Source: Utricularia gibba
Lineage: Eukaryota; Streptophyta; Magnoliopsida; Lamiales; Lentibulariaceae
Assembly (NCBI GenBank): GCA_002189035.1
Contig: NEEC01000014.1
Span: forward strand, 2,730,501-2,794,500
Direction: 5' to 3'
Length of the DNA: 64,000 nucleotides
This document shows, in pieces, positions 1-64,000 of this stretch (its first letter is position 1; every line of letters begins with the position of its first letter). The translations under genes and the position numbers were made by a program. Below the pieces are notes generated by a model. The model did no database searches and had not been told where the DNA came from. It saw only the letters and a list, made by a program, of their open reading frames with translations.

Positions 1-1
1 G

Positions 2-1354
2 GATTTCCCCGCTTTCGCTACCCTTGGGAACGGTCAAAAATTCACCGGAGTTTCGTTATACTCCGGAAAACCATTGGCGCCGAACAAATTGGTTGAATTA
101 GTCTATGAACCAGGGAAAAATAGTTCTAGCAATTTGTGTTTAGCAGGTTCTCTGGATCCCGCAATTGCCCGGGGAAAGTGGTGCTCTGCGACAGAGGAAT
201 TAACCCCAGAGTGGAGAAGGGAGCAGTAGTGAGAGATGCCGGTGGCGTGGGGATGATTCTGGTTAACACAGCTGCTAACGGAGAAGAGCTAGTTGCAGAT
301 AGTCACTTGATTCCGGCGGTGGCCTTCGGGAGGAAAACCGGCGACATTATACGGAAATACGTTACAAGTACGAAGAACCCATCAGCGACATTGACCTTCG
401 GCGGCACGGTGGTGAATGTGAAGCCGTCACCGGTTGTGGCGGCATTCAGTTCACGGGGTCCGAATACAGTGACTCCACAAATATTGAAGCCCGATCTGAT
501 TGGCCCAGGAGTCAACATCCTCGCCGCATGGTCCCTCGCCGTTGGACCCACCGGTCTTGAGAAAGACAACCGCAGATCTCCGTTTAACATCATCTCCGGT
601 AAGAGATATCGAATCTGTCCCCACATAGCAACGGCTATAAATTCTGTGACTCTGAAGCTTCGTCAATGGGGGATTCTGTTACAGGGACATCAATGTCATG
701 CCCGCACATAAGTGGATTAGCTGCGTTGCTGAAAGCAGCGCACCCAAAATGGAGCCCGAGCGCGATCAAGTCGGCGTTGATGACCACCGCCTACACCGTC
801 GACAATTCCAAATCACCGCTCCGGGACGCCTCCGATTTCTCGATCTCAACTCCGTACGCCCACGGTGCCGGCTACGTAGACCCCCACCGTGCAATTTCCC
901 CAGGGCTGGTCTACGACGCCTCCCCGGGGATTACATTGCATTCCTCTGCTCGCTCGGGTACACGGACGAAATGCTGCACGTAATCGTGAAGAGGCCTAAT
1001 GTAACATGTGAACGAAGTCGGAAATTCCGCGATCCCGGCCAACTAAACTACCCTTCCTTCTCTGTGGTATTTGGGAAGAGTAGGGTGGTGAGGTATACCC
1101 GTGAGTTGACGAGCGTGGAGCCGGCAGGATCGGTTTATCGGGTTCTGGTGAAGACACCAGAGGGGGTGGTGGCGACGGTGAAACCGGAGCTGCTCGAGTT
1201 CAAGAAGGTCGGCGATAAGAGGACGTTTACGGTGACCTTCATTTCAGGAAGGGGGGCGAAGCCGGCAGCAGGCGGTGCCTTCGGATCCATCGTTTGGAAG
1301 AATGCAGATCATGAAGTGAAAAGCCCGGTGGCCTTCTCTTGGGCGGCTGCCTGA
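2..1354 (+). CDS. Subtilisin-like serine protease (SBT1-type subtilase), 3' part, two one-base frame breaks
   Basis: This is the C-terminal half of a plant subtilase, a secreted serine protease; the prodomain and the catalytic Asp and His lie before the window. Visible in order are the protease-associated domain (GKVVLCDRG at about 173-198), the core ([24 protein letters not shown]), the catalytic-Ser block [11 protein letters not shown] (Ser codon 690-692), and the C-terminal Fn3-like domain ending FSWAAA. An 86-base intron, 599-684 (GTAAGA...TTACAG), splits the Gly codon just before the Ser; exons are 2-598 and 685-1354. Two frame changes occur, both at a CCCGGGG tract (168-174 and 923-929). 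One extra G at each gives the expected family sequence, so these may be sequencing errors. A real pseudogene remains possible. It converges on the LURP-one-related gene. Confidence 0.9.
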
Positions 1355-1580
1355 GATTTGTGTTGCCTCTCTGCAGTTAATTAAGGTCATGGGGATGTAC
1401 TCCTCAAGACCCAACTGCTTTCAAATTTTAAGATATAAGAAAAAATTTAACCCCGGTGAGTTCTTTGCGATGCAGGCTCATTCATCCAGAAAATAATGAA
1501 TTAATACACACGACACTTTCCTTTGGGGGCCGGTGGGCCGTGGAGCGGCAAAGTGACTAGGACCGGCGGTGCACTCCGGC

Positions 1581-2214
1581 TCAATGATACACGTAATCAA
1601 GGACTGCGAACACTCCAACGACAAAGGCATGATCAACCCCATTTCTTATTTCTACATGGTACACATCCCTCATAGCCGGAGACTCATCCTCCACCATCAG
1701 AGCAAGGGTTTCCCCCTCCGCATCCATGATCCGGCATGATCTCTCCCAGAAGTCCCCCGTGATCGCCAATTCCTTTTTCGATTCCACCAGAATTGTTGAT
1801 ACGGATCCTGGCGTGAGACAAGAGTTAAGCTCTTTGAGGGTGAAAACAAGCCCTTTGAGACTTCCGTTCAGGTCAACAGCTGTGGCTCTCCATTTCTTGG
1901 GGAAAATTCCTCCTCCCTGTATGACGGACACGTAAGCAAGATGGTGAACACACATCAAAGAGAGACAGACATACCTCTCGTCGAATCAGAAGCAATCGAT
2001 TTGCTTCCCCGTCCCTAAGAATCATCTCGTTTCTGCGTCCGATGGCGTCATAGCCATCCACCCAGAAAACGATCCGCTTATCGGAATCAGTCACCACGAG
2101 GCCGCCACCATTGATGACACTCGGACGGCGTCGAACCTGAAGAACCTCAGCGAGGGGACGGCAATACACACTGTTCACAATGGGGATCATCTTTACCATT
2201 TTGGTGGCTTCCAT
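1581..2214 (-). CDS. LURP-one-related (LOR, DUF567 / Tubby C-like) protein
   Basis: A complete two-exon gene of 191 residues, the usual size for the LURP-one-related family, whose members fold like the Tubby C-terminal domain. Exon 1 is 1975-2214 and exon 2 is 1581-1916. The 58-base intron (1917-1974) starts GTATGT and ends CATACAG. Family features visible are GGGLVVTDSDKRIVFWVDGY with the following DxxG turn in the N-terminal half, and the C-terminal block DVYHVEIRNGVDHAFVVGVF followed by AVLDYV. The start is the first Met of the open frame. Arabidopsis LURP1 is known in defence against an oomycete, but most family members have no assigned role and none is claimed here. The intron is short for a plant but in frame. 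Confidence 0.88.
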
Positions 2215-2550
2215 TCCTCTGCGAAAATTTGCAGGTTGAATATATTAATAGCACAAGATTCTCTTTTGCAAAATGCCATCCACTCTTCACATTGGATTGA
2301 ACACGCCACCGAACCACCTCTAAGACACGGGAATTATGGAGAAAAAAGATTCGGGAATCATGAAACTTAATCACAATTCGCTGTTTGGGAAACTCCCAAA
2401 CTACAAAAATTTGACTTTGTTTGTTTGTCCCTATCTATCAGAAGAGGAGAGATAGAGACAAAGATGGCGACGGAAAACAAAACAAGATATTTTCCGTGTT
2501 TTATTGTCTATGATACAAAGCCCCATATCACAGCAAACAGGGTGGGAAGG

Positions 2551-3775
2551 CTAGTGAGAATTTCTGGCACCAAGGTTTCTGGAGAGTTCCTTGATCAGAG
2601 GTTTCTCCTTCACAGCATCCACCCTCTGAAGGCGGGATTTTTTGTTGAAATCTTCAGCCTGTGAATAAAGAAAGGCTCATAGGAGTTTTATTCACTATAC
2701 AAGAGGTTTTACCACAGGTCGAAGAAACGGCCATGATACCCAGGTTCTCATCGGCTTCACTTGCTCCCTAAATTTTTCCAGTCCTGGCTGAACAAGGTCC
2801 TTTCCTCTGAAGCGTATATCGTCCGTCTTATCAATGAGGATCAAAAAGCATGTTAATGTCAATGGACCATCAATGTAGAATACAGAGCTTTTGTAGATTA
2901 TAGTATCATTTTATAGCCAACAATGAAAACAATTGTCGGAACTGATCCCAGAGAGATTTCATTGGGAAAATCTTACGCTATGTAGCTCAAATCTGGATGC
3001 AAGGAAGCTGAAAACCACTGCGGAGCCACCAAATACAAGAGTAGTAGCGATAGCGAATGCTGATCCAACTGCTCAGTGGTAGAAAGAATAATGAATCACA
3101 AATTCTGAGATAGCTTGTGTGCCGACACGTCAAAGCAGTAACAAATGGGATCTTTTCAGAATTGAACAACAACGTACTATTTGCAAGCCCTGCAGCAGCA
3201 GCCTTCAGCTTGGCTGGATTTATCCGGGTGTGTTGGTCCTTCCGTAGATCGTTCGCCGTTGATGCGAAAACAGTGTTCTGTGAGCTTGGTAACTCCCACC
3301 TAAATCAACATAACACAGCCACATGAACAGCGCATCACGACAACCATAAACAGATTAAAAAAATAAAACCAAATACAAACCCTTTGTCTAAACAAAGAAT
3401 CGAGAAAAATCACAGACCTCTTAGGGCCAAAAGTAACTGTCGGCAGAGAAACATAAGCTCTCAGAGGATTCAGAGCATCGATTGAAACTCCCCGAGCCCC
3501 ATCCATTTTCTGATCCGGCTTCAGAGACCATTTGGATGGACAAGAGAGGGTCGATACGGAAGTCTCCGACGACGAGGTGAAAATATTGGGGGCAATCTGT
3601 GCCTCAAAACCTCTGGAAGAACATCGGCGGATGCGGCGTCGTTGAATTTGGGGACTTTTTCAGTTACGTGCGCCGAATTCTTTTGGCTCTCGATGATACG
3701 GGTAACCGCTTGTTTGGATTCCTTCAAGAAGTAGGAGCCCTCGGTGCTCGCCAATCTTCCTGCCAGAAAGCTCAT
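2551..3775 (-). CDS. Conserved plant protein of unknown function with one membrane span
   Basis: I recognise this as a conserved, unnamed plant protein of about 255 residues. It starts MSFLAGRL, has a conserved ADVLPEVLRH block, then NPLRAYVSLPTVTFGPKRWELP, a single hydrophobic segment near residues 162-185 (AFAIATTLVFGG) and a C-terminal DDIR...GKDLVQP block, ending VKEKPLIKELSRNLG. Five exons join in phase: 3418-3775, 3178-3299, 2977-3068, 2740-2826 and 2551-2658. All introns are GT-AG. Exon 1 needs one extra base in the five-base C run (G run 3588-3592 on the plus strand) to stay in frame, giving LPPNIFTSSS. Function unknown; the hydrophobic segment suggests a membrane protein. It shares a 437-base divergent promoter region with the JAZ gene. 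Confidence 0.85.
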
Positions 3776-4015
3776 CCCCGCTGGCTCCTCCTCTGTCGTT
3801 GCCCTTGACTTGCGCGAGGGATTTTTCTTTTCTTCCCTCCCCAAGAAAACTAACTTATGAAAACTGGTGCTCACTGCTGCGCCAGTCACTCGCTCACCCA
3901 TTTCCAATTTTCATTTTTATTTCAATAATTAAAAAATATTTTTTAAAAAAATTTAAAAATAATTTCTAGAAATATTCGTTATTTTTAAGAAATGAATTCT
4001 CCGAACGTCTCGTAC

Positions 4016-4111
4016 CACGTGAATGTATTAAACTGTTACTTTAAAGTGCAACACGTGAATGTGATGAGTCCGCCAACTTCCTCTGTAACATAAAACACGT
4101 GCCTATAAAAA
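4016..4111 (+). promoter_or_regulatory. Three G-boxes and TATA box upstream of the JAZ gene
   Basis: CACGTG occurs at 4016-4021, 4052-4057 and 4096-4101, and the first two are part of a repeated CACGTGAATGT. A TATA-like TATAAAA follows at 4104-4110, about 100 bases before the JAZ start codon. G-boxes are the known binding site of MYC2-type bHLH factors, which JAZ proteins repress and which activate JAZ genes. The region also serves as upstream sequence of the divergent membrane-protein gene. Confidence 0.7.
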
Positions 4112-4212
4112 CTAGACTCAACACGCCCTTGTGGTGCTTCCTTCAAACGATTCCCCTTCCGCTTTTGCTTATAAAGCGCAACCAATTCTCCTCTAATTTT
4201 CGCCCCTTCATC

Positions 4213-5285
4213 ATGCGCTCCGCCGTTGCTCCGGTTTCTGATAAGTTTTCCACTGCCTCCTCCCAGGCCTCTCCCTCACTGAGCAAGCGTGTGAAGGAGA
4301 AAACAACCATCGAAGAAGAATTCACACTCGCATTGCATCGGATCTCTGATCCAGAAGGTTTTTTGCTGCCATTTTAACTTGCTGTCTTCGGCAGATCAGA
4401 AATTGAATTGATTTGATTGCGATGTCGTTGATTCAGATCCTTGACTGAAGCTTAATAGTCCGTCCGGATCCGATGAACTGACATGTGCGTTTATTGAACT
4501 TGAATAGTTGTGGATCCGATGCAATGGTCTGAGGATTTTGTTAACGATTGTGGTCAGCAAGAGGCGATGCTCCTTCACCAGCCGATCGCCGGCGTCGGTG
4601 ACGTGACCGAGGAGCCAGATCTGAAGTAAATGCCCTTCTCTTCCAACAGCATTTTCGATTTCCATTCATTCTCGCCATTTTGTTTATTAGACTGGGTTCT
4701 GTGCGCTTCGGTTCCAGATGTGAGACATCCCGTGCAGAAACGGCGTATAATAGTACCATGACCATTTTCTACGCCGGCCAGATCGTCGTCATTAAAGACC
4801 TTCCGGCGAGTAAAGCTCATGAGATTTTCCAACTTGCCGCTGGGGCGCCTGACTCTGCCCCCTGCACCCGTAACAACACTTCCACAGCCAATGACTTGTT
4901 CCACACGCCAGGCAAGTACTCATTCAACCAAAATTTGAACAATCGACGTAGCACGTTAAGAAATTTTGGTACGTTCCCTGATAACATAGTTAAAAATGTA
5001 GCCTAGTTAACCAATTTGAGAGAGTTTGGGCATCTGCCAACAGCGTGATAATTATTATTTGTTTGCCTCTTCCAATTAGGTCTCCCGACAGCCAGAAAAA
5101 AATCAATAGCACGGTTTCTGGAGGAGAGGAAAGACAGGTGAGCTCGAAACTGAATGGATTTCTTCTTAAATAGAAGCTCTGAAAATTATTGAAATTGCAG
5201 AATGATTAGAAATGCGCCCAAGCGCCCCGCCTACGACCAACAATGGTTGAGCTTGTCTCCTCCTCGAGTGACCGGCCAAAACTAG
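4213..5285 (+). CDS. JAZ: JAZ/TIFY jasmonate-signalling repressor
   Basis: A predicted 208-residue JAZ protein. It carries the TIFY (ZIM) motif TIFYAG at residues 112-117, which in this family binds NINJA and other JAZ proteins. The Jas motif starts GLPTARKKSIARFLEERKDR at residues 162-181 and contains the degron-type LPxARK that COI1-jasmonate recognises. Exons are 4213-4357, 4508-4625, 4691-4911, 5080-5137 and 5201-5285, all in phase. The third intron begins GC (AG|GCAAGT), the usual form of a GC-AG intron, and only this join keeps the Jas motif in frame. The N-terminal exon matches nothing I recognise and was chosen by open frame and splice phase, so it is the least certain part. Expected action: nuclear repression of MYC2-type factors until jasmonate triggers its destruction. 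Confidence 0.88.
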
Positions 5286-6189
5286 GAGGCTGCTACTTAT
5301 GGCAATAATGATGACCTGCATAACCCAAGCGGCTATTCATAATCGACCTAGCGACATAGGAGTTGTTCTTGATTTAGGGCAAAGTGTCGGAAGTTGGATC
5401 CAATGAAGCTTTAGAGAAATGCCTTCACGTATCCCCTATACCCTATCCCGCGGGAGCTAATTGTGTGTGTGGAATTTTAAGCCACGGGGAATGATGCAGT
5501 TTTACATAATTATTTAACGTAATAGCGACTCTTCAAAAAAGAGAGAAATATAGAGAGAGGAAGTCATTGAATCGGAATTTAAGGGGTTTATTTGAAAAAT
5601 ACTTATATCTCTTCTATCTAATTTGAAAAATACTCATTATCTTAAAATCTTTTGATAAATCACCATCATTAATATTTCTTTTAAAATTAAATACACAAAA
5701 AATAGTGTATTTCATATTTTTATCAGTGTATTTACTAAAATTTTCAGAAATAATGATAAATGTCATATTATTTGTATTTAAAATATATAATATTAAAAAA
5801 CATTGTAATAAAATTTGATATATTATATTATGTAATTTAAAATATACAAAATAAATATCAATTATTTGGTAATTATTCTCAATACATCCCAATAGTAAAT
5901 TAATTCTAAAAAAACATGAAAATATTTATTCAAATTATTACACTAAATGATTTCAACTCCTTTTTTTAATCCAAAAATATTTTATCATGTATCATTTAAT
6001 GATATAATTGCTATATACAAGTTTTTTAAAATATTTATTTTTTTAAAAAGTTAAATATAAATATATTGTGTTCTGCGTTTAATAACAGATAATGTCCAAT
6101 ATATTGTGCCCACCATTTCAAAATAACAATCAACATATACCATATTCTGGGTGCTGATGCAAATAAGAATCAATGCCCATGAAAGGTGT
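5286..6189. other. AT-rich intergenic stretch
   Basis: JAZ 3' flank followed by strongly AT-rich sequence. No coding signal is visible. The part from about 5620 resembles 26620-26840 (phrases such as AAAATCTTTTG between AT runs), possibly two old copies of one element. Confidence 0.4.
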
Positions 6190-7487
6190 TGTTGCGTGTC
6201 GTTTCTTCAACAAATTTTAAATATTTAAAACATAAAACACAAATGAGCGTAGTACGAATATTGATTTCAGGGAGTTGTTTTTCGTGAAAAGTGTTTTGTA
6301 AGAAACTTCTACAAAATGTCACAGTTTTGTAAAAGGACGTTTGTGAAATGCAGAAATGAAAGATACAACCTAAGTGATGGGCCTTGACTACGGGACGCAG
6401 TTCTTGGGAATAAGATTTTATCTCCTTCCTTTGTCCATTCTTGTTTCGGTTTTCACTGATTTCTTTCGAATAACTGGTTATAGAAGCAAGGAATAACCTA
6501 CTCTCCCATACACTCTGATTGACAAGGAGGCATGGGAATAGCCTCATGTGATTCCCCCTTGGACGATTGAGAAGACAACAGGATTGCCTTCAATTGTCTT
6601 CAAAATTGAATTGTGCGCGTGTGCCCAGTTATTGCCAATGGCTAGTGGCAGGTCTGAGGTCACAACCTGTCCATTGTCGCGGTACCTAGGTCACAAATAA
6701 TCCGCTACTTCCCTCAAACTGGCAGGGTTGGAGTTGTTGCTTTTCACCAAAATCCGTGAGGAGTAGCCTGCTACTCATGGATCTTGACTAAGAGTTGTTA
6801 CAGAAAAACTGCAACAAGATGCGTGAAAGTATGCAGAATCCGAAATGAATTCAGAAAAGAACCGAGTGTCTTGCTTAAGACTTGGAAGGAAACTTCATCT
6901 TCTCCAAGACACTAAAGAAGTTTAGCCCAAAAGGGCCATGAAAATAGAAACGAAATTGGAAACTAAGTGTTTTTCCTCTTTAGAGGAGAGGGAGAACTCA
7001 TAAGTTCTAAATCTAGAAAGAAAATGACAAAAGTCTGAAAATAAGTATTCCAAGTTGCTTTTATATCACTCCCCACGTGCATTAACTCCTTTTGGTCTTC
7101 CTCCCATCATTCCTTCTGTCTTGTGTGCGCGAACAGCTTTTCTTTACATGCAAGTTAGCGCCCAATCATTTCTGTAAACGCTGACATGTCGTAAGTCAGG
7201 GGCCTTGACCAGTGTCAGTCTTCTGCCTACAATTTTTCCAAGTCGTGTACAAGGCATGAAAAGTCAGAGTCTGACCTCCTGCAATACTTCTGCAACACTC
7301 CACGACAATTTCCTGACATGTCTTGGTTAAAGTGCACATAAAAAGGCAGAAAATATATACAAAATAGGAAAATAGAATTTTTCTAAAGAAATACAATATT
7401 TATCAATATAAATCCTAAATTGGGCAACTTAACATTAGATTAATACATAATAATATTTAATAATAAACTAGAAAATGACACTTAACA
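6190..7487. mobile_element. Solo LTR, family B (target duplication GGTGT)
   Basis: A 1298-base unit begins TGTTGCGTGTCG and ends GACACTTAACA, so it has TG...CA ends. It is flanked by the perfect five-base duplication GGTGT at 6185-6189 and 7488-7492. It is homologous along its length to 31556-32887. There is no internal coding region, as expected after recombination between the two LTRs of an element. Small open frames inside are chance. Confidence 0.88.
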
Positions 7488-9743
7488 GGTGTTCTGATTA
7501 CTTACATATTACATTACTCTTTTGAAACATGAGCATTCCGATAGAGAGATAAATTAAATATTAGTTGGGCTATATTCATCACAAAATGGATTATTGTTAA
7601 TATGTATTATGCTGATATGATGCATTTCATATCAAAATGGTGGACATATTTTGTGCTAAATATGGTATTCCACATGATTATTTTCTTATAATATCAAGTA
7701 GTTAGTCTACTCTAGGAATGAGACCTTCCATTGATCATTTGGGAGGGATGCTAATCCTAGTTAAAGTATTTGAAATTAGCATAAAATTTCCTTTGAATCT
7801 ATTTTTGATTAACATACTGACTCATCTAAATCTTTCACTAGGTGTACTTACACCATCTGCCTTACTTATACCATTTACTTTCTTATAATTTTGTACTAAC
7901 AAAGGAATTAAACTTATTGTAGTTCATTTCCTTGACATTGTATACTTGAAGAAAGAACCCCGAATCGGTGATTGATATTTTCAATCTTACAACCATCAAT
8001 CTTTACTCCCTATGGCATTGAGAACATTTTTTTTTAATTGGAATAAGTATAACATCATTGTTATACCACCCTAATATGCCAATTGGACATTTCCATTGTT
8101 ATATCCAAAAGCTAGGGAGATTTACACGGATCATGTGTTTGACTTGCTACCTGATGATGAGTATGATGATATGTTTTCAAGGAAAAAACCATCATTGGAA
8201 ATAAATCAAAGAACTCTCTACCACTCACGTACTTAGGAATGTTTGAGGTAAAATTTATTTTTTCATTCATGCTCCTTACCTATTTTTACATATAAATGAC
8301 ATGCAGATTTATGTCATATTTATGGGGTTCTAAAGTGGAGTAGAGCAGAGGAGCAAGCAAGACATAAATATCCAAGACTAAAAGCACAACAAAGACAAAT
8401 AGATGAAAATGGTGAAATGATGAGATGAAGGAAGAGCTGGTGGCTTGTGAGCAGCACAAGATAGAAAGACTACAAAAAAAGATAAATGAAAATGAAAGTG
8501 GTGTTGAGAAAACAAGTGCAAGAGTTGAATGTGGAGATCATGGTCCAAAGATTATACATAAGGACTAGTAATACAAGAAACAAAAAATTGCAAAAGCATC
8601 TAGATAATGAGGATGTTTTACATTATTTATAAACAACTTAATGAAATTATTAGTAGTAAACTTATTAAATAAGTGTTTTTTAATTTATAAGTCATGATTT
8701 ATAACTTACATATAAGTAGTTTTTTAAAAATAAGTAAATAGTTACTTAATTGTAACTTAAATGAATAAAATCTTGTGAATATATTTAAATGTTTTTATGT
8801 TAAAATATAAAATGGCAGACTTTGTGCTTCTTTGGGATACTTCTCCAACAACAATTCTGTGAAAGTTTGCAGTACGTTTCCGATTTAGACTTTCTTGAGA
8901 CGTTATGCAGTTAATATTTGAATACAAGAAATCAGTGTTTAATCAAATATGAAACTTACTTGAAATACATATTTATTTAAATACGTATTTAGAATCATTG
9001 GTGATTTAAAGATGATTTTAGGGTTTCAGTTTTGTATTAGAACATAATATCTATTTCATTTATTTTCATTGCTAAATGTTTGTGGGAAATGTTAAATTAA
9101 AACAAACATAATTAATGATTTGCAAAAACTTGATAAATAGAATAGTCAGAAGTTTGCTATAAGTTTCGCTATAACTTTATTTTCATTTATTTTTATATAT
9201 GCAATTTCGTTACGTTTTTTTTTTTTTTGAAAGTGCATTTGAAAAAGTATTAGATACTTATAATTGAATGATATAATAATCATTTTTTAAAACATAAAAC
9301 AAAGGGATAAACAAGTACCATCTTCACTTACCTCTAGTATTGATTGGGATGAAAATACAACTCATATTTTTGGAAGCTTGTGCACATCAAGTTTTTGAAA
9401 AACGCAACATGCTTGGAACATGATGTTGGATCATCGTTATGTGGTGAAATGGTTGAAGAATAAATTCAATATAATAAAAAAAGATTGGTCTATATGAATT
9501 AGGCTTCAAAAGACAATTGATAGTGGTTGAGATGACGACTTATAAATCATTATTGGGGCAGATGAATGATGATCAAGAATAATTAAAGTGATTGTGTTTT
9601 GTTTGCACTTACGCATAAATGATAAATATATTATAACTAATTTATTTTTTTATTTACTATGAAATGCTAGGATGCAAAAAATTCAAGACGAATCCACCTA
9701 TTCATTATAACTTGCAAAGTGTTTTCTTCATACTAGTGACTGT
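7488..9743. other. AT-rich intergenic stretch, no gene seen
   Basis: About 2.2 kb with only short open frames. A lysine/glutamine-rich stretch at 8330-8520 could be a relic of a mobile-element protein, but I cannot name it. The sequence resumes at 15453, after the copia insertion. Confidence 0.4.
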
Positions 9744-10116
9744 TGTTGATGCAAGAAAGATAGAGTTTTGAAAAGGAACAAAGAAATAATGCTTATGAGC
9801 TTACATTGGATGAAATACGATTCTTCAACAATAGGAATGAACGAAAACCTAACCCTCACGAGTTCCTGATAGGGTATATATATATTCAATATCTAGGTTA
9901 CCCAACAATGGGCCACAATCAATAAAAACACACATAAAAGCCCAATAACTGAACCCAACATTTTTAACTGAAACATGACTTCATGATACAAGATTAATGC
10001 TTCCAATCACCTTCAACTTTGGATTGAGGCTGATCTCCAACACTTCCCCCAAACCGAGATCTCCCAACTTGAGAAATTCTTCTATAGTCAATAGACTCAT
10101 GTTCTTCGTTGCTAGC

Positions 10117-11440
10117 TGATAAACGGAAAATTCCTATTATCGTTGCAATAAAAATAGAATTCCGTATCAAATAAATTTGTAATCCCTAATCCTTACAAAA
10201 TACAAATTAAGCACAAAATGTAAAATGGAATTTGAGGTCGATGACAATGAACTTGTACTTATTAAGTGTCTTAGTAGATGCAGAATTCAGGATAACAATA
10301 GTTCTTAGTCTAAGCTCAAGTTAACAGTAGTAAGCAAGTTCAAGTCTCAACGCTGAAGGTAACAAATACTGGTTCTAACTCAGAGTAATACTATGATACT
10401 TTAAGAGTCTGTCATTGATGTGGTGGTAAGGTGCTTAATTTAATTTACCATATTTCTATACTCACAACCATAAACTACCTAAGGCTACCCAGGTCATTTA
10501 TCATATTTTCGGCTAACCTACTCCTCAATATCATCACCAACATTGCAATTAAATCTATCCACATGCAAAGTGCATAGAACTAGGTCCACCTGGTTCTACC
10601 CTGTACTAATACCCACTGCTCCTGCCTTAATTTGTTGGTGTACCTCTAAATCAATCATCTGAGTTACAAAACTATTTGTTTCCTTCCATAGGTCTACCCA
10701 TGGAATGATAGAAACAAGAACTAAGAAACAAATATATATTACATCATTAACCCTAGACCCACATCACCATACTTCACCTTAAGGCATCCCTAAGGTTCTA
10801 GCTACTCATGTATTGATAACATTAAGATAAAGTAGTGAAAATGTCAAAGACATTGTGAGAGATTTGGTTGCAGAAACTAAAAACGTCAACAAACGAAAGT
10901 AAGGCAGTAATAGTTTTGATTTTCGTCTGCTACTATTCACCGGCCGGAACAGTATCGCTGAGACGAGTCTTGATCTTCGTTCTTCACATTGGAGCTTCTT
11001 CTCTAGAAAATCGCCCTTCTTCTCCCCTCTTGTTCAGTCTTTGTGTTAGAGGAGAAGCCCCCTCGTGTGTTGCTCTGCTCGAGCCCTCTCCTCATGATTC
11101 TCTCTCCTCTCGATTTTCTCTCCTCTCTCAATTCCCAAAGCAAGTACAATCTCTGACATTTTGCTGCTCATATCCCTGAATTGCAGACTATCGCCACGAT
11201 AGTGTACTCATTGCTCCTTTTGCTCCCTCTACCGCATGATGACTTGCACGAAATCGTTGTGTCTTTCTATGATTTTGGGACTTGTTGCTGGACTCACAAT
11301 TTGGGTTAGAACATGGGGTGGGCTAAATCAAAGGATTTAGCCCACTAACATACAAAAATCATATATTTCCTAAGTTATGTAAAAAATACTTAAAACTATA
11401 AAATAGCAACGAAAGCATAATCAAAAAGCTATGATTATCA
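10117..11440 (-). mobile_element. Solo LTR, family A, nested in the copia
   Basis: It starts TGATAAACGG like the copies at 30682 and 58091 and shares their body. It ends near ATTATCA at 11440, matching the family end TTATCA, but no perfect target duplication is found there. A slightly later end at 11454 would give CTAGC/CTAGA, four matches in five. An internal open frame at 10868-11179 recurs reversed in the copy at 61548 and is probably a chance frame in the LTR. Confidence 0.75.
11318..11345. repeat. Perfect 12-base inverted repeat in the family A LTR
   Basis: GTGGGCTAAATC and GATTTAGCCCAC are separated by a four-base loop. Related hairpins sit at about 61680-61705 in another family A copy and near 48405-48430. 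It may help fold or end the element RNA. Confidence 0.6.
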
Positions 11441-11989
11441 TATCCTAAAAGACACTAGACTTGTCCCCAAATCCTACCTAAGACTAACAGAAAGCTACTC
11501 TGAAATAATAGAAGGTTTGAGTGAATGATTGAGCAATGATTTTCGTATGCATGAACTAAAGAAGTGCTTGTGTGCATGTCATGTGATCACTCACACACAC
11601 ATGAAGAGATTTCTCTTGAGGAGTGTTTTTGAAGATTACTCCGTGAGTGAGTTCTTTCAAAACCATTTGGGGGTGGGGTGATTGCCAACCGGTTTCAACA
11701 TCCTCTTTTTCGCTATCTCTCTTCTTGCAACCTTTTCCTTGAATGAGTATTGACCAAGAACTATCATCTTATTTCTCCAAGCCTTTTCCTACTCCTCTAG
11801 ATTGATCCATCCTTGTTAGCCTTTTCACCTATCTTCAAGTCTGCACATACTATTTAGTTATGTGCTGCCTTTTACACAAAAATACAAGTTAGGTCTTGTA
11901 TGTTGGAGATAGATGAGGCTTCTAATCATACTTCTATAAGTAGTAGTATCCACATTCCTTCCCTGTTTGTTTTCTTCAATCACCTATTT

Positions 11990-14340
11990 GTAATCCAGGG
12001 GAGTTTTTGAAGGATTTATATCTTTGAACCCAAACTTTTCAAGAAGTACTTCTTATGAGACATGAATGTTCAAACATCTGCTAGTTGATGAATTTCCATG
12101 CCTAGATAGTAGGACATCACTCCAAGATTAATCATCTTGAATTCATTTTTTAGTAGAGCTTTGAATTCTCCAATTTTCTTTTGATCCATGAGGTTATCAT
12201 AAGATCATCGACATATAGGCTAACGAATAAACGATCATCTCCCTTTCCTTGAATATATAGTGAGTAATCACTATATGTTTTCATGAAACTAATATCCTTA
12301 AGAAAGTTATCCATTCGTTCATTCCATGCTCTAGGGGTTTGCTTTAACCCATAGAGAGATTTTCTTAGCTTTAATATTTTGTCTTCATGACCTGACACTT
12401 CAAAGCCCTTTGGTTCAATAAAAACAACCCCTCCAACACACCATTCAAAAACGCAGTCTTCATATCTATATGATGCATTTTCCATCCATGAGCAGCTGAA
12501 ATGGCAAGAAGTACTTTAATTGTGACAAATTTTGCTATTAGTGCAAAAATCTCATAGAAATTTATTTCTTGGATCTGACTATATCCCTTGGTACTAATCT
12601 AGCCTTATATTTATTCACAAAGCCATCTGCATTCATCTTGGTTTTGAATAACCACTTGAGTCCAATAGGTTTGAAACCCCTATCTTTAGGTTTGTCAACT
12701 AACTCCCAAGTTTCATTTGTAAGTATAGAATTCATTTCTTCCTCTATGACAGCTCTCCATTTCAGATTTTGTACAGTTACTTCAAATGATGTTGGATTTC
12801 CTGTCAATAGCCCAGCTAAAATATCAGCTACACAGTCTTGAACATCATCATTCAACTTGGGGAAACTTGTTGTAGGATTCTTGTTTCTTTTGGTTCGTCT
12901 TATTTCAATAACATGATTGTCTTCATTATCTATTGACTGTCTGATGTTTTTGCATTTCCTTCCTTGCCCATCACGATCTGATGGGTAATAATCCTCATCA
13001 TCAATATTAGGTTCCTCTCCATTAGATTCATCTATTGATAAGTCATCTGCATTTATACCTTACTTCTCTTTTGGGAGTGCGAGATTCCCATCTAAATATT
13101 GATCATTGGCCTGATATGATTGTTCATATAAGGGTTTTGAGATTGATTCTAAATTCTCATTTGATGAGTCGTCTTCATTTGTGACCTTCTTCTCTTTTGG
13201 AGGTGGGAGACTCTCGTTTGAATACTGATCACTTGATTTGAATCTTCATATGAGAGATCTGAGGTTGATTTTGAGTTCTCATTCACTTGTATGTGTTTAA
13301 TTCCATCTTCAGTTTCTTGGTTTGTGGAATTACTGGAAGAGCTTTTTACATGCATATGTGTCCAAAGGTCACCTTTCACATGAGTGTCATGCCCTCCATG
13401 ATTTTTATAAGGTTCTGGATCATTCAAAGAAAAACAATCTGAATTAAAGTATATTTTGCACCTTCATCAAAAGAAACATCATGACTAAAGATAAATTTCT
13501 TCTGGTCAGGTATATAAACTTTCTATCCCTTGGTAGTATTGCTATAACCAAAAAATACACTAGATACAGATTTCTTGTTAAGTTTTCCTTGTTTTTGGTC
13601 TGGTACATGAATAAAACACAAACAAACTACCAAAGATTCTAAGATGATCAATTTTTCTAAAATAACCATGAGTAAAATTCCTTCTTTTGAGTGAATAATA
13701 AACATCATCAACTTGAACAATTCCTTCTTTTAGCATGAGTAAAATGCTTCCTTTGCCCACAATACCAATATTTTCACTAATACACGTGCTTACTTCCTTC
13801 CCAATCTTCTCAAGTTGGAGAAATAACTTTGTATCACAACATACATGATAGGAGGCGCCAGAATCCAAGTATCAACCTTTAGGGTCTGAGAATACTGTCG
13901 TTAGAGCACACTCATAATCACATGGATCTTCAAAAGATATTTCTAGCTCGTCTTGAAAGTAGGTAAAAGATGCATGTGATTTTTCATCCTTGGAAGTAGT
14001 CTTCTTTGTTATGATCAGCCTTGATTGGATTAGACATTCCACATACCTTGTCAAGATGGTCTCTTTGACTGCATTTCGTGCAAAAAGCATCAAGCTTCCA
14101 CTAGCTTAACTCACTCATGTGAATCTGTTTGGTGCAATGCTTGCAAGCATTTATGGTTAAAGTCCAACAATCTTCACTCTTGTGGTTGGATTTATCACAA
14201 TGCCTGCACTTATGATTACCCATGGTTGAAGTTGGGATTGATGTTGGTGATTGTTTGATGACTGTTGCCTTGACATCCTCGATATTGTTAGGTGCACCTA
14301 ATTTTATATTCATATTTTGTATTTTGGTGAGGAGAACAGC
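11990..14340 (-). pseudogene. Copia gag-pol remnant
   Basis: Broken reading frames in copia order, reading right to left. The gag zinc knuckle has the CX2CX4HX4C pattern (14167-14208). The protease begins MDSGASYHVC (near 13868). Reverse transcriptase blocks include WELVDKPKDRGFKPIGLKWL, LRKSLYGLKQTPRAWNERM and the catalytic YVDD at 12204-12215. A piece near 12020-12140 reads LGVMSYYLGMEIHQ. Stops and shifts throughout mean it is not functional. Confidence 0.88.
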
Positions 14341-15764
14341 TTAACCATAAGCTTTGTCAATCTCATAACCATCTCTTAGTTCCAATCCCTTTTTTGTAGA
14401 CTGCAACTCAATCATGAGCTCTCTAAATGTTGGCTTTGGTGTAATTGGATACTCAGAATACAACTTCTGGAGCTTTCCTTCAATAATGTTAAGGATTTTT
14501 CTTTCTGTCTCAAGTGCACATAAACTTTGGCTTGAATCTTGCAGGTAGGCTCATGATTGCCTTGCTAATCACCTTTTTATCCTCAAGTTTTTTCCCCAAT
14601 CCTCGAATCTACTTCACAAGCTTCGTAATACATTAATAATAGACTTATATGATTTGATTATCCAATATTTTGTTCCTCTCAAAGTCCTCCAGCTTGTTTT
14701 TGCATATTATTTCTATGAGTTTGACATCACCATCATAATAGGATTTGAGAGTATCTCATATTTCTTTCGCTAATTGAAACTTTGCAATATCATCAAACAG
14801 ATGTTCAGTTATATAAGACATCCATTGCTTCATCTTTTCTCTGTTGGAGATACTCAACTTCCTCTTAATGTTCTAATGTAGATTTACCTATCACTACAAT
14901 AGCTGATATCTCCCTTTCAACAATGTCCCAGACCTTTCTAACTCAAAGGTAGCTACGCATCTTTTTGACCAAACTTCCATACTCAGAACCATCAAATATT
15001 AGAGGTTCCCCTACCAGATGCCATCATAATTAAGCTACTGCTTGACAAGCTTCAGGTTGACACTTGGTAAACCACGAAGTGAAAAAGATTGAACGGTAAA
15101 TGAAATACTTAAATGAACACAAGTTTGAGAACTTTACTACTTTGATACCATGTTGATGCAAGAAAGATAGAGTTTTGGAAAGTAATAAATGGATAATGGT
15201 TATGAGCTCACATTGGATGAAATACGACTCTTCAACAATAGGAATTACAAGAAACCTAACCCTCACGAGTTCTCGGTAGGGTATATATATACACAATGTC
15301 TAGTTTACCCAACAGTGGTCCACAATCAATAAAAACACACATAAAAATCCCAATAATCAAACCCAACACTTTTTAACTGAAACATGACTTCATGACACAA
15401 GATTAATGCTTCCAATCATTTTCAAGCTTTGGATTGAGGCAGATCTCCAACAACTGCAACATCTGACTCGACATGAAATACTGCAGATGGCAAGGTCCCT
15501 TCACGAGCATCTTATCGTACGTCGATCTCAGTTGATAGCTCTACTCATGATGGTAATGCATCAGTTGACCTAGACATCACAAATATTGAAAATGATGACT
15601 TTTTCAACAATATTGTTATTGGAAGAAATGAAAACTATCATTTTATAATAGTCCATAACAGGTATATTACTATCTAAATTATTGATGTATAATATAAATT
15701 TACTTCTAATCTGTTAAGGTTCAGGAAAGTGTGGAAGTTGATGCAAGCAATGCTAATGTGGGAT

Positions 15765-16492
15765 TGATAACACATATTTTTAAATGTTTAAAAATAGGAA
15801 AATAATTAATATTTTGCTATAAAACTTGGATTTTATTGTGTAATTTTGCGTTTATGATTAGTAGCATTGTTTCCATCTTTTATTTCTAATTGAGACTAAA
15901 TCTAGATTTAGTCACAATCTTAGTTCTAATCATTCTCTTAAGCAATGCATCATGTTTTAGTAGCCCAAATCCTAAGGAGCTGAAAGTGTACATTGGAGAT
16001 GACAGATAAATGGGGACAAGCTGAAAATTGAAGATACCAAATCCCAAGGTGGCAGAAAAAAAAGATTTTGGGAATAATGAGAAAGAGGAAATATCCCAAC
16101 CACCTTGAACGACATGAACAGAATTCTAGGGAGGGGGAGAAGTAGAAAGTTGCAACAAAACCATAGAGGATGAAGAAGATGAAATCATGATCCAAGCCAT
16201 CTTTTGAAGCTTTCTTCTGCTTATGAAGGATACTATTCTCAGTTAGGAGTAGTTTAACTTTTCCACGAGAACTATTTACGGTTTTTTGTTTCTGTTATGT
16301 GTTTTATGATGTTATTGAACTTTAGAACCAAGATGATTTTTGTCATGAAAGTGTTTTCGTTTCTGTTGTTATGAGTGGTTACGCACTTGGGGGTGCCTTG
16401 GGACAAAGGGGGATAAGCAAGCATATTGTTGACTAAATCACACTATCACTTAATCACTTTATTTCCTTAACAAAATAGAATAGATCCAGCAT
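15765..16492 (+). mobile_element. Truncated family A LTR
   Basis: Starts TGATAACACATATTTTT, the family A end, and shares the segment near GGGGGTGCCTTGGGACAAAG and AATAGATCCAG with the copy at 22547-23709 (reversed). It breaks off near 16492 without the other end. Confidence 0.6.
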
Positions 16493-17287
16493 GGAGAGAT
16501 AGTGGTTTCCAAAGGTACGAGAGTATCCTAGTGTCTTTGGAGGTGCTACATTGACTTTTGGCAAGATTATTTATCATGAAACTTTTATGAATATGAGGAG
16601 TAATGAAGAGAGGTTGTCATTTATCAAAGCATATAAGAGTGTTAATCTAAAGTAATTTTCCTTTAATATTAGTATGTGAATTTTAAAGGTAGTAAAAACA
16701 CTACTTTATTTAAAGTTACACTATTTCATGTGTATGAATGACAGAATTTGTTTTTTGTAACAACTGTATGTGTTTTTCTATATCCATTCCATGTGTTTTA
16801 ATAGTTATATTTGATTTTTTACGACAATTGCATGTGCTTTTCTACAACTATTCCTTGTGATTTCTTACAAAAATTCCATATTTTTCATCTATAAAATTAG
16901 CTACATGCATCATTCTCAAGCACTATGCATCTGTGTCTTCATCTATAAAATTAGAAAGGAAGATAAATAATCCTTTTTTGGTTGATACCGTGAAGGTGCA
17001 CATAATATTTTGACAATATGCAACTTCAATATACTTTTGATCTTTGCAGCTTTAGGATATGAAAGATATATGCATGATAGTTCAAAATTATCGCAGGTTA
17101 AGTATTCACTCGATAATAATTTTCTATTGTCACCACTGAGTAAGTATTACCTTAATGATTTTGGCTATATGAATACTATTTTTTTTAATACCATATAGAG
17201 GTCAAATGTGTCGTTTGAAAGTGTTTCATGCTAATCCACATATTACAAATCCTACAGAGATGTATAACTATTGACACTCTTCACTAC
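16493..17287. other. Intergenic, no gene seen
   Basis: AT-rich sequence with one short open frame (17010-17198) that resembles nothing I know. Confidence 0.35.
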
Positions 17288-17839
17288 TATTGAGGGTGAA
17301 AATCGGTATCCGAGGGAGGGGGTGGGCAATTTTTGGGTTGTGGGTATGGCTGGATGCGGCGCACCCAGTTGCAGTTTTGGTATTTTGCTTGGTTCGGTTA
17401 GTAGAAATGGAGATAGACGGAGGTTTTTTACGTGGAAACTGTTGGAGAACGAAAAAACCATGAAGCTGTCGGAGCTCGCTAGAAAATATCTTTTTATTAG
17501 ATGGAGCTGGGGAGAAAATACAAGTTGGAGGGCTTGGAGTCGAACCCCTTCTTCTTCTTCTTCAGAATTTCTTATATTTATGGGAGAGACTGATCCGACC
17601 GAATCCTGAATTCTAGATATGTCGGCTACTTTCTGTGCATGCAATATGTACTGTGGTTCCGCTTTTCAGATAACCGCCGCCTGCTCAGTCGTGATTCAGC
17701 CACTTTTCAGTCTATGTAAAACGGCCGCTGCTGTCAAATATGTGGTGGATATCGGTCTGTCAGCCGACGCCAGGCTGTCAGAGCATCTTTTGGCTTCTTT
17801 TCAGTAACTGATTAGCCACATCCTATTTGTATCCCATCA
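17288..17839 (-). mobile_element. Solo LTR, gypsy family C (target duplication ACTAC)
   Basis: A 552-base unit, reversed relative to the 553-base LTR at 20338-20890, with the same GAAAATCGGTAT end and TTCAGTAACTGATTAG start region. The perfect duplication ACTAC flanks it at 17283-17287 and 17840-17844. The open frames on both strands here are LTR sequence, not genes. Confidence 0.88.
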
Positions 17840-20337
17840 ACTACGTTTTGTAAAGAGCAATGTTTTGGTTATGGAAGACAAAATTTGACATGGTTAACAC
17901 ACTTCATTAGAGGATTTTCATGATGAGATCAATTTTATCAAGAGAGTTGATACAAATGATCCAAATTTCTTACGTTTTGAAGCTGATAATTGAACTTTAC
18001 CATATAATCCTCAAACAGCTTCACCAACGGCAGAAGCTTTTGCATCCTCAACTCAAGATGAATATAAGAATGCCATACATGATACAATATGTGTACCAAT
18101 TAGTAGCATAATTAAAGATGTCTTCTAGTATCAAGTTTAGTTTATATTTTATTTTTTTTAGAGTTTATGTAAGTCATTCAATCATTTGTTATATATGTTA
18201 TTACGATTGAATAAAATCGTGTTGATATGAATTTCTTATATATGCAATTCATATAACTATACAAATATTAATAAATACATTAAAATATGTAAAAAAATAT
18301 TTAGTAATTTGTTATGTATATACATAACTTTAAAACATTGAATTTTAATTATATAAGAATAATAAATACAAGTTATACAATTAAGAGTATTTATATGAAT
18401 ATAAGAGTGTTTTGGACTTTTACATTAAAATTTTTAAAATTGTATCAAACACTCCTACTTATTTGTTTACTTAGATAACCTTTAGTTGATACTACTTATA
18501 AGTTAATTTATTATAATTAATGCAAAACACTTCTAATATTAAACACCGTTTGAAAGAAAAGAAAAGACAAATCTTCATGTACAATAGTAAACTTCAAATA
18601 TTGAATATGGCTCCTGAACATATTCCGAACTCAATGTAGTTATTTTATAATGAGGAAAAGTTATCTATTTCAAGAAATCAAGGAAGAAGATCAATAACCC
18701 AAGAGTTCATCTTAAAATATTTCCATCCACTAAAATAATAACTGTATCATTAGAAGCTTTATTCGAAAGATAAAATGTTCGAAACAACTATTCGAAAAAG
18801 AAAATCAAATACAGATTATAAGAACATATCAAGAAGCACTAAATTAACAACTCTTTCATACGCCTATGTAGAAATGGGGGATAACCCAGTAAGGTAGGGC
18901 TCTGATTTTTCATCAGAATGTCTTTCTTTTCAAGATAGAAATTGTATCACTCTTTCAAATTACAAACTTTTAACAAGAATGTTCGTTGTGTCATTTAGTG
19001 CTAATAAACAACGCCATACTTTTATGAACACCACTTAATGATAATAAACAGCTCCCAGACATTCTTTGGGTGTTGCTTATTAATAACAAAACGTTCAACA
19101 TGATTTTTTAGTAATGTTTTAAAAAAATTCATTTGATTTATTTTTTAAAATTACAAATTTTCCTCATTTTAGAATAATAACCAATGTTTAGATAATTAGC
19201 AGCATGCAAATTATATTTTTTTTAATATTGTCATCAAGCATTTCACCAGTAATATGCAAAAGAACTTATTTTGAATAAGTATTGTATCTTTCGAACAAAG
19301 CATATTATATATAATTTGATTGCACAATTATTTACAATATATGAATTACAACACTTATCTTTTAAAAATGCGATCTAATGTAAAAATAAAATTCAATGAA
19401 TATGCAATATATAATCTAATCAAATCCATAATCTTAGTTTAAAGATAACGGTTTGAATTGCATGATTTGACACTGCTATCATATAACTAAGGTGTAGGAT
19501 TTGTCACATTAAAAATATTTTGAGTGTCTTCACGTTAATTATTTCTTTTTCCATCTCCTTTCATCTTATTCAAAAATGGGTTGCAATCCTTGCAAGCGAG
19601 CAAATAGATTCAAGTATGAACAATGCTGAAATTTTTTATGAAAGTAATATTATTGAATATCCTAATAGTTACAAAATTTATAATATATGACCGCATCCAA
19701 AGTTTTCAGGGTATCATGACATTGAATTCCTTATAAGAAAAATTATGTTCAATGTGTTATGTTAAATTAATATAATCTAAAATTCGAAAAAAAAATTAAT
19801 TTTATAGCTTTTCTTCTGGTTTTACACAAATTTTAGATATTATTTGACATTGAAACTTGTTATATACCTTTATTCCAAATGCACATATGCAATTTGATAT
19901 AAGGGTATTTTTATTACACATAATCAAGATTCTAGTTGAATTTGATGATATTTGTTATATTGATTTATTTGTATTTTTTGATGGAAAATCACTTCATTGT
20001 TAATAGTTGTTTTAGGCAAAGAAAACTCATGACTTTTCAGAGTATATTATTCATGATTAATTAAATACCAATGAGATATTTATATGATTCATCTAGAACC
20101 ATGTACATTATCATATGAAGAAGAAGTGAGATGCATATTTACATATAAATTACGTAAATTTGAGCTATATCTATCAGTATCATATAAGTATAAAATATTA
20201 ACAACGAATTAAGTTAAAGTAATGATTTGAACATTTAATCGCAGCAACACGTCTACATTTGTGCTCATTGGTATGAGATTGAGACTACAAAAATAAAAGG
20301 AAATAAATGTTATCTGATTATTTACGGAAATAAGATA
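17840..20337. other. AT-rich intergenic stretch, no gene seen
   Basis: About 2.5 kb, very AT-rich, with no open frame of note and no LTR ends that I could pair. Confidence 0.4.
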
Positions 20338-20966
20338 TGTTTTGATGGGGTATAAATCGGATTTTATTAATCGGTTACTGAAAAGGATGGCAAAAGGTGT
20401 CCTAACAGCTTGATGCAGGCCAACAGATCAATAATTGTCAGAGTTTGTTAGCGACGGTCATTTTGGACAGTCTAAAAATTGGTCGAATTACGACAATGAC
20501 AGAGCAAGCGGCAGTTATCTGAAAAGCAGGACCACAATACGTGCAATAGGTGTAGAAAGTAGCCGACATCTACAGAATTTAGAATTCGGTCAAACCTGCC
20601 TCATCTATAAATACAAGAAATCCTGTAGAAGAAAGGGTTTGACTCTAAGTCCTCCAACTTGTATTTTCTCGCCACCTCCATCTAGTGAAGATATTTTTCG
20701 GCGAGCTCCGACAGCTCCGTGGTTTTTCCATTCTCCAATGGTTTCCACGTAAAAATTATGTCTTCTCTAGTTTCTTTTAATTGCATCGCACCCCACACTA
20801 CATGTGAATCTAAATTGGGTACGACGCATCCGGCCGTACCCATAACCCAAAAATCGACTCCTGCCCTAATACCGATTTTCGACCACAACATTTTGGCACC
20901 CACCGTGAGGCAAGATCTATTGTTCCAGTTGAGAAACCCACATAAGCTACTCACTAAACGTTTATT

Positions 20967-23900
20967 ATGGCGGAAAACAACACAGCCACCAACTCCGGCA
21001 ATAAAGGTAGCGTCGGCGTACAAGACCCTGGCCTCATGGTTATCAATAGGGAACAACTTAAAGCCCTCATGATGGAGATAGTTTCTGACATCAAGTCATC
21101 CTTGAGACTTAACTCCAACACGCGAGAGGGACACCCGAAACAGAACGACGAGCAGATACGCAACCCCTACTGTCGGAATATCTCCAGGACATGGAGATCG
21201 AATCCGAAATTGTGGAAGAAATATTGCAAAGGAAGAGGCACAACTAGGTCATCTATGAGCCGGGTATAGGGAGAGGAAGTACAGCAAGCGAAATTCTAGA
21301 AAAAATGGAAGAAGAGTTGAGGAGGGAACTAGATGAAATTCATGAGAAGAAAAGGTTGATTGGCAGATAGACACCACCCAGGGCAAGAGAGAGTAGAGGG
21401 TTCAAAGATGCCTTCGACTAGAATGTGTGCACCGAGAGAGGGGACGTCTTGCCCGATATCAATTTGACCCTGAAAAGCAATGTTGAAGGATTGGCTGGTA
21501 CCCCAACACGGCGCTTTGACCCCTTCTCATACGAGCTAATCGGGGAAGACCCCTTCAACATCGAGGCTCCGCCATCCATGGTGGCACTGTATTCCATTTG
21601 GTACGACCATCGAAAAGAGAGTCTTAGAAGGTTCATCGACCGATTCAACTGCTCAACGTAGGACGTTCAATTGGACTTGAAGGAGAGAGTAGAAATAATG
21701 AAGCGGGCTTTTAGAACATCAAAGCTAGGACAGAGTCTATCGAAGTCGCTGCCAAAGAAACTCGAGGAATTTCCGGGAAAGATCATGAAATATATTCTAG
21801 TCGACGACGATCTCAGAGCTAAGATGAAGAGCCACCTAAAAATCCAGCCGATCTCGTAGCAAGAAGAGAAGCCCAGTAGGGCTCCCCGGCCGAATAAGTG
21901 CCGCGAAGTGTATCAGGTGGAACGGACCAGAACGAATACCTACTGCGAGATACACAAAACCACAGGGCACGACATTGTCCACTGCCAAATAATGAAAAGA
22001 ATGATTGAGCAGTATCATGCTGGTGGCGGGATGAATGGTACGACACGAAACCCCGCAAGAGGGGTGGAACGCAAAAGAGGACGTGATGAACACCTGACGA
22101 ACGAAGGAAACTGGTATTGGAAATTCCCGCGGGCTGGCAGAAACATGAAACCTGAAAGAGGACAAGATAAATCGGAAGGTTCAAAGAATGCTAACCATGT
22201 GCAAGATAGTCCCCCTTACATTCGGGAAATCCATGTGGTATCTGGGGGGACCAAAATCGATGAATCTGGAAAAGCGGGGAAAAGTCTTCGTGATCGGAGA
22301 AAGAGCTGCTTGGGAAAAGGAAGAAGTCAACTTCTCTGAAAGAGACTTCCCCCTTGGCTCGAACGCACAGAACAAACCCTTGGTGGTGGTAGGAATATGC
22401 GGAAGCACTAAGGTAAGAAGGATCCTTATCGATCAGGGAACCTCTTGCAATATCATGAAGGAGGTGGCCGAATTACTTGCATCGTTCAAGGAGGGAGAAA
22501 TCCGCCCAATCCGCATGGAGTTATATGCTTTCGATCAACGGGCTGTTGATAAACAAAAAATTATGCAATGTCGTTAAATGCAAATTTCTCCTATCAAATA
22601 AATTTATAACCTAATACACCTTCAAGCATAAAACAATTATGAGCATAGTGATTAGGGTCGAACACGAAGAGCAGGTGCTTGCTATGTGAGTGTTAATGCA
22701 TGTAATCAGTGTCACGTTGGTAAAATTGGTCTAAGCTAGGAATAAAACAAAACTACGATGGAATGCAGTAAGGAAAAGTAACAAGTTTTGGGCTTCGGTA
22801 GTTTCTGGGATGGAATGGGTTTTAGGACTCCTAGGGGATGTATGCCTATCACTAAACAAGTTCACATAAATACAAAATCATACAACTAACTCACAAGATC
22901 TAGGTCTACACGGATTCTTGTTTTTCCCCATAATCTTTGGTCTATCTCTAATTAGGGTTTTTAAATTGGGTTTCGCTACCTCCCCCTCCTGGATCTATTC
23001 TGGTTTGTTAAGGAAGTAGTGTGACTCGTGATTTATTAGGTCTAAGGATGGATTAGCATATTTCTCCCCTCTTCACCCTAAGGCACCCCCTTCTAAGTGC
23101 TTAGCTATTCATGGTAATGGAAAGTAAAACATCTTCATAGCAGATACTAAGCAACATACTGACTACAAATGCTAAACAACAACGAGCAATATAAAGCAGA
23201 AGTAGGAAAGACACTTTGTTCACACAAGAAATCCAAATCTAGTTTTAGCTAGGAACAGTAAGCATCAAGAACTAAATTGAATCTTCAAAGAGAAGCTGTG
23301 TTCTTCTGGTTCATCGCTTCCTTTCCTCTTCTATCCTAGAAAAAGTCTCCAGAAACTTGTTTGTGAGTCTCTAAGGGGATATCTGCCTTCTCTCTCCAAC
23401 TTTTCCTCCTTTTGTCCAAAATCTCTTTTTTTTCCTCCTTGGATTTTGTGTGTACCACTTTTCAAGCTTTTGGACTCATCTTCTGCCACTACACTGTGCA
23501 TATTCGGCTCCTTGGGATTTGTGTTGCGACCTACATTACATTACTTGAACAAAACTATTTGAAGGTTGGGACTAAATCGCACTAAGACTAAAATAACACA
23601 ATTACGGTACTTATGCGCAAAAATACGAAACTAGGCAATAAAGCTTAATTTTTGTAGCACAAAATGAGTAAATTCTATGCATTGAGCCACTCAAAAATAT
23701 GTGTTATCAGCTGTGTAGACAGTCAGGAAAATAGTCCTACCTATGACATTTGGTACATCAGGTCAAAATCGGAGTAAGAGGCTGGAATTTCTGATACTAG
23801 ATTCGGAAGTCTTGTATAACATCATTCTCGGCCGACCAGGGATCAACCAATTCGGTATGATACCCTCAACTGTGCATCTGAAAATTAAGTTTCCAACACC

Positions 23901-24210
23901 AAGGGGCATTTGAATGCAGCATATTGACCAACCAACTGCCCGGTCCTATTATGTGTCTTCTTGCTGAGACTCTTGCGCGAAGAAATCGAGAATAATGATG
24001 GTGGAAAGGGAACATAGGGAGCCTTCCTAGCATGCAATGGAATCGGTAGGATACAAATAATTGCATTTGATACTAGGGGATATGTCGAAGACAACTCGCA
24101 TTGGCACCAACTTAGATGCCGGGTTTGAGAAAAGATTAGTGGAACTTTTGAAGAAAAATACTGGTATTTTTGTGTGGATAGCTGCAGATTTTGTAGGCAT
24201 CAACCGATCT
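20967..24210 (+). pseudogene. Gypsy gag/protease/pol-start remnant
   Basis: Gag begins MAENNTATNSGNKGSVGVQD at 20967 after the primer site. Further gag sequence reads RRFDPFSYELIGEDPFNIEA (near 21510) and a degenerate knuckle YCEIHKTTGHDIVHC lies near 21940. Protease is recognisable as RRILIDQGTSCNIM (about 22415-22460). After the nested LTR, YNIILGRPGINQFG and IKFPTPRGI (about 23815-23915) and then TTRIGTNLDAGFEKRLVELL (24090-24150) are the stretch just before gypsy reverse transcriptase. Stops and frame changes are frequent. Confidence 0.85.
22547..23709 (-). mobile_element. Solo LTR, family A, inside the gypsy protease (target duplication GCTGT)
   Basis: A 1163-base unit starting TGATAAAC and ending GTGTTATCA, with the perfect duplication GCTGT at 22542-22546 and 23710-23714. 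It splits the gypsy open frame, so it is younger than that element. Confidence 0.92.
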
Positions 24211-24541
24211 GTAGCCGACATCTACATAATTCAAAATTCGGTCAAACCCGCCTCATCTATAAATACAAGAAATCCTGTAGAAGAAAGGGTTCGACTCTAA
24301 GTTCTCCAACTTGTATTTTCTCCCCACCTCCATTTAGTGAAGATATTTTCCGGTAAACTTCAACAGGTTTGTTGTTTTTCCATTCTCCGACGGTTTCCAC
24401 GTAAAAATTATGTTTCTACAGTTTCTTTTAATCGCATCGCACCCCACACTACACGTGAATCTAAATTAGGTATGACGCATCCGGTCGTACCCATAACCCG
24501 AAAATCGGCTCTCGCCCTAATACCGATTTTCGACCACAACA

Positions 24542-25992
24542 TGTTGGTATGATCAACATTACTTTTAATCAAAATAAACAAGAAACATCACATATTAATA
24601 CTACTTTGATATTTAATTATGATAAGTTCAATGCAGAATTTTTTTAATCAAAAAAATAAACCCAATCTATTTTTTAACTTAGGGAAGAACAATATTAAAA
24701 AAATTATTTATCCAAAAATAAACAATCAAATGTCCTTTGATAATATTCAAAAATATAAATAGTGTTTTGGAAAATTTTTTAAACTTATTTTTACTTTTAA
24801 AATTATTTTAGAAAAATATAAATAATAAATAAAATTAACCGACCCCTTACTTTTCCAAAAATAAATTTTATAGTATAATTTTAAAAGTATTTTTCATAGA
24901 ATTAATTTTACAATTAAAAATATTCTAGAACAAAAATATTTCTATTTTTGAAAAGTAGAAATAGATTTTAAAAATTTTTCAAAATACTTATGTAATTTCA
25001 CTACAATTAATTATCTAGACATTGTTAATATTCGAAAATGAGGAATTATTTAATTTTATAAAAAATAAACCATGATTTTTTCTTAAAATAATTGTAATAA
25101 AAAGCATGCTCAATGTTGCTTAATATCATTATATGGTGCCCAAAAAGTGTTTGAGTATTATATATTATCACTAAGCGACCTTGAAATAAGTTTAGGGGAT
25201 GTTTATTAGCATTAAGTGATGCTCATGAACATCTTTTGAAACATTTTCAATTCAGAAAGGTGATATAGTTTCAACATTCGTAGGAAGATACACATGATTA
25301 GAAATCAAAATCAATAATATTTGAACATTTATTTCCCATAAGGATTTTATATTAATGTATAATATATACTACTTAATTACACGATTCATTACATCACTCT
25401 TTTGGTTATTTGGTTGATCGGCAGACTTAATGATGGAGTATTAAATGGTATATGCCATATGGAGACGAAATGGTCTGGAAAGAGATCTCATATGTATTAT
25501 GATAGTTTATATTAGGCAGACAAATTGACAAGGGTTAGAACTGAACAACGTCGGATGTTTTGGTAAAATGTGAAAAGTAGCATAATTGTAGGAATCTTAG
25601 AATAGTCGATGATTATTCATCAGCAAGACCACCAGGCACATAAAGCGATTGACATTGACAATATGTGATCAGAACCACCTCCATTATAAATAGGGAAACG
25701 TTTGAAGTAAGACGGATTAGACTCTCAACATACCATTTATAACCTTTCTTTCTTCTTATTTTAATGAAATCATTTCTTTGATGAGTTCTGTAGCTTTCCG
25801 TTCTAATGGTTTCCATGTAAAAATTTTGATCTTCGTTACTTCTTTCATCCCAATAGTAACCCACAAACCCGAAAACTATAAATCGGATATGAACAAAACT
25901 GGTTTCACAACCCAAAAATTAGTCATCTTGTGCACTTCCACATTCCTTAAAGAGGTGCAAAGGATCCTCATCTTACTGATTCATGTACTTCA
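24542..25992. other. AT-rich intergenic stretch with a diverged LTR-like piece
   Basis: No gene seen. From about 25600 the sequence faintly follows the family C LTR (TATAAATAG, then TGGTTTCCATGTAAAAATT, then ACAACCCAAAAATTAG), so it may be an old relative. Confidence 0.4.
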
Positions 25993-26462
25993 TGTTAGAA
26001 TACGCAATACCACATCGAAAAATGAAAGTGGAATAATCAAGTATATAAGAAATTGACCTATCGGATCCTGAATTTCAACATGGTATCAGAGTGTTTGCCT
26101 TGCAGCACGATTTGGGTGGCCAAGACGGGTTTCTTATTGATCTGAGGTCCGGTTAAAAAAAAAAGAGATGCATTGGGCTTAGGCGACAAAAAAAATAGAT
26201 CGACGTATGACCTGAGCATTATCTACAATCATAAAAAAAAGGAGCAAGTCATCATCGGATCACAGACCAGTTCGACTTGAGGGCGGGTGTTAGAATACAC
26301 AATCCCACATCGGAAAATGAAAGTGAAATAATCAAGTATATAAGAAATTATGGATTACTAATAATTGGTTGGGCCTAATATTTTCTATTGTGATCCACGT
26401 TTCTTGTATACTTGGGCTTCATGTGCGTGCTCGCTCGACCCATCAGATCCTAAATTTCAACA
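25993..26462 (+). mobile_element. TRIM (miniature LTR element), target duplication CTTCA
   Basis: A 470-base element: left LTR 25993-26080 (88 bases), primer-binding site TGGTATCAGAG at 26081, internal part without coding capacity, purine-rich tract, and right LTR 26288-26462 (175 bases). The LTRs start TGTTAGAATAC and end ATTTCAACA. The left copy lacks the middle of the right one. CTTCA flanks both ends (25988-25992, 26463-26467). Confidence 0.9.
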
Positions 26463-27490
26463 CTTCATTGATCACACACAAATTTGATTTTTGATATTGC
26501 AAAAGCTAAACTTACTCTTCCAATCAAACATATTTTTTGGGAAAGCAAGCATGCATATTTTTGTGAGTTGTATGGGGGCCAATTTAAGAGATGGTTATCT
26601 ATTTTCACTTAAATTTGAAAGATATTCATTACTAAAAATCTTTTGTACACTGGATTTAATATATATATTTAAAAAATTAAAATTTTATAAAATACACTGA
26701 AATATCATTGTATTTATAGAAATATTGCATTTCCTTTAACTGAATATTTTCTAAATCAACAATAATATCATTATTTTGCATATTTAACTATACATTATAA
26801 TACAAAGTTTTACAAAATATGCAATTTGCATCATTAAATTCTCAAATATGTTATGATCCCAAAAGGTGAATACTTAGTTGTTACGGTCAGCACATCATTT
26901 TAATTTTCAGTAAATGGCACTTTGTTATTGAGGCATATGCCTTGCGGGGAAGGTATTCCGATGAAAAGGGACATATACTGTGGAATAACTGAGACTACTC
27001 CAACTCCGTTTTGTTGCACATTGGACCTCATTGTACAAACTAATGAAGGTTGAGTAAATGATACCTGCAAAAGTCATCTTCCATACTAACCGATGACTCC
27101 AAAAGTTGAATTGTGCCCCTCGAAGGACGGTGACGTTTCGTGTTGTTATAGGCGTGTGGTTCTGGTTAGGGAAGCGGGGGAAATGACGAATACAGCCCCG
27201 ACCCCGGTCCCATTCTTCGAATGCCCAAAATTCAAAGCGGATGGCATGTTAGGAATTATATTCTTCTTTTGTAATGCATAAATTACACCCAATCGTGACA
27301 TGTTATAGGAATGGAAATGATTGATTGATTGATTGATTCCCATGAATTTGTGTGGTCTTCGGCCCGGCCCTTTTCTCCAACAGAAGAAATCAGCGATCAT
27401 TTTATTATGGGCCAAAAATACCTTAATGAGCTAGAAGGGGGATATTGCGGCCCATTAAATAGCCCTTTCGTAGCGTGCAGCCCAGTTGTA
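26463..27490. other. Intergenic, upstream of CPN20
   Basis: AT-rich to about 26900, then more mixed sequence. Short open frames at 27093 and 27329 are not supported by any recognisable protein. Confidence 0.4.
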
Positions 27491-27492
27491 CT

Positions 27493-27530
27493 TTCTGGAA
27501 GCATCTACGCCACCCTTTGCCAGAACTTTC
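27493..27530 (+). promoter_or_regulatory. Two heat-shock elements upstream of CPN20
   Basis: TTCTGGAA (27493-27500) fits TTCnnGAA and GAACTTTC (27523-27530) fits GAAnnTTC, the two inverted-dimer forms of the heat-shock factor site. They lie 30 bases apart and about 190-230 bases before the CPN20 start codon. This suggests heat-inducible control of a chaperonin gene. Confidence 0.6.
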
Positions 27531-27720
27531 TAGGGTACTATTATTTATCCGTTCGCGCAGTTACCGGCGGAGCTCGACAACTAAATTTCTGTTATTTTGA
27601 TTCACTGGCGCTCTACACTGCTCAGGTATGGCTGGTTCATCGCTCGCCTTTCCATGGCCGCTCTTTTTCTTTTTTATTTTCATTTTGGTCTCATTTTGGT
27701 GTTGTTTTTCTGGCAAGACA

Positions 27721-29108
27721 ATGGCTGCCTCCCAATTGACTGGTGTTGCTTCCTCAATTCCTGCATTGGGGTTTGCTTCGTTTGAGGGTCTGCGGGTCTC
27801 TGATGCAGTGAAGGCTTCATCTTTCTCACCTTTGAAGCGGGACGGGGTCTCATTGAGGCAATTCCGGTGCCTTGTTATCAAGGCCGCGACGACGGTTGCG
27901 CCTAAAGTGAGCTTTCATTTTCCTACTTCTCACTGTTGGCTGCATTCCAACTTTTTCCTCCCATATGGTTGATGAAATTCTTGTCAGAATCCCTGAGTTT
28001 TGGGTATAAATTTCTTGTATAGGCAGTAAATTCTGGAGTATATTGGATTTAGAAAGTAACATTTGTTGACGTGACTCTCTAAAATTCTGCATGATATCGG
28101 CAGTATACCTCATTGAAACCACTGGGCGATAGAGTTTTGGTGAAAATCCGGTCAGCTGAGGAGAAGACCGCAGGTGGTATCTTACTTCCGACAACTGCCC
28201 AGTCAAAACCTCAAGGTGGTGAGGTGGTGGCCATTGGGGAAGGTCGCACAGTTGGCAAAACGAAAGTGGATATTAGTTTGCAGGTATCAAGCGAACTATC
28301 TTGTAATGATCTTTCGTTGCTGCTCATTATTCTAAATTTACGGATATATGTAGAATGGTGCCCAAGTGGTATACTCAAAATATGCTGGAACTGAGGTGGA
28401 GTTCAATGGCTTGAGCCATTTAATTCTGAAGGAAGATGACGTCATTGGTATTCTGGAAACGGAGGATATAAAGGATCTGAAACCCCTGAACGACAGAGTG
28501 TTAATTAAGGTGTGGTCTTGTTTAATGTATCTTTTTACAAGCCCCTTCTTGCTTCAGCAAAGGAAATCTTAATGATATTCTGAAAGTGTTTTGCTTTGAA
28601 AGGGAGATGATATATTTAAATCCAGGTGCTAGTTTTTGTTTTGTTTTGATGTCGTAAAGATCCAAATGTGGTCGGTCATTGGTGAACTGTTAGAATCCTC
28701 TTAGCGTATTCTGTTGTGGGATAGCACAAGTTACGGTATTGAACCATGGCAGGTTACTGAGGCCGAGGAGAGAACAGCTGGTGGTTTGTACCTTACTGAA
28801 GCAAGCAAGGAGAAGCCTTCTATTGGTGCGGTATGCCTTGCTTCTTGTTGCCTTTGGAGAGCCATCCTAAGACGATGCTTTGTCAATTGCCTCCATGGCT
28901 TTCTATCTCACTCATTGAGTTATCCTCCCTTCAGGTTGTTGCTGTCGGCCCAGGACCCTTGGATGAGGACGGCAAGAGGAAGGCATTATCTGTGGCTCCC
29001 GGAAACACAGTTCTGTATTCCAAGTATGCCGGCAACGAATTCAAGGGGGCCGATGGATCAGACTACATTGTGCTGCGAGCATCCGATGTCATGGCAATAC
29101 TTGCCTAG
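27721..29108 (+). CDS. CPN20: Chloroplast 20 kDa co-chaperonin (tandem GroES-like), CPN20
   Basis: A complete 257-residue protein with two fused Cpn10/GroES domains, the hallmark of plastid CPN20, which caps the Cpn60 chaperonin during protein folding. After a Ser/Ala-rich transit peptide (about residues 1-60), domain 1 begins [13 protein letters not shown] and contains the mobile-loop region [11 protein letters not shown]. Domain 2 begins [11 protein letters not shown] near residue 162, has [10 protein letters not shown], and ends [17 protein letters not shown]. Exons are 27721-27906, 28104-28283, 28354-28509, 28753-28830 and 28935-29108, all phase 0 with GT-AG introns. The Met at 27721 was chosen over the upstream in-frame Met at 27628 because MAASQL begins a normal transit peptide and the length fits the family. 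Confidence 0.95.
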
Positions 29109-29500
29109 TTGTCGGTTGGGAGGCTGGAATTAGAGAGCAATGTTGGGGTCCGGCCGGATTTGAACAACCTCTGCAATGCTGCGGCTGGATTGTGCTACAG
29201 AGATGTAATGAACAACAACACTTAGCGGCTGTTTAGAGTTTTTATTGCTAAAGCCATCAAATTGTTGTAATAATCCTCAAGGAACCGTGATATTCCTTCT
29301 ACTGAGGGATGTACGTGGTGATAGGCCCCGTTATCGCATCCGTTTTAAAAAGATGGCCACTGATCGCATGAACGACATTCTCAAAATGTAAGGTGATATT
29401 TGAATCGTTGGACTTCTGTTTTTCTCCCTTCAATATAGGTAGAAAAAAGAAGGTAGAAGTTCTTCAATCAATCTTGGATGATTTGGTTGAGTTTTCCCCT
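29109..29500 (+). other. CPN20 3' flank
   Basis: Presumed 3' UTR and downstream sequence. A segment near 29390-29434 resembles 34530-34574 and may mark outer repeats of the decayed gypsy between them. Confidence 0.4.
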
Positions 29501-30681
29501 TTCAATTATTCCTAATAACTTGGTATTATAGTAATCCACAATCCCACATATGGAGGAGGTATTGAATGTTATGAAAAAAATGCAACTACAAATGGATTAG
29601 TGGTTGGGAGATATGGAGATGTTTTAACAACTTAGAACACAATGCTATTGAATCTGCAAATAATAGCAGCAAGTCAACAATCGATGCATAGTTCAAAGAC
29701 AACATTGGAATCCACAAGAATGACCGTTAAGACAATGAAATTGGAAATTTTCAATGACATGTTCGATCCACTCGGATGTCCAAGGGTCAGTATGAATTCT
29801 TAATTATGACGCTTAGTTTAACTAATGCCCGAACTACCTTTCAAAACATCATGAATTATGTGTTTAAATCTTATTGATGGAAATTTGTGTTTGTCTTTAT
29901 TTGTGATATCTTGGTGTATAGCTCTAGCCTGGAAGAACATTTGTAACATACCTATTTAGTCTTCCAAAACCAATGGGAAAATCAACTCTTCATCAATGAC
30001 TCTAATGTCGATTAATGAAAAAAAGTTAGAAGCTATCACTAATTGGAAAGAGCCGAGTAACCTGAGAAAAATGAGGAGATTTTGGGATTCACTGGCATTG
30101 TAGGTGATTTATAACTCCTTTTAGTAGCATCTCATCCCCTCTAACAGCCATGCTCTAATGAGATAATTTTTATTGGAACCCAATTGCAACCCAATTGCAG
30201 AGAAGGTGTTTGACAACCTCAAATCATTGTTGACACAAGCTCCAATACTTGCATCCCGTAACTTCAACAAAACACTTGTGATGAGTGTGATGCATCTAAG
30301 CATGGAATAGGGGTTTTGTTACATGCGGAACAACAATGTATGCCTACTTTAGTAGGTTACTTGCAAACCTGCATCAATCCTTAGTCACATATGAGAAGGA
30401 ACTCATCATTTTGGTTTATGCAATCAAACAATAGAGAGGTTATTTATGTGGAAGAATGTTTAGCACAAAAACAGATCGCCAAAGTCTTCAATATTCATTG
30501 CAATAAAAGATCTATAATCTCTTCCAATAGGAATGGTTTACTAAGCTCATATAATAAGGGTTGTGAGAATATCGATGATGATGCTTTGTCATGGAGGTAC
30601 AATTAGGAAATGTATCTGATGGCTATTACAACACCACAGCTACTCTTATTTGATCAATTGAGGGAAGAAACATTAGCAAAC

Positions 30682-33355
30682 TGATAAACGAAAATTCCTA
30701 ATGTCGTTGCAAAAATAGAAATTTCGTATCAAATAAATTTAAAAGCCCTAATCTATACAAAATACAAATTAAGAAAACTTATATAGTGGATTTTGGGATC
30801 GATCACGAGAAGCTTGTGTTTGCTAGGTGTTTCAGCATATGAAAAATTCGGAATAATAGTGGTTTTAGTCTAAGCTCAAACTAATATAGGTAACCAAGTT
30901 CAGTTAACAGAATCAAGTCTCAACGCTGAAAGTAACAATTACTAGTTTTAACAAAGAGTAATACTAAGATGCCTTAAGGGTCTACAGGTAATGTGGTGCA
31001 AAAATGTCTAATTTAATTTACCATGTTCCTATACTCACAACTCTAAACAGTCTAAGTCTACCCAGGTTATTCATTATATTTTCAGCTAAGTTAGTCCTTA
31101 ATATCATCACCAACATTGTAATTAGGTCTACCCGCATGCAAAGTGCATAGAACTCGGTCTACTTGGTTCTACTGGTTCTTTCCTGGACTAATACCTACTA
31201 CGCCCGCCTTGATTTGTTGGTCTACCTCTAAACCAAATATCTTAGTTGTGAAACTACTTGTTCCCCTTCTTAGATCTATCCATGAATTGATAGAAATAAG
31301 AGCTAAGTAACAAACATAAATTTCTTTATTAATCCTAAGTACACACCACCATACTTCACCTTAAAGCATCCCTAAAGTTTTAGCTACTCATATATGAAAG
31401 ATAAAATATGATATCATTAAGATAAACTGAAGAGAATAGCAAAGACATTGTAAAACAACAGTCAAAGTAATGAAAAATCTAGCAAAATAAAGCTAGAGTG
31501 TTTTTGTTCGCGATCTGCTCTGTTCACTGCCCAAAAAAGTAGCGTAAAAGTCTTTTGATGCGTGTCGTTTCCACAACAAATTTTAATACTTTTAAAACTC
31601 GTAAAACACAAAAGCGTAGTACGGGTGTCGAACACAAGGAGTTGTTTTTGAGTGAAAGGTGAGGCACCCCGAATACAACTGTCACGATTTGTAAACGGTT
31701 TTGAAGGTAAAGGTGCGAGAAACGTTGATGATGAAGCTTGAGTAAGGGAATGAGAGGGATTTTGAACATACAATTAAAATGAACGTAAACGATGAATCTT
31801 AAATAAAGTAAATGTTCCTGGGTTTGGAATCCTGTCCAGCTATGTTCGTTGCGTCTTCACTCATCTCTAGTCCTCTCGAGTACTCGATTATAGGAGTAAG
31901 GAATTGTCTACCCTCCCTTACACTCTCTTGCAAGAAGGCACGGGAATAGCCCGATATTGCTCCTCCTTGGACGAACGTGAGAATAATAGGTCCTCCCAGC
32001 GTACCCTAACGGCCGAATTGCGCGCGTGTGCCCAAGTGTTGTCAATGACCCAATGAGTCCAGATACGAGGTCACTACCTGTCCATTGATCTTGAGGTACG
32101 ACTACAGACAAAACGTTGTCTTCCTCCTGCCAAAAGGGTTCGAGTTGGTGCTTTCCACCTTGCTCCTCTCCAAAATCCGCGGGTAGTGATCAACTAACCA
32201 TGAACCTTGAACAAGGGGACTGTTACAGAAAGACTGCAACATAGAAGCGCGAAGACATACGAAACCCGTTCGGATTCAGAGAAAATGTGAAGATAAGCTA
32301 ATGATGCATAGATCTGAGGGTGTTCCAACCCAGAAACGGAAGTTTCTAGCTACGAACGGCCATACAAACTAAAGGAAATGCAAACAAGGTTCTAGAGAGA
32401 AGTTAGAGGAAAATTCCTCTAGAGAGAGAAACAAAAAGGAAAACTAAACTTGTCTGAACTGAACTGAACTTCATTGAGAGTCTGAGCTTTCATGTCCCTA
32501 TGATTCTGCTGAACTTGGGATGACTTGCAAGCAACGTCTGACACTGGTACGCTAATGATGCCCCCCTGTCAGAGACTCCCGTGTTCCGCACGTCAAGGCT
32601 CATGATTAGGCGTCTGCAGTCTTCCAGAAATCAAGGGAATGTCAGCTCGGGAAGATCCAATTTGTCGCCATTTGATGCCCTCTTTCTCGCACTTCCTGCC
32701 ACGTGTGCGCCTCTAGAAAAACTCAATTAAAACTAGTAAAATTAATAGATAAAATACAAGATTTAGGATAATTACCCTAAACTAGATAAAAACTCAAATC
32801 TCACATTATAGACTTCTAATTAGACACTTCTAATCACATTTAAACATAAAAACAACCTAAGAAATAATAAGAAAATGACACTTAACATCTTTCATCTTCC
32901 TTCTCGAGAAATCGCCTTCATCTTCCTTCTTTCGTGTTCCTCCTGCCCTCTCCTAGGGTCTGGTCGTGTTCTCTTCCTTCTCCCTTTTCCCCAAAAATAT
33001 CTTCACATCTTTTTTCCATTTTTCAAAATCAGTCCACTATTCTGTACCATTCCTAGCCTAAACCTACAGACTGTAGGTGGCTGAATATTAATCATGTCTC
33101 ATTCTTGTGTCTTGTGCCCCTTCGAGTTGTGCTCATAAACTAGCTAAATGTGATCCACAATGTTGCTGCTAACACTTGAAAAAATATTAGAAATCATAAT
33201 ATATACTAAATCATTAATTTAGTCAATATTATGCATAAAAATACAAATAACACTACAATTAACAAAATATCAAAAATCATAGTTAAAATACATAATTTTA
33301 TCATTAAACATCTAAATTTCATAACCTAAAAACACTAATAAAATGTGTGTTATCA
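30682..33355 (-). mobile_element. Solo LTR, family A, split by a family B solo LTR (target duplication CAAAC)
   Basis: Starts TGATAAACG and ends GTGTTATCA, with the perfect duplication CAAAC at 30677-30681 and 33356-33360. Without the nested 1332-base insertion and its duplication, the LTR is about 1.34 kb, matching the other family A copies. It sits between the RNase H and integrase parts of the gypsy. Confidence 0.92.
31556..32887. mobile_element. Solo LTR, family B, nested in family A (target duplication TCTTT)
   Basis: 1332 bases, TGATGCGTGTCG...GACACTTAACA, homologous to 6190-7487, flanked by TCTTT at 31551-31555 and 32888-32892. The family A sequence resumes directly after it. Open frames inside are chance. 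Confidence 0.92.
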
Positions 33356-34713
33356 CAAACCCTGAACTACAAAAAAAGAGCAAACAACTTAAACCTAGAG
33401 GATTACTACAACCTTTAAGCATTTTTGAGCGCATATAGTCAGATATTTCTATGGATTTTGTAGGACTTCCCATATCTAAGATATGGAAGGTGATCCCGAT
33501 AGTGTTTGACTGTCTCTCCAAGTACTTCCTAGCTTTGTCACATCCCTATACAACATCCTTGGTAGCAAGAATTTTTTTCGTAGTGGTGGTCTAGTTGCAT
33601 GAAATACTTGAAACAATTCTGAGTGATTGTGACCCAACATTGACTAGCATGTTCTGCAAGGAACTCTTCAAGTTATCAGGTATTACATTGCATTTCACTA
33701 CCTCTCATCACCCATAGGCAGACGGGTAAACTGTTGAGGAGAATGGTTAGCATGGATCAAATATATTTAAAACACAAATGACCACACTTCAATTTGTATG
33801 ACTTCATTTGAATTGGTTTATGAATAAGGCCCCCTTCTAAAATTCAATATGATTTATAGGCATAAGTCGGGGTAGTGGATATGGAGTTATGAAATCAAGA
33901 TGAGGTGCTGAAACTCACTAAGGAACGACTGCACTCTAGTAAAAAAATCATGTCCAAATATTATAACCAGAAACATCATCCGATCTCTTATGTTGTGAAT
34001 GATTAAATATTGCTTGAGATACATATAACACATAGCATAACACATAGCACTAACACACATGAAATACTCAAAACTACACCCAAACTTTCTGAGCCCCTTT
34101 CGCATTCAACACAAAATTGGTGAACTTGCATATGAGATTGCATTACCCTGAATCATCCAAACCAAGTCTTCATCGATGATCATTACCAAGGTTGGTAACT
34201 TGCCTCCTCATGCTATCTTGGAAAGCAGGGGAAGAATTATCAAAAGCATATTGGAGTGTAATGAAACCCAAGGGGTGTGGCAATAATGATAATATCTTGA
34301 TTCCCATTGGGGATAGTGTGGACACCATGCACGGATCCAAGGAGACAACAATATTGCCAAGTAGCCCAGCAGAGCTAACAATACCTAATAGAGTATAGTA
34401 GATAAGTAGATAGGGTCACCTACAAGACATAGTATAAATTAGGTAGAAGAAACAAACAACCTAAAACTATAACGTAATTCTAGTTCTCTTTTGAAAGGAT
34501 GCTTTATCAACAAAGGCATTATCAAGCTATAAGGTGAGATTTGAATCACTAGATTTTTGTTTCTCTTCTTTCAAAAGATCAACAAATAGAGAGAAATTAA
34601 GGAAAAAAAGATTAGCACTGATACCATTTGATATAACCCTTCAAAAAAAAGTGATTGATAAATCAAATCTTTGGATTTCTAATAAATCAATACTTCAAGA
34701 AAAGAAAGTTGAC

Positions 34714-35894
34714 TGATGGTAACTATGCAAGTATACCGAAACTGTTGAAGTAATAAAATAAGATCGTATCCACGGGAAATTGTTATTGAAATTTTCTTTT
34801 TAAATAAAGACTTAAAAAAACTGAAAACAAAAAAAGATTTGGTTTTAAAAAAAATAAGAAAAGTGGTTTTGGATTTAAGATCCACCTTGCTTGAAACTCG
34901 TCCTTGTGTGTGTGCAAATTTTGAAGATTTTCCTACTTGTGCAAACTTTGGGGGTGTTATTTTAAAATAGTGCTACTCGTTGACCCTTATAGCACTATCT
35001 ATTGTTTTGTGGGATTATAGAACAACCATGCCACTAGAGTCATTTAACCTATTATGATAATTCATGTTTTTCTTACACTCAAATCTAACCCCTATACTTC
35101 TCACCTCACAAAAAAATTAGATAGAATGTGTATTACCAACGATGTTCGATTGAGCCCTTTTCCTTATGTGCTTAAGGCCAAACTTTGATTCTCTCATACT
35201 TTCTTAGGGTTATATGGTACTAAAGATCACGTTAGTAAAAAAAACATTGCGAAAAATAAAATCAAACATCAAATTAAATGCTAAAAAACATAATAAGACA
35301 GTCACATGAGCAGGACTTGCGCAAGTAAGGATTCATCGCAGATCCTCAGCCATAAGCGCTCACACGCACATACTCGACTCTAAACAAAAAAAGTTGATAA
35401 AAAAATGAAAGGAGAGGAATCCAAAACATGATGGACTCGACTCTAAACCCTAAAATTGACTTTGACTGACTCTCTGGCACCGATCTTCGAGCTCTAGTCT
35501 TTATATAATGGTGAAGATTTGTCGGACTTTTTTTATGTGCTCATATCAAATCTTTTATCTGGATCTTCTAAGATTTGATACAGATCTTCTAGGATAAGAT
35601 CTAAATTTTCCAAGATAAAATATGAATCTTATCTTATCTGTGAATCTTTGACCGAGTCTTCATCCGGATAGATCAAATCTTTGCCTTCATTAAAATCAAC
35701 TCGAAAATCCTTCAAATTATACCAAAATTGTCTTGAAAAATTAGAAAACACACTTTTCCTCCAAAAAGATCAAAGTGGTATGAAAGATGTAAAATTGTTT
35801 TAAAAGCATGGGAAAATGGAAATAAAAAGGATGCAAAACCGTTCTAAAAGAAACATAAAAAATATAAATATAAGTGGCATAAAATCACTTATCA
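34714..35894 (-). mobile_element. Solo LTR, family D (target duplication TTGAC)
   Basis: 1181 bases starting TGATGGTAACTATGCAAG and ending AAATCACTTATCA, flanked by the perfect duplication TTGAC at 34709-34713 and 35895-35899. No internal coding region. Orientation is inferred from the TGATAAGTGATTTTATG end, which looks like an LTR 5' end on the minus strand. Confidence 0.85.
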
Positions 35895-35899
35895 TTGAC

Positions 35900-36229
35900 C
35901 TTCAAGAAATCAATATCCATGCAAATCAATTTATAAAAATGGTGTTGCACTCATAAAATAAGAAGAAGATGAGAGTGATAAACCATATTAAACACTACAA
36001 AACAGTTTGTTAAATATAAATTTTTCAAGAACTCAGTGTACTATAATTGCTCACAATATACATTATAAATAGAATTTTTCATCAACTACATTGAAACCAT
36101 TCTTATATAATTAGTCAAATAGGCCTATTGTAAAAAAGGTATTAATAGTCAAGTAGAAATACATTACCCAACTTTAATCTCTTTGTTCTATCTTAAGTAG
36201 ATTGAATTCCTTATCACATTTTTCATAGG
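35900..36229. other. Intergenic, no gene seen
   Basis: AT-rich sequence between two solo LTRs. Confidence 0.4.
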
Positions 36230-36688
36230 TGTTATGGGTAAAATCGGTATCCGAGATGAGACCGATTTTAGGGTGATAAATGAGGTCAGGAATATCGCAC
36301 TTAGTTGTGTTTTTCGTGGTTTGTTCGCACGGAGCTATCGGAGCTCGCCGGAGAAGATTTTCACTAGAAGGAGGTGGCCAAGAAGATGATACAAGTTGAA
36401 GAGTTCTTAGGATCCAACTCTTTCTCCATAATGGTTTCTTCTATTTATAGAAGAGCTCAATCTGGCCGAATCATGACGTTTGCAACTATCGGTTGCTTTC
36501 TGCTCCTGCTATACAATCTCGCTTTTCAGATATCGGCCGTCTATTATGTCATAATTCGGCTGCTTTTCAGACTGTGCCGTACGGCCATATCTGTCAGATA
36601 TCGGTTTGCCGTCTGGTATTATCCCTTCAGAGTTTCTTTTGGCAGCATTTTAGGAACCGATTACGCTCGAATGATTTATCCCCCATTA
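36230..36688 (-). mobile_element. Solo LTR, gypsy family C, 0.4 kb upstream of GID4 (target duplication ATAGG)
   Basis: A 459-base reversed family C LTR from TGTTATGGGTAAAATCGG to CCCCCATTA. ATAGG flanks it at 36225-36229 and 36689-36693. It is shorter than the 552-base copies and its last dinucleotide is TA instead of CA. Open frames on the plus strand here are LTR sequence. Confidence 0.85.
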
Positions 36689-37097
36689 ATAGGTTTGTGA
36701 TTTGATATATAATTCTTTCAAAAGCTTTTGATTCTTTCATATCTTTAATCTAGTGATTAATTAAAGTAAAATCATTGAAGTATTAGTGATTTCTTTTTTT
36801 CTTTCATCTTCATTATCTTTACTTTTAGTATCCATGATACCATCAAAGAGTTCGGTCAGGATTCCATCCCGAATTCATTGTTTATGTCTGTCTACCTGTG
36901 TAATCGGCTGGGCCGCACTATGGCATCTAATATCGTGCTCCTTACTAAAAATAGAAGAAGCAGGGCCCATGAACTCTATATATCGGGCTTAGAACCCCAA
37001 TGACTTTTATCTTAGAAAGGGGCCCACTTGTAATCACGCCCATTCATTATTGCTTTTCCGGAGTCACCGATGCCCGACGTTTTGTCGGAAATCAGAA

Positions 37098-38821
37098 ATG
37101 CCGGTTAGAGTGGTGGATGCTACTTCTCCTTCTCAAATATCAGGTTTGTATTCTGCTATGATGTTGATTCGTGGTTCTGTCTAGGTTTTGTGCTTTGGAA
37201 TTGTGTATTTTATGCTTAAGGTTGCCGGATGGACGATTATAACGCGTTTGAGTTTGGAGCTTCTTTGAATTCACTCATGCGGCTATCTTGAGCTGAAACT
37301 CTGTTTTCCATTGAAGGCACAACTACGGGATTCAGTTTACCGCCTCCGTGCTCTCTTTTGAGTGTTGGGCAGGTAATCTCATTGATTGAAATGCGGAATT
37401 CCTTGCGTATACAGAATTTCAGGTGTATATCACTAAGTTATGTTTCGGATTTCCAGCGTAAAGAACGTTATCAGGGATTTGATGTGAATCCTTTGTTGTT
37501 GGATATAATCGGGATTTTTCATTGGCTTTCTGTACTTTAGTGTCAGATGTTGCGAAATTGTAGTATATGTGGATGGAATCTGAATTTTAGATTGTGGATA
37601 AAGGAAAGATTAGAGAGCATTGTGTTTTATGCAGTGGCAAGCATTCTGCTCATATCTAGGAGAGTCTTGACTTGCTAACTGCATAGCAGGCTTTCTCAGG
37701 GACGCAAAATGTTTCTAGCCTCCAGAAAGATGAAGCGTGGCGTGTTAATGTACGCATTCAAGGTTGTGATCTTGAGCATGGGTACTTATGTGGTACTATG
37801 GAAGCACTGAATGTTCCGATGGCTGATACCCCTGTAAGAATTTTGAACATCCGCAACTCTAACTTGGAATTCTTGTAAGACATCCATATGTTGATATTTT
37901 TCTTTGCTTGTGCGTTTCCTGGACCATCTTGTTGGGTGTCGGTAGTAGAACTTTGATCTATCCTTATTTGAAAAATACTCATAGCATACATATGCGAGTA
38001 ACATTTAAGGAAGCAGTGAACAAAACTCTCATCATTATTTTTCTATGTGATCATCTTGTACAAAGCTTCAGTTCATTGCTTTTGTGTCTTTCAGGTTGTT
38101 ACCTTCTGGGAGGGTGAAATTGTCGACACAAAAAACTACACTTTCTTCACTGGAAAGTGGGGAGCAACGTATGCTGTTTTTATTCTCCACGTTTGCCACA
38201 TTCCGGCCCTTCACCACCATAGTTCTTTGATTGAACTTTATGTGTTAAGCAGGTCTGAAGATGACATCAAACACTGGACAAAGTTTACATCCTTCTCATC
38301 ACTTCCGGTTTCTTTTACTGTCGTTCCCACCATCTTTCATGTGTACTGCACAGCACAACTCACTTTATGTCATCTTTTCCAGAGCGAGGTGGAAGTTGAT
38401 GGTGGGAAATCTGTGGATTTGAGTAACTATCCGTACATCTTCATGGTAAGGCTCTTCCTCTAGTGTCCCATCTTCATGAAATGAGTAGAATCTGGTGATA
38501 CATTTAACCCCCTCCATGCCGTTTCCATCTCCCAGAGATGGAAGGAGCAGTACTTTGTAAATGCTGGAAATGACTGTGGCCTCACCATTGCCGGCTTCTA
38601 CTACGTTTGCTTTTCATGCAGCGATGGATCAATCAATGGGTTTTACTATGATCCCAACAGCAGGTGCGTGCTGCATCATATAAGTCGCGCCCCTGAACTA
38701 CTTACAGGGATCACACAATCCGCTTATTTTCTTGTTGTGTAGTCCCTTCCAGAAACTGGAACTGAAGGCCACCAATGATGGAAGATCAGGTTTCTCCTTC
38801 TCCACGTACGAGCTACAGTAA
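37098..38821 (+). CDS. GID4: GID4 / Vid24-like substrate receptor of the GID/CTLH E3 ligase
   Basis: A complete eight-exon gene encoding 214 residues, the usual plant GID4 length. The protein starts MPVRVVDATSPSQ, and the Vid24 beta-barrel holds LEHGYLCGTMEALNVPMADT, VVTFWEGEIVDTKNYTFFTG, DDIKHWTKF, YIFMRWKEQYFVN and CGLTIAGFYYVCFSCSDGSI, ending SGFSFSTYELQ. In yeast and animals GID4 binds proteins with an N-terminal proline for ubiquitination. The plant role is inferred from strong similarity. Exons: 37098-37143, 37317-37372, 37690-37833, 38095-38168, 38253-38307, 38383-38445, 38536-38663 and 38743-38821. All junctions are GT-AG and in phase. A copia LTR begins seven bases after the stop codon, and a solo LTR lies about 400 bases upstream. 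Confidence 0.95.
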
Positions 38822-39079
38822 GGAAATTTGTTGACTTGGTAGCTGGGTCAAAGTCTTCGTTTATTTACGGAGTCTGAGTTTTCTTATTTTGTGGGGTGTT
38901 CGTTGCATTAGTTCTCCTCGTGGCTTGTTTTTCGGTTGGTTGTGAGTAATTGCTTTTTAGTTAAACGCAATTTGTTAATAGGTTTATATATAAGCTTGAT
39001 TTTCAGTTGATAGGGCATTGAATTCGGATGTCTAATTTTGCTTTGGTTTAACAATTGGTATCGGAGCCATGACAACATG

Positions 39080-39840
39080 AAGCAACCAGAATTCATTCAT
39101 TCAACGCTTTGAAAGTTAACTGCAATTACTGGGTAATGATGATAGAGAATTTGCTTTGCTCAAAGAAATATTGGGACATAATTGAGATTTGAATCCATCG
39201 TACGTAGAGAGCCGCTACTCCCCATCACAATTGAAAGCTCAAGGATTCGAGTGTCAAGAATTACGAAATACAACCCATTCATTGTTGCTACACGAAGAGC
39301 ATCTTGGGCAAATCTAGTGCTTGATTTGGGAGGGGATGGCAAAAAAGCTTGTAGCTAACACCCTTCTCAGTGTTCAGTGATCACATCTTCAACTTACATT
39401 GGGAATTTGGAATGTTGGAGATGCAAGGAGGAAATTGGTTGTCATCACTATCAGAGAAGTAAAACTACGTTTTGTGCTGAATTGAAGAATCCGATGATGT
39501 GAAGAACATAACCATTGATGAGCCTTAAGGATCAATACTAGTGCATGAAAAAAAGGTCTAATACACTAGAGTGTGAAAAATGAGCCATTACTATTAAAGC
39601 AAAGCAAATGAGAACCACGATTGAGGAAATGAGGATTTTTCATGGAAGAGATGGAAGTCATAGAAGAAGAGAATGTGGAGAAAGGGGTCTCACAAAGAAA
39701 CAATCAGCGCTATAGGTACCACAAATTAGGACATTACGGAAGTGAATGTCCTAACTATAAGGACGACCATAACGAGAAGGAAAATGATGACAAGGTACTT
39801 CTAATGGTATATGATGATGAAACATAACAAGATATCCTTC
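39080..39840 (+). pseudogene. Copia gag remnant
   Basis: Starts shortly after the primer site. An early block reads KVNCNYWVMMIENLLCSKKY. A zinc-knuckle relic, RYHKLGHYGSECPNYK (about 39712-39760), has lost its first cysteines. Several stops break the frame. Confidence 0.7.
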
Positions 39841-42323
39841 ATGGCATTTCCACTCATCAACAACAATGAATCTAGATCGGATTCATAAACAGATCAATCA
39901 CATAAACAGAAATGAGAGTTATTAAAAAATAATCATAGTATATGGGTAAGACTTTAACAAACAGAAGTAAAGAATATTTATTCAATGTTTTTCATAAATC
40001 ATAGAGGGAGGCTCCTTGCTACCCCTAGAACTACACTACAAAATGTAGTCACATAACGTAAAAACATAACTACTTGAAAATGATAAGAACAATGCTTGTG
40101 GGCAGAAGGTGCTAGATAAAACACTTTTTTTTCATAATAGATCATTAACTATTTGAGTATTTGGTTAACTAAAGTCATGTCTATATTCATGAGGTAAATC
40201 AAAAGGTTAAGTTGAGTAATAAGAGCTTTCATCATGAAGGCACCAATTGAGCTTGAGCAAGAAAATACACAACCATGTGTTGCAAGAGAAAAACTTAATG
40301 CACAAACTTAAAGAGAAATTATTCTCTTATTTCCTCATAGCAATAGTAGTACATAGAAGTGTTTATACAAGCATGCTAAACATTAAGTATTATCCAAACA
40401 AAAGTACTAAATAACTACCTAAAACTACACTCTCTTATCTTATTACAAGTTCTTCAAATGTAGCTATGTTGGATGGCCTTTGTTGTGGGTTCCAACACTC
40501 CCCCACAAACCTAAGCCATCCCTTAATCCAAGCATTCCTTGTAGCACAGTGAACATCCCTCGAGATAGAGGTTTTGTGAAGATGTCTACATGTTAATCTT
40601 GTATTTTCACATACTCCAATGTTACCACATTCCCAATAATAAAGTCTCTAATGTAGTTGTATTTTGCTGCTATGTGCTTGTTTTTTCCATGGAAGATTGG
40701 ATTTTTACTCAACTCTATGATAGAATTATTATCAATCATGATTCTTGTAGGAGCAGATTGTGCACATCCAAAATCACTCAAAAGATTTATGAGTCAAACA
40801 GCTTGGCATACGCAATGATTTGCAACAACAGATTCAGCCTCACACATGGATAAGGCAATCATCAGCTACTTCTTAGAACAAGCAGTATTTCCAATAAAAA
40901 ATGCAAACCCTGAGATGCTCTTAAAATCATCTAGATTGCCACCCCAATCACTATCACTATACTTGCATAACTCGAAAGTTTCTGATTTTTGAAACCAAAG
41001 TCCAAAGTTCAATTTTCCTTTAACATAACATAGAATTCTTTTAGCAATAGTAAGATGAAGCAAGGTTGGACTCTTCATGAGGTGATTGACCAAGCCTATT
41101 GCATAGAGAATGTCAGGTCTAGCACTTGTGAGATATCTTAAACTCGCAACCAAGCTTATAAAAAGTGTAAGATCTACACTTCCACTTGAATCATTCAAAT
41201 GTAGTTTTGAGCTAATAGCCACTGGTTGGTCTATTGGCTTATGTAAATATTAAGGAAGAATAGAGATGAAGAAAGGTTGAGGGCAATGAGAGTTGGAGAT
41301 CTCTGTAGATTCAATTTCCTTACTCATTCATGTACTTTTCTATTTTCTCTACTTATATAAGTTATTAGTTCTTTATACACTATACATGACCTACATGAGC
41401 CCAATCGATTATTGCGTTCTTCTTTAAGTAATGGTCTTGTGTGATTCTGTTGCTTCTTCACACCCTCCTCAAACGAGACATTTGCGAATATAGTAAGTCC
41501 AAGTTTGTCTCATAAGAAGAAAAATGCTTGTGTTTGCAATGACTATGTAAATATATTTACAACCTACGAACCTGTAGCTATATGCATTAGAGATATAAAA
41601 CCGAAAAAATAGTGATCTCTCACCACATGGCAGTCTATATCAAGATGTTTGGTACGTTCATGAAAGAGGCATTATGAGTAATGTGCAATGAGTACCTATT
41701 AGTCTAGAAGAGAATGGCTAGAGAAATGAGCACCTGCATGTCCTTCATAAGATATGTAATCCACAACAAATCTAGAGTGATTGTTCCCATGGCCTAGTAC
41801 TCTACCTCATCTGAAGAACGAGACACAATTGTCTATTTTTTCGCTCTTCAATTGATCAAATTATTTCTCAAAAATATGCAAAATTCTGTGACTGAACAAT
41901 GAGTTTCAAGATACATTCCCTAATCTGCATCACAGAATGCCTACAGTTGTGTAGTTCTTGAACACATATAATGCAATCCATGATCTTCAATGTGCTTCAA
42001 ATATCTCAATAGTCTGTTTACTACAGTCTAATGATTAATAGTTGGCTGTTTCATAAACTGACTCAATTGTTGCATATAGAAGGTGATATCTAGTCATGTA
42101 AACCCAAATATAGCAACCATCCAAACACTTTACGATACCCTTCCAAGTCGTGCAATGGATTCTCATTGTCCAATGGAAATCGTAAGCCCTTGAACATTGG
42201 TGTGGCTATCTCTCTAAACAGATTTCTTTCCAAGTTGGACAGCAAAGTTTTGATATACTTCAAATCAGATCCTTATGTTGTTTCTTTTTTGTTGGATCTA
42301 ATTTTTTATAGAAGAAGATGATA

Positions 42324-42843
42324 ATGGCTCCCTGCATCCCCTGTAGCGCACAAGGACGATGTTGTGCTCCCAATTGCGTGGCACGCCCCTTCTTTGAACC
42401 GGACACAGGGAAGACTTCCGCCTCACTGATGAAGTGTTTGGATACACTTATCTGGTGAAGTGCATCGAGGCAGCCCTTGATGACTATAAAGCAGCAGCTA
42501 TGGAGGATCTAGTTATCATGGCTTATGATCATGTCGCCATTGTATTACCTTATCGTTATGAGGGATCATTGAGGAGGGGAATGGATGGCTCGTCGCTGCA
42601 AAGCCGATGGTTCTCTCTTCAGACTTCCAATTCTTGCCCATTGAGTTGGTCGAGAAAGTTTTCACCTTATTGCCTGCAACCGAAGTTTTATGAGATTGGT
42701 AAAGGTTCAAGGACATTCTGGGATTCATGGCAGTTCTATGGTAATGTTTCATTGGATAGAGAGTTTGTCACAGGGATAGGTGATGATGCCTTGAGGACAA
42801 GGATTGTTGGGGACATTATCATGATGCATTCCAGTATTGGGGC
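42324..42843 (+). pseudogene. Possible captured host-gene fragment, LOB-domain-like start
   Basis: Inside the minus-strand copia there is a plus-strand segment of higher GC. From 42324 it reads MAPCIPCSAQGRCCAPNCVA, with the CX2CX6CX3C spacing of LOB (LBD) transcription factors, then RPFFEPD. In another frame it continues DFRLTDEVFGYTYLVKCIEA, which faintly follows the LOB block KVFGASNVxK. The rest, open to 42843, I do not recognise. It is interrupted by the solo LTR at 42844 and a short piece may continue at 44345-44399. The LOB assignment is tentative; the fragment has at least one frame change. Confidence 0.4.
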
Positions 42844-44344
42844 TGTTAGTGTATGTGTTCTAGAGACAATCAACTCATTGGCAAATCTTATCTTATGATA
42901 TTTACTTTGAATTGTGATCAAATTTATATCATTGATAAAATCCTCTACTTGATCTATATGCTATAGAAATTATGATGAGATCATAATGTGAGATTCTTCA
43001 AGCACTCATGATCAAGTTAAAAACTCCCTAGCTAGAGTATTTGTGAAATGAGGATATCACAAATACGGATAAGCTGACACACATTGAGTTCCCTAAATTA
43101 TTTAGGCAATGGTTCTCATAATTGATGTAATGAGATTACTAGAACCTATGTGTGGGTGTCGATTAGAGAATTGATTCACTGGATGACTCATCTTCGAGAT
43201 ACTACTATGGGAAGCTAACCAAGTGTCAGTAGCAAGATCTCGAATATGATAGCCGTGGAAGTAAGCTTAGACTTGAGGTCAACAAAGTTATCTTGATCTT
43301 AAGCTCACATTTTCGCTCATTACTAATGGGAGCCTAACCATGGCTTGCCTAGTATGGATGAGTAGGGATGTGACTCCTTAAGGTTGGAGATAGTTGATTG
43401 ATCAATAAAGGATTCATCACTCATGTTAGCGATGAGATCATATCTCAAGTAATTGCATCAAAGCCTAAAAGTAAGTCCTGGGCTCAGGGTAATGACACTC
43501 GAATTGTTTGAGTAGGTCATTGAGTGTTAGTGCTTGAATGCAATTATAAGTTCGATACATCAGAAAGACACACACCCATGTTTTAGTATCGAATGAGATA
43601 TAAGTATGATGAAAGCTGTTCATTGCATGGTGGCTGGTCATGGAAAGGCTCAATCAGTTCACCTGATTATTCTTACATCTTGGGAATCATGATATGTTGC
43701 TAGACATCACTCATGATCGATAATGATGGATTTGATTAATTAAGAGTTAATTAATAAATCCATTATTATGGCCTTGATTGAAGAAGCCTATAGGGTCACA
43801 CACAATAGTGGAGTCACTCAACGATATAAAATAGAATGACACAATTACATGAGATGTAATTGGTAAAGTGGATAAATTAAATTGAGAGTTATTTTGAGAT
43901 TAATATTGATTAAACTCAAAATAAAAGATCATATATAGATAAGATTTGGAACATATATATATTTCCACAAGATAAGATCTTTACGGAGATATGATTTGAT
44001 ATGTTACCAAATATCTATCAAAAAGATTTAAATCTTGAGATCTGCTCCATGGGTCTTCGTGATCTCAGAGACTAATCCACAAGGAGGCGTTTTTCTCTAC
44101 TAGCACCTGAGGAATTCGACCAGCATTCAAGAGCCTTGAGAAGGTTATCGACGGAGTGCTCCACGTGTGGATACCATAGAGGCCGTCTCCTATTGACGGT
44201 TGGTGAACAACGGAGTCATTTGAAAGGTATTTTAGCATCCCTTAGTCTGATGTATACCGTATTCCAAGATCTGCGTTGGGGTTTCTCAAAATTTTTAAAA
44301 TTCCGCTGCTTTGGAGACATACGGTGTCTACGAGAAACCCAACA
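42844..44344. mobile_element. Fourth-level copia-type solo LTR
   Basis: 1501 bases from TGTTAGTGTATGTGTTCTAG to GAGAAACCCAACA, with the body typical of long copia LTRs. The flanks are GGGGC (42839-42843) and GGAGC (44345-44349), one mismatch. It interrupts the gene-like fragment. Confidence 0.7.
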
Positions 44345-47300
44345 GGAGCTCGATGTTTTTTCTTTGTATTTCAATGCCATGACAGATTACCAAAAGTAGC
44401 TTGTGAATAAATGGGTGAGGAGAGTGGATATAAAAACTCGAAATAAGGAAACAAGCTCTTGTTTATTTTCTAGAAGGAAAGTTCATATGGATCGTGAATA
44501 ATCATCCATGATGGTTAGAAAAAATGTAGTTCCAGTGATTTTTGGGGTTTTGTATATGCATCTGAAGGTTGCGTGTTCATTCCACTCTCACCCACCATAT
44601 AAAGATTAAGGAAGAATAGAGATAAAGAAAGGTTGAGGGCAATGAGAGTAGGGAATCTGTGTGGATCCAATTTTCTTCCTCATCTATTTACTTTTATGTT
44701 TTCTCTACTTATACAATTTTTCATTTCTTTGTACACTATACATGACCTACATAGGCCCAATCAATTATTGTGTTCTTCTTCAACTAATGATCTTGTGTTG
44801 TTCTGCTGCTTCTTCAGCTTACAGTGTTCTAAGCCAAACCACTTTAAAGTATCATCAGCGAACATGCTTTGGAAAATGGAGATACTTTCTTTATTCTTGC
44901 TGACATGAATTGCGAGGTAGTGACTCATCAAACTGAGATCACTCCTTTCAAACTCTTTATTCATAGCGTGCTTGAAAGTCTCAAAAGAGAAACACTTTCA
45001 GTGAATACTGGACCATCCACATACAAACATAGTAGTAGGATTCCGCTATACTCATTAATTCTAAATACAAGCTGTGCTCATAAGAACATCTCTTGAAATG
45101 ATTTTTAACAAGATAATGGTGAATTTGCATATGCCAAGCATGTGGTGTTCAAGAAACCCATTCAAAAATGCAGATTTTACATCTATTTGATGGATTTTCC
45201 ACTAATGTTGAGTTGGCACTGATATAATTAACCTAATAGTTTGCATTCAAGCAATTAGAGTGAACATTTCACCAAAATCTAGGCCTTCCTTCTACTTATA
45301 TCCTTTAACAACTAATCTAGCCTTGTATTTTTCTATTTTACCAATAACATATCTTTTGATTCTATATACTCATTTGACTCTAATAACATCTTTGTTTATT
45401 GATTTGTCGGCCAACTCCCAAGTTTCATTCCTCCTAATAGCATTCATCTCATCTTCCATTGCTTTTCTCCATTTTGAATTATGGACAGCTTCTTCAAAGC
45501 TCAGATTTTCAGATTCCACAAATAAGCAATAATGAGAGAAATGCACATGTTTTGTAGCCTTTGCATACGATAATCTGCTTGACTTTTCAGCAGCCTTAAT
45601 CATTAAGATCGCTTGGCTGTCTTCTAACATAACCAGTTTGCACCACATTAGATGCAATAGGTTGGTGTAGAGGCTCTAACTATTGTTGCTACTGCACGTC
45701 TGGTTCTGGTGGTTGCTGGAATTCAAGGGATTTAATGAATCTGCTATAATATCATCAAAAACATGTAAGCTTCATTATCATTTGGGGAGGTTTCCCAATT
45801 CTAACTTGCAAATTCATCAAACTCAACATTCCTGGTAATCACAACTTTATTATCCAAATGATTGAAAAGTGTGTAGCCCTTTGAATTGAGGTCATAATCA
45901 ATGAAGACAAATTTCCTACAATGATTATCCAGCTTTGATCTTGTTTGTTTAAGTATATGTGCATATGCTACACCCAAACACTTGTGAGTAACTTTTGGTA
46001 AAATTACTCTAAGCTTGTTAAGAAGTAGCTCAAGCAATATTTTTACTAAAGCTTCTATTTAGCAAATAAACCATATAGTGAGCTGCTTCTGCCCAAAATT
46101 GTTTAGGCATGTTCTTGGTGCTATGTATACAACAAATCAAATTTAGAATTACTCCATTTTTCTGAGGTGTGTGAACAACTTTTATAGGTCTTCATAATCC
46201 AATTTCATCACAGAAAGCCTAAAAGTCTTGGAAAGAAAATTCTCCACCTCTATCTGAATGAAAAGCTTTAATTAGAATACTACTTTATCACTCAACCAAG
46301 GTCTGAAATTTCTTGAATGCATCAAAAACTTCTGATTTCCTTGTTAGAAAATAAATCCAATATTTTCAAGAATAATTATCAACAAGTAGTAAAAATAATT
46401 GTGATTTCCTTTAGAAGTTGGAATAATTGGACCATAAACATCTTCATGAACTAGTTCAAAAAGATTCCATGCTATGAATGTGGACACTTTAGGAATAATT
46501 TCTTAGTTTGCTTTCTGAATACGCAGCCTTCCACAGCCATGTTGGTTGAGAAATTGTTGGCAATCCAATAACCAAATCATTCCTGCTCATGAAACTAAGG
46601 TTGTCAAAATTAATATGAGCATATCAGAAATGTCAAAGCCAAAATGGACTGGAATATACCATCTTCATGCATTTATAAGTATCAGAATCAAGAGTCAAGA
46701 CAAACATTCTATTGGAGTACATCGAAACATTAACAAGAGGTCTATGGTTGTCATCCTTGATGGTTAGATTTCCACCAACCAATTGAATATTACACCCCTA
46801 CTCCAAGAATTCTCCCAAACGTAGTATGTTTAATTGTAGGAATGCTACATATAAAATATTTTGAAGAAGCAAGATAGAATCAATTTGTAATGAAGTAAGA
46901 ACTGACCCTCGACCAGTAATTGTTACTTTGGATGAGTCACCAAAGGAGATGGCCCCACTATAAGGCTCATCCAACTCTTAAAATAAGGATTTATTTCAAG
47001 TCATATGATTACTTGCTCTTGAATTAATGTACTACCTATTTGCCTTCTCGTCTCTAAAGAAAATAGTAAGATTGGATTTTCCACTTCTATTTTTTCTTCA
47101 ACCATGAAGCTTTGGAAGTTCGAAGCTTTTGCACCAGACTCGCATTCTCAAGAGTAATGATCAAGCTTATGAATTGTGTAACACTCAACTTGAGATTTAT
47201 CCTTCTTGTGATCGCTTGACTTCCAATATGTCGATTTCCCTCTCCCTCTTCCATGGTGTGATGAAGTAGAGGGTTTATCATTTTCAGATGAGGATTTATC

Positions 47301-48250
47301 AATTTGATGTTCATAATATCTACCTCGACCATGACCTTGTAATCCTACTCTTCCTAGTCCTCTAGGGTATGATTACTTAAAATATTTCATCCCCTCAACC
47401 TTATGTGCAATGGCTTGTGCTTGAAACACAACATCTGATGGCTCTTCTCTCCATTTCAAGCGATCCCCATGTGCTTGCAATGAACTATACAACTCTTCAA
47501 TTGTTAGATCACTAACTTTATTAGCCTCTTTTATGACTACAACAATATGATCAAATTTTGGCTACAAGGATCTTAGAATCTTCTCAAATATTCTTTCATT
47601 ACTAAGTTTATCCCCAAGCCGATTCATTTGATTAGTGATAGCTTGTACTCGAACACAAAAGTCCGTGATTGATTTTCAGCGCTTCTATTTTATAGCTTCA
47701 GAATCCCCATGTAGTATCTGCAATCGCAGCTTTTTCACACAATCAACCCCTTGAAATGAATTTTTCAAGGCATCTTATGACTGTTTAGAAGTTGTCGCTG
47801 CTGCATTTCGAAAAAGATATCATCCAAGGTTTGATATAGAAGAGACAATGCCTTCTTGCTCCTCCATTGTACTGCCGCATTAGATCCTAAGGCTTCGATG
47901 GTGATAGCATCCAAACACTCATAGGCACCCAATAAAGCCCCTATGCGTACACCAATTTTCATAGTTGTCCTTTGTAAGGATAGGAACTGATAGATTGCCA
48001 TCATTAGACATCTTTGTAAACCAAGAATCGAGTAGCTTTGATACCACTTTGTTGCAAGAAAAAACTTTGATGCACAAATTAGAAGAAAATTTGTTCTCTT
48101 ATTTCCTCATAGCAATAGTAGTACATAGGAGTGTTTATATAGCTACGCTATACAATAAGTATTATCCAAATAAAACTGCTAAACAACTAACTAAAACTAC
48201 ACTCCCTTATCCTATTATAGGTTCTTCAGATGCAGCTACGTTGGATGGCA

Positions 48251-50489
48251 CATCAAATGAAGGATCAATCTTGTGACACATATTTTTTATGGTGTTTTAA
48301 TTCACATAATTAGGATTATTTAATATAAAATTTGAAGTTCTTGAGTATAAATTCTAATATTTTACAATTCTAATAGTATTATTAATTTTGTCTATTAGAG
48401 TGGATTAAATCATTGATTTAATCTACTTTGCCCTTGCAATAATATTTGTATTCAAGTTTGGTAGCAATTTTTATTTAGATCAATTTTCACTAGCATTCAT
48501 TTGAATTCCAAACAGAGGGAGTGAGCTTTAAGAGAAAAATAGAAGAAAGGTAGAGGATTCTTGTATTGTTAATGGTATAAAGATTTCAGAGGATAAACTT
48601 CTAATAAAGGTAAGCTATTATTGTAATTTTGATTTTGCACAAAAAGAGGAAGTAGATAGAAGAAATAAAATCATCAATCCTAAAGAGAGGACAAAGCAAT
48701 GATGATCCCTCAAAGTACTATTTTGATATTCAATCATGAGTTGCGTGGAGTACAATTTGAAATTTAACATCATCTTATTCATGACCTAGTCAAAAACGAA
48801 ATCATTAAGTCAGAGCATTTTCTTTGTATCCTCAATTTCTACAAAAATTTTCAATTATATACATTTTTTCTATTTTAGAGACTGTTTGGATATGACGCTT
48901 TGTAAAATCTTGTTGATATATCAAACTTGATCTTAGCTTAAAGGTTTGTAAGTTGATGTAAGAGCCATAAAAAATTACGTTATGTTAAATGACACATGCT
49001 AATCACATGTTTGTTATTTAAAAATTAATTCATAGTAAAGAAACTTATCTATTAGGTGAATATACTGAATCCTATGATTGTAAAATGCAATATTATCCTT
49101 ATTTTTCAAAAAAAAATTATTCTAATCATCAATTTTGGATATTTTAATAATATTGTATATAAGTCTAATTTTTCTATCAAAAATATGATAATGAATTTTT
49201 ATTAAATAAAAATTTCAACAAAACATATTGATACTTTCAAATCATTTATTTTTATATAAATTAATTTAATTCATATTCAATATCAAATAAATTAAAACAT
49301 CCTACTAAATGAACTCTAAGTTGGTATGTAGTTTTTTTTTCTTATGAAGTTTCAGGCTTAAATTAAGGAGCTAGTCAATGTATGTTTTCAATTTTTTTTT
49401 TAAAGTCTTTACTCATGATGGCTAGAATTTTTTTGAAGATAGAGAATATATTCTTTAACTTGAGGCAAAATCTCAATATTTTTATTTATGTTTATTTATA
49501 GATATTGCTAGTTGGGGCTAGTTTTTTGGACAATATTTGATAACTACCAAGTTAAATGTGGTTGAATGCTACTGTCCTACATGGTTAGCACCTTGATTTA
49601 ATCATTGCTTCATGTTTATAATTTTCAAAATTATTTTATATATAATTAAGGAGAATTGTGAAGCAATTGGACCATGAGACAAATAATATATTTGTTGGGT
49701 TATGGAATTAATTTGTAAATGAATCTATTTGTTGTTTTCTTTTAATATATAAATAGAATATGCTAAAATAAAGAGGACTTGAGAGTGGATAAAAAAAAGA
49801 CAAGTAGTAGGAGCTTACACTACATACGTAGATTCTTTTGTGAGTTTGATTGTGTATTGTTAGTTATCGGTGATTCATGAAGTTTTCTCCTCTTTGATCA
49901 CATTTTTACTATCATGGTCTGGAGTTGATCACATTCATATTTAATATTGGCATTGGAATTTAGATTTCTCCTATTCTTGATACAAGATCACGGGGATTCA
50001 TCGATCTAGTAATGAATTAGAGTTTCACTTGATTTTTGTATTTTGGATGTCCATAAACTCAACTGATTTTTTTTTTTTACAAACTATGTAGATTGTTCCT
50101 GGATTGACTATTGACTTACAATTGTGTTCTTTTTTTCTAGTTTTTCAAATATGATTCAGGAATATACCACAATTTAGTTGTCTTAAAAAAACAATCAAAA
50201 TATAACAATTGTGAAAGAAAAACACCGGAAAAAGCCCATGATGTTACAAATGGAACAACACTTGGAAGCTCACAAAATTTTTAGAAAATGAAAAATAAAT
50301 AAAAGAAAATGGAGAGAACTTGAAAAGTATAAAACAATATTAGTTGTTAAAAATTTTACACAATAATAAGGCATCAACTCTACTAAGATATTTGCTCAGT
50401 TGCTCATTTAGATACCATTAGAATTACCATGGTTATTGCTATATCAAATGCGAATTATTTATCAGCTTAATGTTAAATCTACATTTTTA
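48251..50489. other. AT-rich sequence inside the outer copia, unassigned
   Basis: No coding signal. It begins TGACACATATTTTTTATGG near 48276 and has an inverted repeat GATTAAATCATTGATTTAATC near 48413, both reminiscent of the family A LTR, so a diverged copy may be present. Confidence 0.4.
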
Positions 50490-51433
50490 CATAGAACGTT
50501 ATACAAGAATGTATTTGTTGAGCAGCTCAAGGGACTTAGGCCCCAAGAACATGGTTTAGTAAGCTTGAAACTCATTTTTTGAATGCTAGGTTTGAAAAGC
50601 TATTGTGGAATATACCCTATTCACAAAGAAAGCAATGAAAACAGATTGATAGCTTATATATACTTTGATGATTCATTGTATATAAAAAATAAATGAACAA
50701 CTGATGGAAAACGTCAAGGAGAATATGTAGCAAAGAGATATGACAAATCTTGTAAGAATGAGATATTATTGGGTATAGAAGTGATGTAAAGAGATGAAGA
50801 AATCTGCATATATCAAAGAAATTTGCTGAAGAAGTTCTTGAACGATTCAAAATGAATGAAAGTAGCATGGTAAGTACAACAATCATGGAGTATAAGCAAA
50901 AATGAGTGGGTCAGGTAGTAATGCAAGAACCTACCAACAAATAATTGAAAGCATGATGCATTTAACTAGAACTTGATCAAATTTTTGTCTAAGTTGTGGT
51001 TTTTCCAAGTATGTTTATGGAAAAGCCAAGAGATACTCATTTACATCGATTGAAAAGAACACTAAGATATCTACACAGAACTCTTAATATGATACTTTTT
51101 ACAAGAGTGAGGAAAGGGCTAAAACTCAAAGCTTATACAAATAGCAACTATGCAGGTAACCTAGATGACAAGAAAAGCACATCATGGTATGGTTTCAAGA
51201 TGAGCCGAGGAGTTGTACTTTATTTCTCCAAGAAACAACCAATGGTTACATTATTCACAAGTGAAGCAAAGTTCATACGTGTGGTTCAATGTGCATGTCA
51301 AGTTCTCTGGACTATTAGAATTATGAAAGCACTTAACTGCAGGCAAGCTGAATCATCGGTGATGATCCAACTTATAATAAAATACAAGTTGCATTCACTG
51401 TCACATAAGCAGCAAATATCACCTATCCATTGA
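50490..51433 (+). pseudogene. Copia reverse transcriptase (end) and RNase H
   Basis: Reverse transcriptase remnants include APRTWFSKLETHFLNARFEK and a YFDD box (50661-50672), then EILLGIEVM. RNase H is open at 50996-51433 with LKAYTNSNYAGNLDDKKSTS and YFSKKQPMVTLFTSEAKF. Stops upstream break the frame. It belongs to the outer copia. Confidence 0.85.
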
Positions 51434-51668
51434 AGATTGAGGAATTTGAAAAGTTAAGATCCAAGCTGAGAGTTAATATGGTGACCCTACGGTTCTAGAT
51501 TAAGCGAGGGATTGAAGGAAAAGTTGCCAAATGTTAGTTGATTTGATAGCTGAGTCACCGTCCTCCTCTTCACTTGTTTTAAGGTACTTGTTAGTTTGTT
51601 AATCGTGTCCATTGTGGGAGGCTTATTTAAAAGTCTGATTTTGAGTTGAGAGGGGGTTGAATTGAAGT

Positions 51669-51790
51669 GATGAGGCAGCAAGAAGCAGTTGAGAGGGTAG
51701 GATATTTTCGTCATTTACTGTGCTGTGCTGCTGGTCATATGGAAGGGCATGCCATCATAAATAGTGATGAGGCACCAAGAAGCAATTCCG
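51669..51790 (+). repeat. Short direct repeat between copia LTR and cyclin promoter
   Basis: GTGATGAGGCAGCAAGAAGC at about 51669 recurs with one change near 51765 (GGCACCAAGAAGC), 97 bases apart. Its origin is unclear; it may be a local duplication at the end of the outer copia. Confidence 0.55.
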
Positions 51791-52123
51791 CTTGTGCTAC
51801 TGCTGCCCACCCAATATGTATTGTACCCACTACACTACATTGGGGCGCACCGCACCGTACGCACTATTTTTGGTGGTGCGGCTGACTGTCAGCCGAGGCT
51901 CTGAGCAGATGTGGGGCCCCAGCGAATAAGATAAGAAACAAAAAGAAAAGGTAGGCCCGGTGGTTTGGGCCACCATAAAAACCCTAAACGCCTCCTCGTG
52001 CAAACGGCTCCAGAATCTCTCTTATCTGTCCGCATTTACCCTTTTTTCATGAACGTCGTGTCCCTCTCCTCACACCTCTTCCCGCTTTCCTCCAACTCCA
52101 ACTACCCATAACTCCCTCTACTC

Positions 52124-52131
52124 TATATATA
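52124..52131 (+). promoter_or_regulatory. TATA box of the D-type cyclin
   Basis: TATATATA lies about 75-80 bases before the cyclin start codon, after a pyrimidine-rich stretch (52020-52120). Confidence 0.55.
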
Positions 52132-52204
52132 CGCACACGCACAGGGGCATGACTCTGCATGCGTGCTGCCCACCCGATCATTCTGCTGCCCGCGTATCAT
52201 AATA

Positions 52205-53591
52205 ATGGAGAAGAGCGTAAACTTGCTGTGCGCCGAGGACTTCTTGCGAGCGGGTACTCAGGACGATGACTGCATTTTCGATAGCATTGGAAACGATTTC
52301 TCGGGTTCGGACAACGACGATGACTTTCTTCTGCGGTGTCTTGTGGACAAAGAGGTCAACCATCTACCGGAGAAGGGCTACTCCCGTTTCGTTCAGGAGA
52401 ACGAGTCCGTCGCAATCTCCAGGTCTCGGGCTGTTTCTTGGATTCTCAGGGTAACGATTACTCGCACACAATGGCTTGTTGCTTTGACTGCTCTGCTCTG
52501 TTGATGCTAACTTGTGCAATTCTGTTGTAGTCACAAACGAGAATGAACCTCTCTGTCGGAACGGTTTTTACCGCAACCAATTACCTGGATCGGTTTATTT
52601 CTCTCACCCGGTGCCAAGTAGAGCCACAAAAACCTGTTTCTTCTTTACGGGTAAATATGGCAGCTTTACTGATGCATGAACGAATGTCAGGGTCGGCAGC
52701 GCTGGATGTTCGAACTGCTTGCCGTGGCCTGCTTGACTGTCGCTTCCAAGCTATCAGAGACGACTGCTCATCCGTTGCAGGATTTTCAGGTTTGTGTAGA
52801 CATTCCCGGAGCTTATTCCCGCGGAAATCCGATCTTGGACTGATGTGAGCGGTGCCGGTGAATGCAGATGGAGGGTCAGGAGAACGCGTTTGCTCCCAGT
52901 CTGATACAGAGGATGGAGCTGACTTTGTTGAAGACGCTGGGCTGGAGAATCGACTCCACCACCCCCTTTTCTTACATCCATTTGCTTGTCAAGTCCATCG
53001 ACGGAACCCTCGTCGGTGATTTCACGAAACACGTTACTCGCCGCCTTCTGGGTACTCTTTCAGGTGACCTGATTCTTAATCTTCATGCAGAGATAGATAC
53101 ACACTCGTTCCGGAACTCATCAGCTATAGCAACCCGTCACAGATCCGTCGTTTTTGGATTTCCGGCCATGCATTGTAACTGTATCAGCCATCAGATGCAC
53201 ATTCCAAGATATGTTCCCTTCGAAAAATGGTGCTTCACTGGAGCAGCTGGGTGCCATCATACCACAAAATCTCAAGGTAAATGAGCTTTCACAAGAACTC
53301 TTCCATTGACCTGCTGATGTGAAGTTCAATGACAGCGTGGGTTCGTTTTAGGGTGATCTGGTAAGGTGTCAAAGTATCATGCGGGAGAAGAAACTAATGG
53401 AGGTAGACAAGGATGCAAATGGTTCAGCCCTCATACGGTTCGCCCCTACGAGTCCGGTAACCGTGCTGAGGAAAGAAATGTTCGAGTCCGACGGCGACTG
53501 CAACGCCATGGGATTTCCTCCCATGAAGATGGAGAAAGATGGCAAGCCCTCAACAAGAACAAGCAGAAAAAGGAAGAGGGGAGAAGAATGA
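52205..53591 (+). CDS. CYCD: D-type cyclin (CYCD2/4-like)
   Basis: A complete six-exon gene for a 333-residue D cyclin, the partner of CDKA that starts G1 progression by phosphorylating the retinoblastoma-related protein. The retinoblastoma-binding LxCxE motif is LLCAE at residues 7-11. The N-terminal cyclin box shows AVSWILR, TNYLDRFISLTRCQ and RWMFELLAVACLTVASKLSE. IQRMELTLLKTLGWRI and TPFSYIHLL begin the C-terminal box, followed by SFLDFRPCIVTVSAI. The tail has FAPTSPVTVL and a basic KRKR nuclear signal. Exons: 52205-52450, 52531-52617, 52691-52789, 52868-53063, 53143-53276 and 53352-53591. The tail motifs resemble CYCD2/CYCD4. It ends 92 bases from the stop codon of the convergent TPR gene. 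Confidence 0.93.
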
Positions 53592-53683
53592 CAAAACCCA
53601 ATCGTTATATAGACAGAAGTACTGTGACAAAATGTAGAAAGCAGTCAATATATATATAATATATGCTAAATGCCTGGTCTACT

Positions 53684-55900
53684 TTAGATGGCCCTGCATA
53701 TTCTGGTGTCAATAACGGGTACCTTGGGAGAAGTATTTGAAAATTCTAACGCCTCAGCCAGAGACATCCAACGGTTGCCCCATGCGCTTTCCGACCACTT
53801 CCTCAGTTTTTCACCTTCTTCTTTTCTCATCTGCTGCACTAGAAGTGCATCTGCGTACCCACCTTCAATAGCATAACTTAAAAGTTAGGATGAATCTGAA
53901 TGTACTAACAAGAAAAATGATACAGTATGGGCATTCTAGGTGAGACAAACCACGAGCAAGTGCAATTATGTCTCTTTTGGTAAAAACGGTACTCGAACCT
54001 GTAAAACGAATGAACGTTGATATTCTCAATGAAAGATGTCAGGGATAGGGTAATATTACATACCATCAGCATCCAACGGTGGAGCTTTAAGAAGCTCGAT
54101 TGCCCTTCGGAAAAGACCCTGTACAACATAGGTGAGAAATTATCAGTAAGTTTTAAGATTTCTTGGAGATCAACCAAGAATAAACAATTTGTCAGACCTC
54201 CTGAACTAAGAGCGAGCTTGAGTGCTCTGCCACTGCTTTCAATCTGTACATGAGAGCAATGCAGGTCAAAATTACACCAACCTTCGGGTGACGAGATCCT
54301 GTGCCAGGCAAAGTAAATTACATAATGCCTGGAGAATCACGATAAACAAGAAAATCTTACCAAAGTGCGCCTCTGCTTGCTTTAATGCTGCCGTCAATAG
54401 CTCCTCAGCTTCATTGAATTTCCTTAAGAAGTACAGGCATCAGAAATGGCAATCTGTGATTTATGATACTGGAGTGATGCAATAACATTCATCAAATTAC
54501 CCAGTATGGGCCTCAAGTTGTCCCAGTGCACAAGCAGCTGAGATGGCAATTTCCTCCTGCGTCATGTTACAAGCTCCAAGATTGTTTGGACTGCTGAAGT
54601 TTTTTATTCCAGGCATCTCATGAATCACCTTCTGATACAACTCCTTTGCAGCGTCGAAATCCCTCTTTCCATGAAGGAACACGCCATAAGATAAGGTAGC
54701 ATTCCCTGCATGTCACTTATTAACCAAGTGAGTAACGACACAAATGTATGAATAACCTTCTATGTAAGTGAATCCTCACCAGTGAAAGTTCTTTCATTGT
54801 TCATCCCTCAAAAAACTGTGCTGAAAGGACATAATATGAATCAATATATGATAAGAAACTGTCCAAAACCTATCCCTTTCCACATTCCTTGCCTGAGTTA
54901 AGATTTCCATATAGAAGCTCGATAAGACCCTTTAGAGCTTTAACACGAAGCTCCAGCACATCAAAGCCACCGATGCCTCGTATTTCTAAACGAACTGTGC
55001 CAAGTAGCCTTAGTGCAAGATCGGCAACAACCGATGCAGCATCCTCCTAATCAGAAAATACCCATATCAGGAAGCACCTATGCTACTACTACAAAAAAAC
55101 ATCCTTATTACCCAAAAACGCTTACCTGATGAAGCTCCAGGTAAACTCCCGCCATAGCTTCAGAAGCAGCAACTTACAGCAAACGCAGATATATATGTCA
55201 TTTGGTGTCAAAAGGGAAGAAAAAGAGCATACACTTAACCTTACTCTTAACAGCAATAGAGGACATGTTAAAGTCTTGAATTTTTCCAAGCCTCTCAATA
55301 GCTGCCTTATATGATCCTCTATTTCGTTAAACAAGAGAATAAGAACAAGTTCCTTTAGAAAAAAATTCGAGAAGCAAAGTCAAGGAAAATGCCTTTCAAA
55401 GAAGAGCGTAGAACGAGCAAGTTCGACCAGGCCTTTAGAATTATCATCCGTCTGAGTGGATTCACACTGTTCCAATATCAATAACCCGCGGGAAAGTGCT
55501 TCTTCTGCAATGACACATTCGTTTCCACGTAATCAAGTCCGAATCAAAAAGTTAGCGAAAGTTCACAATCATAAGCAGTATCATGATTTTCGCTACCCGT
55601 TTTGTCTGCACGGGCAATCCCCATGGCATATTTTATCATCTCAATAGCTACAGGATTGGATGGAAAACTCCCGTCCCTGTAAGATAAGTATCTGACGGCA
55701 GCACATGGCGTCGGCAGAGCCTCCGGAAGTCTCGAGCATATCCCATTTTTCAAAATTCTCGAAACTCTAGCTCCGAGCCTCATCATTCTTCCGCTTAACC
55801 GTTTTCCTCCTGCCGCGGCGCAAAACCCAGATCCAAGAAATAAGATGGTTCCCAGTTGGGCTTCTCTTTTCCTATGGGCATTTTTAAGCAATTTAAGCAT
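53684..55900 (-). CDS. TPR-repeat protein (plant tetratricopeptide-like superfamily)
   Basis: I rebuilt twelve exons giving about 460 residues, matching a conserved plant TPR-like protein of unknown role. The N-terminus (MLKLLKNAHRKREAQ, basic) may be an organelle signal. Helical repeats follow, e.g. SYKAAIERLGKIQ, ELRVKALKGLIELLYGN, FDAAKELYQKVIHE, ISAACALGQLEAHTG, KVGVILTCIALMYRLKAV. It ends KVPVIDTRICRAI. Exons: 55597-55900, 55393-55504, 55245-55318, 55126-55172, 54893-55046, 54780-54820, 54501-54705, 54361-54422, 54198-54298, 54064-54118, 53951-53998, 53684-53862. Two introns have GC donors (54892 and 55392). The sixth exon lacks one base near 54805-54807 (GGG on the minus strand). The Met at 55900 was preferred because the earlier in-frame Mets lie closer to, or inside, the divergent gene. 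Confidence 0.88.
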
Positions 55901-56085
55901 GGAATGGTTCGGGTTCGGCCCAATGAATCCTGCGTGGACGAAAGTGGAGGAATACGTTTTAAGATAAGGATCCATCAAAGCTATTAACACGGGGCCCGCC
56001 TTATCTTCGTCGGGTCGCCCATAAAACGAGCCACGATCATCACAACTCACACTTGGATCAGCGCTATCCATCACGACGACTGCCA
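55901..56085. promoter_or_regulatory. Short bidirectional promoter between TPR and DnaJ-type genes
   Basis: Only 185 bases separate the two start codons, so both genes must use overlapping regulatory sequence. The minus-strand frame is open through the whole interval and beyond, so the TPR start could lie further upstream (Met at 55975). Confidence 0.5.
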
Positions 56086-56599
56086 ATGGCATCCCTAGTT
56101 CCCCATGTGCATCTCCTTTCCGCTGCGAATTCCTCCGATAAATTATCTCCATTCCTCCGCTGCGGCGCGAAAACGTCATGGAGCCCGAAGCGTTCTTCAA
56201 GAACCACCAAGAATCCGACTGTGGTGGCTGCAGTCGGTGATGTATCCTCTGAGGGAACAACCTACCTGATCGCCGGTGCTGCGGTGGTTGCATTGATCGG
56301 AACCGCTTTTCCAATCCTCTTCTCCCGCAAAGACCTGTGAGTGAGATAATCAAATCGGAAGCAGCTTAATCATATGCGTTTCTATTTGGTCGATTAGGAC
56401 TGATAATCGGATATAGAGAGGTAGAAATTGCCAACTCCCGTTCGCTTGGTTTGATTTCAGGTGTCCCGAGTGTGACGGCGCCGGTTTCGTGAGGAAAGCG
56501 GGGGCGACCCTGAGTGCGAACGCAGCAAGGAAGGATGTGGCTCAGATTGTGTGTCCACGGTGCAATGGTCTGGGGAAGCTCAACCAAATTGACAAATAG
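56086..56599 (+). CDS. Small plastid-type DnaJ zinc-finger (Cys-rich) protein
   Basis: A 129-residue protein in two exons (56086-56336, 56461-56599; intron GTGAGT...TTTCAG). The Ser-rich, Arg/Lys-containing start (MASLVPHVHLLSAANSS) looks like a chloroplast transit peptide. A hydrophobic segment at residues 60-79 (YLIAGAAVVALIGTAFPILF) probably anchors it in a membrane. The C-terminus holds two CxxCxGxG-type repeats, CPECDGAGF and CPRCNGLGK, as in the DnaJ zinc finger, and no J domain. Plant relatives such as BSD2 and LQY1 act in plastid protein assembly, but this one is a different, shorter type and its client is unknown. It is divergent from the TPR gene. Confidence 0.88.
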
Positions 56600-57400
56600 G
56601 ATGGGCTCGTCTTTCGTAAATCTGGCGACAAGGAGGGATCCAGTTGAATGAATGTACCCAATCTTGTAATGGCTCCCATTTCTATTCATCCAGACATGAT
56701 GCAAATTTCTATGCTTTACACCCCACCACTCAGAGTGGGGATGGAGAACGGTTTAAAATTGGGGCATTTCGGTACACGTTACTCCCGAACGGATTCATAT
56801 TCAAAGCTTTCTAATATTTCGTAAGTTCAGAAACTCCAAATAGTTAATATTGTGCGACATCCCTCTCATATAATGGTTTTTTAACATTATGCTAATACTT
56901 TGAAACTGGAATCATGTACTTGTGCAAAATACTGGGGCATAAGAGTGACCAATTTGACTAAACATTTTATTTTTCACAAAATATTGTGAAAGGTATTATG
57001 TAGAAGTGAAATCAATCGGATAAATTGATCGAAAAAATAAAAAAATTACAATTTTGTATGTTTCAATTTAAAATAAGGATTAGGTGTATATTTAACTTTA
57101 AGAAAAAAATTACTATTTATCACAATAAATATAAAGAAATTTATTTTAGTAAATTATCAAATTTTTTATTCTTTTTCTGATAAGAAACATAAATAAAAAA
57201 AATAATATCATTCTTATTTTTCTATTTTACTTTCGAACTTGACTTGAGTTTTTATTAAATATTAGAACTCACTCAAATAGAATATGGAGTAGGGAGATTT
57301 TCTCTTTATTTAAAGAAGTAATGAGCATCTAAACTTAACAAATTATATACCTACAATCTATCATGCTTTTTTATAAAATTTGTGGGTCTCATATGAGGAG
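56600..57400. other. 3' flank of the DnaJ-type gene, AT-rich
   Basis: No further gene seen. AT-rich from about 56780 on. Confidence 0.4.
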
Positions 57401-58090
57401 AAACTCATCAATTCTCCCCTTCCAACACATGGGCGAGCTTATTAACCCAACGACTATTATACAGAACTCAAACCTTTCTTTTATAACTATCTTTGACATC
57501 ATATCAGATTTAATTTTCTTTGTATGAATCTTTTTTAAGTGTACATGCTTTTCCTCTAGAACATTCATAATCTAATGATAACAATGATCAATATACGTTG
57601 ATCTTGAATAAAATGAAGCATGTCAGACAAGATAAATAGCATATAAACTATTAAACAATAGCTTATACTTCTCGTGCTTTACATAAATTTCTCTACAAAA
57701 CTTCTTCATTCATACTATTTTCTTAAAAGTTTTAATAACTATAATATATTCTACTTCTATTGAAAATAGAATAACAAACTTTTATAATCTTGTTTGTCAA
57801 GATACAAATCTCATTGTGAATGTAATCAAATATCTTGATGTTGATTTTTTACTATTAATATCACTAGCTAAGTCAACATCTATATATATCCTTTCAACAA
57901 GCTCCTCATTTTCAAAAGTATAAATACATGCTTAAAGATCCTTGTATATATCTGAAAATTTATTTTACTAAAAACTAATGGTACTTTATTGGACCAAACA
58001 AAAATCTACTCATAACTCTAACTACATAAGCGATACTTGATCTGATACATACCATGGCATACATCAAACTCCCAACAACTGATAAATATG

Positions 58091-60933
58091 TGATAAACGG
58101 AAATTTTACACATTGTTAAAAATGTAAATTCATGTATCAAATAAAATTTATAAACCTAATACACACTCAATCATAAAACAAATACAAGTATAGTAGATCA
58201 GGATCGAATATAAGGAGCTATATTTTTGCTATGTAAAAGCTAATGCATTATGTTTTTTTCACGTTTGAAGATTAAGTTTAAGATAATACTAATTTTGTTC
58301 TATGATCAAATACAATAAAACAAAGCAATAAACTAATGAACTCAGTTGTTTCCTAGAAAGAAATAAAGTGATGCCTTGAGATTGTTAGGGATAATATACT
58401 AATTACTACAACTATTTCACCCAAATCATAAATCATTCACCTATTATACATAGGTTCAAGTCTAACTAAAACCTTGTTTTTCCTTAATTTTTTATCTACC
58501 TTTAATTAGGATTGTTTATGATGAAAATCATACTTACCCCTCTTGAATCTATCATGGTTTGTTAAAGAAATAGTGTGATTATGCAGTAAGTGTGGTTTAG
58601 TAAACAATGACCTTGCTTATCCTTCTTTGTCATAAGACACCACTTTATACTTAGTTATTCATAAAAAAGAAAAATAAAACTAATGCATAGAACATCATCA
58701 TCCATATATTCATGTCACAACTCAACAAAAAGACAATAAACAATAGCACGAAAGCAAATTAGTTTTCAACAAAACACTAAAATCGTATTCCTAATCTACT
58801 CCACACTTTGAGTAATATTCTTTATAAACAGAGGAAATCTTCAAAATTAAGTTTTGTTCCTAGTTTTGTCTCCTTTGTTTTTTTGGATTCTTCTATAATT
58901 TTCTCTCAATCTCTCCCACCCCCCACTCCCCCCCCTCCCAAGAATTGTTGCATGTTGTTCAAAGTGGTCTCCCTATTCTCTTTCTTCATCATATTTAAAA
59001 TTCATTTTTTTTACCTCCTTAGGATTTGATGTCTTCTATTTTTCAACTTTTGTATCATCCTCCTTCCATCTTCAATGTACACTTTCGTTTCATAGGGATT
59101 TGCATTATAGATAACGTGGTGCATTGCTCAAAGAAGGTGATTAAAACAAAGATTGTAATTAAATCCAGGATTTAATCCCAATTTAGAATAAAAACACATA
59201 AATACGTTGCTAACTGCAAAATCACAAAAATGTTTAATAAAATTCAAGTCTCATAATATAATGTTACTCATTTATTAGTGCTAAAACACTGAAAACCATG
59301 TGTTATTACATTATTTTACAACAATATTAGATTTGTCTACACATTTTAATTGTGTGTTGGTTTTTAAGACATGGGGTATCATCGTTTTTATGTGATGCTT
59401 TTCTAACCCTCATTTCCATGCCCTGCTTTTTTTGAATTTTTCGACAACCAGCATCCATGAACTAACAACATATGTTAGTTCACATAAAAAAATCTCAAAT
59501 TCACAAATCAGACTCCATCGCACATGTTGCTATCTTACGAAAATAATCAGACTAAATCATGCTCACAGGTGTACAAACAGCTATAGCAAAATTCATGCAT
59601 CCTATACATTATGGAAAACATCACACATGTGTATGCAAATTCCTTAGTTTACAAAATTCTCTTAATCCTAATACCAAGATACAAAATTATTCTTAACTTA
59701 GACTAACAACAAGGAAATAAAAATAAAAATAAAAAAAGCAAATGCAGCAGTTGTTACTTGACCAATGAGGAGTCTTTCACTCTGTGTTTCAATTCCTTCA
59801 CTTTTCGTAACAAATCCCCAAGCCTATCATAAACCATGTCTATCCTTTCCTTACACTAGCATTTCTTCTCATTTTTCAATTTTTCTAGGCCTTGAGAGGT
59901 GCTTCCTTTTTTCCTTCTATTGAGGTGCATTCTCACAAAACCCTGCTAGAGGCCTAAAAACAAAACCTCCTCCTCTAATTTGAATTAGTCCAACAATTTT
60001 AAGAAAGTGTGCATTAAAAGGAGATAATTTCATTTTCACATGGAAGACTCTAACTCAAAAATTTATCAGAGCATAACTTTTGAGCAAGAAGAGTGATAAC
60101 ATTATTGAACCAAAGATGGTTTATAGTATTCTTCCGATAACCTTTATTCATCTGTTCCACTAAAATCGCTCTTAGATTCAAAGATTTCTTGTGCAGCAAG
60201 CTCCACATGACAAACAATTCATGTTTATACAAAGAATTAAATCCTAATGTTCTTTTGAAAAGCACAGCAGAAATAAGCAAGTGAACATATTGTATAGTAG
60301 GATTTGTGACTAGATCAGCTTTCATCCCCGTAGATTTAAATTGTATAACATGTTAATTTGTTAAAATTCCATATATATCCTCAGCATCGAAATCATCAGG
60401 ATAATCAAATAGGGAAGTAGCAAATTCATGCAATTCAACATGTTGTTTTGAACAAAATCCTAAAAGTACATTCTATTCAACAATTGAAAATAAAAAATCA
60501 TTTCTTAACATTCTAAAGGGAATTTCCTCTGGCGTAAGCACAGTTTTTGGCTTTCATAACAGAAAGTGGAAACAAATTCATACATCAATTTAGCGTAAGA
60601 AGGATGGTTCAAATCACACAAAGTAAACATCATAAAATTTTCTAGAATTGAATCAACATCGATGACTAAATTCCACCAATATTTTGAAATTTTTATGCTC
60701 CTGTTTCTTTAGCTTTTCTCATTTGGCTACTGTCATTGGCAACTTCTTTGCTAGATTTTGTAGTGGTGGTACCCTGATGTTGGCGTTTTGCAGACATGTT
60801 GCGTAAGATTCTTTTCTACAATTCTCAAGGAAAAGGTGAGAGATTTGAAAGAGGTGAATGTTATAAAATTCAAGTTTTATAACATAATGTTATTCATTTA
60901 CTAGTCCTAACACATTAAAAACATGTGTTATCA
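58091..60933 (-). mobile_element. Family A LTR element with internal region (target duplication ATATG)
   Basis: The element is flanked perfectly by ATATG (58086-58090 and 60934-60938). It has one full LTR at 58091-59308 (TGATAAACGG...GTGTTATTA) and a second LTR reduced to its last 70 or so bases (about 60860-60933). The 1.55 kb between holds a minus-strand coding relic. It is the only family A copy here with internal sequence, so it shows what the solo LTRs came from. Confidence 0.82.
60050..60800 (-). pseudogene. Internal ORF of the family A element, plant-transposon-protein-like
   Basis: On the minus strand a start MSAKRQHQGTTTTKSSKEVA (from about 60798) is soon broken by stops. An open 91-residue piece (60325-60050) contains YVHLLISAVLFKRTLG, KHELFVMWSLLHKKSLNLR and NHLWFNNVITLLAQKL. 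This pattern resembles the putative plant transposon protein domain often found in gypsy-like elements of plants. The family match is from memory and moderate. Confidence 0.5.
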
Positions 60934-61547
60934 ATATGGAATGTTCATCATAGCTTTTTGTTCTTCATTGATTGATAGACATTACTTATTGCTCAACTTA
61001 AAATGATGAACAAGAGGATAGCTAATTGTAGTGACTTTTATCACATTGAACTTTTCAAGCATCTTCTCAATGTACTATTCTTTAGACAGTCATATCTTCT
61101 TGATATTTCTATTACTGATGATTCTCATGCCAAGAATCTTGGTTTGTTGGTCCCAAGTCTTTCATCGAGAATTCCTTATTCATATCTTTCTTCAAGTATA
61201 ATGATTAATAATCAGCATCTCACCAGCATTGAGCAACAATATCTCAGTCATCATTCGTGAACTTTTTGAAGAACATACAACGGTGAGCACTTTATCTTTT
61301 GGAAGAAATGCTTCTCTATGACCAAGGCAATCTTCTTGTATCACTATTTCAAAGCTTGTTTCAATCTATACAAACTTTTATGCAATTTACAATTATATTT
61401 CTTTTTTTATTTTTCCACAAAGCCTTCAAATTGTTCTTTATAAATGTCTTCTTCTACATCTTCATTTAAGACCATCATCTTTGTATCCATTTGCTCAATC
61501 TCTAAATTGAGACTTGCTAATAACCCTAGCATTATCCAGATGGATAT

Positions 61548-62939
61548 TGATAACACACGAATTTTTCTATCATTAGAATAAGAAAATTATGCTTTTGAAT
61601 CATATTTTAAGTGCTTATCTTATAGTTTTTAGTATTTTTACCAAATTTTGAGGACATAATGTGATTTTATGTGTTAATGAGCTAAATCCTTTGATTTAGC
61701 CCATTCCATGTTATTAACATTTTTTCTAGATCAGCAACAAAATTCTAAAATCAGAGAGGAAACATGAATTTCGTGCATGTAGAGATTTGGAAGAATGAGC
61801 AGCATTAAAAGAGGAGACATAATGCATTGTTCTGCCATCCACAGTCTACAGGTTCAGACCAGGAACAGTGCTGGTGTTAGGAATAGTGCAATGGAGTAAA
61901 GGAGGGGAGATAGTTTTGGAAAAAGAGAGAACGCGTAGCACGGGGAGTGCACGAGGGGGCTTCTCCCCTCAACACGATGAGTAATGAACCAGGAGAGGAA
62001 AAGAAGAACTTCATCCTCAAGAACAGCATCAGAGCCCAGTCCAACGCTACTGTTCCGACCCGGGAACAGTAGTAGACATGAACTAGAACTCTTACTGCTT
62101 TATTTTCGTTTGTTGATGTTTTCAGTTTCTGCAACCAACTCTTTCACGATGTTCTTGACATTTTCGTTGTATTATGTTAATGTCATTACTTTTTACTTTC
62201 CAAATATGAGTAGCTAGAACCTTAGGGATGTCTTGAGGTTAAACATGATGGTGTGGGTCTAGGATTCTTAATAAAATTCATTATTGTTTTTTAATTCTTG
62301 TTTCTATTATTCCATGGGTAGACCTAAGGAGGGGAACAAGTAACTTTGCAACTCAGAAGCTTGGTTTAGAGGTAGACTAACAAATCAAGGCGGGCGCCGT
62401 AGATGTTAGTCCAGGGTAGAACCAGTAGAACCGTGTAGACTTAGTTCTATACACTTTGCATGCAGGTAGACCTAATTGTAAGGTTGGTGATGACATTGAG
62501 AACTAGCTTAGCCGAAAATATGACAAATGACCTGAGTAGACTTATGTTATTTGAAGTTGTGAGTGTAGGAACATGGTAATCTAAGTTAGACATTTTAACA
62601 CCATACCACCTGTAGATCCTTAAGGCATCTTCGTATAATTTTGAGTTAGAACCAATCATTGTTACCTTTAGCATTAAGATCTAATATTGTTTACTGATCT
62701 TGTTTACCGACTTGTTTACCGATGTTGGTGCGAGCTTAGACTAAGACTTACTGTTATTCCGAACTATACATTTACTAAAATACTTAGCAAGCACAAGCTC
62801 CTCGTGATTGACCCTGAAATCCACTATACAAGTTTTCTAAATTTGTATTTTGTGTAGATTATGACTTATAAATTTATTTGATAACGAAATTTCTATTTTT
62901 GCAACGACATTAGGAATTTTCGTTTATCAGATATCATCT
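61548..62939 (+). mobile_element. Solo LTR, family A, plus orientation (target duplication GATAT)
   Basis: 1392 bases from TGATAACACACGAATTTTTC to TTTTCGTTTATCA, flanked by GATAT at 61543-61547 and 62940-62944. Homologous in reverse to 10117-11440 and 30682-33355. It splits the copia pol. Confidence 0.93.
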
Positions 62940-64000
62940 TTACAATGGATGCAAATATCTCATTATAATTGATTCTTTTTTGTTGGTTGAATCCCTTCAC
63001 CACCAACATGCTTGTATCAAGGCTTAGAGCTATTTTTAGAATGCTTGATTCTGAAAAACGACTTGCATTTTAGTGCCTATTTTCTAGCAACTTCACTAGT
63101 TGAAACATATTGCTCTCAATCAAAGACTTCATTTCTTCTTCAATAACTTCCATCTAAAGATTTTTATCTTGGCTTTCCATAGTTTCCTAAAAGCTCTCAG
63201 GTGCTTTTTTGTCAATGAGTATTACAAACTCATCTTACAAAAAACTCTTTGGTATTGCTTAAGTCTTTCCGATCTTGTTTCCACAAGAGAACCTTGAAAA
63301 TACTTGATAGTTATTGAACCACACCATCTCCATTATCTGGAATCTCTAGTTCCTCATGATCATGGGTTTTATCAAACACATGAGCTTCAAAATCACCTTC
63401 TTAATATTTGGCACCATTGTAGAAGATATCACTCATACATCTGTGAAGTTTTCGTTTCTATGAGAGACAGCATTCCTAGGTTTCAGAATATCTTTCATGG
63501 TTTCATACTCAATAAAGATAGCATCTTGGCTCCTAATGATTTTTTTTTTTTTTGAGATAGGATCATAGAATCAAAACCCAAATTGATCTTGGTCATAATA
63601 TTGAGCACACATTCATGTGTCCTAAAATCCAATTTCGATTGTTCATCCTTTGAAATATGAATGAATGTCATGCAAGAAAACACCAACAAATGATCATATG
63701 AGACTTTCTTTTCAGACCATATATTTTTTTGGCACATTATATCTCAAAGGCATACATAGTGAAAGATTTAGAACATATAGTATTATACGAATAGCTTTTC
63801 CACAAAACACTTTAGATAACTTTGAGTATGAAAGAAAAATCTCACTCTTTCCATCAAAGTTTGATTTATTCTTTTTTTCAAGTCATTCAACTTCGATGTT
63901 TTTACTATAGTAAATTGATGTCAAATATTCATCTCTTTGATTATCAATAAAGGTCACAAAATGTTGAGCCCCACCAAGTGATGTGATCTTTGTAGCACAT

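Follow-up and report, generated by a model that had tools for sequence, protein, structure and literature searches.

A Copia-Type LTR in Sense Orientation Seven Bases Past the GID4 Stop Codon in Utricularia gibba Likely Supplies the 3′ End of the Gene

In Utricularia gibba, the LTR of a decayed copia-type retrotransposon begins seven bases past the stop codon of GID4, and its sequence suggests that it (38829–39053) likely supplies the 3′ UTR and the poly(A) region of this gene. The account that we favor, with rather more confidence than doubt, is that the element inserted in sense orientation and decayed while GID4 kept working, so that the GID4 mRNA most likely ends inside the 5′ LTR. The window is the whole stretch of DNA analyzed here, 64,000 nucleotides of contig NEEC01000014.1 (assembly GCA_002189035.1, positions 2,730,501 to 2,794,500), and all coordinates below are counted from its first letter.

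Results

GID4 Gene and Its Upstream Region

The gene was delimited by its reading frame together with a profile search.

37098..38821, + strand, GID4 gene, eight exons, 214 aa
GID4 exons: 37098–37143, 37317–37372, 37690–37833, 38095–38168, 38253–38307, 38383–38445, 38536–38663, 38743–38821

All seven introns are GT-AG, and the exons join into an open frame of 214 residues; this direct observation bears out the first-pass annotation, which had described the gene body as intact. The product matched PF09783 (Vac_ImportDeg) with an E-value of 4.5e-50 over model positions 2–161 of 162, meaning that the domain of the GID4/Vid24 receptors is covered over its whole length, and it also matched human GID4 from the Protein Data Bank (E 4.6e-30). 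The domain ends approximately 16 residues before the stop, which makes a large C-terminal truncation unlikely, and the tail STYELQ is what we take to be the usual plant C-terminus. A family search of the 100.09-Mb assembly (516 contigs) detected no second GID4, indicating a single-copy gene, and a paralogue with an undisturbed 3′ end, sought as a source of the ancestral 3′ UTR, was accordingly not found in this genome.

Two features precede the coding region.

36230..36688, strand unassigned, solo LTR of a multi-copy family, with a perfect 5-bp target-site duplication ATAGG at 36225–36229 and 36689–36693
36694..37097, + strand, putative GID4 promoter and 5′ UTR outside the solo LTR, with the TATA-like box CTATATATC and GGGCC-containing motifs

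The solo LTR, earlier placed 0.4 kb upstream of the start codon, was indeed located 409 bp upstream of the ATG. Its family comprises at least 40 scored genomic places (76–89% identity), and the relatives start with TGTTATGGG and end with CCATCA at the same columns. The copy near GID4 retains intact ends and the target duplication expected of a solo LTR, its last bases being CATTA versus CATCA in the relatives. A further suggestion, that transposon sequence controls GID4 at both ends, is unsupported, since approximately 409 bp containing the TATA-like box and GGGCC motifs separate the solo LTR from the ATG. Elsewhere in the window, direct repeats at 20559–20896 and 24211–24547 (90% identical) seem to be the LTR pair of a younger element and, when inverted, are related to the solo LTR. 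Another dispersed repeat occurs in three copies (10110–11448, 30681–31451, and 61573–62936) that are 71–80% identical, one of them inverted; long open frames are almost absent from it.

Element at the Stop Codon

The anatomy and orientation of the outer element and of the elements nested in it were read directly, as listed below.

38829..39053, + strand, 5′ LTR of the outer copia-type element, with TG...CA ends and a partner LTR, starting with TGTTGACTT
39056..39068, + strand, primer binding site TGGTATCGGAGCC, tRNA-Met type with one mismatch, separated from the LTR by AT
39073..40271, + strand, decayed gag remnant, recognized by eye, short frames only, with a broken CCHC-like knuckle near 39705–39770
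40272..~48275, − strand (antisense to GID4), nested copia element, with 85% identity between its terminal repeats (200 nt)
41241..44816, − strand, innermost copia-type element, with 85% identity between its terminal repeats (220 nt) and an RT/RNase H-like match at 42090–41495
50292..51433, + strand, decayed RT/RNase H of the outer element, 33–38% identity to copia ORFs, acidic RNase H residues apparently replaced
51537..51663, + strand, 3′ LTR of the outer element, truncated, two co-linear blocks matching the 5′ LTR

The GID4 stop codon TAA (38819–38821) is followed by GGAAATT (38822–38828), and the LTR starts at 38829. The sequence, primer site, and partner LTR thus confirm a copia LTR seven bases past the stop, as first annotated, with a left boundary that is uncertain by a few bases owing to a short indel between the 3′ copy (TGTTAGTTGA) and the 5′ copy (TTTGTTGA). 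The primer site was compared with TGGTATCAGAGCC, the tRNA-Met primer-site sequence. The outer element was assigned to Ty1/copia by its direct LTR pair, its primer site, and an RT/RNase H region in the same orientation, which matched copia ORFs with E-values down to 7.8e-24; these comparison ORFs were taken as copia by their own sequence and primer sites. The closest two of them (L035 and L036) were considered as relatives of the outer element and set aside, being nearer to the nested antisense element. The RNase H piece gave no significant Pfam match, as was also the case for the ORFs of the nested elements, and the integrase region is missing from the outer element. Inside the innermost element, a 166-codon open frame on the + strand (42398–42898) has no Pfam match and is possibly a captured gene fragment.

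The longer block of the LTR pair scored 33.5, as compared with 11.6 ± 1.7 (maximum 19.5) for 500 dinucleotide shuffles, and identity over both blocks was 98/130 (approximately 75%; K2P 0.30). The terminal CA is present in the 5′ copy only, the 3′ copy being truncated: it stops at GAATT (51663) and is devoid of the last ~29 bases. A search for this tail in the 540 bases past 51663 gave chance-level similarity only, and the target duplication AAATT was absent after the 3′ LTR. Deletion of the 3′ LTR end explains this absence, though it does not prove it. Recombination between GAATT of the LTR and AAATT of the duplication would fit the breakpoint, but it involves only four bases and is not claimed here.

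Beyond the truncated LTR lie the following features.

51664..52204, + strand, putative cyclin promoter and 5′ UTR, the left end of which may retain parts of the ancestral GID4 3′ UTR
52205..53591 (extent approximate), + strand, D-type cyclin-like gene, Cyclin_N (E 4.5e-23), ATG at 52205

It had been proposed that the native GID4 3′ UTR was displaced by about 12.8 kb. The distance holds, since 38829 to 51663 spans 12.8 kb, but the displacement is not proven, because the 3′ LTR is without its last ~29 bases, no AAATT follows it, and the cyclin gene begins within 541 bp. Some of the native 3′ UTR may have been deleted. The position of the cyclin ATG implies that the ancestral GID4–cyclin spacer, to the extent that it is preserved, amounts to just ~550 bp. 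Over 51537–52205, the truncated 3′ LTR ends 541 bp before this ATG, and the nest therefore bounds the cyclin promoter region. A 25-base direct repeat (51666–51690 and 51763–51787, 23/25 identical) is also located just past the truncated 3′ LTR.

Age of the Insertion and State of GID4

The divergence between terminal repeats was obtained directly for each element. From outside inwards, the K2P values were 0.30, 0.17, and 0.16, with no measurable difference between the last two; the higher value of the outer element fits the nesting order. This corresponds to approximately 0.15 substitutions per neutral site on each LTR copy since insertion. When neutral decay of GID4 was simulated at 0.15 substitutions/site, only 1.6% of the runs kept the ATG and a stop-free ORF, with indels uncounted. 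Selection with the element in place is hence probable, given that the GID4 ORF is open despite the divergence of the outer element. These values suggest that the outer insertion is old and that GID4 has probably functioned under selection with this 3′ end for long. Elevated substitution rates are described for Utricularia (PMC4358910), and the divergence is therefore given as a relative age only.

The selection argument requires both LTRs to be from one element. The 5′ LTR with gag and the RT with the 3′ LTR might instead be remains of two related elements, in which case the LTR–LTR distance would give no date. The aligned blocks are just 75% identical and gapped, and no relative is close enough to join gag with RT, which would agree with two elements. 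We nevertheless regard this as improbable, since the two parts share one orientation and form complementary halves (gag, then RT/RNase H), the ages are ordered as nesting predicts, and no further copy of the LTR was found elsewhere in the genome. An assembly error at 38829 is still harder to believe. No further copy of the LTR at 38829–39053 and no second copy of the 3′ flank was found in the 100-Mb assembly, so that no repeat was available to mislead the assembler and a repeat-driven misassembly is unlikely. It may also be asked whether GID4 was recently silenced or is dying, with the transposons marking its loss, as the transposon-rich surroundings and insertions on both sides could suggest. 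This is very unlikely, though less so than an assembly error: none of the eight exons or seven introns is disrupted, no other GID4 was found in the genome, and a dead ORF would usually carry stops at the age of the element.

Putative End of the GID4 mRNA

A sense-oriented 5′ LTR holds the signals that end the RNA of the retrotransposon itself, and the poly(A) site of GID4 was placed in the LTR because an LTR in this orientation brings its own poly(A) signal. Its position was deduced further from base composition. The 232 nt past the GID4 stop contain 45% T, with T/G-rich stretches at 38880–38937 followed by AATAGGTTTATATATAAG, an A/T-rich segment at 38975–38995, and, near 39000, a T-rich stretch that contains YA. 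Such a layout is like that of a degenerate plant poly(A) region and would give a 3′ UTR of ~180–230 nt. An AATAAA-like hexamer (one mismatch or fewer) was not found before 342 nt past the stop, that is, beyond the LTR; the first ones are located at 39163 and 39267. Lacking an early hexamer, the case for the LTR depends on composition and precedent. AAUAAA is absent from many plant genes, so that the missing hexamer weakens this argument but does not refute it. Precedent comes from Arabidopsis (PMC10241880): among 599 TEs associated there with alternative termination, 420 contained poly(A) sites, and alternative last exons were enriched in Copia elements.

Decay may also have reached the poly(A) signal of the LTR. 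Transcription of GID4 could then continue into what is left of gag, or into the nested elements, and stop at a cryptic end, for example near 39163–39300, where the first AATAAA-like hexamers occur; the ~25% divergence of the LTR from its partner agrees with such a loss. Plant near-upstream elements are degenerate, however, and the LTR composition is as expected of a poly(A) region. Read-through is for these reasons rather unlikely, although it is the most credible of the alternatives considered here, and termination inside the 5′ LTR is preferred.

Discussion

The favored sequence of events is as follows. A copia-type element would have inserted in the direction of GID4, approximately seven bases past its stop codon, in the short spacer between GID4 and the cyclin gene. 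Decay, two further copia insertions, and loss of the 3′ LTR end would have followed, with GID4 remaining functional throughout and its mRNA being cleaved and polyadenylated inside the 5′ LTR, 180 to 230 nt past the stop. The insertion age, the lost target duplication, and the cyclin neighbor go beyond what the first-pass annotation had described. A genome of this kind has about 30,000 genes; for uniform insertion in 100 Mb with this gene number, the probability of falling within 10 bp past a stop codon is ~0.3%. First-look candidates for just two queries numbered 373 and 321, and roughly two such cases would therefore be expected by chance, before selection. By this rough estimate, the position of the LTR at the GID4 stop is eye-catching, yet not improbable genome-wide.

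If the RNA does end in the LTR, GID4 represents a clean natural example of a conserved single-copy gene of which the 3′ UTR was long ago replaced by a sense LTR, with the gene kept. It would then be informative on whether gene ends of this type rely on the silencing of transposons. A truncated DCL3 and low DNA methylation were reported for U. gibba (PMC8333044). One may speculate that selection maintains the LTR as the fixed terminator and 3′ UTR of GID4, and that it also bounds the cyclin promoter, in a lineage for which weak RNA-directed DNA methylation is reported; we consider this stronger proposal unlikely.

The features described here can be set against known systems. Over the whole domain, the protein matches GID4/Vid24, the substrate receptor of the GID/CTLH ubiquitin ligase (human, PDB 7nsc and 6ccr), and it differs from human GID4 in an extra C-terminal tail ending in STYELQ. 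The outer element shares TG..CA LTRs, a tRNA-Met-type primer site, and RT/RNase H homology to the copias of this genome with ordinary plant Ty1/copia elements, from which it is distinguished by heavy decay, the lack of a close genome relative, and a truncated 3′ LTR. LTR-supplied gene ends are already documented in Arabidopsis, and GID4 would be a further instance. RPP4 with ATCOPIA4, as well as GER5 and BEST1 with ONSEN/ATCOPIA78, likewise have Copia elements in their 3′ regions (PMC10241880). Transcripts ending inside the element were observed there by direct RNA reads (PMC10241880), whereas the GID4 end is predicted from sequence. ONSEN is antisense at GER5 (PMC10241880), while the GID4 LTR lies in sense. 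The insertion in RPP4 truncates the protein (PMC10241880), whereas the element at GID4 spares the whole coding sequence and starts seven bases past its stop codon.
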